Origin: Prevotella sp. | Lineage (GTDB): Bacteria; Bacteroidota; Bacteroidia; Bacteroidales; Bacteroidaceae | Direction of reading: 5' to 3' | Assembly: GCA_017428055.1 (NCBI GenBank) | Contig: JAFRRN010000070.1 | Coordinates: 1-45,218, forward strand | Length of the DNA: 45,218 nucleotides | Shown: positions 1-45,218 of the stretch, piece by piece | Layout: the number at the start of each line of letters is the position of its first letter | How positions within the stretch are numbered: the first letter of the stretch is position 1 | The notes under the pieces: model-generated | Database searches by the model: none | The model's input: only the letters and a program-made list of their open reading frames with translations | Told to the model about the DNA's origin: nothing | Made by a program: the position numbers and the translations under genes

Positions 1-176
1 CACGCACCATGAGATGTAGAGGTTCTCGAAGCGTAGCGAAGAGGTTCTCTGCACCTCACGGTGCGGAATATTTTCTGCCTAAGGACCATTTTCTATCGGC
101 TCATTGGCGTTTCCGACTGCAAACATAGTAACTGATTTATAAGCCTGTTTTTTCAAGTTATTCTAAGAATGTGTCT
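1..176. other. Non-coding left edge with short repeats
   Basis: No gene is visible here. The sequence holds a direct repeat of GAGGTTCTC (19-27 and 41-49), a small hairpin GCACC/GGTGC (51-64), and a minus-strand promoter-like box at 120-127. It probably forms the leader region of a minus-strand gene lying left of the window. Confidence 0.4.
120..127 (-). promoter_or_regulatory. Possible Bacteroidetes -7 box
   Basis: Read on the minus strand this is TATGTTTG, matching the TAnnTTTG -7 element. No good TTTG -33 element lies at 19-21 bases. It would drive a gene beyond the left edge. Confidence 0.3.
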
Positions 177-974
177 TTAAGTATGAGGGAACTCACGCCC
201 ACAACAGAATGCTTGAAGACAATCATCCATCTGCCTCTTCATTACCTCAAACGCATGGTCACCCGTACAATGGCTGGTATAGAAATGGGTGGCGGGGTAT
301 TTGGTTTTCAGCCGTCTTGCCAAGTCCGTCAGTTCTTCATCTGACTCATACCCGTCGAGCAGATGGAAGCCGCCCACAACTTCGTTCACAGGCCACGGAC
401 AGGCTGATAGGATGTTCTCCATTCCGCTATGGGCACAACCTGTAAACAGGAGCCCTTCCGTATATAGAGCCAATTCATGGCAAAAATCGTCAGGGACTAA
501 GCTACCGTCATTAGTTTCGACAAAAAGGTTTTGATTTCCTTTCGGCTTTGGATGAACTTGTGGGATATGGGCAATCACATTTATCCCCTCCGCAATCTCA
601 CAAGTTTCATCGACCCTGAGCAAACGTTCTTCAGGAATAGTTGGCCAAGCATTTGTTATGCTATGCTGATACCCTCGTTTTGAGATGAATCTTTCGCTTA
701 TGGCTTTAGGTGAAACAATAACCTTGGCTTTGTCGTTGAAGGCCATAAAATGCCTCAAGCCTCCCGCATGGTCGCTATGCCCGTGAGAGATAAAAACATA
801 GTCAATAGCGCAGAGGTCGATCCCTAACTTCTCCGCATGATGAATCAGCATGTCGCTGGCTCCCGTATCGAGCAAGATACGGTGATGCTCCGTTTCCAAG
901 AGTATCGACAGCCCATGCTCTGTTTCCAACGCAGGGTCATTCGTGCGATTATCTACCAATACTGTCCACTTCAT
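177..974 (-). CDS. Metallo-beta-lactamase-fold hydrolase
   Basis: A 265-residue cytoplasmic MBL-fold protein. The metal motif SHGHSDHAGG gives H64, H66, D68 and H69, and further metal ligands are expected at the later conserved histidines (GCAHSG near residue 180, TSHCTG near 235). The overall pattern resembles the family often annotated as 7,8-dihydropterin-6-yl-methyl-aminobenzene 5'-phosphate synthase-like hydrolases, but no specific substrate can be read from the sequence. I chose the ATG at 974 (MKWTVLVDN) rather than the GTG at 998, because the earlier start would overlap the end of the upstream PPOX gene and add a tail not expected for the fold. It follows that gene by 5 bases, so the two are probably co-transcribed. 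Confidence 0.8.
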   Translation of the reverse strand: MKWTVLVDNRTNDPALETEHGLSILLETEHHRILLDTGASDMLIHHAEKLGIDLCAIDYVFISHGHSDHAGGLRHFMAFNDKAKVIVSPKAISERFISKRGYQHSITNAWPTIPEERLLRVDETCEIAEGINVIAHIPQVHPKPKGNQNLFVETNDGSLVPDDFCHELALYTEGLLFTGCAHSGMENILSACPWPVNEVVGGFHLLDGYESDEELTDLARRLKTKYPATHFYTSHCTGDHAFEVMKRQMDDCLQAFCCGREFPHT

Positions 975-979
975 AACTT

Positions 980-1495
980 CTATTCCATTCGTTTCCACTT
1001 CATCTCTTCGCCCTGCTTATCATACTGTTTACGCTTGCCGGTAGGAGGCTCTGTTAGTGTAATCTTCACAACCGCCGTCCGCTTTAGGCTACGCTCAATA
1101 GCAGCATCGAAAGCATCCATGTGATGAGGGAGGAAACGCTGACAGATAAGCCTAAGAGCCTCAATCTTCTCAACATTATCCGTGACTATTTCGGCTATAC
1201 CTACGGCCATTGCCGATTTGTACTGGAGAGTGAAACTGCCATCCTTCGGACCAACTGTAGGTGTGCATCGGGTGACTGCTGACAATGCTACTGTCGGATT
1301 GGCTGCTATGCAATCCAACTTGTCACCCTCCAAGGCACAATGAAAGTAAAAGTTCTTATCATCTGTGCGAGCCAGTGACAAGGGTACACCGTAAGGACTT
1401 CCATCTGGTCGTGTGAAACTGACGGTTATATACGGAGCCTTATCCAATACCTCCAATGCAAAGACGACATCCATCTCCCTGCTTGCTTTCCTCAT
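980..1495 (-). CDS. PPOX/Nim-like FMN-binding protein
   Basis: A 171-residue protein of the pyridoxamine 5'-phosphate oxidase-like split-barrel group, close in layout to NimA-type nitroimidazole-resistance proteins. Features are an N-terminal MRKASREM stretch, the strand pair around YITVSFTRPDGSPYGVPLS, and a central FHCALEGDKLD segment (near residues 50-60), which in this family lines the FMN or heme site. Its C-terminus TEPPTGKRK is usual for the family. It is cytoplasmic and probably a small flavin-dependent reductase. It sits 4 bases downstream of a flavin reductase gene, suggesting a shared redox role. Drug resistance should not be assumed, because many such proteins have no known substrate. 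Confidence 0.8.
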   Translation of the reverse strand: MRKASREMDVVFALEVLDKAPYITVSFTRPDGSPYGVPLSLARTDDKNFYFHCALEGDKLDCIAANPTVALSAVTRCTPTVGPKDGSFTLQYKSAMAVGIAEIVTDNVEKIEALRLICQRFLPHHMDAFDAAIERSLKRTAVVKITLTEPPTGKRKQYDKQGEEMKWKRME

Positions 1496-1499
1496 AGGT

Positions 1500-2066
1500 T
1501 TACTTCAATTTCTTGCCGTCTGAGAAAGCATTACCAACAGTCTTGCCTAATTGGATATAGGTGTGATGTACAGGATCGAAGGTAATTAGTTCCATCTTCT
1601 CCACATCGGGTTTACCATCTTCGGCCAAGAACTTTTCGTCACAAAGGATATTGACGATTTCAGCTACGAGATAGTAACCCGTTTCGGATTCATCTATCTT
1701 TTGCTTTACACGACACTCCAATGTCATTGGAAACTCTTTGAACACAGGAGCGTTCACATTGGGAGCCTTCTCAATAGTCCAACCAGCCTTGTGCATCTTG
1801 TCTGGGGTGTTCCTGCCGCTAACAATGCCAACGTAGTCAGCAGCAATCATAGTTCCTGCCGTAGCGAACGTTACAGTAAAGTCTGCATTGTCTTTGAGAT
1901 TGTCGGTTGTCTGATGAGAACCAAGTGAGATAACAATCTCGTGCATATCCCACTGGCCACCCCAAGCGGCGTTCATGGCATTCGCCTTTCCTTCTTTGTC
2001 GTATGTGCCGATAATCAGCACGGGTTGTGGAAGAATCCACGCTGTTGATTTAAAACTTTTCATCAT
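1500..2066 (-). CDS. Flavin reductase family protein
   Basis: A 188-residue FMN-binding split-barrel protein of the flavin reductase (DIM6/NTAB) group. The N-terminal WILPQPVLIIGTYD segment and the later NAMNAAWGG, SLGSHQTTDNL and FTVTFAT segments match the pattern of small anaerobe flavoreductases that bind FMN and reduce flavin or metal substrates with NAD(P)H. A following methionine gives an alternative start 3 bases later. The gene is followed after 3 bases by the PPOX gene and then the MBL gene, forming a probable three-gene unit. The 114-base AT-rich gap upstream may hold its promoter, although no clean TAnnTTTG box was seen there. Confidence 0.85.
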   Translation of the reverse strand: MMKSFKSTAWILPQPVLIIGTYDKEGKANAMNAAWGGQWDMHEIVISLGSHQTTDNLKDNADFTVTFATAGTMIAADYVGIVSGRNTPDKMHKAGWTIEKAPNVNAPVFKEFPMTLECRVKQKIDESETGYYLVAEIVNILCDEKFLAEDGKPDVEKMELITFDPVHHTYIQLGKTVGNAFSDGKKLK

Positions 2067-2180
2067 TATAATCTAATTATTTTATCCTTTGAAATGAACA
2101 TAATCATTTCCAATACGTATTTTTAATGATGTCAATTAAAGACAAATCTCCAAAATAATCATTTATTATCCCCATGTCGT

Positions 2181-2723
2181 TTATTTTATCTCTTCCAATT
2201 CACCTGTCTCGGAGTCGATGATGAATCCACGCACCACGATGTCCTTGGGAACGAGCGGGTGGGTCTTGATGGTATCGACGGTCTTGCGGACGGATTCGGG
2301 CGTATCTTTGAATCCTTCCAACCAGTGATGCAGGTCGATGCCACATTTCTGGATGATGTCAATCGTCTCATCTTTCACACCACGGGCAATCATTTCATGG
2401 TGGAAATGGTCGAAACTCATGTGGCAGGCTCCGCAATGTGAGTGAGCCACCACCATAATTTCCTCCACGCCCAACTCATAGATGGCAACGATGAGGCTGC
2501 GCATAGCTGAGTCGAAAGCTGAAATGACCAAGCCTCCAGCGTTCTTGATAATCTTGGCATCACCATTCTTCAGTCCGAGTGCCGCCGGGAGCAATTCCGT
2601 CAGTCTGGTGTCCATACATGACAATACCGCCAACTTCTTATCGGGGTACTTGTCGGTCAGATACTTCTCGTAGCCTTTCTGTTCAACAAAAGTCTTGTTG
2701 TAGTCAATAATCTGGTCAATCAT
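2181..2723 (-). CDS. Beta-class carbonic anhydrase
   Basis: A 180-residue cytoplasmic carbonic anhydrase that interconverts CO2 and bicarbonate. The zinc ligands are visible: C36 in SCMDTR (with the D38-R40 dyad), and H94 and C97 in AHSHCGAC. The short length and the LAVLSCMDTRL context fit the minimal clade of beta enzymes found in many anaerobes. The start ATG lies 17 bases after the YjbR gene stop, so it is likely the third gene of a nitroreductase-YjbR-carbonic anhydrase unit. No specific regulation is visible. Confidence 0.92.
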   Translation of the reverse strand: MIDQIIDYNKTFVEQKGYEKYLTDKYPDKKLAVLSCMDTRLTELLPAALGLKNGDAKIIKNAGGLVISAFDSAMRSLIVAIYELGVEEIMVVAHSHCGACHMSFDHFHHEMIARGVKDETIDIIQKCGIDLHHWLEGFKDTPESVRKTVDTIKTHPLVPKDIVVRGFIIDSETGELEEIK

Positions 2724-2740
2724 ATTGCGTTTCTTTTATC

Positions 2741-3115
2741 CTAATCAAAAACATATTTTGCCTGGAATGCCTTCGGAAGTTTTGATACAATGAGCCGATA
2801 GGACTCACTTATCCATCCCTCAACCAGCGCATCGTCAAGTTGTTCGTAATAGACATCGCTCCAGTGTGTCTTGTTCCAATGATATGCTGGTGTCACAGCA
2901 GAAAACTGTTCACGAAGTTCCATGTTTCTTTCTGGTGACAGTTTCAGGGCAATTCTTGAAACTCCGTCCTTCATATCATACTTACCGCCGCCTAACCACA
3001 GACAGACGAATATCTTTCCTTCCAAACGGAAGTTGAGAATATCCTCGCCAAATGCCTGGTCTTCTGTCACTCCTGGTAGCGACAATGTATATTCTCTTAT
3101 TTGTTCGATGTTCAT
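2741..3115 (-). CDS. MmcQ/YjbR family protein
   Basis: A 124-residue small protein of the MmcQ/YjbR family, which has a CyaY-like DNA-binding fold and no firm biochemical role. Recognisable parts are the N-terminal MNIEQIREYTLSLPGV, the central VCLWLGGGK and the HWNKTHWSDVY segment near residue 80. I chose the ATG at 3115, which gives a 4-base ATGA overlap with the stop of the upstream nitroreductase; the alternative TTG at 3121 is less likely. The overlap suggests translational coupling. Confidence 0.85.
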   Translation of the reverse strand: MNIEQIREYTLSLPGVTEDQAFGEDILNFRLEGKIFVCLWLGGGKYDMKDGVSRIALKLSPERNMELREQFSAVTPAYHWNKTHWSDVYYEQLDDALVEGWISESYRLIVSKLPKAFQAKYVFD

Positions 3116-3822
3116 ACCCAATCGAAATTATCCTTTCCTGCACCCACCTCAAAATGATACTTGGCAATTCCCAAATCCATCTGTGTATAGCCTATCATAG
3201 AGAATCCTTTCTTGGCTCGCACCTCATGGCGATTGTTGCTCATGCCCACATACTCGAAAAAGAACTTCTGTTGGTTCACAGCAGTTGGAGCAAGCAAGGC
3301 TGCTTCTACACCCTTCTTGAACCAAGACGGGGTGATGCCACTGGCGTTGCTCACTTGCTCGACAGTCTTAATCTTATGACTTACCCCCTGTGTTTCACCA
3401 TAGCCGATGGCAATATAACAGGCAATTTTCTCTCCCTCGTTAAGCACATACGTTCCTGGAATCTTTGAGTAACTGAGTCCCACCCAGCAGGTGTTCAGCC
3501 CAAGTGTCTGGGCAAACAGCACCAAGTACTCGCCGTAATAGCCTACACGCTCATCAAGGTCATCTGATTTCTTTCCAGCCATGACAATGTAGTTATTCAC
3601 GCCTCGGAACTTACCATACTTGGCTAACGTTCCTTGGAATGCCCTCGGTTCGTTCTGAATAAGCTGGATATGCAATCGACCTTCACGATTCAATTGATCA
3701 ATCTTGCCTTCCAGCAACTTGACGATTTCCTCGGTCAACGGCTGTTCTCTATATGCCCTCACACTATGCCGGGCATCTATGGCTTCCTGTATAGTCATTA
3801 TTGTTGTATCATTACTATTCAT
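3112..3822 (-). CDS. Nitroreductase family (TM1586-like)
   Basis: A 236-residue FMN-dependent nitroreductase-fold protein. The N-terminus IQEAIDARHSVRAY binds the FMN phosphate in this family. The C-terminal half (TPSWFKKGVEAALLAPTAVNQQK, near residues 165-190, shown here only by its key words PSWF and APTAVNQQ) is typical of the TM1586-type group, in which one chain carries two half-domains. It probably reduces nitro- or quinone-like compounds with NAD(P)H in the cytoplasm. The start could also be the ATG at 3798 (MTIQEAID), which matches the usual family N-terminus better. It is the first gene of the unit continuing to the YjbR protein and carbonic anhydrase. Confidence 0.82.
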   Translation of the reverse strand: MNSNDTTIMTIQEAIDARHSVRAYREQPLTEEIVKLLEGKIDQLNREGRLHIQLIQNEPRAFQGTLAKYGKFRGVNNYIVMAGKKSDDLDERVGYYGEYLVLFAQTLGLNTCWVGLSYSKIPGTYVLNEGEKIACYIAIGYGETQGVSHKIKTVEQVSNASGITPSWFKKGVEAALLAPTAVNQQKFFFEYVGMSNNRHEVRAKKGFSMIGYTQMDLGIAKYHFEVGAGKDNFDWV

Positions 3823-3827
3823 AAAAA

Positions 3828-3932
3828 TTACTGGACGCTATCTGCCTAAAGCACTCGATTTGGGTCATCCCGTTGCGGGAACAGGAGCGATTATTCTGGA
3901 ATTCGGATTGTAAACTATCTATAGTCCAGTAA
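3828..3932. repeat. Inverted repeat TTACTGGAC / GTCCAGTAA
   Basis: Two perfect 9-base arms at 3828-3836 and 3924-3932 frame 87 bases between the nitroreductase start and the operon terminator. It could be an operator or chance. No known element was recognised. Confidence 0.45.
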
Positions 3933-3939
3933 TCCCGAC

Positions 3940-3989
3940 CAAGAGAAAATCCAAACAGCTAACAGTCTGTTGTTTTGGATTTTCTCTTG
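3940..3989 (-). terminator. Long hairpin ending the sugar operon
   Basis: A perfect 16-base stem (3940-3955 with 3974-3989, arms CAAGAGAAAATCCAAA and its complement) and an 18-base loop lie 33 bases past the stop of the isomerase gene. The stem is AT-rich and lacks a clean U-tract, but its position fits the transcription end of the minus-strand operon and separates it from the nitroreductase unit. Confidence 0.6.
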
Positions 3990-4022
3990 TGCTATACAGA
4001 TGGCCTTTGACGCAACGAAAGA

Positions 4023-5444
4023 CTATTCGTGAACGTATAACTGCCAACCTAAATAGGTGTCAATCGCCTCGTTCAACACATCTACCACATCGGTGCGGCA
4101 CATGGCGACATGATGCTCAAAGCCATTCTTGCAGATGTATTTCATGAGCTTTTGCAGATTGTCAACCTTCGTCACGGCGATGCAACCATCCATGCCGTAT
4201 GGGTCGTCGGTGATTTCGCCCTTGCCAAGATAAGCCTTGATGCACCCCTTCGGGTCGTCGGTGGAGATGCGGAAGAACGTGAAGTCACCGCTTGTAACCT
4301 TGGCGTACACTGCCCCGAATGTATTGATCTTGCCCAACGTGCGACCAAGCACACCAAGCGGGCCGAGCTTGAGGTCGTTTTGCACAAACGACTTGGGGAA
4401 GTTACCGCAATGGGTGCATACGCACTTGTTACGCTCCTCGGCAAAGTTGTTGTTCCAATCGAGCAAGGCGGACGACTTTCCTGATGCCAACGTCAAGGCA
4501 TACATCGACACGGCTCCCGCAATGTCCGTCTCACAAGCGGCGGGTATGAGCTTATCGCCGAGCATCGACATGGTGACACAGGCGGCACAGCCATAGTTCT
4601 GTTCGAGCGAATCCCAACACTGGATGGCAACGGCTTGCACGTCGTTTGCCTCAATCCAATTTTCCACGGCAACGCCAAACTTCGCTTGCAACTTCAGTTT
4701 CTCGCGATAGTTCTCTGGCACTTCGGCATAGTGGTGCAGACGTTCACACATTTTCAAGAATTTGGGGTCGTCGTCCGCAATCTTCTGTGCGGCAAACAAG
4801 ATTTCCGACAAATCAGCAGGAACGACCGTAATGCCACTCCTTTGTAACAGTTTCTCGCTGGCGCGGCACGTGTTGAATCCCAAGGGACGTGTGCCTATCT
4901 GCCCGATACGGCAATGGCGCAACCCGTTCACCACGCGGCAGATGGCGGCAAAGCGATTCAAATCCTTTGCCAAAAGAGGACTATATATAGAATAGGTGTG
5001 GAGAGTGGTATCTGTAAAAGGTATACCATATTGATAGAGATTGTTGCAGACAGAAATCTTTCCGCAGAAAGCGTCGCGTCGGCTGTCAAGGTCTACCTTG
5101 TCGTTCTCATCATCACATGCCTGTACCAACACCGGCACATTCAGGTCGGCGTCACTAATGGCATTGATGATGCCTATCTCGAAGCCGAAGTTGGGTAACG
5201 ACACGATGATGCCGTCAATCTCATCACGATGCTCGCGGAACTGCTTGGAGACCTTCAGCCCGTCCTCGCGTGTCTCAATACTACTACTGCCCGTAGGCGT
5301 TGCGTCTTCGGGCAATATCACATATTCATACCCTTGTTGCTCCAAGGTTAAGAGCAATTGCTTGCGCACGTCTCTTGCTAACTCTGAATTGAAATAGGCG
5401 CGTGTACCGATAATCACGCCAAAACATGTCTTTCCGTTCTTCAT
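4023..5444 (-). CDS. L-fucose/L-arabinose isomerase-like protein
   Basis: A 473-residue cytoplasmic protein of the L-fucose/L-arabinose isomerase fold. It is about 120 residues shorter than the classic FucI (about 590), so it belongs to the shorter, less characterised group. Visible parts are the N-terminal Rossmann-like GVIIGTRAYFN, the central IGQIGTRPLGFNT, and the likely metal-site region QCWDSLEQNYGC with PAACETDIAG (near residues 278 and 302; the acidic residues match the family's metal-binding Glu/Asp). The expected reaction is interconversion of an aldose and its ketose. It lies downstream of a kinase and transketolase in the same operon direction, with its own -7 box at 5483-5490. 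I infer D-apiose isomerase or another pentose isomerase, with substrate unproven. Confidence 0.75.
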   Translation of the reverse strand: MKNGKTCFGVIIGTRAYFNSELARDVRKQLLLTLEQQGYEYVILPEDATPTGSSSIETREDGLKVSKQFREHRDEIDGIIVSLPNFGFEIGIINAISDADLNVPVLVQACDDENDKVDLDSRRDAFCGKISVCNNLYQYGIPFTDTTLHTYSIYSPLLAKDLNRFAAICRVVNGLRHCRIGQIGTRPLGFNTCRASEKLLQRSGITVVPADLSEILFAAQKIADDDPKFLKMCERLHHYAEVPENYREKLKLQAKFGVAVENWIEANDVQAVAIQCWDSLEQNYGCAACVTMSMLGDKLIPAACETDIAGAVSMYALTLASGKSSALLDWNNNFAEERNKCVCTHCGNFPKSFVQNDLKLGPLGVLGRTLGKINTFGAVYAKVTSGDFTFFRISTDDPKGCIKAYLGKGEITDDPYGMDGCIAVTKVDNLQKLMKYICKNGFEHHVAMCRTDVVDVLNEAIDTYLGWQLYVHE

Positions 5445-5482
5445 AAATGTTTTTGTTTGATAAATAATGCTTGTTCTGTTGA

Positions 5483-5490
5483 CAAAGATA
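5483..5490 (-). promoter_or_regulatory. Promoter -7 box of the isomerase gene
   Basis: On the minus strand this reads TATCTTTG, a full match to TAnnTTTG, 39 bases before the isomerase start. No clean -33 element is seen. It suggests the isomerase can be transcribed separately from the rest of the operon. Confidence 0.55.
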
Positions 5491-5495
5491 ACAAT

Positions 5496-5560
5496 AAAAA
5501 GTTAAAAGATGAAAAAGTTAAAAGGTGAAAAAGTGCTGACGCATAATTTTTTAACTTTTT
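5496..5560 (-). terminator. AT-rich hairpin and direct repeats after the DUF1593 gene
   Basis: The 13-base word AAAAAGTTAAAAG occurs twice (5496-5508 and 5512-5524), and TTTTAACTTTTT at 5549-5560 is complementary to 5512-5523. This gives a 12-base AT stem with T-runs just after the DUF1593 stop, plausibly a weak terminator or an attenuator before the isomerase promoter. Confidence 0.45.
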
Positions 5561-5572
5561 ATTTATCAATTC

Positions 5573-8182
5573 TTACCTGAGCCATTGCCAGCGTTTCCCC
5601 CAATCGTCCATGATTTCATCACGCACCTCCTTTTGGTATCTGGCACCGGCACAATCTTTCCAATAGTCGGCGGGCGCATAGCTATCCGTCCACCAATGGC
5701 TTCCCACTTGATAGTCGGTGGGGTTTATCTTATTATCCCACGTGTCCTCCACCGTTATCTCCCCCTCGATGGGTTTGAATCCTTTGACGGTAGAGGTGAT
5801 GGTGTAAGGCAGCGTACCTGTATAGTAGGTGGAGTGACGCACCACGTACAGGCCATCGCCTTTGTAGTAGCCTTTCCATTTCTGATTGCGTATGTCAAGG
5901 GTGACACAAGCAGAATCAATGGCGATGTCCTTCCGCTTGGGTCCTTTGACTTGCCACTCGATGATGGAGCATATCTGGGCAGTGTCTGCGGCGGTGGTGG
6001 CTCCGTGGAAGATGGTGTGCGGCGTCCTGTTACAACGCACGAATCGCCCACCCCACGATTGTTGTTCGGGATTCGATGGGTCGCCGTCCATCATATACAA
6101 TAAGGAGGGGGTATCGCCCAACTTGGGGTTGCCCTTGTAGTAGGCGGCAAAGTCGCGTCCCAAGTGTCCACTATCCTTGATGAATGTCTGGAAGAAACCC
6201 ATGTTATACTTGTCGTTGTTCTTCGAGTCGTAGATAAAGCCGCGATAGGTGGTGTTGTTCTCTATCATCCACAAATGGGGAAAGTTTTCCACGATATAGC
6301 AGTAGCCGTTGACACCCCATTTCTTGTTGGGACCGCCAATCCAATAGACTCGGATCTTATGTGCGATGTCCGGCGCATCGTGCAATGCCTGTGCCACATC
6401 CTCCAAGCAACCCCACACAAGTACATAGAGCGGGCGTGGGTCGTCCTTGCGGGCTTGTTTGATAATCCATTCCGACCCCTCCGTAGGCTTACCATAGCCG
6501 CACGGAGGGAGTTCGTTGGTGCGTCCTTGTTTCACCAACTTACGCAAGTCATCGGGCAACATGACCTCCGCATGATTTCTCAATACGGGATAGTCCTGCT
6601 CATATATGTCTATCATCCGATAGATTTCGTTGGAATGACCCGAACCGAAGGATGGCGACGACACCAACCCTTCAATGTCGAACAAGTCGGAATACATCAA
6701 TAGATGCGCCATCGACTGGTTGTCATCGGGGTCTGTCCCGCCGATGTCGGTACTGATGAGGACACGGGGTTTCTGAGGTTTGACCGTCACGATATAGCGA
6801 GCGTATGATGTCAGCCTTGGTGTTGTCATGTCGTATGCCTCCAAAATGACATGGATTGTCTTGGGTTCACTGACCTCAGGGGCGACAAACCATGCCTGTG
6901 GGTCGGTTTCAGCACCAAAAATCAAGTCGATGTTGTCCTTGTATGTACCCGAAGGATACTGATACCAGGCAACACGCCACTGTTGGCTATACTTTTCGGG
7001 ATTGGCGGCGACCTGTTCTTTGGTGATGCCCTTTTGCATCAACATCTCACCGCGAGCTTTCCACAAGGCATTGACATCCACGGGGTCAGGGTCACTCACA
7101 AGGGCACTCAGGCGAACGGTGTCGCCACTATGTACGGTCAAGTCAAGTCCTGACGGCACTTCTATGATAGGTTTGTGGTTGGCTTGGTTGTACTTGGGCG
7201 ACACGCACCATTGCAAACGAGCCTGAAAATCGTGCATGGCAGGTTCTATCCATTCGCGCAACTGGCCAAAGCCTGTGTCGCGATAAACACGCTGGAAACC
7301 TTTTGCCAAATAAAAGCAACCGCCCCATCCGCCGAATGTGGGATCTTCATAACTACGCAGACCGTTAGCCAATGAGTAGAGGAAAGCTGGCGTGTCGCCC
7401 TCGCTGATATAGGACTGAGTATAACACATGCCCAGAGGATTGCGCTTGTCGTGTAGGTATCGGTTGACAAAGTCGGTGGTGTTCGTCATCGTACCATAGT
7501 CCCAACTGCCACTGAAATGGTGGTTCAACAGGATGGTCACTAAGGGGTGTTGCTTCTCAATATACGAGCCGCCAGCATCTTGATACCAAATGCAATAGAG
7601 AACGGCCTTCGAGACCGCCCGCTCATAGTCTTGGGGATAGTCACGCTTCAACTTCTGAAAAGCCTTGGCTGCCGTATTCGTACCTCCCCAGCATTGAATA
7701 AACACTGGACGTGGGTCGTCTTCCAGCAACACTTCGACAATGCGGTCAGAACCTGGGGTGTCTGGCCATGCCGAGGGGTCTACCAATGGCGTTGCGCCAG
7801 GCAGGGTCATCTTGCATTGCTTGCCACTCAACACGATATGCGAGGGGTCTTCATCGCCCACATATACTCGCTGGCGAAGATAGTCGGGCGTGGGATATGC
7901 GGCATCGTGTACTTTCAGGTTCGGGTAGACTTGGGCGTAGGCATCCAACTGTTTCTTCAACCACGGGTCGTGGCTCCACCCCTTTTTCTGGAAGCATGAA
8001 TTGGTTTGGATGATGGCATCCACCTGCATGTCATTGGTATAGAGCAGGAAGTGTACCATCGAACAACGGTCGTCTGTCTCGGCATCGGTCAATACGATGA
8101 CTCTTGGTTTTTGAGCCATGATTGTCAACACACATACCGTGGCGAAAAGAATCAATAGCGTTTTCTTCATTCTAATTATCAT
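5573..8182 (-). CDS. Secreted tandem DUF1593/nucleoside-hydrolase-like protein
   Basis: An 869-residue protein with a signal peptide (MKKTLLILFATVCVLTIMAQ). Domain one (about 24-345) begins with VIVLTDAETDDRCS, a variant of the nucleoside hydrolase Asp-rich metal motif. Residues about 355-470 look like the beta-sandwich that follows in Sde182/DUF1593 proteins. Domain two (about 473-780) begins with LISTDIGGTDPDDNQS, a second copy of the same motif. The DUF1593 family is nucleoside-hydrolase-like, and its substrates are poorly known; hydrolysis of a furanosyl glycoside outside the cytoplasm is inference. Two starts are possible: ATG 8182, with a 4-base overlap (ATGA) with the permease stop, or ATG 8170 directly at the signal peptide. 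It lies between the transporter genes and the isomerase, so it likely serves the same sugar pathway. Confidence 0.75.
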   Translation of the reverse strand: MIIRMKKTLLILFATVCVLTIMAQKPRVIVLTDAETDDRCSMVHFLLYTNDMQVDAIIQTNSCFQKKGWSHDPWLKKQLDAYAQVYPNLKVHDAAYPTPDYLRQRVYVGDEDPSHIVLSGKQCKMTLPGATPLVDPSAWPDTPGSDRIVEVLLEDDPRPVFIQCWGGTNTAAKAFQKLKRDYPQDYERAVSKAVLYCIWYQDAGGSYIEKQHPLVTILLNHHFSGSWDYGTMTNTTDFVNRYLHDKRNPLGMCYTQSYISEGDTPAFLYSLANGLRSYEDPTFGGWGGCFYLAKGFQRVYRDTGFGQLREWIEPAMHDFQARLQWCVSPKYNQANHKPIIEVPSGLDLTVHSGDTVRLSALVSDPDPVDVNALWKARGEMLMQKGITKEQVAANPEKYSQQWRVAWYQYPSGTYKDNIDLIFGAETDPQAWFVAPEVSEPKTIHVILEAYDMTTPRLTSYARYIVTVKPQKPRVLISTDIGGTDPDDNQSMAHLLMYSDLFDIEGLVSSPSFGSGHSNEIYRMIDIYEQDYPVLRNHAEVMLPDDLRKLVKQGRTNELPPCGYGKPTEGSEWIIKQARKDDPRPLYVLVWGCLEDVAQALHDAPDIAHKIRVYWIGGPNKKWGVNGYCYIVENFPHLWMIENNTTYRGFIYDSKNNDKYNMGFFQTFIKDSGHLGRDFAAYYKGNPKLGDTPSLLYMMDGDPSNPEQQSWGGRFVRCNRTPHTIFHGATTAADTAQICSIIEWQVKGPKRKDIAIDSACVTLDIRNQKWKGYYKGDGLYVVRHSTYYTGTLPYTITSTVKGFKPIEGEITVEDTWDNKINPTDYQVGSHWWTDSYAPADYWKDCAGARYQKEVRDEIMDDWGKRWQWLR

Positions 8183-9141
8183 TTATTTTTTGAGAATCTA
8201 TCCAATATTACTGCCAAGAGAATGACGAAACCCTTGATGACCTGCTGCCAGAAAGGAGAGACATCGAGAAGGACAAGGCCATTGTTCAACACGCCGATGA
8301 TGAGTGCACCGACCACCGTGCCGAGGATGCTGCCACGTCCACCACTCAACGACGCTCCGCCAATGACGACGGCGGCAATGGCATCCAACTCATACCCCAT
8401 TCCAGCATTGGGCTGGGCAGAATCCAAACGTGCCGTGACAAGGATTCCCGCCACAGCTGACAAGATACCAGCCAAGGTATAGACCAAAAGCAAGACACGA
8501 TTGACGCGAATGCCCGAAAGCAAGGATGCCCGCTCATTGCCACCGATGGCATAGATGTAACGACCCGTCCGCGTCTTCTTCATATAAAAGGCGAAACAGG
8601 CAATGATGACAACGGCAATCCACACGGGCATCGGCACACCTAACAGCCACCCCGTACCGATGAACTCAAAGCCACCACCAAGATTAGTGATGGGAAAGCC
8701 GCCCGTATAGAGCATCGTCAGTCCACGGGCGATGGTCATCACGCCGAGCGTCGCCACGAAGGGAGGCACCTTGAATTTCGTCACCAAGATGCCATTGAAG
8801 CCTCCAAACACCGCTCCCACCAACAAGGCAGCGAGGCAACAGCCCCAGAAAGTAAATCCTACATAAGTGTCTGCGCTGGCCAAGTCGAAGCCTTGATGTG
8901 CCAGTCCTGCGGCGATGGCTCCTGACAATGCCAACACGGAGCCAACGCTGAGGTCGATGCCTCCTGTCAAGATGACTAATGTCATACCGACGGAGATACA
9001 GAGGTTGACGCTGGTTTGGCGCAACACGTTAAAGAAGTTGTCGGAAGTGGCAAAGTTTTCCGAGAGGATGGTCATTGCCAAGCACATCAGCAACAAGGCA
9101 ATGAGCGGCTTCACGATAGGTTTTTGCAATATGGTTTTCAT
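8179..9141 (-). CDS. Ribose-type ABC transporter permease
   Basis: A 320-residue inner-membrane permease of the RbsC/BPD_transp_2 family, with about ten hydrophobic segments. Family hallmarks are VGMTLVILTGGIDLSVGS (near residues 50-70), the conserved GILVTKFKVPPFVATLG, and the C-terminal GGASLSGGRGSILGT loop that contacts the ATPase. It forms the channel through which a sugar bound by the adjacent periplasmic protein enters. It overlaps by 4 bases both the ATPase gene upstream and the DUF1593 gene downstream, so translation is probably coupled. Such ABC sugar importers are uncommon in Bacteroidetes, which mostly use SusCD and MFS carriers. Confidence 0.93.
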   Translation of the reverse strand: MKTILQKPIVKPLIALLLMCLAMTILSENFATSDNFFNVLRQTSVNLCISVGMTLVILTGGIDLSVGSVLALSGAIAAGLAHQGFDLASADTYVGFTFWGCCLAALLVGAVFGGFNGILVTKFKVPPFVATLGVMTIARGLTMLYTGGFPITNLGGGFEFIGTGWLLGVPMPVWIAVVIIACFAFYMKKTRTGRYIYAIGGNERASLLSGIRVNRVLLLVYTLAGILSAVAGILVTARLDSAQPNAGMGYELDAIAAVVIGGASLSGGRGSILGTVVGALIIGVLNNGLVLLDVSPFWQQVIKGFVILLAVILDRFSKNK

Positions 9142-10661
9142 TCGGGTAATGATGCTTTAAGGATGTTTTCTTCAGTTAATTCAGAATGTTCAAAAGTCTG
9201 TCCGATACGACCTTGGCACAAGGTGACGATACGGTCAGAGATAGCCATGATCTCTGGCAACTCCGATGAGATGACCATGATGGCCATACCCTGTTGTGCC
9301 AACTCGTCTATCAGACGGTATATCTCATTCTTGGCATGGATGTCGATGCCACGCGTCGGTTCGTCGAGAAGGAGTACTTTGGGCTGGGTCATCAGCCATT
9401 TCCCCAAGACAATCTTCTGTTGGTTTCCACCACTTAATTGACCAGCCAACTGATTGGCGGAGGAAGACTTAATCTTCAGACGCTCTCGATAGCCATCGAC
9501 ATATCGGCGTTCCTTTCCATGATGGAGCAAACCATGCGAAAGACAGTCTGCAAGTGATGCCAAGGTGATATTATGCTCGATGGACATACCCAATACCAAT
9601 CCCTCACGCTTACGGTCTTCGGGACACAATGCCATTCCATGCCTCACCGCCTCTTGCGGATGGCGGATGATGACAGATTTTCCTTCTATACGGATGATGC
9701 CAGTAACTGTCGTGGGATGCAAACCAAAAATCGCCTCAAAGAGTTCCGTCCGCCCTGCACCCATCAAGCCGTAGATGCCCAGCACCTCTCCCTTGTGGAC
9801 AGTCAATGAAATGTCGTCGAGCATCAGTTGCGATGGATGTTCCTCATGACGCATCGACAAATGCTCCACTTCCAATACAGGTTCTCCAAGAGGATGCTCT
9901 TCCTTGACGAAAAATTCCTTTCGTTCACGCCCCACCATCATTCGGACAATCTCATCCGTGGTGGTGTCACTCATCTGTATCTCCTTGACGAGTTGTCCGT
10001 CACGCATGATGGTCACGAAATCCGCCAACCGCCACACCTCATCCATCTTATGCGAGATATAGACAATACCCACCCCTTTCGACTTCAGTTCCTCTATGAG
10101 GGCAAACAGGATGTCTGTCTCTGACTCTGATAGTGAGGAGGTCGGCTCGTCCATAATCAAGACGCGGGCGTTGAGCATCAGTGCCTTCGCTATTTCCACC
10201 AACTGCTGTTGCCCCACGCGGAGGTCGCCCATCAGTGTGTGCGTGTCTACCTGTACATGAAGACGACCAAGCCATTCACGCGCCTCGCGGTGCATCCGCC
10301 TCTCGTCTACCAACCCAAGGCGAGTCAATGGCTCTCTCCCCAGAAACATGTTCTCGGCAATATTCATATAGGGAACGAGGTTCAATTCTTGGTGGATGAT
10401 GGCAATTCCTTTCTGTTGGGCATCGACGACACCCGTGAAATGCTGCACCTCGCCATCCACCAACACCACGCCATCATAGTCGGGATAGACACCCGATAGG
10501 ATATTCATTAGTGTGGACTTGCCCGCACCGTTCTCACCCACCAGCGCATTCACCTTTCCCGCAATGATGCGAAGGTTCACCTTGTCAAGCGCCAATACGC
10601 CAGGAAACCGTTTTGTCACCTCGCGGGCTTCAACAATAACATGTCCTTTCACCATACACAT
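9138..10661 (-). CDS. Ribose-type ABC transporter ATPase
   Basis: A cytoplasmic ATPase of about 507 residues with two fused nucleotide-binding domains, as in RbsA/XylG/AraG. The first half has Walker A GENGAGKST (near 43-51), signature LRVGQQQLVEIAKAL and Walker B VLIMDEPTSSL. The second half has a degenerate Walker A (GLMGAGRTE), signature LSGGNQQKIVLGKWL and Walker B VLLLDEPTRGID. The asymmetric second P-loop is normal for this family. I chose the ATG at 10661, 3 bases after the DUF2291 stop; a GTG at 10664 and an ATG at 10655 are alternatives. It energises the importer with the neighbouring permease and binding protein. Confidence 0.93.
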   Translation of the reverse strand: MCMVKGHVIVEAREVTKRFPGVLALDKVNLRIIAGKVNALVGENGAGKSTLMNILSGVYPDYDGVVLVDGEVQHFTGVVDAQQKGIAIIHQELNLVPYMNIAENMFLGREPLTRLGLVDERRMHREAREWLGRLHVQVDTHTLMGDLRVGQQQLVEIAKALMLNARVLIMDEPTSSLSESETDILFALIEELKSKGVGIVYISHKMDEVWRLADFVTIMRDGQLVKEIQMSDTTTDEIVRMMVGRERKEFFVKEEHPLGEPVLEVEHLSMRHEEHPSQLMLDDISLTVHKGEVLGIYGLMGAGRTELFEAIFGLHPTTVTGIIRIEGKSVIIRHPQEAVRHGMALCPEDRKREGLVLGMSIEHNITLASLADCLSHGLLHHGKERRYVDGYRERLKIKSSSANQLAGQLSGGNQQKIVLGKWLMTQPKVLLLDEPTRGIDIHAKNEIYRLIDELAQQGMAIMVISSELPEIMAISDRIVTLCQGRIGQTFEHSELTEENILKASLPE

Positions 10662-10664
10662 CAC

Positions 10665-11246
10665 TTATTGGAGTAGTTGATAGGGGATGATGGTGACACT
10701 TTGCTCAACTTGACCATCCTTGACAGCAACCGCCCCAAGGACTTTCAATCTGCGGTCTGAATGGGGTGGTGTCATATTCTTCGAGATATAATCGTTCATC
10801 GCGGCAGACACCGCATTGAAATCCATCGTGTTCTGAAAGTCGTCTATGTCGAACCATCCCGAAGCATCACGGGCGGTGTTGCCGAATATATATTTCAAGG
10901 GAATTGTCAACGCAATGCCATTGACCGATGCGTGAATCTCGTCATTCACCACCTGTGCTTGGTCGCATTCTCCTTTCACGACATAGAAAGTGGGCGACCC
11001 GATGCCCAACAGCCGCCCATGCCGTTGGGCAAAATCCGCCTCGCCAGCGTGTTTCACCAACTCTTCCAAGGAAATTGCCCTTCCCTCCAATGCCGCCAAG
11101 GAGTCTGTCATCAACCTTGAAACCAACTGTTCGGGCTTCAGTTCTTTCATCTCCTCCCGCCTCTTCCGTTCCGTCAAGTTCTCCGTATAGAATGAGAACC
11201 AAAGGGCGACAATAACCAAACCAATGATAAAGAAAACCTTTCTCAT
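10665..11246 (-). CDS. DUF2291 family protein of the importer locus
   Basis: A 193-residue protein with one N-terminal membrane segment (VFFIIGLVIVALWFSFY), a short coiled region (TERKRREEMKELKPEQL) and a periplasmic part predicted as mostly beta. It matches DUF2291, a family of unknown function that recurs next to ribose-type ABC importers, so it may be an accessory subunit or assembly factor (established association, role unknown). Its ATG overlaps the stop of the binding-protein gene by 4 bases and it abuts the ATPase gene, so the four genes form one coupled block. Confidence 0.75.
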   Translation of the reverse strand: MRKVFFIIGLVIVALWFSFYTENLTERKRREEMKELKPEQLVSRLMTDSLAALEGRAISLEELVKHAGEADFAQRHGRLLGIGSPTFYVVKGECDQAQVVNDEIHASVNGIALTIPLKYIFGNTARDASGWFDIDDFQNTMDFNAVSAAMNDYISKNMTPPHSDRRLKVLGAVAVKDGQVEQSVTIIPYQLLQ

Positions 11247-12205
11247 TCATCCATCCTCCCAAAATGTCCGTATTGTGATACATTCTTCTTGTTTACCAAT
11301 TCCACGGCAACAGGCAACTTCTTAGGAAGGTCACGCTCGCCCCCGATATACTTGTCTGCCAAGGTGGCGGCAGTCTGTGCCATAGTCTTGGGGAACTGCA
11401 TTCCCGTAGCCTCGACCTTCCCCTCGCGGATGGCGTTGACGCAATCGTCTGCCCCATCGAAGCCAAACACCTTGATACGGTCTGTCTTACCCGCCGCCAA
11501 TACGGCTTGATATGCTCCCATCGCCATCGCATCGTTGCCACAAAACACGGCATCGATGTCCTGGTGTGCCTGCATCATCGACTCCATCACCTCCATCGCC
11601 TTATTTTGGTCGAAGTCGGCATTCTGTTGTGCCACCATCTTCAATCCCTCAAAGCAATCGACTACAGAATGGAAGCCACGGCTACGCGCCCAAGTGTTGT
11701 TGTCACCCACCAGCCCAAGTATCTCCACATAGTTGCCCGTGCGGTTCATGGTCTCCACGAAATACTCACCAAGCGTGATGCAACCCGAATAGTTGTCGCT
11801 GAGGATCTGCGTGACACATGCCCCCGGCACATTGATTTCCCTGTCCATACAGAACACGGGGATGCCAGCCCTTGCCGCTGCCTTGGCATTCACCGCCGAA
11901 CCGTCGGCATCGGTAGGATTAAACAAGATGGCCTTGTAGCCTGATGCCAAGATGTTATCAAAATGCTCCGCCTCCTTGGAGGGGTTGTTCTGTGAGTCGA
12001 ACAAGGTCGCTTCATATCCCAGTTCCTCGCACCGCGCCACCGCCGTCTGTCCCAACACCACGAACCAAGGGTTATTGAGCGTGGAAATCACCACGGCAAT
12101 CTTTCCTTTCTGATGGTCATTTCCTGACTTACATGCCACCATCCCCGATAACAACAAGGTGATAGCAAGAGAGAGGAAGACACTTTGTATTCTTTTCTTC
12201 ATCAT
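11243..12205 (-). CDS. Periplasmic sugar-binding lipoprotein
   Basis: A 320-residue substrate-binding protein of the ribose/D-allose type (Peripla_BP_4). The signal sequence ends at GMVAC, a plausible lipobox with the lipidated C25. The mature part begins IAVVISTLNNPWFVVL and contains CMDREI, NNTWARSRGF and FCGNDAMAMGAYQAV, all usual for sugar-binding proteins whose Asn, Arg and Asp residues hold a pyranose or furanose. It delivers the sugar to the permease and ATPase encoded just downstream. A second ATG at 12202 gives an equally good start. The ligand cannot be read from the sequence; a free pentose is the inference. Confidence 0.92.
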   Translation of the reverse strand: MMKKRIQSVFLSLAITLLLSGMVACKSGNDHQKGKIAVVISTLNNPWFVVLGQTAVARCEELGYEATLFDSQNNPSKEAEHFDNILASGYKAILFNPTDADGSAVNAKAAARAGIPVFCMDREINVPGACVTQILSDNYSGCITLGEYFVETMNRTGNYVEILGLVGDNNTWARSRGFHSVVDCFEGLKMVAQQNADFDQNKAMEVMESMMQAHQDIDAVFCGNDAMAMGAYQAVLAAGKTDRIKVFGFDGADDCVNAIREGKVEATGMQFPKTMAQTAATLADKYIGGERDLPKKLPVAVELVNKKNVSQYGHFGRMDE

Positions 12206-12214
12206 TTAACCAGA

Positions 12215-13705
12215 TTAGATTTCACGATACTTGAAATGGCGGAAAGTGGCATAGCCATCACCTTGAACAAAAAGTCCAGGGAGAACGCTTTGGAAGTCGT
12301 ATAGGGTGTTGTGGTGATAGCCCGAGATTTCCTGCGCCCATCCCTCACGATGCCATGTGATGCCATCCTCGCTCCAGAATCCTGTCACGACATGATTATC
12401 ATTGCGCAGCCGCAGCCAAAGGTGAGTGGTGCCGTTGGTCTGTCCCCGTCGTGACAACTCATTGCGGCGCACTCGGTAACGTTGTTGGAGGTCGAAACAG
12501 ATGCCCACATTGAACTGGCTATTATAATATAAGGTGAGTCCAGCCTTCGCCTCGCCCACGATGTCCACCTCCGCCTCAAACTCATAACGGTGGCTACCCG
12601 CCACAAACATCAAGGGGGCTGACGACCCGCAGTCAGTTCCTTGCGCCCGCATGGTAAGCGCACCATCACGTACTTGGACACGTTGTGGGTCGTATGCTTT
12701 GTAGAATTTCCAATCAAGACCAATCCTAAACTCTCCCAACCGCTCGTGGCGGTCGATTGGAGTCCATTCAGCGGTGGGCTGTGCCATCGGCAGACTGGCA
12801 TCGCCACCATCAGCCTTGAGCCACCCATCGGCTGTTAAGTGTACCGGTTCCATGAGGGTTTGCCTACCTAATGTCAAAAAGTCCTTCTCGTAAGCGTGGT
12901 ATACACAATACCAATTGCCCTCTGGGGTGTCAATAAGCGAGCCATGACCCCTACTCCACCATCGCTCCTGATCGCTTGCTGTATGGATAAGTGGATTGGT
13001 AGGCATATTTTCCCACGGTCCGTCAATACTCTCCGACCGTGCCACGACCACCGCATGGCTTGTTGCAGGACCCGCTGTTCCACCCTCTGCACTGAGGTAA
13101 TAATAGTACTTGCCAATGCGATACACCTTGGGCCCTTCCAAGCTGAACCCCTCCACAATCCAATCATCGGGTAAAGGCCAACCATCATATACATGCTCCA
13201 ACGTACCTGGCACGACTGACAGACCGTCGTCTGTCAACTCCACGCGATTGCCCCCGCTAAGGAAAAGGTAGCGTTTTCCATCCTCTCCCACCACATGACA
13301 GGGGTCGATGTTTCCCAATTTCAAGTCGATGGGGTCGCTCCATGGACCGTATGGCGAGTCGGCTACGACCACATAATTAGTCCTTGGTCTTCGTGCAACC
13401 GTAAAATAGATGTAATATTTCCCTTTATATTTCTTGATGTCGGGAGCCCAGATAGACCCCAGGTATTCCTTCAAGGCGCAACTCACCGGTTCCCAATGGA
13501 CGAGGTCGCGCGAGTGCATCACCGTCAAACCCGGCTGGTAGTCGAATGCCGAGTGGGTCATATAATAATCCTCGCCATCGCGAAGAATGGTGGGATCAGG
13601 ATAGTCACCTGATAGAATCGGGTTGGTGAATGTCTGGGCAGAGACTGACAAAGTCATGGTCAACAGACAGAAAGCGGCAATCTTGCCAACTTTCTGCCTT
13701 GCCAT
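12215..13705 (-). CDS. Secreted GH43 family glycoside hydrolase
   Basis: A 496-residue exported enzyme: signal peptide to about residue 25 (ending SVSAQ), then a five-bladed beta-propeller of glycoside hydrolase family 43 to about residue 310, then a concanavalin-like C-terminal domain (about 320-495) of the kind that follows in many GH43 beta-xylosidases and arabinofuranosidases. Likely catalytic residues are the Asp in SGDYPDPTI, the Asp in SIWAPDIKKY and the Glu in GFSLEGPKV, which matches the usual family triad. GH43 enzymes cleave furanosyl or xylosyl residues from plant polysaccharides. The ATG at 13726 would add 7 residues. It is 9 bases upstream of the binding-protein gene in the sugar operon, so it probably releases the imported sugar or its precursor. 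Confidence 0.88.
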   Translation of the reverse strand: MARQKVGKIAAFCLLTMTLSVSAQTFTNPILSGDYPDPTILRDGEDYYMTHSAFDYQPGLTVMHSRDLVHWEPVSCALKEYLGSIWAPDIKKYKGKYYIYFTVARRPRTNYVVVADSPYGPWSDPIDLKLGNIDPCHVVGEDGKRYLFLSGGNRVELTDDGLSVVPGTLEHVYDGWPLPDDWIVEGFSLEGPKVYRIGKYYYYLSAEGGTAGPATSHAVVVARSESIDGPWENMPTNPLIHTASDQERWWSRGHGSLIDTPEGNWYCVYHAYEKDFLTLGRQTLMEPVHLTADGWLKADGGDASLPMAQPTAEWTPIDRHERLGEFRIGLDWKFYKAYDPQRVQVRDGALTMRAQGTDCGSSAPLMFVAGSHRYEFEAEVDIVGEAKAGLTLYYNSQFNVGICFDLQQRYRVRRNELSRRGQTNGTTHLWLRLRNDNHVVTGFWSEDGITWHREGWAQEISGYHHNTLYDFQSVLPGLFVQGDGYATFRHFKYREI

Positions 13706-13797
13706 GCTTATTAAACATGTCATCATAACCTTTGCTTTTGTAGATTTTTAAGTTTGTTTGTTTGGAAATCTTCGTGGACGCACAATATATCCTTATC

Positions 13798-15276
13798 TTA
13801 TTTTGTCAATTGGTTGACAGCGTCGCGCCATCCCTGGTACAGCGTGTCAAGTTGTGGGTTTGCTTGGGGATATAAGGTCTGCGTCACCTTGCGGAAACCC
13901 GTCACCTCGTCAAAGCCCTGCCACACGCCACGGGCAAAGCCATTCATGATGGCCGCGCCAAGGGCAGAGGCATCATCCACCTCCGTACAGACAACGGGTG
14001 TATCGAGCATGTCTGCTTGGAATTGCATCAGGAATTGGTTTTTCGTAGGACCGCCATCGGCGCATATCTCACGCAGTTTGCTCCCTGTAGCCTTTGCCAT
14101 CACATCTACCAAGTCTCTCACTTGATAGGCGATGGACTCCAAGGCGGCACGGAGGAAATGGGCTTTCGTCGTGGCGAAGGTCAAGCCAAACACTGCTCCT
14201 TTCACGCCACTCTGCCACCAAGGTGCGCCCAGCCCGGAGAAGGCCGGCACGATATACACGCCGCCGTTGTCTGCCACGCTTGTTGCCAACGCCTCCATCT
14301 CGGCGGGATGCGCCACGAGTTGCAACTGGTCGGCAATCCATTTCAGCGTCGCACCCGTACTATAGATGTTGCCCTCATAACCGTACCACGTCTTGCCAAA
14401 GGCGGAGAAACCCACCGATGTCACCAAGCCCTCGGGGGCTGGCAACGGCTCTTCGCCAATGTTGACCATGACGCTGGAGCCAGTGCCGTATGTCACCTTG
14501 CCAGACCCTTTCGTGAAACACATCTGTCCGACAAGGGCACCGTGGGAGTCGCCCAACACGCCCGCTATTGTAATTGGCTCTTGGAACACACCCTCCACGG
14601 TTGTCTCGCCATAGACGGCATCACAAGGCAACACCTCAGGCATCATCGTGCGGGGGATGCCGAAAAGTGCCAACAGGTCTTCATCCCATTGCATCGTATG
14701 GATATTGAAGAGCATCGTGCGCGACGCATTGGTGGTATCAGTGGCAAACACCTTGCCGCCCGTCAGTTTCCAGACGAGCCACGTGTCTATCGTACCCATC
14801 AACAGGTCGCCACGCCCTGCCCGTTCCCGTGCGCCCTCGATGTTGTCAAGCAGCCATTTCACGCCGCTCGCGGAGAAATTGGGGTCGATGAGGAGGCCGC
14901 TCTTGTCAAGCACCATCTGGGCATAGCCGTCTTCTCGCAACTGTTTGCAAATATCCTTTCCCCTCGTGTCTTGCCACACCACGGCACGTGAGATGGGCTT
15001 TCCCGTGTGTCTGTCCCACACGACTACCGTCTCCCGCTGATTGGTGATGGCAATGGAATAGGTGGCATCCTCCTCCCGATGGCCGTCAATCAATTGACGG
15101 ACAGCCACGACGAGGTTACCGTAAATCTCTCCCGCGTCATGTTCCACATATCCCTCTTGGGGATAATACTGGTGGTGGTCCACATTCTGCCGTCCCACCA
15201 ATTGGCATCGTCCGTCAAAGAGCAAAGCCTTCGTGGAAGATGTACTTTGGTCAATAGCAATGATATAATGTTTCAT
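13798..15276 (-). CDS. FGGY-family kinase, glycerol-kinase-like
   Basis: A 492-residue cytoplasmic FGGY kinase, similar over its whole length to glycerol kinase (IAIDQSTSSTKALLF at the N-terminus, NASRTMLFNIHTMQW, YIVPAFSGLGAPWW-like segment). It phosphorylates a polyol or ketose with ATP. Comparing from memory with E. coli GlpK glycerol contacts: R81, E82, W101 and D243 are kept, but the positions of Tyr135, Gln246 and Phe270 are N133, S244 and S268. The pocket is therefore remodelled and glycerol is an unlikely main substrate. It is followed by GH43 and preceded by the transketolase genes. An apulose or other ketose kinase is inferred; plain GlpK remains possible. Confidence 0.8.
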   Translation of the reverse strand: MKHYIIAIDQSTSSTKALLFDGRCQLVGRQNVDHHQYYPQEGYVEHDAGEIYGNLVVAVRQLIDGHREEDATYSIAITNQRETVVVWDRHTGKPISRAVVWQDTRGKDICKQLREDGYAQMVLDKSGLLIDPNFSASGVKWLLDNIEGARERAGRGDLLMGTIDTWLVWKLTGGKVFATDTTNASRTMLFNIHTMQWDEDLLALFGIPRTMMPEVLPCDAVYGETTVEGVFQEPITIAGVLGDSHGALVGQMCFTKGSGKVTYGTGSSVMVNIGEEPLPAPEGLVTSVGFSAFGKTWYGYEGNIYSTGATLKWIADQLQLVAHPAEMEALATSVADNGGVYIVPAFSGLGAPWWQSGVKGAVFGLTFATTKAHFLRAALESIAYQVRDLVDVMAKATGSKLREICADGGPTKNQFLMQFQADMLDTPVVCTEVDDASALGAAIMNGFARGVWQGFDEVTGFRKVTQTLYPQANPQLDTLYQGWRDAVNQLTK

Positions 15277-15311
15277 TTTTAGTTAGGTTTTACAGAAATA
15301 ATGAAAGTCGC

Positions 15312-15343
15312 AATATCGAAATATCGATATACCGAAATATCGA
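15312..15343. repeat. Four tandem 8-base units
   Basis: Four consecutive octamers (AATATCGA, AATATCGA, TATACCGA, AATATCGA) fill part of the 90-base gap between the transketolase and kinase genes. The unit boundary also creates the palindrome TATCGATA. It could be an operator, a slipped-strand length-variable spacer, or chance in AT-rich DNA. Confidence 0.6.
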
Positions 15344-15366
15344 AAAAAACGACATATCACAATAAA

Positions 15367-16308
15367 TTAATCCAAAATCCTTAAACACGCCTCATAAATC
15401 CCTTGGTAATCAAAGCCATAATGACGAAACACCTCCAAGGGCGACGCATGGATGACATTCTCATCGGGAATGCCCAGGATCTTCATCCTGACAGGACATT
15501 CCTGTGCCGTCACCTCTGCCACCATCGACCCCAAGCCGCCATACACGCTATGCTCCTCGGCGGTGACAATACATCCCGTATCCCGTGCCGCTTTCAGCAC
15601 GGCATCCTTGTCGAAGGGCTTGAGCGAGTGCATATCGAGCACACGGGCATGGATGCCCCGTTCCCTCAGCATCCGCCCAGCCTCCAAGCAATGGGCAACG
15701 GTCTCGCCCGTGCCGATGATAGTAAGGTCGGTGCCGTCCATCAACATATTGGCCTTACCCAATTCAAAATCGAAGTCATCGGTCTCATATACATCGGGAA
15801 CGGCATTGCGACCCACACGGATATAGGCGGGCTTGGGGCGGTTGACCAACGCCTCGACCAACTTCCTCGTCTGGCGGACATCACAGGGCAAGTAAACTTC
15901 CATGCCGGGGAAGGTGCGCAAGACAGCGATGTCGTGCAACGAATGGTGGGTGGCTCCCAACTGGCTATATGCCACGCCGCCACTGACACCGCAGATCTTC
16001 ACGGGCATCTGTGAATATGCCAAATCCACCTTGACCTGTTCTAACGCGCGAGCCACATAGAAACAGGCGGGTCCGAAGATAAATACTTTCTTTCCCGTAG
16101 AGGCAAGGCCGGCACTGATGCCCACGGCATTCTGCTCGGCAATGCCCACCTCCACAAATTGCTGTGGCAAAGCCTTGCCAAAGTCGGTCAACGTGGCGGA
16201 GCCACTGGCATCTGATGTCACGGCGACGATGTCCTTGTCTTTTGCCGCCAATTCCATGAGCGTATTGGTAAAACTCTTGCGGCAGGGAATCTGATTGGGT
16301 GCTTTCAT
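15367..16308 (-). CDS. Transketolase C-terminal subunit
   Basis: A 313-residue protein holding the pyrimidine-binding and C-terminal domains of transketolase. The catalytic Glu is E58 in VEVGIAEQNAVG. Other usual family segments are SQLGATHHSLHDIAV and TAEEHSVYGGLG. It pairs with the subunit encoded just upstream, with a 4-base overlap (16305-16308), to form a split transketolase that moves a two-carbon ketol unit between sugar phosphates. Split transketolases occur in several anaerobes and archaea, and one such pair acts on apulose 4-phosphate in the published D-apiose route. That assignment here is inference. Confidence 0.9.
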   Translation of the reverse strand: MKAPNQIPCRKSFTNTLMELAAKDKDIVAVTSDASGSATLTDFGKALPQQFVEVGIAEQNAVGISAGLASTGKKVFIFGPACFYVARALEQVKVDLAYSQMPVKICGVSGGVAYSQLGATHHSLHDIAVLRTFPGMEVYLPCDVRQTRKLVEALVNRPKPAYIRVGRNAVPDVYETDDFDFELGKANMLMDGTDLTIIGTGETVAHCLEAGRMLRERGIHARVLDMHSLKPFDKDAVLKAARDTGCIVTAEEHSVYGGLGSMVAEVTAQECPVRMKILGIPDENVIHASPLEVFRHYGFDYQGIYEACLRILD

Positions 16309-17126
16309 TGTCCTATCCTTTCCTTGATTTCTTTCATTGCTTGTTTGTATTGTTCCTCAGAGGGCACACCATGATGCCACTTGGCGACATTCTCCATGAA
16401 CGAGACACCAAGTCCCTTCGTGGTATGCGATATAATAAGGTGGGGGCGGCCATTGGTGAAGTCAATGCTATCCATCGTGTCAACAATCTCATCGATGCTA
16501 TCACCATTCATCTCCATGACATCCCAACCAAAGGCAGTCCAGCGGTCACGGATGCTCTCCAACGGCATCACATCCTCCGTGGAGCCGGAAATCTGCAACC
16601 CATTGCGGTCGATGATGGCGACAAGATGGTCCAAATGGTATTTGTTGGCTGCCATCGCCGCCTCATAAATGCTGCCTTCAGCCTGTTCGCCATCGCCCAT
16701 CACGACCCACGTCTTCCACCCTTCGCCCGACAACTTGGCACCGAGAGCCATTCCCACTCCCGCCGAAAGTCCGTGGCCAAGGGCACCTGTGTTGATCTCC
16801 ACGCCAGGGATGTCCACCGTGGGATGCCCGCCAAGGTGGGCATAGTCCTTACCATACGCCTCCAACTCACTCTCGGAAATGAAGCCTTTGTCACACAACA
16901 CACAGTAGAGAGCCTCGGCACAATGGCCCTTGCTCAACACGAAGCGGTCGCGCTGAGGCATCTTCGGCTGCCGTGGGTCTACATTCAACACGCGGTTGTA
17001 GAGGACGGTCAGCACATTCAGCACCGACAAGTCACCGCCCGTATGTCCTGTATGCCCTGAATAAATCAGTTGGATGAGGCGTTTCCGCAATAGCTCTTGT
17101 TTCGTTTTCAGTTCTTGTTTATTCAT
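16305..17126 (-). CDS. Transketolase N-terminal (TPP-binding) subunit
   Basis: A 273-residue protein carrying the thiamine-diphosphate and magnesium site of transketolase: GDGEQAEGS at 144-152 and N175 (IIDRNGLQ). The N-terminal HTGHTGGDLSVL and HPTVDIPGVEINTGALGHGLS are also characteristic. It needs the adjacent C-terminal subunit to be active. It is the first gene of the sugar operon and carries a good promoter (17158-17165) 32 bases before its ATG. Confidence 0.92.
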   Translation of the reverse strand: MNKQELKTKQELLRKRLIQLIYSGHTGHTGGDLSVLNVLTVLYNRVLNVDPRQPKMPQRDRFVLSKGHCAEALYCVLCDKGFISESELEAYGKDYAHLGGHPTVDIPGVEINTGALGHGLSAGVGMALGAKLSGEGWKTWVVMGDGEQAEGSIYEAAMAANKYHLDHLVAIIDRNGLQISGSTEDVMPLESIRDRWTAFGWDVMEMNGDSIDEIVDTMDSIDFTNGRPHLIISHTTKGLGVSFMENVAKWHHGVPSEEQYKQAMKEIKERIGQ

Positions 17127-17157
17127 CTTTTTACGAATACTTACTTGTTTTCGGCAA

Positions 17158-17165
17158 CAAAGATA
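17158..17165 (-). promoter_or_regulatory. Main promoter -7 box of the sugar operon
   Basis: On the minus strand this reads TATCTTTG, a full match to the Bacteroidetes -7 element. A near-match -33 element (TTTCG, from CGAAA at 17184-17188) lies 18-19 bases upstream. The expected transcript start is near 17151, giving a leader of about 25 bases before the transketolase ATG. Confidence 0.65.
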
Positions 17166-17382
17166 AGAAATAAAAACATAAAACGAAAGAAAGCGAAAGA
17201 GAAAGATAATGACATTAACTATATTTAGCGATTATAAGCCACCCGCAAGATATTCTTTTGAATAATAATGAAAGGGAGTGTGCCAGAATCGACATTTCTC
17301 CTTTGATGTATAATTTGCACCACATTCGCCTATCTTTATGCAGTTTTCCCAATAAATCAATAGTTTTTTCAAGGAAAATGAT

Positions 17383-17390
17383 TATCTTTG
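17383..17390 (+). promoter_or_regulatory. Promoter -7 box of the toxin-antitoxin pair
   Basis: TATCTTTG matches TAnnTTTG and lies 27 bases before the ATG at 17417, which supports that start. No perfect -33 element is visible (a T-rich run at 17364-17369 is nearest). Confidence 0.6.
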
Positions 17391-17416
17391 TACTCTACAA
17401 GAAGATTTATGCAGTT

Positions 17417-17677
17417 ATGTCACGCGAGCAAATCATAGATAAACACAAGAGCCTCTTCTGGTATACGCCAGAGGCAGAGAAACAAAGCATCAGCGATGCC
17501 CTGCTTGTGGAGCGCATCTTGAATGATGGCACACTTGACGATTACCGTGAGTTGATTGACACACTTGGTGGCAAGCGAGTGGCAGAGGTGTTTTTTTCTG
17601 CCAAAGGGAGGCAAAAGCAAAACTACTATCCCGAAATCTATCATTTCTTTTCCCTGGTTCTTAAGAAATATGTTTAG
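17417..17677 (+). CDS. DUF6922-like antitoxin
   Basis: An 86-residue protein. Its N-terminal LFWYTPEAEKQSISDALLVERILNDG and central YRELIDTLG segments resemble the DUF6922 domain found next to AbiEii-type nucleotidyltransferases in Bacteroidetes, here recognised from the FW...VERIL..G...YREL pattern and the C-terminal FFSLVLKK. It is probably the antitoxin or regulator of the pair (inference). The start ATG 17417 is set by the promoter just upstream. Its last codons overlap the following gene by 8 bases (ATGTTTAG), strong evidence of translational coupling. Confidence 0.65.
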   Translation: MSREQIIDKHKSLFWYTPEAEKQSISDALLVERILNDGTLDDYRELIDTLGGKRVAEVFFSAKGRQKQNYYPEIYHFFSLVLKKYV

Positions 17678-18287
17678 TGAGATATTGAACAACCAACAAA
17701 TGCAGTTGCTCCCACTAATGGCTCAATTCCGACGGGAGTATTATTTAGTGGGTGGCACAGCCATTGCGCTCTATATCGGTCATCGACGTTCCATCGACTT
17801 TGATTTGTTCAAACCTTCAGCAATTAACCACAAGCGAAACCTTGACAAAATTGCTGCTTATCCATTTCCACATATAGTAACCCGTCGCGTTTCGGAACAA
17901 ATGAATCTTGTGGTCAACAATGTGAAGATAACTTTCTTCCAATATCCCTTTCCCATTGAGCCAACAACCAAGTTTGATACATATTTCCGTTTACCCTCCT
18001 TACTGCAATTAGCTGCTATGAAGGCGTATGCTTTAGGACGTCGCTCCAAATGGAAAGACTACGTTGACCTATATTTCCTATTGAGTGACTTCTTTACAAT
18101 ACCTGACATTTCCACCATCGCCACACAAACATTTGGCGAACTTTATTCCGAGAAAATGTTTCGCTCACAGCTCTGCTATTTTGATGACATTGATTACACA
18201 GAAGCTGTAGAATGGCTTGTTCCAAATCCACCTACAGAAGATGAAATTAAGTCAGCACTGACAGAATTCGCTACACAGGGAATCTGA
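17670..18287 (+). CDS. AbiEii-like nucleotidyltransferase toxin
   Basis: A 205-residue protein with the minimal nucleotidyltransferase motif: VGGTAIAL at 27-34 and the acidic pair SIDFDLF at 41-47, the pattern of AbiEii/type IV toxins and related antiviral proteins. Later parts (LPSLLQLAAMKAYALGRRSKWKDYVDLYFLL, shown by key residues LAAMKAYA and KDYVDLYFL) also match the family. It would add nucleotides to a cellular target and arrest growth (known for family members, inferred here). It starts inside the end of the partner gene. The segment has lower GC than the operon to the left, consistent with a transferred module. Confidence 0.8.
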   Translation: MFSEILNNQQMQLLPLMAQFRREYYLVGGTAIALYIGHRRSIDFDLFKPSAINHKRNLDKIAAYPFPHIVTRRVSEQMNLVVNNVKITFFQYPFPIEPTTKFDTYFRLPSLLQLAAMKAYALGRRSKWKDYVDLYFLLSDFFTIPDISTIATQTFGELYSEKMFRSQLCYFDDIDYTEAVEWLVPNPPTEDEIKSALTEFATQGI

Positions 18288-18406
18288 ATTACATGTCGTA
18301 GTAACACAAACAACTATCTGCCCGATAAAGGCATCAAGGGTGGAGTTCACAGACCAATAAACACGATGGGCTATATACCATAATAAAAACAATATAGACT
18401 TATACC

Positions 18407-20035
18407 TTAACACCCCATCGGCAATATCATTTTATTTATATCAAGAGGCGTTGCTAATACCATCTCGCCCTGTGTTGATTTTCCTGTTTCAAAGATATTC
18501 TTCCAGAAAGCATAAACCTGCTTACCTCCAAACAACGTTGACGAAAACTCGCGACTCTTCCACAAAGGAAGATTTGACAAGTTGATTATGAAATTCTCAA
18601 TATTCAGCCACAATTGATCAGGTAATTCTGTTTGAAAGAAATCTCGACGCCCATAAACAGCCTTACCATTCTGAGCATAATACATGGTTATTACATCAAG
18701 AATATATTTCAACCAAGAGTAAATGATTTCTTCTTTCATCATTCTATAACCAACGACATGATTCCAATCGATATTCTCTCCTTGTTGAATTCTGTTTTCT
18801 ATTCTATAGGTGCCTATATCAAAGTCGTACTTGCCCACAAGGATAACATCTGCTATTATATTCATTAGACGAATAATCTGTTTCTTTTCTAAATCTCGTG
18901 GATTCTTACCTTCTTCAAGCCTATAGTCGATATTCGTTTCAAGTGCATCTGGATAAATGAAAAACGAGTAAAATGTTTTTTCTATAGTTGAATACGACAG
19001 AGGCTTTTCCTTCGCACGTCCACCCATATCAATATATTCTCGTAGTTTATTATCTTCGCCATATGTTATTCCGTCTTTGACAGAGTCAATGATATAACGT
19101 TTCATTTCGCGGGATTCACCTTTGTAAAAATTTATCAGGACTTTTTCTGAGAAAGAGAAATCATCTGGAGAAAGATTGACCTGTTTTTGATAATGCTCTA
19201 TTCGATCTTGATATAATGTACTTCCCAAATGTCGTTGAACAGATTTATCAAACGCAACTTGCTTCAAAGTCGTTCCTGCATTTAAATTGGTCTTTTTTAT
19301 TTTTTCCTTATCAGGATTGACAAATATCCTAACTGGTATGTTCTTTATTCCTAACATTATTTGAGCGGCAGCTTTATGTTGACCATCAAATAGCTTAACT
19401 TCAGATAATCCATCTATTTCATTCTCAACATAACCCAAAGAAATATGCAATTGGGGGTTTCCCTTATAAAACTCTGCTAACAATTTTGACACATTTGACC
19501 CTATTGAACGTGGGTTAATCTTATCGTCATGAAAGACATACTGTATTGGCAATAAGGTAAAGAAATACTGTTCATTACTCAAAGTGTCAGTATAAACAGG
19601 AAGTTCTATCACCTCAACCTTTCCTATTTCTGCATATGAAAAACGAACCTTATCTCCATGCATATAGAATTTGAGTTTATGCTTTGCACCACCATATAGA
19701 TTAAGCACATCTGTCAAATTAGGATTTCTATTATCTGAGTGTTGGAGTTCATCGCAAAGTGTTTTGAATTGCCAATTAATACGAGCGAGGTTTAAGTCTG
19801 CAGCTTGTTTTGATCTATTAGCATAGCTAAATGTTAATGCAAAATTTGACTCGTCATCCTTCCCTCCATTAGTAAGAGGTACAATATGGTCTATATCTAA
19901 TTGGCCTTCATGTAATTGTAGGTCAATATCTTTGCCTGTAATAAAACACTTTCCCTTTTGAATCGTCCATAAACGATTAACCAATTCTTTACGTTCATCA
20001 TTATTCAACCTTCCGAGAAAAATAGAGTTTGCCAT
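18407..20035 (-). CDS. HNH endonuclease with DGQH (DndB-like) domain
   Basis: A 542-residue protein. The N-terminal part carries an HNH nuclease motif: C30 (KCFITGKD), D49-H50 in LDIDHIVPL, N64 and N73/K76. Only one cysteine of the usual Cys pairs is visible, so zinc binding may be reduced. The middle part has LFDGQHKAAA (D217-H220) followed by TNLNAGTTLKQV, the signature of DGQHR/DndB-like ParB-fold domains associated with DNA phosphorothioation and other DNA-modification systems. No other dnd, pgl or methyltransferase genes are nearby. A 370-residue C-terminal part shows no familiar motif. A good promoter (20072-20103) lies upstream. A stand-alone anti-phage or DNA-modification-sensing nuclease is the inference. 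Confidence 0.7.
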   Translation of the reverse strand: MANSIFLGRLNNDERKELVNRLWTIQKGKCFITGKDIDLQLHEGQLDIDHIVPLTNGGKDDESNFALTFSYANRSKQAADLNLARINWQFKTLCDELQHSDNRNPNLTDVLNLYGGAKHKLKFYMHGDKVRFSYAEIGKVEVIELPVYTDTLSNEQYFFTLLPIQYVFHDDKINPRSIGSNVSKLLAEFYKGNPQLHISLGYVENEIDGLSEVKLFDGQHKAAAQIMLGIKNIPVRIFVNPDKEKIKKTNLNAGTTLKQVAFDKSVQRHLGSTLYQDRIEHYQKQVNLSPDDFSFSEKVLINFYKGESREMKRYIIDSVKDGITYGEDNKLREYIDMGGRAKEKPLSYSTIEKTFYSFFIYPDALETNIDYRLEEGKNPRDLEKKQIIRLMNIIADVILVGKYDFDIGTYRIENRIQQGENIDWNHVVGYRMMKEEIIYSWLKYILDVITMYYAQNGKAVYGRRDFFQTELPDQLWLNIENFIINLSNLPLWKSREFSSTLFGGKQVYAFWKNIFETGKSTQGEMVLATPLDINKMILPMGC

Positions 20036-20071
20036 CTTCTAAATAATTAAGTTTCTTGTTAATAACTAATG

Positions 20072-20103
20072 CAAAAGTACGAACATTTTTCTATAATCAC
20101 AAA
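20072..20103 (-). promoter_or_regulatory. Promoter of the HNH/DGQH gene
   Basis: Minus-strand TTTG (20100-20103), 20 bases, then TACTTTTG (20072-20079) matches the Bacteroidetes consensus closely. The gene starts 37 bases downstream. Confidence 0.75.
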
Positions 20104-20280
20104 TGATTAACCAACATTTATACCCACTACTTGCATATATCAATACCTTTTTCTAATAGGTTTCTCTAATTAAAATATTATTATTCTATTTTTCTTTTCC
20201 AACGCCTTTTCATTCTTACGCACTTGTATCCAATATCCATCATCATGACCACGATACCAGTATAAGTTAGGACGTTACAT

Positions 20281-21720
20281 TTATTTGAACAGTTCCTCTG
20301 CCGTGACAACAGACTTAACCACATCAGAATGGATGTTCCGTTCTATCGGATTGATAGTCACAAAGGTTAGGTGGAATTTCTTATCAGGTCGAGAATGCTC
20401 CAAAGCATCGATGCGTTTCCGCAACTTCTCCGCGTATGACTTCGTGATGGCATAGTTCGACTTGGAATACTTCATCTCACAGACGTTGACGACATCGTCG
20501 GCACGGTCGATCAGCAAATCAATCTGCATTCCATCTGTATCATCGTCACCACTTACGACAAGCGAAGATTCCTGAGAAGTCACACCAGCTATCTGCAAAG
20601 CCATCTTGATTTGCTGTATATGCTGCATACAAACCTCCTCAAATGCAATTCCCCGCCACGCCGAAATATCACTTTCCTTTATATGGTGCATCCAGAAATC
20701 ACGTTCCGTTACTGCTTTTTCCTCCTTAAAGTGCAGCCAGAACCAACAGAAACAGTCAGACAGTTTATAGTATTCCTCATGATTTGCAGCCCCCCACGGC
20801 ACATATTTGGTAACGAAGTCGCTGGCGATAAGAGCCTTAAGCATCTTAGTGAAATCGCCATTGGGATTGATACTTGTCTTGCGAGCTATCTCGTCGCGAC
20901 GGTAACCAGAATGGCGTTTGCCCAAGAATCGGATGATCTTCATGCAATCCGCAGCATTATCGAAGACAGAGTTAAACAATCGCTCGAACTCATCGCTGAG
21001 TTTTGCTTTCGGATTGAAGAACAGAGTGTCGATATTCTGTGCCAGGCTGAATGACGGATTGAAACAGTCAAGATAAAAAGGAATACCGCCAAGAATCATA
21101 TATGCCTGGATGATGTTGTAACGAGACAAATCAATTTTACGACTCTCAAAGAACTGCTCACACTCCAACAGCGTGAACGGTGAAAGCTTCATCTCGCAAG
21201 TCAGACGTCCATAAAGGCCGCCTTTGTTGTTGATGATATTATCCAGCATCCATGATGTTGCCGAACCACATACTACCAAACACAGGTTATGCCTACTGCA
21301 TCCCCACCCGTTCCAGAACGCTTCGAGAGCTGTCAGAAAGCCAGAGCGGGCGGTATCCATCCAAGGCAGTTCGTCGATGAACACCACCTGACGTGAACCA
21401 TTATCAAGCCGTTCAAGAAGCTGTTCCAGCAAGAAGAAAGCCTCCATCCATGACTTTGGCTGAGCAATTCCCTCCAATCCATGACGCATCAGCGAGAAAT
21501 GAAAGTTCTGAAGTTGAGACTTGAGCGAAACCTTGCGCTTGCGGTCATACGGAGAAAGACCCGTATGATGGAATACCATTCCATCGCCCAGCACTTCATT
21601 TATCAAGAACGTTTTGCCCACACGACGGCGACCATATACTGCGATGAACTCTGCCCTGCCACTCTCATAACGACGAGTCAGCTCTGCTATCTCCTGTTTT
21701 CTGCCAATGATTGTACACAT
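20281..21720 (-). CDS. AAA ATPase with C-terminal nuclease-like domain
   Basis: A 479-residue protein. Residues 1-60 hold Walker A (GRRRVGKTF) and the central part Walker B (VVFIDELPWMD), the pattern of the large Bacteroidetes group of ATPases often annotated as 'ATP-binding protein' (AAA_14/archaeal-ATPase-like). A winged-helix-like part follows (RRDEIARKTSIN). The C-terminus has IDLLIDRADDVVNVCEMKYSK, a PD-(D/E)XK-like nuclease pattern with E-x-K. Members often act as multicopy mobile or defence-associated genes, but their function is not established. A TAGCTTTG -7 box sits at 21741-21748. Confidence 0.78.
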   Translation of the reverse strand: MCTIIGRKQEIAELTRRYESGRAEFIAVYGRRRVGKTFLINEVLGDGMVFHHTGLSPYDRKRKVSLKSQLQNFHFSLMRHGLEGIAQPKSWMEAFFLLEQLLERLDNGSRQVVFIDELPWMDTARSGFLTALEAFWNGWGCSRHNLCLVVCGSATSWMLDNIINNKGGLYGRLTCEMKLSPFTLLECEQFFESRKIDLSRYNIIQAYMILGGIPFYLDCFNPSFSLAQNIDTLFFNPKAKLSDEFERLFNSVFDNAADCMKIIRFLGKRHSGYRRDEIARKTSINPNGDFTKMLKALIASDFVTKYVPWGAANHEEYYKLSDCFCWFWLHFKEEKAVTERDFWMHHIKESDISAWRGIAFEEVCMQHIQQIKMALQIAGVTSQESSLVVSGDDDTDGMQIDLLIDRADDVVNVCEMKYSKSNYAITKSYAEKLRKRIDALEHSRPDKKFHLTFVTINPIERNIHSDVVKSVVTAEELFK

Positions 21721-21740
21721 ATCTATTGTTATTTCAACGG

Positions 21741-21772
21741 CAAAGCTACGAATAATAATTGAAACCTACAAG
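21741..21772 (-). promoter_or_regulatory. Promoter of the AAA ATPase gene
   Basis: Minus-strand TAGCTTTG (21741-21748) matches TAnnTTTG, and CTTG (21769-21772) is a near-match -33 element 20 bases upstream. Confidence 0.65.
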
Positions 21773-21799
21773 TAACTAAATGTTAAAATCGGAATAAAA

Positions 21800-21857
21800 T
21801 CGCGTTTATCTCGCTAAACACACCCGTTTCTGTAGCACTTTAGCGAAATAAACGCGA
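21800..21857. repeat. 19-base inverted repeat
   Basis: Arms 21800-21818 and 21839-21857 are complementary at 18 of 19 bases (key words GCGTTTAT and ATAAACGC) with a 20-base spacer. It lies upstream of the ATPase promoter. It could be a regulatory hairpin or operator, or the end of a mobile module. Confidence 0.7.
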
Positions 21858-21960
21858 AATTAACAATTATTTCCGTACCAATAACCATAGATAACTTTGC
21901 AAATTTCATGCACATGTAAGTTGACTCTTTACCACATTGTCTGCCAGCAAAGGTCAACAC

Positions 21961-22030
21961 GGGAAACGTTTTCCATATCGGAAAACATTGTTTTCTACGG
22001 AAGAAAACGCCGTTTTCAGTTAGGGAAAAC
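21961..22030. repeat. Cluster of GGAAAAC / GTTTTCC words
   Basis: Within 70 bases the words GGGAAACGTTTTCC, CGGAAAAC, GTTTTC, GAAAACGCCGTTTTC and GGGAAAAC follow in close order, alternating in orientation. It looks like an intergenic palindromic repeat family rather than coding sequence. Confidence 0.6.
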
Positions 22031-22244
22031 TTTTTAATATGCCAAAGTCAGTTACAATAATCGCCTACGGCGAGAAATCAAACAAAATCCTTTTCAAAAT
22101 CTTACAAAATCATTCGACCTGTGCGGTTGAAAGCATTTTGGAAAATTTGAACCACATTTTGTACGATTTCTGCACGGAGTGCATCTTATGAATGATATGA
22201 ATGTTGAGTGATGAGTGTTGAGTGTGAATGTCCCAAGGATGACT

Positions 22245-23015
22245 TCATAGCTGCGCGAGGATGTGTTTCACGTCATAGTCAGTGAACATCTTTTTCTGTT
22301 CTTGCGTGATTTGGGAGTCAGTGATGATATAGTCCACCAACGAGAGCGCGCCCAAGCTGGCGAAAGAGCTCTTGCCAATCTTCGTGGAGTCGGCGGCAAG
22401 ATAAACCACGTCGGCAGCCTCTATCATGGCCTTCTTCACCACGAGGTCGCTCGTACTGGGATAGGTAAGGCCCGTGCGGAGGTTGATGCCCGCCGTGGCA
22501 AGGAAGAGTTTGTCGGCATGGATGTTGCTGAAATACTCCGCCGCCTTGTCGCCCGTGAGCGAGAGCGTGGGCGACTTGAACTCGCCCCCCGTCACGTTGA
22601 GGTCGATGGAAGGGTCTCGTCCGAGGATCATGGCGATGTTCAGCGCGTTGGTGATGACCCGCAGGTTGTGGAATCCCGTGATGAGGCGGGCAATCTCCGT
22701 TGTGGTGGAGCCCGAGTCGAGGATGATGGTGTCGCCGTCATGGATGAGTTTGATCGCCTCGGCGGCAATGGCCTGCTTGGCTTCCATGTTCTGTTGGTTG
22801 GCAAGTTGCAGTTCCATGACATTGCTGCGGGCGTTGCTCAGGATCGCCCCTCCATGCTCGCGGACGATGACCCCCTGCTCCTCCAACCGCTCCAGGTCTT
22901 GCCTGATGGTCACTTCCGTCACCTTAAAGATGCGGCTGAGATGGGCTACCTTGACCTGCCCATCCTCCCTGATCATGTCTAATATCTTCTCTCTGCGTTG
23001 GTTTGCAAACATCAT
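22245..23015 (-). CDS. DeoR/GlpR family transcriptional regulator
   Basis: A 256-residue regulator: an N-terminal DeoR helix-turn-helix (residues 9-45, EKILDMIREDGQ then VTEVTIRQDLERLEEQG), then the DeoR C-terminal sugar-sensing domain with the phosphosugar-binding loop (DSGSTTTEIARLI). Family members bind sugar phosphates and control sugar operons. Its ATG overlaps the stop of the pectate lyase gene by 4 bases (ATGA), so it is co-expressed with it. Control of the nearby sugar operon is inference. Confidence 0.9.
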   Translation of the reverse strand: MMFANQRREKILDMIREDGQVKVAHLSRIFKVTEVTIRQDLERLEEQGVIVREHGGAILSNARSNVMELQLANQQNMEAKQAIAAEAIKLIHDGDTIILDSGSTTTEIARLITGFHNLRVITNALNIAMILGRDPSIDLNVTGGEFKSPTLSLTGDKAAEYFSNIHADKLFLATAGINLRTGLTYPSTSDLVVKKAMIEAADVVYLAADSTKIGKSSFASLGALSLVDYIITDSQITQEQKKMFTDYDVKHILAQL

Positions 23016-24757
23016 AACAGTTTCCCTTTCTCCGCCAATGTGTCGTAATTGTTGTTCAAGTTGCGCCAGTCAATCTTTCCCTTCGTGGGAATGGCGTTGA
23101 TGTATTTCTCGATATTGGTATACCCGTCGCCGTTACAATCCAGCACGGCATCGCCCGGGTCGTTGGGATTGAGGCCATTTGCAGTCTCCCACTCGTCGGG
23201 CATCCCGTCGCCGTCGGCATCTTTCCACGGTGTCCAGTCACGGTAGACGGGATAGCCACCCATCTGGCGAGGGTCGGTGATGATGCCCTGCTTATAGGAG
23301 TCATTACCCAAACGACGATACTTGAAGGTTCCATCTTCATTCTGTGACTTCGGGTGCAAGCCCCACATGTCGCCGTAAGGATGGTCTTTCACCTTCTTCT
23401 CGTACTTATCCACATAATAGGCGATGCCCGTGCGCACCTCCTCGGTGATACGTTGGTCTACGATGTCACGGCACGGCACGGTTGCCCCCGCATTCTGCAA
23501 CACCCAGTCGAAGGCACGTTCCGCCCCCATGATGGAAACAAAAGGCATCTCAAATGGCTCGCTGGAACGCATCAAAGCCGCCTCCGTCTCGTCCATGTCG
23601 CCATCCTTGTCGGCTGTCTGGATGCCGCCCTTCCAGTTGTCTTTGGTGATTTCGGGGTAACCCTCCATCACATTGCCCATGGCATAGACGCGCCCGAACT
23701 GCTTGAAGGGGAACAGTCCCTGCGAACGGCTCTCTGCCTTGATGATACGATGTCCCACGGGCGAGTCCTTCGGAGTCAATGGCCCTGGCTTATAATAGTT
23801 GTTGATGAAATTCGACATCGTGGTGTATTCGCCGCCATCTGCCGTGCGATGCACCCAATTGTAAACCACGTTATTGATGAAGTTGAACACGCCTCCCCAC
23901 CCTATTGATGGATTTCTTCCCGTATTGTCTGCCCAAAGGTTGCGCATGAAGGTGGTGTTCTCGCCGCCGATGGTCGAGCCAAACGAGTGATTCCATGTGT
24001 CGAGGGCCTTGGCGGAGATGGTGTTTTGGATAGTCACGTTCACCGTCGGCTCCTTGCGCTTTTCCTTTCCGTCGTGCAAGTCGAACATGTGTCGATAGAA
24101 CGAGATGTTCTCATCCAAGCCCCATTCGCACGAGCAATGGTCGATCATGATATTGCCCACAGGGTTTCCACCAAATGAATCCTCGCGGTGCCACACCAAT
24201 GTCTCGCCACGACGGAAACGCATGTGGCGAACAATCACGTCGTGTGTATCTACTTGGAATGATTCTCCTGCAATAATGATTCCATCACCGGGAGCGGTCT
24301 GTCCCGCTATCGTGATATAGGGAGCGCGGACATTGATGGGCGACTTCAGGCGGATGATGCCACTCACATTGAACACCACGATACGCGCACCACCCTGTTC
24401 ACAAGCCCAACGGAACGAGCCGGGACCGTCGTCGTTGAGGTTGGTGACGGTCAACACCTTGCCACCGCGACCGCCAAAGGTGTACATGCCGCCGCCCTCG
24501 GCACCGGGAAAGGCGGGGATCTTCGCCTGCCGCAGGTCGTAGGGGCGCGATGCCCACGGCACGTATGGGCGGCCAGCCTTGGCCTCTTCTATCACAATGG
24601 GGAATGCCACCGCCCAGGCGGAGTCGCTATGTGCTTTCCAACAAGTCTCCAAGGAGTCGATTAATTGTTTTGCCTCGTCGGTCAATTGGGGGTACTGTGC
24701 GTGTGCCGATGCTGTCATGAGCAATATCGAAAACGCCAAGATAGTCAATCTTTTCAT
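23012..24757 (-). CDS. Secreted pectate lyase (PL1-like)
   Basis: A 581-residue exported protein: signal peptide to about residue 20 (ASAHAQ), then a right-handed beta-helix (about 75-420) with the Bacteroidetes pectate-lyase hallmarks GRGGKVLTVTNLNDDGPGSF, TIAGQTAPGDG and MIDHCSCEWGLDE, which resemble the PL1-type enzyme core. Near the C-terminus (513-550) DADGDGMPDEWE and DCNGDGYTN form a thrombospondin-type calcium-binding repeat. It should cleave polygalacturonan by beta-elimination with calcium. Catalytic arginine and calcium residues were not verified individually. It is the first gene of a two-gene unit with the DeoR regulator. Confidence 0.85.
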   Translation of the reverse strand: MKRLTILAFSILLMTASAHAQYPQLTDEAKQLIDSLETCWKAHSDSAWAVAFPIVIEEAKAGRPYVPWASRPYDLRQAKIPAFPGAEGGGMYTFGGRGGKVLTVTNLNDDGPGSFRWACEQGGARIVVFNVSGIIRLKSPINVRAPYITIAGQTAPGDGIIIAGESFQVDTHDVIVRHMRFRRGETLVWHREDSFGGNPVGNIMIDHCSCEWGLDENISFYRHMFDLHDGKEKRKEPTVNVTIQNTISAKALDTWNHSFGSTIGGENTTFMRNLWADNTGRNPSIGWGGVFNFINNVVYNWVHRTADGGEYTTMSNFINNYYKPGPLTPKDSPVGHRIIKAESRSQGLFPFKQFGRVYAMGNVMEGYPEITKDNWKGGIQTADKDGDMDETEAALMRSSEPFEMPFVSIMGAERAFDWVLQNAGATVPCRDIVDQRITEEVRTGIAYYVDKYEKKVKDHPYGDMWGLHPKSQNEDGTFKYRRLGNDSYKQGIITDPRQMGGYPVYRDWTPWKDADGDGMPDEWETANGLNPNDPGDAVLDCNGDGYTNIEKYINAIPTKGKIDWRNLNNNYDTLAEKGKLL

Positions 24758-24847
24758 ATTCCAATGTTATGTTTACTACCAATAAGACGCAGACCCACAC
24801 AAAATGTCACCATCCGATAGAGGGATAATGAGCAAGTAAGTGACCAT

Positions 24848-24884
24848 AAAAAAAGGGAACCGCCCAATGTCATGGACGGTTCCC
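24848..24884 (-). terminator. Intrinsic terminator of the large secreted protein
   Basis: A hairpin with stem GGGAACCG/CGGTTCCC (24855-24862 with 24877-24884, inner pairs beyond a mismatch), followed on the minus strand by a run of seven T (24848-24854). It lies 26 bases beyond the stop of the gene and is a textbook rho-independent form. Confidence 0.85.
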
Positions 24885-24910
24885 CTTGATATATTGATGG
24901 CTTGTCTTTG

Positions 24911-27900
24911 TTATTTGACAACCACCTTCTTGCCGTTCTTGATATAAACGCCTCTTGTCGGGGTAGCCACGCGGACGCCTTGGAGGTTATACCATGCGTC
25001 GTTCTCCGCATTGGCATTCACGTTGTCGATGCCTACGGTAGGACCATACAACCAGCGTGGGTCGCCAATCTTGGCGGTCTTCTGCGGACACTCGCCCAGC
25101 GTGAAGTCGCCCGTGGCGATGTCGTTAGCGAAGACAACCACACCTTCCACGTTGTTGGTGACAGGCTCTGCCTCGTCAGCAGTTTCCTCATTGGCGCTGA
25201 TGTCGGTCAATGCGCCGTCAACCGTCCATTGGAATGAGTTGCCGTCAATCATCCATGTCGGGTTAGGACCGCTCTGTCCGCCGTTCAAGCCCTTCACGAA
25301 TTGTCCTTGCTTACCGCAATCGATGATGATGCTATTCTTCAACTCGTAAGCGAGCCATGTCTGGTTAGCTTGGCGATGTGTGTTCACATTCTTCGAGTAG
25401 GCAATATTATATAAAGTGGAATTGGTGATTGAGATGGTTTGCATCTCCAATCCAGCCTCCGTAGCCTTCTGTCCGCTCTGTGAACTGTAGAGTTGACCCG
25501 TGTGTTGTGGGTTGCCATAGATGGTAGAGTTGCTGATGGCGAGTTTCTCTACAACACCACCGCCATTGAAGTCGAATACCGTCTTATTACCGCTTGCCAC
25601 TTCGATGATGCTATTTTCCAATGACAACGTGCCATATTGAGCCTTCACCTTGTTGCCATAAATAAATTGCTGGGGTAAACCTTTCACTTTGATTTGATTG
25701 ATTATGATGTCGCCAAGCTGATAGAATCCATTTTCGCCGAGCAAATCGCTGTGGATGTTATCGCTGATTTGAATCATCGGACCGGTGAGGGCTGATGCGT
25801 CAATATTGGCATAACCCACTTCATGACCACCCGTAGGAATTGCAACAATAAATTCAAGAGGACTATTGACCATGATGGGTGAAGCCACTTGATAATCGAC
25901 ACCACCAATCAATATTATCGTCACCTTGCTGGGATATGGATTCTCTTCCATGGCAGCAGCGACCGCAGCGGCAATGTCTTGGCCATCTTCTACATTCACA
26001 AAGAGAGGCTCACCGATTCCCGGCTGTGAATAATTCACGTTCTTGAACGACAGCCAGCTGATATTGTTATCGGCAGCCACATTGAACTGGATCTTCAAGA
26101 TGCCATCCTCGCCTACCACGCCTTGTGCGGTGAAGGTATCAAGATAGAACTGCGACTCACCGACCCGTGCGCCAGCGGTCACAGGCACAGCCTCGCCTTC
26201 GTTGGCTTGGAGGGTGATTCCCGTAGGAGCATCCTCTGCACCGTTCTTCACGCGGACGCGAACCCATGCGGAAACATCATACTTACCCGGTGTCAAACCA
26301 GTGATGGTTGCCGTCAAGGTACGCTCGCCGAGCGACTGGTCGTCGCCCGTCCAATACTCGAAGAATGGAACCTTGAACTCCGTACCGTCGTTCTCGCCTT
26401 CCACCGACCATGTGTTGATGTAATAAGGAGCATCCACGAAGTCAGGATTGGTGTCCCAAGCACTGAGCAGGAAGTTGTCAACGGTAATGGCAGCATGCCA
26501 TCCTGTCACCTTGGAAGGATCTTGGAGGGCGGCAGCCTCAGCCTTTGTCAACGTGCCGTCTTCATACTTGGCAGCCCATTGTCCGTAGTACTCGTCGTAA
26601 GCCTCTTGCGTATAAACATTCGTTGCGTCTACCAATGCCTTCATGGCTGGCAATACATTCTTGGCGGTGATGCTTGCCTCGGCAGCGTCGATGGCAGCCG
26701 TCAGTTTCTCGATGGCGGCATTGATGTCCTCCACGGGAGAGGAAGCTGTCACCTCGGCAGTCTCTGCCAAAGCCGTTGCCAAGCCATTGTTGACAACCTC
26801 TATCTCGGGCTGTCCTTGCAACGATGCAGCCTTCTCGCGCAACTCTGCCAATTGGGCAATGACGGCGGCGTTCTTCACTTCGTCAAGCGTAGCGTCCGCT
26901 CCGTAGTATGTCAACACGAAGTTGTCCCAGATCACCCACAGGTTGGGATTGAGTTCATTCTTGATACCGACGGTGATTTGTCCGTCTTCCACCTGCACAT
27001 ACATCGGCTCTGCCTTGTACAAGCCATTCTCAAACGATGCGCAAGCGTCTGCCATCGAGTTCTCGCTGCCCGTCTTCAAGGGAACCAATGTCGTCTCATT
27101 GTTGATGAAGAACTGAGCCAAGTTCTCCTCGTCGCTACCATCCTGGCGATAGAAGCCTTGTGCCTCTAATGCGTAGACACCATTGGGAACGTTGTTGAGC
27201 ACCTGTGAGACGGTGAACGTCGAGTGGTATGACTCACCACTATGCTTGTTGCTGTTACCACCCGTCAAGTTCTTGTTGGTGCAATCCTCGCTGACAACCC
27301 AAGCGTCCACATTGCGGTTGTTGCGGCCAAAGGTATGGTCGATAATCAGGAACGTAGCGTCAACGGGAGCGGTAGCCGTAGCGGCATTCAATGATGCCAG
27401 CATCTCTTCCTCGGAGATAATCTGCCAAAGGGCATTGTCGCCAGCGGCAACATTCTTGCCCAAGATAGTGGAACTGCCATCATATCCATAAAGTTCACCA
27501 GCCTCATTGGCAATGGTGTAGACGTTGTCGCCAGCCTTGGCAATGGTCAGGTTGATGGGGCTGCCGTCCATATAGTCGCCACCGAAGTAGTAGCTTGTGC
27601 CGCCATTGGAGACTTGCGACTCCATGGTGTAAACGCCATCGGCGATTTGTGCCAAGGTCACATAGTCGGGATGGTCAATCAAGGACGCACGTGTACCCCA
27701 GTCATTGGCTGCACCCCAATATTTCTTGGCACCTTCATTATAGAGATAATACTTGCCATCGAAAGGTTGTACCACCACTTCCACCAACCAACGTGGGTCG
27801 CCAATGCGAGCCTCGTTCTGTGGACATTGGCCAAAGGTGAAGTCGCCCGTGGCGATGTCATTGGCGAATACTGCCACACCCTCCACATTATTGGTAACAG

Positions 27901-30274
27901 GCTCTTCGTCGTCACCAGTTGCCTCGTTCATGCTGATGTCGGTCAACGCGCCATCAACCGTCCATTGGAATGAGTTGCCATCAATATCCCATGTGGGGTT
28001 GGGACCGCCCTGTCCGCCGTTCAATCCCTTCACGAACTGCCCATTCTTACCGCAATCGATGATCACGCTGTTCTTCAACTCGTATGCCAGCCATGTCTGG
28101 TTGCTCTGGCGATGGCTGTTCACGTTCTTCGAGTAGGCAATATTATATAATGTGGAGTTGGTAATCGAGATGGTTTGTTTCTCCAATCCTGCCTCGGTTG
28201 CCTTCTGTCCGCTCTGGGAACTATAGAGCTGACCCGTATGCTGGGGGTTGCCATAAATGGTAGAGTTGCTGATAGATACCGTTTCAGCTACACCGCCACC
28301 GTTGAAGTCTAACACCGTCTTGTTGCCGCTTGCCACTTCAACGATGCTGTTTTCCAATGCCACCGTACCATACTGAGCCTTCACTCGGTTGCCATAGATG
28401 AGCTGCTGTGCAAGACCTTTTACTGTAACTCCTGCAATCTTGATGTCTCCAAGCTGATAGAAGCCATTTTCAGCAAGCAAGTCACCGTGAATGTCATCGC
28501 TGACTTGAACCATTGGGCTTTGCAATGCAGAAGCATCAATTGTTGCATTACCACCTGAGATGGTGATTGGGCTATTGGCTACAATAGATGTCGTGGCGAC
28601 ATAATTACCAGATTCAAGGTTGATGGTAACACTCTCTGGATAATTGTTGGTTTCCATCGCAGTTGCTAATTCAGCGGCTATGTCCTTGCCTTCCACAAGA
28701 TTCAGCACAATGGGTTCACCCATCGGCACAACCACATCCACCAACCAACGTGGGTCGCCAATGCGAGCCTCGTTCTGTGGACATTGGTCAAACGTGAAGT
28801 CACCCGTGGTGATGTCGCCAGCAAACACGGCTACGCCTTCCACATTGTTGGCAACAGGCTCTGCCTCGTCACCAGTCTCTTCGAGTGCGCTGATGTCTGT
28901 CAACGCACCGTCAACCGTCCATTGGAACGAGTTGCCGTCAATCATCCATGTGGGGTTCGGTCCACTCTGTCCGCCGTTCAAGCCCTTGACGAACTGGTTT
29001 TGCTTACCGCAGTCGATGATCATGCTGTTCTTCAACTCGTATGCCAGCCATGTCTGGTTGCTCTGGCGATGGCTGTTCACGTTCTTCGAGTAGGATATAT
29101 TATATAATGTGGAGTTGGTAATCGAGATGGTTTGCGTCTCCAATCCAGCCTCCGTAGCCTTCTGTCCGCTCTGTGAACTATAGAGTTGTCCCGTGTGTTG
29201 TGGGTTGCCATAGATGGTGGAGTTGCTAATGGCGAGCGTTGCAGCAATACCGCCACCGTTGAAGTCGAACACCGTCTTGTTGCCACTTGCCACCTCAACA
29301 ATGCTGTTATCCAAGGAAACGGTATTGTAGAGAGCCTTCACCTTGTTGCCATAAATCAACTGCTGGGCCAAACCTGTCACTTTCACGTTGGAAATAGAGA
29401 TGTTACCCAACTCATAGATGCCATTTTCTTCGTTTGGCTGGAATGCTGCAAGGTCTGCCTTGACCTGCACCATCGGAGCCGTCAATGCGGATGCGTCAAT
29501 CGTTGCGGGGGCGGCGGCATCACCTTGGATGGTGAGATGGCCGACGGTCTCTATCGCCTGGCTCACTGAATATTCGCCATTGGCGGCCAAGTTGATGGTC
29601 ACGCTGGCGGGATAGGGATTGTTTTCCATGGCAGCAGCAAGCTCTGCGCTGATGTCTCCCGACACGGGACTCAACTCAATAGCCTCGCCCACCACGGGTG
29701 CGGGAGGCTCTTTTCCCTCGTAGGTCATGCCATAATAGTTGATGGTCGTACCCCTTCCCCAAATGGTATAGGTGTTGCCCTCTGCCAACTCATACTCCTT
29801 CGTGACCCAAGCATACTTGAAGTCTTCCGTCTCTTCCACGATGGTAAGCGTTCCGTCAAGTTGCGAGAGGTCGGCTTGGTTGGTAATCTTCAGATCCTTG
29901 CCGTCGTTGGAGGCATAGACACCGCTGTCCTCGTTTTGCGAAGTGGACTGGCGACGGTAGTAAATCTTCAGCGTCAAGTCCTTCTTTGCCGTCAAGATGA
30001 TTGGCGTACTGCCACCCTTGTCCGTGCCATTCGGCTCTTCGGCAGTAGGAGCAGCATCCACGCGCACTTGGATGTAGTGGGTAAATTCCTCACCCGCAAT
30101 CTCTTTCACTGCACTTTTCAGTGTAGTCTCATACACCGTCTTGGCGGTTACCAGCTCATCGTCGATGAGTGTTGACCCTGCCGCAACGGGCGTTTCCTCT
30201 GATGCCTTCCACGTATTCGCGAATGCGCAAACCGCCAATAAGGCAACAGCCAATAAAGTAAACTTTGTTTTCAT
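24911..30274 (-). CDS. Large secreted protein with three beta-helix-like repeats
   Basis: A 1787-residue exported protein: signal peptide MKTKFTLLAVALLAVCAFA, an N-terminal domain (to about residue 200), then three copies of a 315-residue module, the first two adjacent and the third after a 580-residue insert. Each copy begins with GE-(A/P)-(I/L), runs through an ASA-like stretch (IDAS) and ISNSTIYGNPQHTGQLYSSQ, and ends at IGDPRWL. Short Ser/Thr/Asn-rich strands suggest a right-handed parallel beta-helix of the DUF4957/DUF5123 type (family call tentative). The insert contains a module beginning GKYYLYNEGAKKYWG, a helical part and a carbohydrate-binding-like part. The C-terminus ends GVYIKNGKKVVVK, the putative sorting motif. 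I chose the ATG at 30274; a start at 30325 would lie about 5 bases from the expected transcript start. Confidence 0.7.
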   Translation of the reverse strand: MKTKFTLLAVALLAVCAFANTWKASEETPVAAGSTLIDDELVTAKTVYETTLKSAVKEIAGEEFTHYIQVRVDAAPTAEEPNGTDKGGSTPIILTAKKDLTLKIYYRRQSTSQNEDSGVYASNDGKDLKITNQADLSQLDGTLTIVEETEDFKYAWVTKEYELAEGNTYTIWGRGTTINYYGMTYEGKEPPAPVVGEAIELSPVSGDISAELAAAMENNPYPASVTINLAANGEYSVSQAIETVGHLTIQGDAAAPATIDASALTAPMVQVKADLAAFQPNEENGIYELGNISISNVKVTGLAQQLIYGNKVKALYNTVSLDNSIVEVASGNKTVFDFNGGGIAATLAISNSTIYGNPQHTGQLYSSQSGQKATEAGLETQTISITNSTLYNISYSKNVNSHRQSNQTWLAYELKNSMIIDCGKQNQFVKGLNGGQSGPNPTWMIDGNSFQWTVDGALTDISALEETGDEAEPVANNVEGVAVFAGDITTGDFTFDQCPQNEARIGDPRWLVDVVVPMGEPIVLNLVEGKDIAAELATAMETNNYPESVTINLESGNYVATTSIVANSPITISGGNATIDASALQSPMVQVSDDIHGDLLAENGFYQLGDIKIAGVTVKGLAQQLIYGNRVKAQYGTVALENSIVEVASGNKTVLDFNGGGVAETVSISNSTIYGNPQHTGQLYSSQSGQKATEAGLEKQTISITNSTLYNIAYSKNVNSHRQSNQTWLAYELKNSVIIDCGKNGQFVKGLNGGQGGPNPTWDIDGNSFQWTVDGALTDISMNEATGDDEEPVTNNVEGVAVFANDIATGDFTFGQCPQNEARIGDPRWLVEVVVQPFDGKYYLYNEGAKKYWGAANDWGTRASLIDHPDYVTLAQIADGVYTMESQVSNGGTSYYFGGDYMDGSPINLTIAKAGDNVYTIANEAGELYGYDGSSTILGKNVAAGDNALWQIISEEEMLASLNAATATAPVDATFLIIDHTFGRNNRNVDAWVVSEDCTNKNLTGGNSNKHSGESYHSTFTVSQVLNNVPNGVYALEAQGFYRQDGSDEENLAQFFINNETTLVPLKTGSENSMADACASFENGLYKAEPMYVQVEDGQITVGIKNELNPNLWVIWDNFVLTYYGADATLDEVKNAAVIAQLAELREKAASLQGQPEIEVVNNGLATALAETAEVTASSPVEDINAAIEKLTAAIDAAEASITAKNVLPAMKALVDATNVYTQEAYDEYYGQWAAKYEDGTLTKAEAAALQDPSKVTGWHAAITVDNFLLSAWDTNPDFVDAPYYINTWSVEGENDGTEFKVPFFEYWTGDDQSLGERTLTATITGLTPGKYDVSAWVRVRVKNGAEDAPTGITLQANEGEAVPVTAGARVGESQFYLDTFTAQGVVGEDGILKIQFNVAADNNISWLSFKNVNYSQPGIGEPLFVNVEDGQDIAAAVAAAMEENPYPSKVTIILIGGVDYQVASPIMVNSPLEFIVAIPTGGHEVGYANIDASALTGPMIQISDNIHSDLLGENGFYQLGDIIINQIKVKGLPQQFIYGNKVKAQYGTLSLENSIIEVASGNKTVFDFNGGGVVEKLAISNSTIYGNPQHTGQLYSSQSGQKATEAGLEMQTISITNSTLYNIAYSKNVNTHRQANQTWLAYELKNSIIIDCGKQGQFVKGLNGGQSGPNPTWMIDGNSFQWTVDGALTDISANEETADEAEPVTNNVEGVVVFANDIATGDFTLGECPQKTAKIGDPRWLYGPTVGIDNVNANAENDAWYNLQGVRVATPTRGVYIKNGKKVVVK
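25046..26018 (-). repeat. Beta-helix module copy 3
   Basis: Third copy of the roughly 950-base module, C-terminal in the protein. Identity to copies 1 and 2 is visible at base level (for example around 25470-25560), and it is separated from copy 2 by about 1.75 kb. Confidence 0.75.
27778..28721 (-). repeat. Beta-helix module copy 2
   Basis: Second copy, directly following copy 1 in the protein, with long near-identical base runs such as the segment around 28195-28265. Confidence 0.75.
28745..29694 (-). repeat. Beta-helix module copy 1
   Basis: First copy. Its GDPRWL end lies close to the start of copy 2, giving a tandem pair. The near-identity of bases, including third positions, suggests recent duplication or gene conversion. 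Confidence 0.75.
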
Positions 30275-30335
30275 ACGGTATAAAAATATGTTAGTAAATA
30301 ATGATTTGCCAGTATAGGTAGACATGATTTGTTTG

Positions 30336-30343
30336 CAAAGATA
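30336..30343 (-). promoter_or_regulatory. Promoter -7 box of the large secreted protein
   Basis: Minus-strand TATCTTTG, a full match, 62 bases before the ATG at 30274. No clear -33 element at the usual distance. Confidence 0.6.
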
Positions 30344-30495
30344 ATGAAAAACTTTGACATCTTAACTCTTTTTTGGAAAAAATAATGTAACTCGCCCTTG
30401 ACAGGGATGGCAATCCTATCTGCCTTTAAGAGATTATTCTAACGGGAACACCCCTTTTTTCAATGGAAATAATCGGATATTTCAGTAAAAAAGCG

Positions 30496-30503
30496 TAACT
30501 TTG
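30496..30503 (+). promoter_or_regulatory. Promoter -7 box of gpmI
   Basis: TAACTTTG matches TAnnTTTG and lies 39 bases before the gpmI ATG. The -33 region is only T-rich. Confidence 0.65.
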
Positions 30504-30541
30504 CAACCAAACTCATTATAATTCACGACATTACTATTATT

Positions 30542-32065
30542 ATGGCAAAGAAAGCATTACTGATGATTCTCGACGGATGGGGAATCGGACAACACGGAAA
30601 AGGAGACGTCATTTTCAACACGCCAACACCCTATTTAGATTATCTTACAGCCATCTCCGCACATTCACAGCTACAGGCTTCGGGCGAGGATGTGGGGCTT
30701 CCCGACGGACAGATGGGAAACAGCGAGGTGGGACACCTCAACATTGGCGCAGGGCGCATTGTCTACCAAGACTTGGTGAAAATCAATCGCGCCTGCAAAG
30801 ACGGCTCCATCCTGAAGAATCCGCAAGTGGTAGCCGCCTATTCCTATGCCAAGGAACAGGGCAAGAAGCTGCACCTGATGGGACTGACCAGCGACGGCGG
30901 CGTTCACTCCAGCCTCCAACACCTCTTCAAACTCATCGAAATCGGCAAGGAATATGGGCTGAAAGACCAAGTGTTCGTACACTGTTTCATGGACGGACGC
31001 GACACGGACCCACGCTCGGGCAAGGGTTTCATCGAACAGGTGCAAGCTGTCTGCGACCGCAGTGATGCCCATATCGCCAGCATCGTGGGACGTTTCTACG
31101 CCATGGACCGCGACAAGCGGTGGGAGCGTGTGAAGGAAGCCTACGACCTCATCGTCAACGGCAAGGGCAAACAGAGCCAAGACATGGTGGCAGCCATGCA
31201 GGAGAGTTATGAGGATGGCGTGACCGATGAGTTCATCAAGCCCATCCACAACAGCACAGTCAACGGCACGATTGAGGAGGGCGACGTGGTCGTCTTCATC
31301 AACTTCCGCAACGACCGCGCCAAGGAACTCACCTACGTCCTCACACAGCAAGACATGCCCGATGCGGGAATGAAGACCATCCCCGGCTTGCAATACTATT
31401 GCATGACCCCATACGATGCCAGTTTCAAGGGCGTTCACATCTTGTTCCCCAAGGAGAACGTGGAGAACACCCTGGGAGAATACCTCTCCAAATTGGGGAA
31501 GAAGCAACTGCACACCGCCGAGACGGAGAAATACGCACACGTGACATTCTTCTTCAACGGCGGACGTGAAGCCCCTTATGAGAATGAAGACCGCATCCTC
31601 GTGGCATCGCCCAAGGTTCCCACCTACGACCTCAAGCCAGAGATGAGCGCATACGAGGTGAAAGACAAGCTCGTCGAGGCAATCAAGACACAGCAATACG
31701 ACTTCATCGTCGTCAACTTCGCCAACGGCGACATGGTGGGGCATACGGGAGTGTATAACGCCATCGCCAAGGCGGTGTGGGCAGTGGACAATTGCGTCCG
31801 CGAAGTCATTGAGACCGCCAAGGCGAATGACTACGAGGCCATCATCATCGCCGACCATGGCAACGCCGACAACGCCATCAACCCCGACGGCACACCCAAC
31901 ACCGCCCACTCGCTCAACCCCGTCCCATTCATCTACGTGACCGACAATAACAGCGCATGGGTCAAGGAGGGCAGGCTCGCCGACGTGGCTCCCTCGCTCC
32001 TACACATCATGGGACTGGAGCAACCTGCCGACATGACGGGCGACAACCTTATCTCCGACAATTAA
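30542..32065 (+). CDS. gpmI: 2,3-bisphosphoglycerate-independent phosphoglycerate mutase
   Basis: A 507-residue cytoplasmic glycolytic enzyme that interconverts 3- and 2-phosphoglycerate using two manganese ions and no bisphosphoglycerate. Key parts are the first metal Asp (LDGWGIG at 10-16), the catalytic Ser61 in [34 protein letters not shown] and the metal-site DHGNADN near residue 440. The length matches the family. It is preceded by a good -7 box and ends at a strong hairpin, so it is probably transcribed alone. Confidence 0.97.
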
Positions 32066-32085
32066 CAAACGTATCATTTAGATTC

Positions 32086-32126
32086 CGTATATGCCACATA
32101 TACGATTGATATATGTGGCATATACG
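32086..32126 (+). terminator. Perfect 16-base hairpin after gpmI
   Basis: Arms 32086-32101 and 32111-32126 are perfectly complementary with a 9-base loop. It is AT-rich, followed by TTTG. It probably ends gpmI transcription, and its right arm overlaps a -7-like box before ung. Confidence 0.7.
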
Positions 32127-32130
32127 TTTG
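32123..32130 (+). promoter_or_regulatory. Possible -7 box of ung inside the hairpin arm
   Basis: TACGTTTG matches TAnnTTTG but overlaps the terminator arm and lies only 10 bases before the ung ATG, implying an almost leaderless transcript. It may be chance. Confidence 0.3.
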
Positions 32131-32140
32131 TATTTCGACC

Positions 32141-32806
32141 ATGAGCGTACAGATAGAAGAGACATGGAAAGAGCGGCTGAAAGGGGAATTTGACAAGCCC
32201 TATTTCGCACAATTGACGGAAGCCGTAAGGCGTGAGTACATGGCTGGGGCGTGCTATCCGTCCGGCAAATGGATATTCAACGCCTTTAACCTCTGCCCCT
32301 TCGACCAAGTGAAGGTCGTTATCATCGGCCAAGACCCGTACCATGAGCCTGGACAAGCGCATGGATTGAGCTTCTCCGTGCAGGATGGAGTCATGTTTCC
32401 CCCGTCGTTGCAAAACATCTTCAAGGAGATACACGACGACTTGGGTACACCCATCCCACAAAGCGGCGACCTTACACGATGGGCAAAGCAAGGGGTGTTG
32501 CTGCTCAATGCCACACTTACCGTGCGGGCACATCAAGCCAATAGCCATGCCATGTTGGGTTGGCAGACATTCACCGATGCCGCTATTCACGCCCTCGCCA
32601 CCCACCGCGAGCACCTTGTCTACATGCTATGGGGTGGTTTTGCCCGTGGCAAGGCATACATGATTGACCGCCAACGAAACCTTGTACTGGAGTCGGTACA
32701 CCCCTCTCCCCTCTCCGCCAACCGTGGCGGATGGTTCGGGCAGCACCAGTTCTCCCACTGCAATGCGTATCTTCAACAAAATGGCATAGCTCCAATCGTG
32801 TGGTAA
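32141..32806 (+). CDS. ung: Uracil-DNA glycosylase, family 1
   Basis: A 221-residue DNA repair enzyme that removes uracil from DNA. The water-activating motif GQDPYH is at residues 63-68 (D65), and the Leu-loop motif HPSPLSANRGG is near residue 187. Length and spacing match bacterial Ung. It is followed after 19 bases by the DUF3109 gene. Confidence 0.97.
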   Translation: MSVQIEETWKERLKGEFDKPYFAQLTEAVRREYMAGACYPSGKWIFNAFNLCPFDQVKVVIIGQDPYHEPGQAHGLSFSVQDGVMFPPSLQNIFKEIHDDLGTPIPQSGDLTRWAKQGVLLLNATLTVRAHQANSHAMLGWQTFTDAAIHALATHREHLVYMLWGGFARGKAYMIDRQRNLVLESVHPSPLSANRGGWFGQHQFSHCNAYLQQNGIAPIVW

Positions 32807-32825
32807 GGGGAAAATAATACAAACT

Positions 32826-33437
32826 ATGAGCAACAAACCGAAACGACAAGCTGCACTACCCATCTTGCAAGTGGGTAATGTGTTGCTCTCTCCAGACATC
32901 ATCACGGAACGGTTCTGTTGCGACTATGCCAAATGCAAGGGAATTTGTTGCGTCGAGGGAAACGCAGGAGCACCCGTCACCATCGACGAGGTGGCGGAAA
33001 TAGAAGATGTCCTTGACACCGTATGGGACCAACTGTCACCCCAGGCACAAGCCATCATCGATCGCCAAGGCGTGGCATATACCGACGAGGAGGGCGACTT
33101 AGTGACAAGCATCGTGGCGGGCAAGGACTGCGTATTCACTTGTTATGATGGCGGTAATTGTCTCTGTGCGCTTGAGAAAGCTTGCCGTGAGGGCAAGACG
33201 AACTTCCCCAAGCCCATATCTTGCGCCCTATACCCCATCCGCGCCAAGCAATTCTCCAATGGCATGGTGGGTCTCAACTACAGCAGATGGGCCATCTGCC
33301 GGGACGCAGTGACCCTCGGCAAGCAATTAGACATGCCCGTCTACCATTTCCTTAAGGAGCCTCTCATTAGGCGTTTCGGCAAGGAATGGTATGAAGAATT
33401 AGAAGCCCTTGCGCAAGAAATAGCCAATGTATTATGA
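32826..33437 (+). CDS. DUF3109 family cysteine-rich protein
   Basis: A 203-residue protein with an N-terminal Cys cluster (C31, C32, C37, C41, C42 in FCCDYAKCKGICC) and more cysteines at GKDCVFTCYDGGNCLC and ISCALYPIRA, a pattern typical of DUF3109 and of proteins binding zinc or an iron-sulfur cluster. Its function is not known. It is 19 bases after ung, in a probable two-gene unit that is widespread in Bacteroidales from memory. A hairpin ends the unit. Confidence 0.85.
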   Translation: MSNKPKRQAALPILQVGNVLLSPDIITERFCCDYAKCKGICCVEGNAGAPVTIDEVAEIEDVLDTVWDQLSPQAQAIIDRQGVAYTDEEGDLVTSIVAGKDCVFTCYDGGNCLCALEKACREGKTNFPKPISCALYPIRAKQFSNGMVGLNYSRWAICRDAVTLGKQLDMPVYHFLKEPLIRRFGKEWYEELEALAQEIANVL

Positions 33438-33443
33438 CATCAT

Positions 33444-33477
33444 CAGCCCCGACATAGAATGTTCCATGTCGGGGCTG
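33444..33477. terminator. Hairpin between convergent genes
   Basis: A perfect 12-base GC-rich stem (33444-33455 with 33466-33477) and 10-base loop sit between the convergent DUF3109 and metallophosphoesterase genes. There is no U-tract on either side, but the position suits a bidirectional terminator. Confidence 0.65.
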
Positions 33478-33601
33478 CAAATATATACGTGAGAGAGAAT
33501 TGGATTAAGGCTCACGTTGATCTATCAGCTGTTTGGCAGTTTCCAAGTCGGTATGGTTTTCAATTATCAACCGCCGGAGTTCAGCTTCCGCATTCTTTCT
33601 C

Positions 33602-35101
33602 TTAATCCCCCAAGATGATATTGATGAGACATGTAACATCAGTCACATTCACGGTGCCATTACCATCCACATCAGCAGTATCCATATCGTATGGGAGTAA
33701 CTCATCAAAGAGGATTTCTATCAATGCAATGACATCCGCTATGTTGACCAACCCATTCCTATCAACATCTCCTCGCAACTTTTCCAAATACTGGCTTAAG
33801 TCGGGCAAGTTGATGGTGAGCTTCAAGTCGTTGGTTTGGTTTTCATGTCCTTCCACGCCATACCAACTGAGGTCTTTGAGCATACTATATAAGGTCGCCT
33901 CCGCATCGTCCCATGTCATGCCCCTCGACGATAGTTTAGCGGTTATGGAAGAATTGCTTTTCAATGTGGAACTACCGAGCTTATACATGTTGATAAGGCT
34001 CTTGGCATCGATAGACCTGTTTTCATTTCCCTCCGCATGAATAATAATCATGTTGGTGAGAATATTGACAAACAATTCATTTCCAAACATCGACGAGGCG
34101 TATTTCTTGGCAAAGGTCTGCAATCTGGTTTTGGCAGTATTACTAAAGTCCTCATCGCTTGGCAAGGATGCGACATGGCCCGTATTGACGGTCAGCCGCC
34201 TCATGTCCTTGCTTAAAGTCAACTCGCGATAGTCGCAAGGGTAAGAGATTGTGGAACCCGTGTTTACGTCATAGATGGAGTCGGTCAGGGCGGTGTTGTA
34301 ATCCTTGGCGATGTCGGATATATGGACATGCCCTGTGAGGATGACATGAATGCCGGCATCCGTCAAGCGGTCTTTCACGTTCTCATAGTCGTTCACACGA
34401 TATGACCCCAGGAATCTGTCCAAATTGTTGACATGGGGAAACAAGGGGTGGTGCATCATCGCCAACACTTGCTTGCCTTGGCTACGGGCTTTCTTCGCTT
34501 GTTGGCACACCCAGCTCAACGTGGTATTGGTCAATGAGCCGCCATTGCCCGAGTCAATGCCTATCAGCACCATTCCCTTCACAGGCTCACAGGCGTAGGT
34601 CAACGAGGTTGACTCACGTTCAGAAGCAGAGCTATAACCATAGTTTTGATACAGACGCTCAAATGTTGCCGCGTCTGCCACCTCCACCTTACTTCTCTCG
34701 TCGCCATCGAAAATGTAGGCATTGCTTGTTCCACGGTCATGGTTGCCCGGAATCACGTAAACGGCAATGCCCGCCTTGCGCAGTTTGTCAAGTCCTGCCA
34801 GCACATATTGGTGACTTGCCAACTCGCCATCCTTGGTCAAGTCGCCAGTGATTAGGAGCATATCGGGCTTGTCTGCCAAATATTTCTCGATTAGCACATC
34901 GTAAATCTCTGCACTATAGTCGAGCAATTTGCGCTCCCCTCCAAGGGCGTTCTGCCAAGCCGTCCCGTCGTTCACCACCAATTCGGGAGCCATGACATGG
35001 ATATCAGACAACACGGAAATCTTCGTCTGGGCATACGATGGTATGGCAGCCCCCAAAGCTATTAAACACAGAATGTTTATGATGATTGTCTTTTTTGACA
35101 T
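33602..35101 (-). CDS. Secreted metallophosphoesterase with dockerin-like tail
   Basis: A 499-residue exported protein: signal peptide to about residue 25 (SYAQ), then a calcineurin-like phosphoesterase domain with all usual metal motifs (LSDIHV, GDLTKDG, GNHDRG, MHHPLF, GHVHISD). It is followed by a spacer, and then a type I dockerin-like calcium-binding pair (GDVDRNGLVNIADVIALIEILF and DVDGNGTVNVTDVTCLINIILG, each under 25 residues, here named by their D-x-D/N-x-G cores). It should hydrolyse phosphate esters outside the cytoplasm; the substrate is unknown. Dockerin-like tails are common in Prevotella surface proteins without a known cellulosome. It lies 12 bases after the BspA-like gene. 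Confidence 0.85.
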   Translation of the reverse strand: MSKKTIIINILCLIALGAAIPSYAQTKISVLSDIHVMAPELVVNDGTAWQNALGGERKLLDYSAEIYDVLIEKYLADKPDMLLITGDLTKDGELASHQYVLAGLDKLRKAGIAVYVIPGNHDRGTSNAYIFDGDERSKVEVADAATFERLYQNYGYSSASERESTSLTYACEPVKGMVLIGIDSGNGGSLTNTTLSWVCQQAKKARSQGKQVLAMMHHPLFPHVNNLDRFLGSYRVNDYENVKDRLTDAGIHVILTGHVHISDIAKDYNTALTDSIYDVNTGSTISYPCDYRELTLSKDMRRLTVNTGHVASLPSDEDFSNTAKTRLQTFAKKYASSMFGNELFVNILTNMIIIHAEGNENRSIDAKSLINMYKLGSSTLKSNSSITAKLSSRGMTWDDAEATLYSMLKDLSWYGVEGHENQTNDLKLTINLPDLSQYLEKLRGDVDRNGLVNIADVIALIEILFDELLPYDMDTADVDGNGTVNVTDVTCLINIILGD

Positions 35102-35113
35102 ATATATGTGGTT

Positions 35114-36055
35114 TTATGGGTTGAGGATGATACCCACCACCTCTGTGGCATCCGTGATGTTCACCTTGCCGTCGCCGTTCACGTCGCCCCTGATGGCGGA
35201 ATTGAAGAGTTGGATGGTGGTCGTTGCCACGTCGGAATTCTCATACCCCGTCTTCGAGGCGTAGACATTCACCTTGTAAGCCAACGACAGACTGACCTCA
35301 CTCGTCGCATAACTTCCCCCATCAGCAGGGGCAATCTTGGTGATGAATGTAACTCCCTCCGTATCGCAAGTGTATGACAACTTCCCATTCTCATAGGTGA
35401 TGGTCGGCGTGGCGCACTTGGGCATTGCCAAGATATTGGCAAAGTTGTTCCATGGGGCAGTGGCCTTGTAATCCTCAATGGCACTTGCTGGCACATAGAG
35501 TGTGGAATTATCCGATAGGGAGTTGAAATTGTTGCTGCTCTCACCCTCCACCGTGGGTACCGTTGTGGCAGAGCAATACATGGTAGCGATGGGGCAGTTG
35601 CCAAAGGCATCATCATTCATTGACGTAAGTGACCCTGGCAGATAGACGGTTGACAGAGAAGTACAGTTTTTGAATGTCCTGTAGTCTATATACGACACAC
35701 CCTCCGGGATGACAATTGACTGGAGCGACGGACAATTGTAAAATGCCATCCTGCCAATCGTCTCCACGCTGTTGGCAATCTTCACCTCACTGAGGTTTGT
35801 GCAATTGCGAAAGGTGTAGCTACCGATATTGGTCACACCTTCTCCTATCTCTCCCTTGATGATGCTGCTTGCGTAGGAGTCCCAAGGAGCATAGTTCATG
35901 AAATAATAGTCCGCCATTGCCCCCTTACCGCTAATGGTCAACTTAGAATCTGCCGTCGTGAAAATCCATTGGCAATCGCCAGTATTACCACTCTTGTCTC
36001 CCCATGCCAATATAGGGAGAGCTAAAACAAGGAAAGAAAAAACTGTTCTTTTCAT
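35114..36055 (-). CDS. BspA-like leucine-rich-repeat surface protein
   Basis: A 313-residue exported protein with a signal peptide (to about residue 18), a block of BspA-type leucine-rich repeats (about 60-160, with the words IGSYTFRNCTNL, IGRMAFYNCPSL and IDYRTFKNCTSL), a beta-rich spacer and a single dockerin-like unit at the C-terminus (GDVNGDGKVNITDATEVVGII). BspA-type repeats mediate adhesion in oral and gut anaerobes. It shares the dockerin-like tail with the next gene, suggesting the two act at the same surface site. No promoter was identified. Confidence 0.85.
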   Translation of the reverse strand: MKRTVFSFLVLALPILAWGDKSGNTGDCQWIFTTADSKLTISGKGAMADYYFMNYAPWDSYASSIIKGEIGEGVTNIGSYTFRNCTNLSEVKIANSVETIGRMAFYNCPSLQSIVIPEGVSYIDYRTFKNCTSLSTVYLPGSLTSMNDDAFGNCPIATMYCSATTVPTVEGESSNNFNSLSDNSTLYVPASAIEDYKATAPWNNFANILAMPKCATPTITYENGKLSYTCDTEGVTFITKIAPADGGSYATSEVSLSLAYKVNVYASKTGYENSDVATTTIQLFNSAIRGDVNGDGKVNITDATEVVGIILNP

Positions 36056-36100
36056 CTTTTTCGTTTTATATTGTAATTATATTATTCTCATTTCGTGGGT

Positions 36101-36135
36101 ACGGGCTGGAAGCGCAATCTACTCTCCCAGCCCGT
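36101..36135 (-). terminator. Hairpin after the first W-D peptide gene
   Basis: A 9-base GC-rich stem (36101-36109 with 36127-36135, ACGGGCTGG/CCAGCCCGT) and a 17-base loop, about 30 bases past the peptide stop. Confidence 0.6.
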
Positions 36136-36163
36136 TATCACCTTTATATGATAATCCTTTGGC

Positions 36164-36352
36164 TTAATCATCCCAAACGTTATGATGGGTTTTGTCAGTC
36201 TCTTCGTAGTCGTCATATCTAAAGAAAGAACCATCTTTCGCTCCTTGAAAAGGAACCTCGTCGTCTCCAACAACCCATGGTGAATTTTCCATCAACCTAT
36301 GGCATGATGCCTTCATCATCTTGATTTGAGGACATAAATATAAACGTTTCAT
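36164..36352 (-). CDS. Small acidic peptide ending in NVWDD
   Basis: A 62-residue protein with an N-terminal MKRLYLCPQ start, Cys at position 7, an acidic stretch (YDDYEETD) and the C-terminus HHNVWDD. Its order is: secreted protein gene stop, 17 bases, this ATG, stop, hairpin. The second peptide at 37854-38018 has the same order and a similar N-terminus and W-D end. A longer overlapping frame (36088-36273) lacks these features. Function unknown: it could be a small exported or signalling peptide. Confidence 0.55.
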   Translation of the reverse strand: MKRLYLCPQIKMMKASCHRLMENSPWVVGDDEVPFQGAKDGSFFRYDDYEETDKTHHNVWDD

Positions 36353-36369
36353 TTCAATTGCCCCCTTTC

Positions 36370-37752
36370 TTATTGAATAAATACTTTCTTGCCATTGACA
36401 ATGTAAATACCCTTGGTAAGATTCTCCATTGACACGCGGCGACCTTGTAAGTCGTAAACTACATTCTTCCGTCCATTCATCTCTACTCCCTCGATTGAAT
36501 CTGGGAATCCGCCATCTTCGCTGACAAGTTGACCTTCACTGTCATTGTTGTCTTCAATGCCATTAATAACGATACTAAACCTACTCATATTTTTTGCTGA
36601 TGCAGGGAGGTCGGAAATATCAAGCCATGCTTTGTTGGCAGCCATGTATTTTACGCTACTTGCTAACTTGAAGAAACCAATCTTTCCATTGACAACACCC
36701 AATACGCGCATGGTGGAATTGGTGTTATTTGTAACATCATTGGCATTAAAAGAGCCTGTTCCTGATTTTTTTGTAAAAGTGAGTTTACCATCAGTATTGC
36801 AATAATATGTACCGGCCAGCAAATTAGTACCCTCATAATTCGTCTGGTATGTAGGTGCAGGAGCGGCAGTATTGTCGACACTATAAGCACATACAAGTGG
36901 ATCTCCAGAAGGAATCAATTGGTTGTCGGAAGGAGTATTAGAACTGCATTCCAGTACTACGGGTGTGCCTGCAGGTACTGTTCCGCCAGTGCTTGCAATG
37001 GGGGTAATCGTCACTTGGGCATTCGGAATATCTACATTTGATACTACGTACGCATTTTCGACAGTTCCACCCAATTTATAGGCGAAAGGCACATACATCG
37101 TTGTATAATATTTTCCTCCGTGAGCTACTTTTGGATCAACATGAAGACTTGTAATGGGTTCTATATACCATTTCGCATTATTTGCACTATAACCATCACT
37201 GATGGCAAATGTGCCATTATTGTCAACAAAATAGCGTGTACCCAAATCTGCCGTTCCACTATCATCTTTCAATTGAATTGATGCAACATATAAAGTGTTA
37301 GCCCCACTTCCACTTGCTCTACTTATCGTTGCATACACATTTTGGAAATCGAATCTTGTAGTACCTGGATATTGACCCGTTGTCAATGCTATTAGACTTG
37401 TGCCTTCCCCTTGAAGGTCATATTTACTACCAGAAGATTTATAAAGATAGATTGCTGTTGAAGGATTGGTGCAATTTTCATCTTCAACCAAATGAATGTC
37501 CGTTTGAAGATATAAGCCTGCACATTCTAATGCACGTGCAACCGCTGCATTATAACTCCATAAAAATTGACTTAACCCTCCTCCAGCTGTACTTATAATC
37601 GTCGTGTAATTAAAAATATGGTTGGCAAAATTGACATAATGGGTGTCGTTAGCCGCATTTCGCAACCTATAATATCCTGTTCCATTTAGTTGCGCCATCA
37701 TCTGTGTAGCGCAACAAAAGGCAAGAGCTATAATAAGAGTAGTTTTCTTCAT
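36370..37752 (-). CDS. Secreted protein with N-terminal YYRLRN module and NGKKV tail
   Basis: A 460-residue exported protein: signal peptide to about residue 21 (CCATQMMAQ), then GYYRLRNAANDTHYVNFANH, a middle beta-rich part, and a C-terminus YDLQGRRVSMENLTKGIYIVNGKKVFIQ whose motif is shared with two other proteins here. The N-terminal module resembles the one at the start of the protein at 38038-39786, and a GKYYLYN variant occurs in the large repeat protein, so these may be ligand-binding beta-trefoil-like modules (inference). The ATG at 37752 starts the signal peptide, rather than 37818. Function unknown. Confidence 0.65.
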   Translation of the reverse strand: MKKTTLIIALAFCCATQMMAQLNGTGYYRLRNAANDTHYVNFANHIFNYTTIISTAGGGLSQFLWSYNAAVARALECAGLYLQTDIHLVEDENCTNPSTAIYLYKSSGSKYDLQGEGTSLIALTTGQYPGTTRFDFQNVYATISRASGSGANTLYVASIQLKDDSGTADLGTRYFVDNNGTFAISDGYSANNAKWYIEPITSLHVDPKVAHGGKYYTTMYVPFAYKLGGTVENAYVVSNVDIPNAQVTITPIASTGGTVPAGTPVVLECSSNTPSDNQLIPSGDPLVCAYSVDNTAAPAPTYQTNYEGTNLLAGTYYCNTDGKLTFTKKSGTGSFNANDVTNNTNSTMRVLGVVNGKIGFFKLASSVKYMAANKAWLDISDLPASAKNMSRFSIVINGIEDNNDSEGQLVSEDGGFPDSIEGVEMNGRKNVVYDLQGRRVSMENLTKGIYIVNGKKVFIQ

Positions 37753-37808
37753 GATTTCTCCATTTTTAATGTTTGTAATATTACATTTCACACAATACAA
37801 CATAATAG

Positions 37809-37838
37809 GGGGCGGCATTCCCCTTGGGATACCGCCCC
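37809..37838 (-). terminator. Hairpin after the second W-D peptide gene
   Basis: A 7-base GC stem (GGGGCGG/CCGCCCC at 37809-37815 and 37832-37838) with additional inner pairing follows the peptide stop by 16 bases. No U-tract is visible. Confidence 0.5.
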
Positions 37839-37853
37839 AGTTTTGTTACTCCA

Positions 37854-38018
37854 TTACAAATCCCACATGTTGTCTTTCGGCTTCGAGTTGGGGTCTTCTA
37901 CCCAATTATCATCGTTTCCAACGATAAATCCATCTGGTGTGGTGCTACCTTCGAGTAAACTACTTTTTTCCACGATTTCGATTTTGTTGCAACGTGGGAT
38001 GACATACTTCTTTTCCAT
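37854..38018 (-). CDS. Small acidic peptide ending in NMWDL
   Basis: A 54-residue protein, MEKKYVIPRCNKIEIVEKSS at the N-terminus, Cys10, an acidic middle (GNDDNWVEDPN) and the C-terminus DNMWDL. It starts 19 bases after the stop of the 582-residue secreted protein and is followed by a hairpin. The layout and ends match the peptide at 36164-36352. Low-complexity composition alone cannot prove translation, but two independent copies of the same order make a real gene likely. Function unknown. Confidence 0.6.
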   Translation of the reverse strand: MEKKYVIPRCNKIEIVEKSSLLEGSTTPDGFIVGNDDNWVEDPNSKPKDNMWDL

Positions 38019-38037
38019 AATGATTCGATTTTAATGA

Positions 38038-39786
38038 TTATTTGTTAAACATGACTTTCTTTCCATTCACGATGACGATGCCGTTGAAAGGATTGTTCAC
38101 CTTGCGACCTTGCAGGTCGAACACAGTCTCATTGGCAATGGCTTCGTTGTTCACTTCCTTGATGCCCGTGGCTTCTCCGTCAAACGACAAGATGGAAGCA
38201 CCCTTGGCAGCATACTCATATTCCGGGGCATACAAGAATGCCTTGTTGCCAGGCAGGGTTCCCTTATATTTGAAGAATCCCAACAAGCCAGCATTGCTGC
38301 CTGCATAACCAATATTGAACACCTGTACTTTACCTTCCAACGTGAATTCTGTTCCCATAGCGTCTTCCAACTCGGAAGCTGAAAGGGTGAAGAAAAACTT
38401 GTTGTTCACCGTGCCGGCGGTCTTCAAGGTCAGATATTTATACTCTCGAAGGGCATTAACATAGCCAGATGCCAATCCATAGGCGGTGGAAATCATGTCG
38501 TTTACGATTCCATATTCCTTGATCAGAAAATCATTGCCCACCAACAGGTTCGTTCCGCTATAGGCTCTGATACCATCTGTTGGGGTCAACTGCAATGCTG
38601 TAGTATTTCCCTCGATGAGTACAGGAGTCTGTGCGGGTACCTTGTTGCCGATTTCCGCTGTGATGGCATATCCGTCAGTTGTGATTTCAGAGATGGCGTA
38701 AGCAGTACAATTGGCGGGAAGGGTGTAGCCGAAATCGGTGTACATCGTGCCATAATACATCTCGTCTTGTGTCAATGCAGAATTCAGGTTGAGAACAAAG
38801 GTGTTGCCCACTTCCTCCAATGTCCAGAATGTCCTTGCCTCATTGTTCTTGATGTCTTTGTTGCCCTCGCTAATGAAGGTGAAGTCATTGCCATCTGCCA
38901 CCACGTAATACTTGAAGTCAGGACGGATTTGGTTGACAACCTTCTTTGCCAATCCCCAATATTTCATGTAATCAGCAAATCTCGGATCGGTGGAATATGT
39001 TGCAAATGTCTGCGAGGTCTCCACGGCATTGAGGTAGTGGATGGCTGTGGTCTGTGCGAACAGCCAGATGTTGGCTTCATTGGTAAGAACCTCCTGATAG
39101 AATGCCAACTTGGAGGCATCATCAACAGGCTCAATCAAAGTGCCGCCCATTTCTTGCCAGATAGTGTGTACGTTGAACTCCCACTTAGCTGGGATTGTTG
39201 TCATGTTGCTGCCTTTTACCTTGTTGATCACCTTCAAGAGAATCTTGTTGATGGTCTCTTCCAATCCCGGTTCCATCAGCTTGCTGTCCACCTTTGCCTT
39301 GTTCTCCAAGTAGAATTCCTTCACGGGTGTCATGCTTGGGGTCTTGGCATAGATGCGGTAGCCCATGTCTGTCTCCTCAATATAGAAGCTGGGGTCGATG
39401 TTTTCATTGAACTTCTGCATGATAGCATCCACGCCAGTCGTTCCGAGTAGGTAGTCGTCTCCAGAACCTTCAACGGCGAGCTTTGCCACCACGAGTTCCA
39501 CTATCTCAGGGATGTACTTCATGGCGCGTCCGATGGCGTTGGGTACGTCAACAGCTTGTGAGCGCAGTTCCGTCACCTTGCCGTTGTCTTCTGTGGCAAC
39601 CTTAATCACGCAGCCAGGCAGCGTGGTCGGGTCTGTTGCGTCTGGGGCAGCATGGATGCGGCCCTTCACTTGAACATAATTGTTCGATGCGTTGTTCTTG
39701 ATGTAATAGTATCCATCAAGAGCTTGTGCTTGCATCCCTAATACTCCGAAAAGGGCCAAGACCAAAGAAAGTGAAAATTTCCTCAT
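38038..39786 (-). CDS. Secreted protein with YYYIKN module and NGKKV tail
   Basis: A 582-residue exported protein: signal peptide to about residue 20 (GVLGMQAQA), then DGYYYIKNNASNNYVQVKGR, a long helical-and-beta middle, and the C-terminus FDLQGRKVNNPFNGIVIVNGKKVMFNK. The N-terminal module and tail match the protein at 36370-37752, pointing to paralogy. It has a perfect promoter (39847-39877). Function unknown; a surface or secreted binding protein is inferred. Confidence 0.65.
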   Translation of the reverse strand: MRKFSLSLVLALFGVLGMQAQALDGYYYIKNNASNNYVQVKGRIHAAPDATDPTTLPGCVIKVATEDNGKVTELRSQAVDVPNAIGRAMKYIPEIVELVVAKLAVEGSGDDYLLGTTGVDAIMQKFNENIDPSFYIEETDMGYRIYAKTPSMTPVKEFYLENKAKVDSKLMEPGLEETINKILLKVINKVKGSNMTTIPAKWEFNVHTIWQEMGGTLIEPVDDASKLAFYQEVLTNEANIWLFAQTTAIHYLNAVETSQTFATYSTDPRFADYMKYWGLAKKVVNQIRPDFKYYVVADGNDFTFISEGNKDIKNNEARTFWTLEEVGNTFVLNLNSALTQDEMYYGTMYTDFGYTLPANCTAYAISEITTDGYAITAEIGNKVPAQTPVLIEGNTTALQLTPTDGIRAYSGTNLLVGNDFLIKEYGIVNDMISTAYGLASGYVNALREYKYLTLKTAGTVNNKFFFTLSASELEDAMGTEFTLEGKVQVFNIGYAGSNAGLLGFFKYKGTLPGNKAFLYAPEYEYAAKGASILSFDGEATGIKEVNNEAIANETVFDLQGRKVNNPFNGIVIVNGKKVMFNK

Positions 39787-39846
39787 AAGTTTTTAGTTTT
39801 AAAAGGTTGATTAAAAAAGGTACGTTTAATGTCGTTAATATGTTTG

Positions 39847-39877
39847 CAAATATATAAAATGTTTGCAGATATTCAAA
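39847..39877 (-). promoter_or_regulatory. Perfect-consensus promoter of the 582-residue protein
   Basis: Minus-strand TTTG (39874-39877), 19 bases, TATATTTG (39847-39854) matches the Bacteroidetes consensus exactly. The ATG follows after about 60 bases. Confidence 0.85.
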
Positions 39878-39997
39878 GCTACCCCCCCAGAAATTAACAT
39901 CAATTAACACGCAATGGCATCATTAACTCAATCTTTCCTAACAGAATAGTGGTATAAAGTTACACATATTATTATTTATATGTGCCATCCCCCTTTC

Positions 39998-40058
39998 GTC
40001 CAAGCCCTTTGGACAGGCCGTCCAAGCCTTTTGGACGACCCGTCCAAAGGGCTTGGAC
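39998..40058. repeat. Three 17-base palindromic units at 22-base spacing
   Basis: Units GTCCAAGCCCTTTGGAC (39998-40014), GTCCAAGCCTTTTGGAC (40020-40036) and GTCCAAAGGGCTTGGAC (40042-40058) start exactly 22 bases apart. The third is the exact reverse complement of the first, and the middle one differs by one base. All begin GTCCAA and end TTGGAC. It could be a transcription-factor operator array near two helical turns (21 bases), a hairpin, or an intergenic repeat family. Confidence 0.8.
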
Positions 40059-40204
40059 TATCCTTGAACGACACATCCATCAACTGGGAGGCACCGTCAA
40101 CAATGTCCTCATGGCATCGTTTGTGTCCGATTATACATTTTTCTTCATTTTTGCCATTATTCCTAACTAATTTCAATAAATATCGCAAAAAATCTTTCTT
40201 TTTG

Positions 40205-40235
40205 TTTGTAATTTCGGAAAAATGCTTTACCTTTG
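40205..40235 (+). promoter_or_regulatory. Perfect-consensus gdhA promoter
   Basis: TTTG (40205-40208), 19 bases, TACCTTTG (40228-40235), an exact match. It gives a leader of about 50 bases before the gdhA ATG. Confidence 0.88.
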
Positions 40236-40291
40236 CAGCCGAAAATAGCAAACACATTTCATTTAACTAAATCAATAAAAGTAAAAAGATT

Positions 40292-41626
40292 ATGAATGCA
40301 GCTAAAGTTGTTGAGAATCTAAAGCAGAGATTCCCCAATGAACCGGAGTACATCCAGGCAGTGAGTCAAGTATTAGGCACCATCGAAGAGGAGTACAACA
40401 AGCACCCCGAATTTGAGAAAGCCAATCTTATCGAGCGCCTTTGCATTCCAGACCGTCTGGTAGAGTTCCGCGTGACTTGGACAGACGACAAGGGTAACGT
40501 ACAGACAAACATGGGATACCGCATCCAGCACAACAACGTGATTGGCCCGTACAAGGGAGGTATCCGTTTCCACGCATCCGTCAACCTCTCCATCTTGAAG
40601 TTCCTCGCCTTCGAGCAGACGTTCAAGAACTCGCTGACGACACTTCCCATGGGTGGTGCCAAGGGCGGTTCCGACTTCTCGCCCCGCGGCAAGTCGAATG
40701 CCGAGGTGATGCGTTTCTGCCAGGCATTCATGAGTGAGCTCTATCGCCATATCGGTCCCGACGAGGACGTTCCCGCTGGCGACATCGGCGTGGGCGGTCG
40801 TGAGGTGGCCTATATGTTCGGTATGTATAAGAAGTTGACCCACCAGTTCCAAGGTGTCCTCACGGGCAAGGGCTTGGAGTTTGGCGGTTCGCTCATCCGT
40901 CCCGAGGCAACGGGTTACGGCAACGTGTATTTCCTGCAGAACATGCTTGCCACCAAGGGCATTGACATCAAGGGCAAGACAGTCCTCGTATCAGGTGCCG
41001 GCAACGTGGCACAATATACCATCGAGAAGCTGATTGAGCTGGGTGCGAAACCCGTGACATGCTCCGACTCCGACGGTTACATCTATGACCCGGACGGCAT
41101 CGACCGCGAGAAGCTCGATTATATCATGGAACTGAAGAACGTAGAGCGCGGTCGTATCAGCGAGTATGCCGAGAAGTATGGCGTGAAATACGTGGCTGGA
41201 CAGAAGCCTTGGTTTGAGAAAGCCGACATCGCCCTGCCCTCCGCCACGCAGAACGAGATCAACGAGGAGGCTGCCAAGGCTCTCGTCGCCAACGGCGTGA
41301 TTGCCGTGAGCGAAGGTGCCAACATGCCTACCACCCCCGAGGCCATCAAGGTATTCCAGGATGCCAAGATCCTTTACTCCCCCGGAAAGGCTGCCAATGC
41401 CGGCGGTGTTGCTGTTTCGGGTCTTGAGATGAGCCAAAACTCCGAGCGTCTGCGCTGGAGTCGCGAGGAGGTAGACCAGAAGCTCCACGACATCATGAAC
41501 GACATCCACGCCAACTGTGTGAAGTATGGCACGGAGGCTGATGGATATATTAACTATGTGAAGGGTGCTAACGTCGCTGGTTTCTTGAAGGTGGCAAAGG
41601 CCATGATGGCACAGGGTATCGTCTAA
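40292..41626 (+). CDS. gdhA: NADP-type glutamate dehydrogenase
   Basis: A 444-residue cytoplasmic enzyme, the hexameric class, which makes glutamate from 2-oxoglutarate and ammonia with NAD(P)H. The catalytic lysine lies in PMGGAKGGSDF (about residue 127), the substrate pocket in YKGGIRFH, and the Rossmann nucleotide site in VSGAGNVAQYTIEKLIELG. Length and motifs match the family. The palindromic array upstream and the Lrp-type regulator downstream on the opposite strand suggest nitrogen-linked control. Confidence 0.97.
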   Translation: MNAAKVVENLKQRFPNEPEYIQAVSQVLGTIEEEYNKHPEFEKANLIERLCIPDRLVEFRVTWTDDKGNVQTNMGYRIQHNNVIGPYKGGIRFHASVNLSILKFLAFEQTFKNSLTTLPMGGAKGGSDFSPRGKSNAEVMRFCQAFMSELYRHIGPDEDVPAGDIGVGGREVAYMFGMYKKLTHQFQGVLTGKGLEFGGSLIRPEATGYGNVYFLQNMLATKGIDIKGKTVLVSGAGNVAQYTIEKLIELGAKPVTCSDSDGYIYDPDGIDREKLDYIMELKNVERGRISEYAEKYGVKYVAGQKPWFEKADIALPSATQNEINEEAAKALVANGVIAVSEGANMPTTPEAIKVFQDAKILYSPGKAANAGGVAVSGLEMSQNSERLRWSREEVDQKLHDIMNDIHANCVKYGTEADGYINYVKGANVAGFLKVAKAMMAQGIV

Positions 41627-41684
41627 GGACGGTACCTTCCCCATAAGGAATAGTCATTGCATAGCTATAGTTTTATAATTGACC

Positions 41685-41720
41685 CTGCGGCAGAAACAGC
41701 TTGTTTCTGCCGCAGTCTTT
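41685..41720 (+). terminator. Intrinsic terminator of gdhA
   Basis: A perfect 14-base stem (41685-41698 with 41702-41715), 3-base loop and TCTTT tail, 58 bases after the gdhA stop. Confidence 0.9.
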
Positions 41721-41802
41721 CTATTCATCATCATTTTTGGCTACATGGATGAGTGCTATCGATATTATCATCCGATAGGCACGTTTCATGAAAAACATGT
41801 GG

Positions 41803-42285
41803 TTATTCTTTCTTCACTTGCTGTAGGTCGTAAATTGGAAGCTGGCGATTGATGACGGCGTTGAAAGCGACGATGGTCTCTGTCCGTGCCAACCCCAACG
41901 GCTGCAACTTGTCGTGGATGATGTTGAGAAGATGATGGTTGTTGAAAGCATAAATCTTGATGAACATGTCGTAGCCACCCGTCGTGTAATGGCATTCCAC
42001 CACCTCGGGGATTTTCTTCAGCTCCTCTACCACATGGTCGAAATTCTCAGGGTCTTTCAGGTAAAGGCCGATGTACGCACATGTCTCATACCCAATCTTC
42101 TCTGGGTCAATGATGTATTGCGAGCCTTTCAACACACCACAATTGGTAAGTTTCTGAATACGTTGGTGGACTGCGGCGCCGCTGACATTACAAGCCCGTG
42201 CCACTTCAAGGAAAGGAACTCGCGCATTCTCTGCAATCATCTGAAGGATCTTTCGATCCAAAGAGTCTAATTGATATTCTGCCAT
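41803..42285 (-). CDS. Lrp/AsnC family transcriptional regulator
   Basis: A 160-residue regulator: an N-terminal helix-turn-helix (LDRKILQMIAENARVPFLEVARACNVSGAAVHQRIQKL, here cited by ILQMIAEN and VSGAAVHQRI) and a C-terminal RAM/AsnC ligand domain (ECHYTTGGYDMFIKIYAF). Such regulators sense amino acids and often control amino-acid genes. The ATG at 42285 is used (MAEYQLDSLD) because the promoter -7 box at 42304-42311 would otherwise overlap the start. The neighbouring gdhA is a plausible target (inference). Confidence 0.9.
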   Translation of the reverse strand: MAEYQLDSLDRKILQMIAENARVPFLEVARACNVSGAAVHQRIQKLTNCGVLKGSQYIIDPEKIGYETCAYIGLYLKDPENFDHVVEELKKIPEVVECHYTTGGYDMFIKIYAFNNHHLLNIIHDKLQPLGLARTETIVAFNAVINRQLPIYDLQQVKKE

Positions 42286-42303
42286 AATTGTCTTGTTTTG
42301 ATG

Positions 42304-42311
42304 CAAAGATA
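42304..42311 (-). promoter_or_regulatory. Promoter -7 box of the Lrp regulator
   Basis: Minus-strand TATCTTTG, a full match, 19 bases before the ATG at 42285. Confidence 0.6.
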
Positions 42312-42363
42312 CGGAAAAATATACATTTAAAATACAAAAAACATCGAAAAAGGATTGAACATA

Positions 42364-42831
42364 TCACTTTTTCATCGCTTTTCGCTCTGCCGAATAACTA
42401 ATCCTGTATGCTTTCGCTTCACGTAAAGCTTGTTTTACCTGTGTCACGATGAGCATGGGGACATCGCGGTCTGCCTTGATGGAAACCGTCGCAAGGGACA
42501 ACGCCTCTGGCGGTAGGTCTTCACGGATTGCCTTCATATAGGAAGGGATTTGGCTGATGTCCATGATTTCATTACCTACCTGTACATAATAGCTGGCTTG
42601 GGGAGTCTTCCCTCCCACTCGCTTCCCGATGTAAATGTTAGTGACCGCCGACTTCTTGGTAAGGCGTGACAACTCCGTGCCTTGCGGCACTTGGTATTTC
42701 ACCTTGACATTTTCATTCCGCATGTGTGTCACTATCATGAAGAAAAACAATACGGTGAAAATCAAGTCGGGTAATGAAGCGGTGTTCAATACTGGCATGG
42801 AACGGCGTTTGCGCTTTCGGAACTCAATCAT
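42364..42831 (-). CDS. ExbD/TolR-family transport protein, second copy
   Basis: A 155-residue membrane protein: short positively charged N-terminus (EFRKRKRRSM), one membrane helix (about 20-42), then a periplasmic domain. The helix has the conserved channel Asp (NTASLPDLIF). ATG 42831 starts inside the end of the previous exbD gene (8-base overlap), so the two are translationally coupled. It pairs with the ExbB-like protein to use the proton gradient, presumably for a TonB-type outer-membrane step; no TonB gene is in the operon. Confidence 0.85.
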   Translation of the reverse strand: MIEFRKRKRRSMPVLNTASLPDLIFTVLFFFMIVTHMRNENVKVKYQVPQGTELSRLTKKSAVTNIYIGKRVGGKTPQASYYVQVGNEIMDISQIPSYMKAIREDLPPEALSLATVSIKADRDVPMLIVTQVKQALREAKAYRISYSAERKAMKK

Positions 42832-43357
42832 TGTCAAGCCCCTCCCCTGGCTTGGGATAGACTTCCGCAATGTGTTGGGGTATTTGCTCCAAGACGTTTT
42901 GGCGTTGTTCGTTGTTTAGCTCTTGTAACTTCTTCCCATATTTTTTCATGGAATAAGCATCGCGCATGTTCTTATATGCCAACATCATCTCGTGTTGCAC
43001 ATGAAAATATGTGTCGTAAAGGGCGGCAGGATGAGATTCTAAAGAGACCAGGTGATTGGCACCCACACGGGCAATGAACCGTTGAAGGGCAGGGCGTAAT
43101 TGAGAGATGTCAGTGGGAACACCATCGATTAGCAATACGTTGTCGGCAGTGATGGCCAACTGCATGAGTTGGTTCTTGTCGACGAGGGTCGTTTCTTGGA
43201 TGCTCTCTTTGTCTTTCGACGGCAACTGCCGCAACAGCCCTTGGTCAATATCCATGGAGGAAACCACTAAGAAGAATATCAACAGCATGAATGAAATATC
43301 CGCCGTAGAGGTGGTATTCAACATAGGCATTCCCCTTTTCTCCCTCTTCCTAAACAT
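42824..43357 (-). CDS. ExbD/TolR-family transport protein, first copy
   Basis: A 177-residue membrane protein with a charged N-terminus (MFRKREKRGM), one membrane helix carrying the channel Asp (STADISFMLL) and a periplasmic domain. It follows the four-helix protein gene after 12 bases. Two ExbD paralogs per ExbB are common in Bacteroidetes, where the channel may be asymmetric. Confidence 0.88.
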   Translation of the reverse strand: MFRKREKRGMPMLNTTSTADISFMLLIFFLVVSSMDIDQGLLRQLPSKDKESIQETTLVDKNQLMQLAITADNVLLIDGVPTDISQLRPALQRFIARVGANHLVSLESHPAALYDTYFHVQHEMMLAYKNMRDAYSMKKYGKKLQELNNEQRQNVLEQIPQHIAEVYPKPGEGLDND

Positions 43358-43369
43358 GTCTGCTGGGTA

Positions 43370-43858
43370 TTAAGAACGGTTTTTGCGCAGATAGCGCGAC
43401 GCACTAACCACCAATACGATGATGGCGACGCATATCAATATCATGCCGGTATAGATGAACATGTCTGCCATCCGCAGCCAAACGGAATGCGAATACTCCT
43501 CTCCATTGACCTGGATGGGATGGGGGTTGCCCAAAATGAAAGTGATTAACAGCAGAAGAAACGTTCCGCCTCCAACAAGACAGGCGTTCCGCCTGACGGC
43601 GATATGATTGAAAGAGCCATTGTCTTTCCCCCTCTTTCTCCATGACAAAAGCATCGAACACAATGCAAAAGCCAATCCGCAAACGACCATTATCCCCATT
43701 AGGAGCAATACCACGTCGGTCAAGAGAGGGTCGTTGAAATCGGGGTTGTCGGTAAAAGGTCGGTCAAAACCATAAAGAAAGAATAGGAAAAAGACCACAA
43801 AGATGACTGCGACCAAGCCATATAGCACTCGTTTGGATATTTTCTCCGCCTCAACCAT
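43370..43858 (-). CDS. Four-helix membrane protein of the Exb operon
   Basis: A 162-residue protein with four predicted membrane helices (about 10-30, 46-68, 92-110 and 132-152). It does not look like ExbB, ExbD or TonB. It starts 3 bases after the ExbB-like gene and sits before the ExbD genes, so it is probably part of the same complex. Function unknown. Confidence 0.6.
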   Translation of the reverse strand: MVEAEKISKRVLYGLVAVIFVVFFLFFLYGFDRPFTDNPDFNDPLLTDVVLLLMGIMVVCGLAFALCSMLLSWRKRGKDNGSFNHIAVRRNACLVGGGTFLLLLITFILGNPHPIQVNGEEYSHSVWLRMADMFIYTGMILICVAIIVLVVSASRYLRKNRS

Positions 43859-43861
43859 GCC

Positions 43862-44701
43862 TTAACCTTTGATATTGTTTTTCCTTTTGTTGATAGAGTC
43901 CATCAGGGAAATGGCAGATTCTTCCATCTGAGCCGTCAAGTGGTCTATCTTGGAAAGGATGTAATTGTAGAATAGTTGCAACACCAACGCCACGATGATG
44001 CCGAAGATGGTGGTGATGAGTGCCACCTTCATGCCTGCCGCCACCACAGAGGCGTTTAAGTCGCCCGCCTCTTGGATATTGTTGAATGCCATCACCATGC
44101 CTATCACCGTGCCAAGGAATCCCAAAGATGGTGCCATCGCAATGAAAAGAGTAATCCAAGAGCAGCCCTTTTCCAGGTTGGCGATTTGCACAGATCCGTA
44201 TGACGACACCGACCGCTCAATGTTTTCCATCGGCTCGTTGATACGCTCCAAACCCTGGTAGCAGATGGAGGCCACTGGTCCGCGTGTGTTTCGACACATC
44301 TCCTTGGCTCCCTCGATGTCGTCATGGATAATCTTGTCGTCCAAGTCGGCAACAAATTTCTTTGCATTAATTTCTGAAAGGCTGAGGTAAATGATGCGCT
44401 CGATGCAAAACGCCAACCCCAACACCAGCGCAAGAGCCACCAACGACATAAAGCCGGCATTGCCTTCGATAAACTTTTTCTTTAAAGCCTTGTGGAATCC
44501 CACATCCCCTTCTGCCTCCATCTCATCCAATTCATCGTAAGGCTGCGCAATGGTCTCTATCGCCAAGCTGTCAAAGTCATCCATGTCCACTCCGATGCCA
44601 GCAGGGGTCGTCGCATATAGAAAGGGCGCAGGGAGTATGAGGAAAATGGCCAATAAGCCTTGTTGAAGCCATCTCATCAGCATATAATCATTCTTATTCA
44701 T
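43862..44701 (-). CDS. ExbB/TolQ/MotA-family proton channel protein
   Basis: A 279-residue membrane protein with an N-terminal helix (about 12-30), a second near 75-95, and the conserved MotA/TolQ/ExbB channel core (MAPSLGFLGTVIGMV and a last helix containing TTIFGIIVALVL, roughly residues 160-240). It forms the proton channel with the two ExbD proteins. The ATG at 44701 is used rather than 44716, since a -7 box at 44727-44734 sets the transcript start near 44720. It is the first gene of the four-gene unit. Confidence 0.9.
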   Translation of the reverse strand: MNKNDYMLMRWLQQGLLAIFLILPAPFLYATTPAGIGVDMDDFDSLAIETIAQPYDELDEMEAEGDVGFHKALKKKFIEGNAGFMSLVALALVLGLAFCIERIIYLSLSEINAKKFVADLDDKIIHDDIEGAKEMCRNTRGPVASICYQGLERINEPMENIERSVSSYGSVQIANLEKGCSWITLFIAMAPSLGFLGTVIGMVMAFNNIQEAGDLNASVVAAGMKVALITTIFGIIVALVLQLFYNYILSKIDHLTAQMEESAISLMDSINKRKNNIKG

Positions 44702-44726
44702 ATCCTTTCTTAACAAATTATGGATG

Positions 44727-44734
44727 CAAAGATA
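44727..44734 (-). promoter_or_regulatory. Promoter -7 box of the Exb operon
   Basis: Minus-strand TATCTTTG, a full match, 26 bases before the ATG at 44701. Confidence 0.65.
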
Positions 44735-44809
44735 ACACTTTTTTATCTCATTATCTGCAACTTACGACAAAATTCAAGCCCATCTTGTCCATATATGGGA
44801 AAAAAAACG

Positions 44810-44817
44810 TATCTTTG
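44810..44817 (+). promoter_or_regulatory. Promoter -7 box of the Rpn-family gene
   Basis: TATCTTTG, a full match, 37 bases before the ATG at 44854. The -33 region shows only CTTG at 44784-44787. Confidence 0.55.
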
Positions 44818-44853
44818 CGCCTGTTAACAATAAAATCAAAAACGAATAACACT

Positions 44854-45218
44854 ATGGCAAAGTATTTAGACCCCAAGGCAGACCTGACATTCAAGAAGAT
44901 TTTCGGCGAGCATCCCGACTTGGTGATGAGCTTGCTTAACGCATTACTCCCCTTGGACGAGGGAAAGGAAATCACACACATCGAATACCTGCCCACGGAG
45001 CTGATGCCCGACCAACCATGGCGCAAGAACACCATCGTGGACGTGCGGTGCAAGGACACCGACGGAAGGCAGTTCATCGTCGAGATGCAGATGGAATGGA
45101 GCAAGGCATTCCAGCGACGGATCCTCTTCAATGCCTCCAAGGCATACGTGCGCCAGTTGGGCATGAGCATCGACTACCACCTCCTGCAACCCGTCTATTC
45201 ACTGAGCCTCGTCAACGA
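44854..45218 (+). CDS. Rpn-family PD-(D/E)XK nuclease, partial
   Basis: At least 121 residues, cut by the right edge. The N-terminus MAKYLDPKADLTFKKIFGE and the segment NTIVDVRCKDTDGRQFIVEMQ match the Rpn/'PD-(D/E)XK nuclease family transposase' group; the acidic pair VD...VEMQ corresponds to the D...E-x-Q of this family. E. coli Rpn proteins promote recombination and act as nucleases. Multicopy genes of this type are often on mobile DNA. Function here is inferred from the family only. Confidence 0.8.
   Translation, partial: MAKYLDPKADLTFKKIFGEHPDLVMSLLNALLPLDEGKEITHIEYLPTELMPDQPWRKNTIVDVRCKDTDGRQFIVEMQMEWSKAFQRRILFNASKAYVRQLGMSIDYHLLQPVYSLSLVN

Follow-up and report, generated by a model that had tools for sequence, protein, structure and literature searches.

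Which sugar is handled by an operon that joins an ABC importer, an isomerase, an FGGY kinase and a two-subunit transketolase with secreted proteins? The question is raised by a locus of Prevotella sp., located in a stretch of 45,218 nucleotides (contig JAFRRN010000070.1; the whole stretch is called the window here), for which the original prediction was catabolism of D-apiose by the transketolase route. Apiose is a rare plant cell-wall sugar at which borate cross-links rhamnogalacturonan II (RG-II), and its catabolism is therefore part of how bacteria finish the digestion of pectin. The pathway itself has been known since 2018, when Carter et al. reportedly described it in Enterobacteria with the enzymes ApsI, AplK and AptA/AptB. 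The new element in this study is the link of a secreted DUF1593/Sde182 protein to an apiose-type operon.

Gene content of the operon

We confirmed the operon where it had been placed, at positions 4023 to 17126, as ten open reading frames on the minus strand, and Pfam assigns each of the ten proteins to its expected family. Read 5' to 3' on that strand, the order is transketolase N-terminal subunit (TkN), transketolase C-terminal subunit (TkC), FGGY kinase, GH43 protein, sugar-binding protein, DUF2291 lipoprotein, ATPase, permease, tandem DUF1593 protein and isomerase. Four junctions overlap by 4 nt (TkN/TkC, binding protein/DUF2291, ATPase/permease and permease/DUF1593), the DUF2291 and ATPase genes abut, and the remaining gaps measure 9, 71, 90 and 128 nt; the single cluster with 4-base overlaps or small gaps thus stands as claimed. 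Signal peptides of the operon proteins were judged by eye. A scan for promoters and terminators was uninformative, with 19 and 15 sites versus shuffle means of 14.6 and 13.3. The original prediction had also rested on the absence of a pentose epimerase. This holds within the limits of the queries used, since tblastn with E. coli queries found no rpe, araD, rpiB, fucA, xylA, araA, fucI, rbsK or rbsD in the window.

Homology to the apiose clusters of Enterobacteria

According to PMC13001218, carriers of the E. coli SE15-type cluster grow on D-apiose. Six proteins of the SE15 cluster match those of the window at 32–45% identity. The AptA-like, ThDP-binding TkN (16305..17126, minus strand; Transketolase_N 1.1e-43) is 43% identical to SE15 AptA and 45% to Rahnella TkN, and the AptB-like TkC (15367..16308, minus strand; Transket_pyr and Transketolase_C) is 38% identical to SE15 AptB and 39% to Rahnella TkC; TkN, TkC and kinase of Rahnella are themselves 79, 76 and 72% identical to those of SE15. 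Importer with DUF2291 protein, glycerol-kinase-like FGGY kinase and two-subunit transketolase are all shared with the Enterobacteria pathway. The window locus differs in that its single directon includes genes for secreted DUF1593 and GH43 proteins, and in having a DeoR regulator whereas the Enterobacteria clusters have a ‘sugar-binding transcriptional regulator’.

The proposed D-apiose isomerase (4023..5444, minus strand; Fucose_iso_C family, PF02952 5e-34) is 46% identical over 98–99% to the isomerase of the Rahnella, Sodalis and Klebsiella clusters, which is likewise of the Fucose_iso type and adjoins transketolases matching those of the window; from this position we infer that the Rahnella-type isomerase is ApsI. 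No solved relative was found by phmmer at 0.001, and a profile comparison gave no real match between the window isomerase and the FucI of its own genome. Members of the isomerase family with less than about 40% identity also occur in other contexts. Homologues in loci L028–L032 (25–27%) have no transketolase in the 4.3 kb visible, and those in L025 and L026 (36–37%) have another type of FGGY kinase as neighbour; neither group sits in an operon of this kind, and we did not treat them as orthologues. In an isomerase tree built from 34 of the 56 rows, some branches reach a length of 10, and we do not trust the root.

Apart from the proposed apulose kinase (13798..15276, minus strand), no GlpK-like gene was found in the genome. 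This kinase reaches 607 bits with the GlpK subfamily model and 569 bits with the GlpK equivalog, below the cut-off of 590. Its identity to E. coli GlpK (44%) exceeds that to AplK of SE15 and Rahnella (37–42%), with which it does not group in a 30-row tree; it is thus not clearly orthologous to the Enterobacteria AplK. The expected likeness to apiose-cluster enzymes was found for the isomerase (46%) and the transketolase (38–45%), and less clearly for the kinase. AplK of the E. coli apiose cluster itself scores best against the glycerol-kinase model, so that the refuting condition set on the kinase, high activity only on glycerol, is weaker than had been supposed.

Conservation of the locus and association with RG-II genes

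Eighty named comparison loci were gathered via the binding protein, and gene presence was scored by tblastn with fixed bit-score floors, which replaced greedy ORF maps that drop overlapping genes. The transketolase pair occurs in 52 of these 80 importer loci, and isomerase, kinase and both transketolase subunits occur together in 43, so the grouping exceeds chance. None of the 80 holds rpe, araD, rpiB, fucA, xylA, araA or fucI. Upstream of the operon and on the same strand, we noted two genes that were not part of the original prediction: a probable locus regulator of the DeoR family (22245..23015; DeoRC 5e-49) and a secreted protein (23012..24757) that has no Pfam family and that, by motif, may be pectate-lyase-like. 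We read both as probable members of the locus, since in relatives their homologues stand next to these enzyme genes: DeoR homologues occur in 26 of the 80 loci and in L043 and L050, and proteins 84–90% identical to the secreted one adjoin the core enzymes in L034–L038. Both genes (22245–24757) probably belong to the locus and would be cut off from it by a probable island of about 5 kb (17258..21720), which lies outside the pathway and carries AbiEii-like, HNH and ATPase genes (Pfam) whose proteins had no match in 100 comparison loci.

In L034 and L038 the four core enzymes stand beside RG-II genes, with GH140 in the same stretch, and in Monoglobus and Listeria the same core has an apiosidase-like gene downstream. 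The Prevotella genome itself has an RG-II-like locus elsewhere, with GH140, GH95, a rhamnosidase and a BT_1020-like protein; it is comparable to the GH140-bearing RG-II loci of Bacteroides, whose function is polymer breakdown, not sugar catabolism. The GH140 apiosidase domain PF13204 is absent from the ten operon proteins, and its one copy in the genome lies on contig C93. Across the genus, GH140 was found in 19 of 21 isomerase carriers versus 6 of 51 other genomes (Fisher test, genomes taken regardless of kinship). D-apiose is the best-supported reading because of the parts shared with the E. coli apiose cluster, the isomerase match, the synteny and co-occurrence with GH140 and RG-II genes, and the lack of rpe, araD, rpiB and fucA in the 80 loci. 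Homology, synteny and co-occurrence hence support the original prediction, and we consider it highly probable that the operon imports and catabolises D-apiose from plant pectin by the transketolase route.

Importer and alternative substrates

As in the D-apiose transketolase clusters, the window encodes a CUT2-type ABC importer together with a DUF2291 protein. The ATPase (9138..10664, minus strand; ABC_tran) and the permease (8179..9141, minus strand; BPD_transp_2) are 45 and 40% identical to those of SE15. The DUF2291 protein (10665..11246, minus strand; PF10054 4.6e-24), a predicted periplasmic lipoprotein, gave no BLAST match to its SE15 counterpart and resembles it by Pfam only; the E. coli, Rahnella, Sodalis and Klebsiella clusters carry an annotated member of the family in the corresponding position. 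The sugar-binding protein (11243..12205, minus strand), by eye a probable lipoprotein, has Thermotoga maritima TM0958 as its best solved match (1.5e-106; 59% identical to that chain), followed by 5ibq/4ry0 (3e-57).

This best solved match binds ribose (PMC2630998). Together with the kinase nearer to GlpK and with two planctomycete loci, in which the importer stands with rbsD in genomes without the isomerase, this is a point against apiose. It might be argued that the DUF1593 protein, which has a nucleoside-hydrolase fold, frees ribose, that the importer genuinely serves ribose uptake, as its ribose-bound best match suggests, and that the enzymes feed the pentose phosphate pathway; loci L133 and L135 do join importer and DUF1593 with rbsD. 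We regard this as very unlikely. The window has neither rbsK nor rbsD, rbsK-like matches occur in 2 of the 52 transketolase loci (one of them strong) and rbsD in none, a dedicated two-subunit transketolase would not be needed for ribose, and the association with GH140 is strong; moreover, Sde_0182 was inactive on nucleosides (PMC8910321). The ribose contacts named in PMC2630998 do not discriminate, since by-eye alignment finds them kept in the window protein and, save one Phe (Trp), in 5ibq.

In the T. maritima ribose operon, as described in PMC3750489, a transketolase and two predicted D-arabinose enzymes accompany the binding protein, as a transketolase and two sugar enzymes do in the window; a ribokinase is present there and none in the window. 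The original prediction had treated a ribose preference of the binding protein as refuting. The nearest solved relative indeed binds ribose, yet it is encoded in an operon with a transketolase and two additional sugar enzymes, which makes this test weaker than stated. The same operon suggests D-arabinose as substrate, with an isomerase making D-ribulose and a kinase phosphorylating it, and the window isomerase does belong to the fucose isomerase family. However, the T. maritima assignment is a prediction in PMC3750489, not a test, no epimerase occurs in the 80 loci, and both the GH140/RG-II links and the parts common to the E. coli apiose clusters would be left unexplained, so that D-arabinose appears most improbable.

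The secreted DUF1593 and GH43 proteins

The secreted DUF1593 protein (5573..8182, minus strand; PF07632 2.5e-117, two stretches) is encoded by the only such gene of the genome; in Dyadobacter, too, the operon has the sole copy. Cultured carriers include Dyadobacter soli and Runella zeae. In the window protein, the two nucleoside-hydrolase-like domains score 207.7 and 189.1 bits versus a curated cut-off of 26.8. The solved match is Sde182 of Saccharophagus degradans (2yhg, 4e-40), which has the same domain; the window protein has two in tandem, in an apiose-type operon, and neither of them falls in the subgroup most often linked to such operons, both being placed in smaller ones. We know of no activity for the family despite this solved member, and our literature search results contained no paper tying DUF1593/Sde182 to apiose. 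The nucleoside-hydrolase fold grips the cis-diol of ribose via calcium, and apiofuranose has a like cis-diol; in Sde182/DUF1593 the fold might have been turned to this diol and to O-glycosides. By motif, the calcium-site aspartates correspond to D33/D37/D38/D263 and D479/D486/D487/D690 of the window protein, and across homologues they are conserved in 49/52, 52/52, 52/52 and 51/51 cases. DUF1593 occurs in 36 of the 80 related importer loci, where about one would be expected. Linkage and aspartates strengthen its predicted role, and we consider the protein a good candidate for a calcium-dependent apiofuranosidase that frees apiose from plant polymers.

There is about an even chance that DUF1593 instead binds furanoses without catalysis, or hydrolyses another furanoside, and is carried along with pectin-degrading loci. 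Sde_0182 has been proposed as a furanose-interacting module (PMC8910321), and the apiosyl linkage of RG-II is already dealt with by GH140 (PMC7939467). DUF1593 also occurs without the pathway: among 12 other PF07632-hit genomes (an order sample), the isomerase was found at 60% identity or more in three and at 37% in one. Domain 2 of the window protein is without the Glu before GDTP. The conserved calcium-site aspartates and the linkage to the importer speak against this alternative. We suggest only tentatively that secreted Sde182/DUF1593 proteins might form a new family of calcium-dependent apiofuranosidases, acting beside GH140 on apiose-bearing pectins (for instance RG-II or apiogalacturonan).

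The GH43 glycosidase (12215..13726, minus strand; Glyco_hydro_43 4.6e-85) had likewise been put forward as an apiosidase. This we do not uphold: a close homologue occurs in only 1 of the 80 relative loci, and the gene is therefore a local addition, not a conserved member.

Discussion

What we observed is the gene content, the sequence homology with apiose clusters, and the linkage and co-occurrence of the genes; from these we infer every substrate and reaction in the organism. In the proposed pathway, apiose would be freed outside the inner membrane by GH140, encoded at a separate locus, and probably also by the DUF1593 protein; uptake would fall to the ABC importer, the binding protein and the DUF2291 lipoprotein. 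The isomerase would then convert D-apiose to D-apulose and the glycerol-kinase-like kinase D-apulose to apulose 4-phosphate, from which the two-subunit transketolase would move two carbons onto glyceraldehyde 3-phosphate, with xylulose 5-phosphate and dihydroxyacetone phosphate as products.

As such, the operon would belong to an apiose-type module that we see here in several phyla, and a testable function is offered for the DUF1593 family. It also seems worthwhile to retest with apiose the clade of ‘ribose’ binding proteins and the ‘D-arabinose’ genes of Thermotoga. If DUF1593 proteins are indeed apiofuranosidases, the homologous ‘ribose/D-arabinose’ operon of Thermotoga would also serve apiose.

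Operon structure and similarity to known apiose clusters

All ten open reading frames of the original prediction were found on the minus strand at 4023-17126. Neighbouring genes overlap by 4 nt at four junctions, abut at one and are 9, 71, 90 and 128 nt apart at the others. Their Pfam families comprise a split transketolase (subunits TkN and TkC), an FGGY kinase, GH43, a periplasmic binding protein, DUF2291, an ABC ATPase, a permease, one protein with two Sde182_NH-like (DUF1593) domains and a Fucose_iso_C isomerase. The gene set and order, GH43 included, are identical in a buffalo-omasum Prevotella MAG that carries the closest named relative of the binding protein among the matches listed (91% identity). 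The claim that a pentose epimerase is missing held as well: the window gave no match to E. coli rpe or araD queries, nor to rpiB, fucA, xylA, araA, fucI, rbsK or rbsD.

Growth on D-apiose is reported in the available text of PMC13001218 for E. coli and E. fergusonii strains with an apiose cluster, which there is described without the isomerase apsI and with two oxidoreductases in its place; the cluster of Pectobacterium carotovorum WPP14 differs in having apsI. E. coli SE15 is the query-sequence source in that text and is absent from the strains it names for the growth test. The SE15 cluster encodes a binding protein, DUF2291, an ATPase, a permease, an FGGY kinase, a regulator, two transketolase proteins and two SDRs. 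Six of these have counterparts in the window with 32-45% identity; BLAST did not pair the two DUF2291 proteins. Over 98-99% of its length the window isomerase shares 46% identity with the isomerase on Rahnella, Sodalis and Klebsiella plasmid records, whose clusters share importer, DUF2291, regulator, transketolase pair and kinase with the SE15 type. Since the Rahnella parts are 72-79% identical to those of SE15 (TkN 79%, TkC 76%, kinase 72%, regulator 72%), the counterpart of the window isomerase is the one found in versions of this cluster that carry an isomerase; judged by its position, this isomerase would be ApsI.

The kinase scores above the GlpK subfamily cut-off and narrowly below the GlpK equivalog cut-off, and it is the sole GlpK-like gene found in its genome. 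Likewise, the SE15 kinase scores highest against the glycerol-kinase model. A tree built from 30 of the 51 rows places the enterobacterial kinases on a separate long branch, with the window kinase outside. Its role as apulose kinase is suggested by context, and a glycerol-kinase-like enzyme would be chemically apt because the apulose terminus, C(OH)(CH2OH)2, resembles glycerol.

The best solved match to the binding protein is TM0958 (1.5e-106), followed by 2ioy (4.3e-59) and 4ry0/5ibq (3e-57). The latter two we take to be one and the same protein, ribose-bound (4ry0) and apiose-bound (5ibq). Judged by eye in the alignment, the window protein retains the residues that contact ribose, as does 5ibq apart from one aromatic, and the pocket is thus not decisive between the sugars. 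According to the text seen of PMC2630998, ribose stabilises TM0958, which was crystallised with it, and PMC3750489 describes, in the part available, two predicted D-arabinose enzymes and a transketolase in the T. maritima ribose operon. Matches to PF02952 (Fucose_iso_C) and PF13204 (apiosidase marker) occur in the control genome of this species.

Distribution of the pathway genes

Genome contigs were searched with a profile of three aligned binding proteins, and gene presence was scored by tblastn in the best 80 of 194 related loci, several of which are cut by contig ends. The transketolase pair occurs in 52 of these 80 importer loci, together with isomerase (48), kinase (46), DUF1593 (28), a BT_1020-like gene (8) and a GH140-like gene (3); counting the locus only, four lack the isomerase. 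Among the 28 pair-less loci the isomerase is present at the locus in three and somewhere in the genome in 23 (best matches 43-90%); it is absent from the whole genome in five (L059, L093, L116, L133 and L135). E. coli queries for rpe, araD, rpiB, fucA, xylA, araA and fucI matched none of the 80 loci, and rbsK-like matches occur in two of the 52 pair loci, one of them strong. The planctomycete loci L133 and L135 each hold importer, rbsD and four DUF1593 places, with no transketolase at the locus; they probably handle ribose and might represent a ribose branch. The Maribacter litopenaei operon shows fragmented matches for transketolase, DUF1593, ATPase and kinase, which suggests decay or sequencing errors.

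Within the genus, where 20 stretches were examined, the core (TkN, TkC, kinase and isomerase) exists, whole or in part, without the importer. In L034 and L038 it adjoins BT_1020-like and GH95-type genes, L034 also having an AXE1-type gene, and a GH140 apiosidase lies inside L038 and just past L034 (G009:C10:224941). A similar locus on contig C93 of the window's own genome encodes GH2, a rhamnosidase, GH140, GH95 and a BT_1020-like protein 75% identical to its L038 counterpart. Across 72 genus genomes (own included; number derived from tallies) 21 carry the isomerase (at least 76% identity), 25 a strong GH140 match and 19 both (Fisher p = 2.5e-10, kinship ignored); the two isomerase carriers without GH140 are 63% and 84% complete. 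Monoglobus and Listeria records (L161, 6839-13733; L160, 6836-14617) hold core operons with an apiosidase-like gene. The order is isomerase, TkN, TkC, kinase, followed by a PF13204 protein (3.2e-16) in Monoglobus and a GH140-like protein (26%) in Listeria. Their isomerases share 71% identity with one another and 29% with that of the window, and make up a second clade of this enzyme for the route. In L025 and L026 an isomerase with 36-37% identity to that of the window adjoins a different FGGY kinase, and the stretch read there holds no transketolase; these isomerases probably serve another sugar.

Two genes upstream of the operon on the same minus strand encode a DeoR regulator (22245-23015), with homologues in 26 of 80 importer loci and in loci L043 and L050, and a secreted protein (23012-24757), whose homologues are 84-90% identical where they adjoin the core in L034-L038 and at most 45% identical in 11 of 80 importer loci. 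The AbiEii-like nucleotidyltransferase, HNH-domain and archaeal-type ATPase genes in between (17258-21720) had no match in 100 comparison loci, and therefore an island has probably split the locus. Upstream of the lyase-like gene for this secreted protein, 24911-30325 encodes a protein of 1804 aa carrying DUF4957 and DUF5123 repeats; L036 and L038 hold pieces 42% identical to it, and its gene may also belong to the locus as a pectin gene. A calcineurin-like phosphoesterase at 33602-35101 has a dockerin type I match (1.2e-08).

The DUF1593 protein

PF07632 (Sde182/DUF1593) exceeded its cut-off in 13 of the 149 genomes that sample the order (own genome among them), but in 73 of 80 importer genomes (45/50 and 28/30). 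The latter were picked for the importer, span other phyla and are not matched to the order sample, so linkage within genomes is the better figure: with 248 matches in the 80 genomes, about 1.0 locus with a match is expected by chance and 36 were observed, 31 of them with DUF1593 adjoining an operon gene on the same strand. Five Dyadobacter genomes (7.4-8.7 Mb) have their single copy in the operon; among 19 single-copy genomes it lies at the locus in seven and elsewhere in 12.

In nucleoside hydrolases, as the text seen of PMC8910321 states, calcium binds the ribose 2',3'-diol and a His neighbouring the final Asp can act on the leaving group; Sde_0182 is described there as retaining calcium and ribofuranose binding, with no nucleosidase activity. 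In the 52 near-full DUF1593 domains out of 75, the calcium-site motif keeps its aspartates (D33/D479 49/52, D37/D486 52/52, D38/D487 52/52, D263/D690 51/51), and a His is kept in 47 of 52. The cis-diol of beta-D-apiofuranose resembles the ribose 2',3'-diol that calcium grips in this fold, and for this reason we propose the DUF1593 protein as a candidate apiofuranosidase. Glu before GDTP, seen in 42 of 51 domains and in window domain 1 (E261; domain 2 has L688 instead), might, speculatively, be its acid. Against this proposal, three of 12 other PF07632 genomes of the order have an isomerase match of at least 60%, one has 37%, two have short weak matches and six none; these 12 come from 14, G160 and G085 (partial 60% isomerase match) being left out. 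Moreover, the two window domains sit in subgroups of 4 and 9, whereas the main operon-linked subgroup has 33.

In conclusion, the predicted role of the operon in D-apiose catabolism is supported by homology to apiose clusters, GH140 co-occurrence in the genus and importer loci that gave no match to the E. coli epimerase queries, each activity being one that we infer. The core pathway is already known; the new and testable part is the nucleoside-hydrolase-fold partner of the operon.
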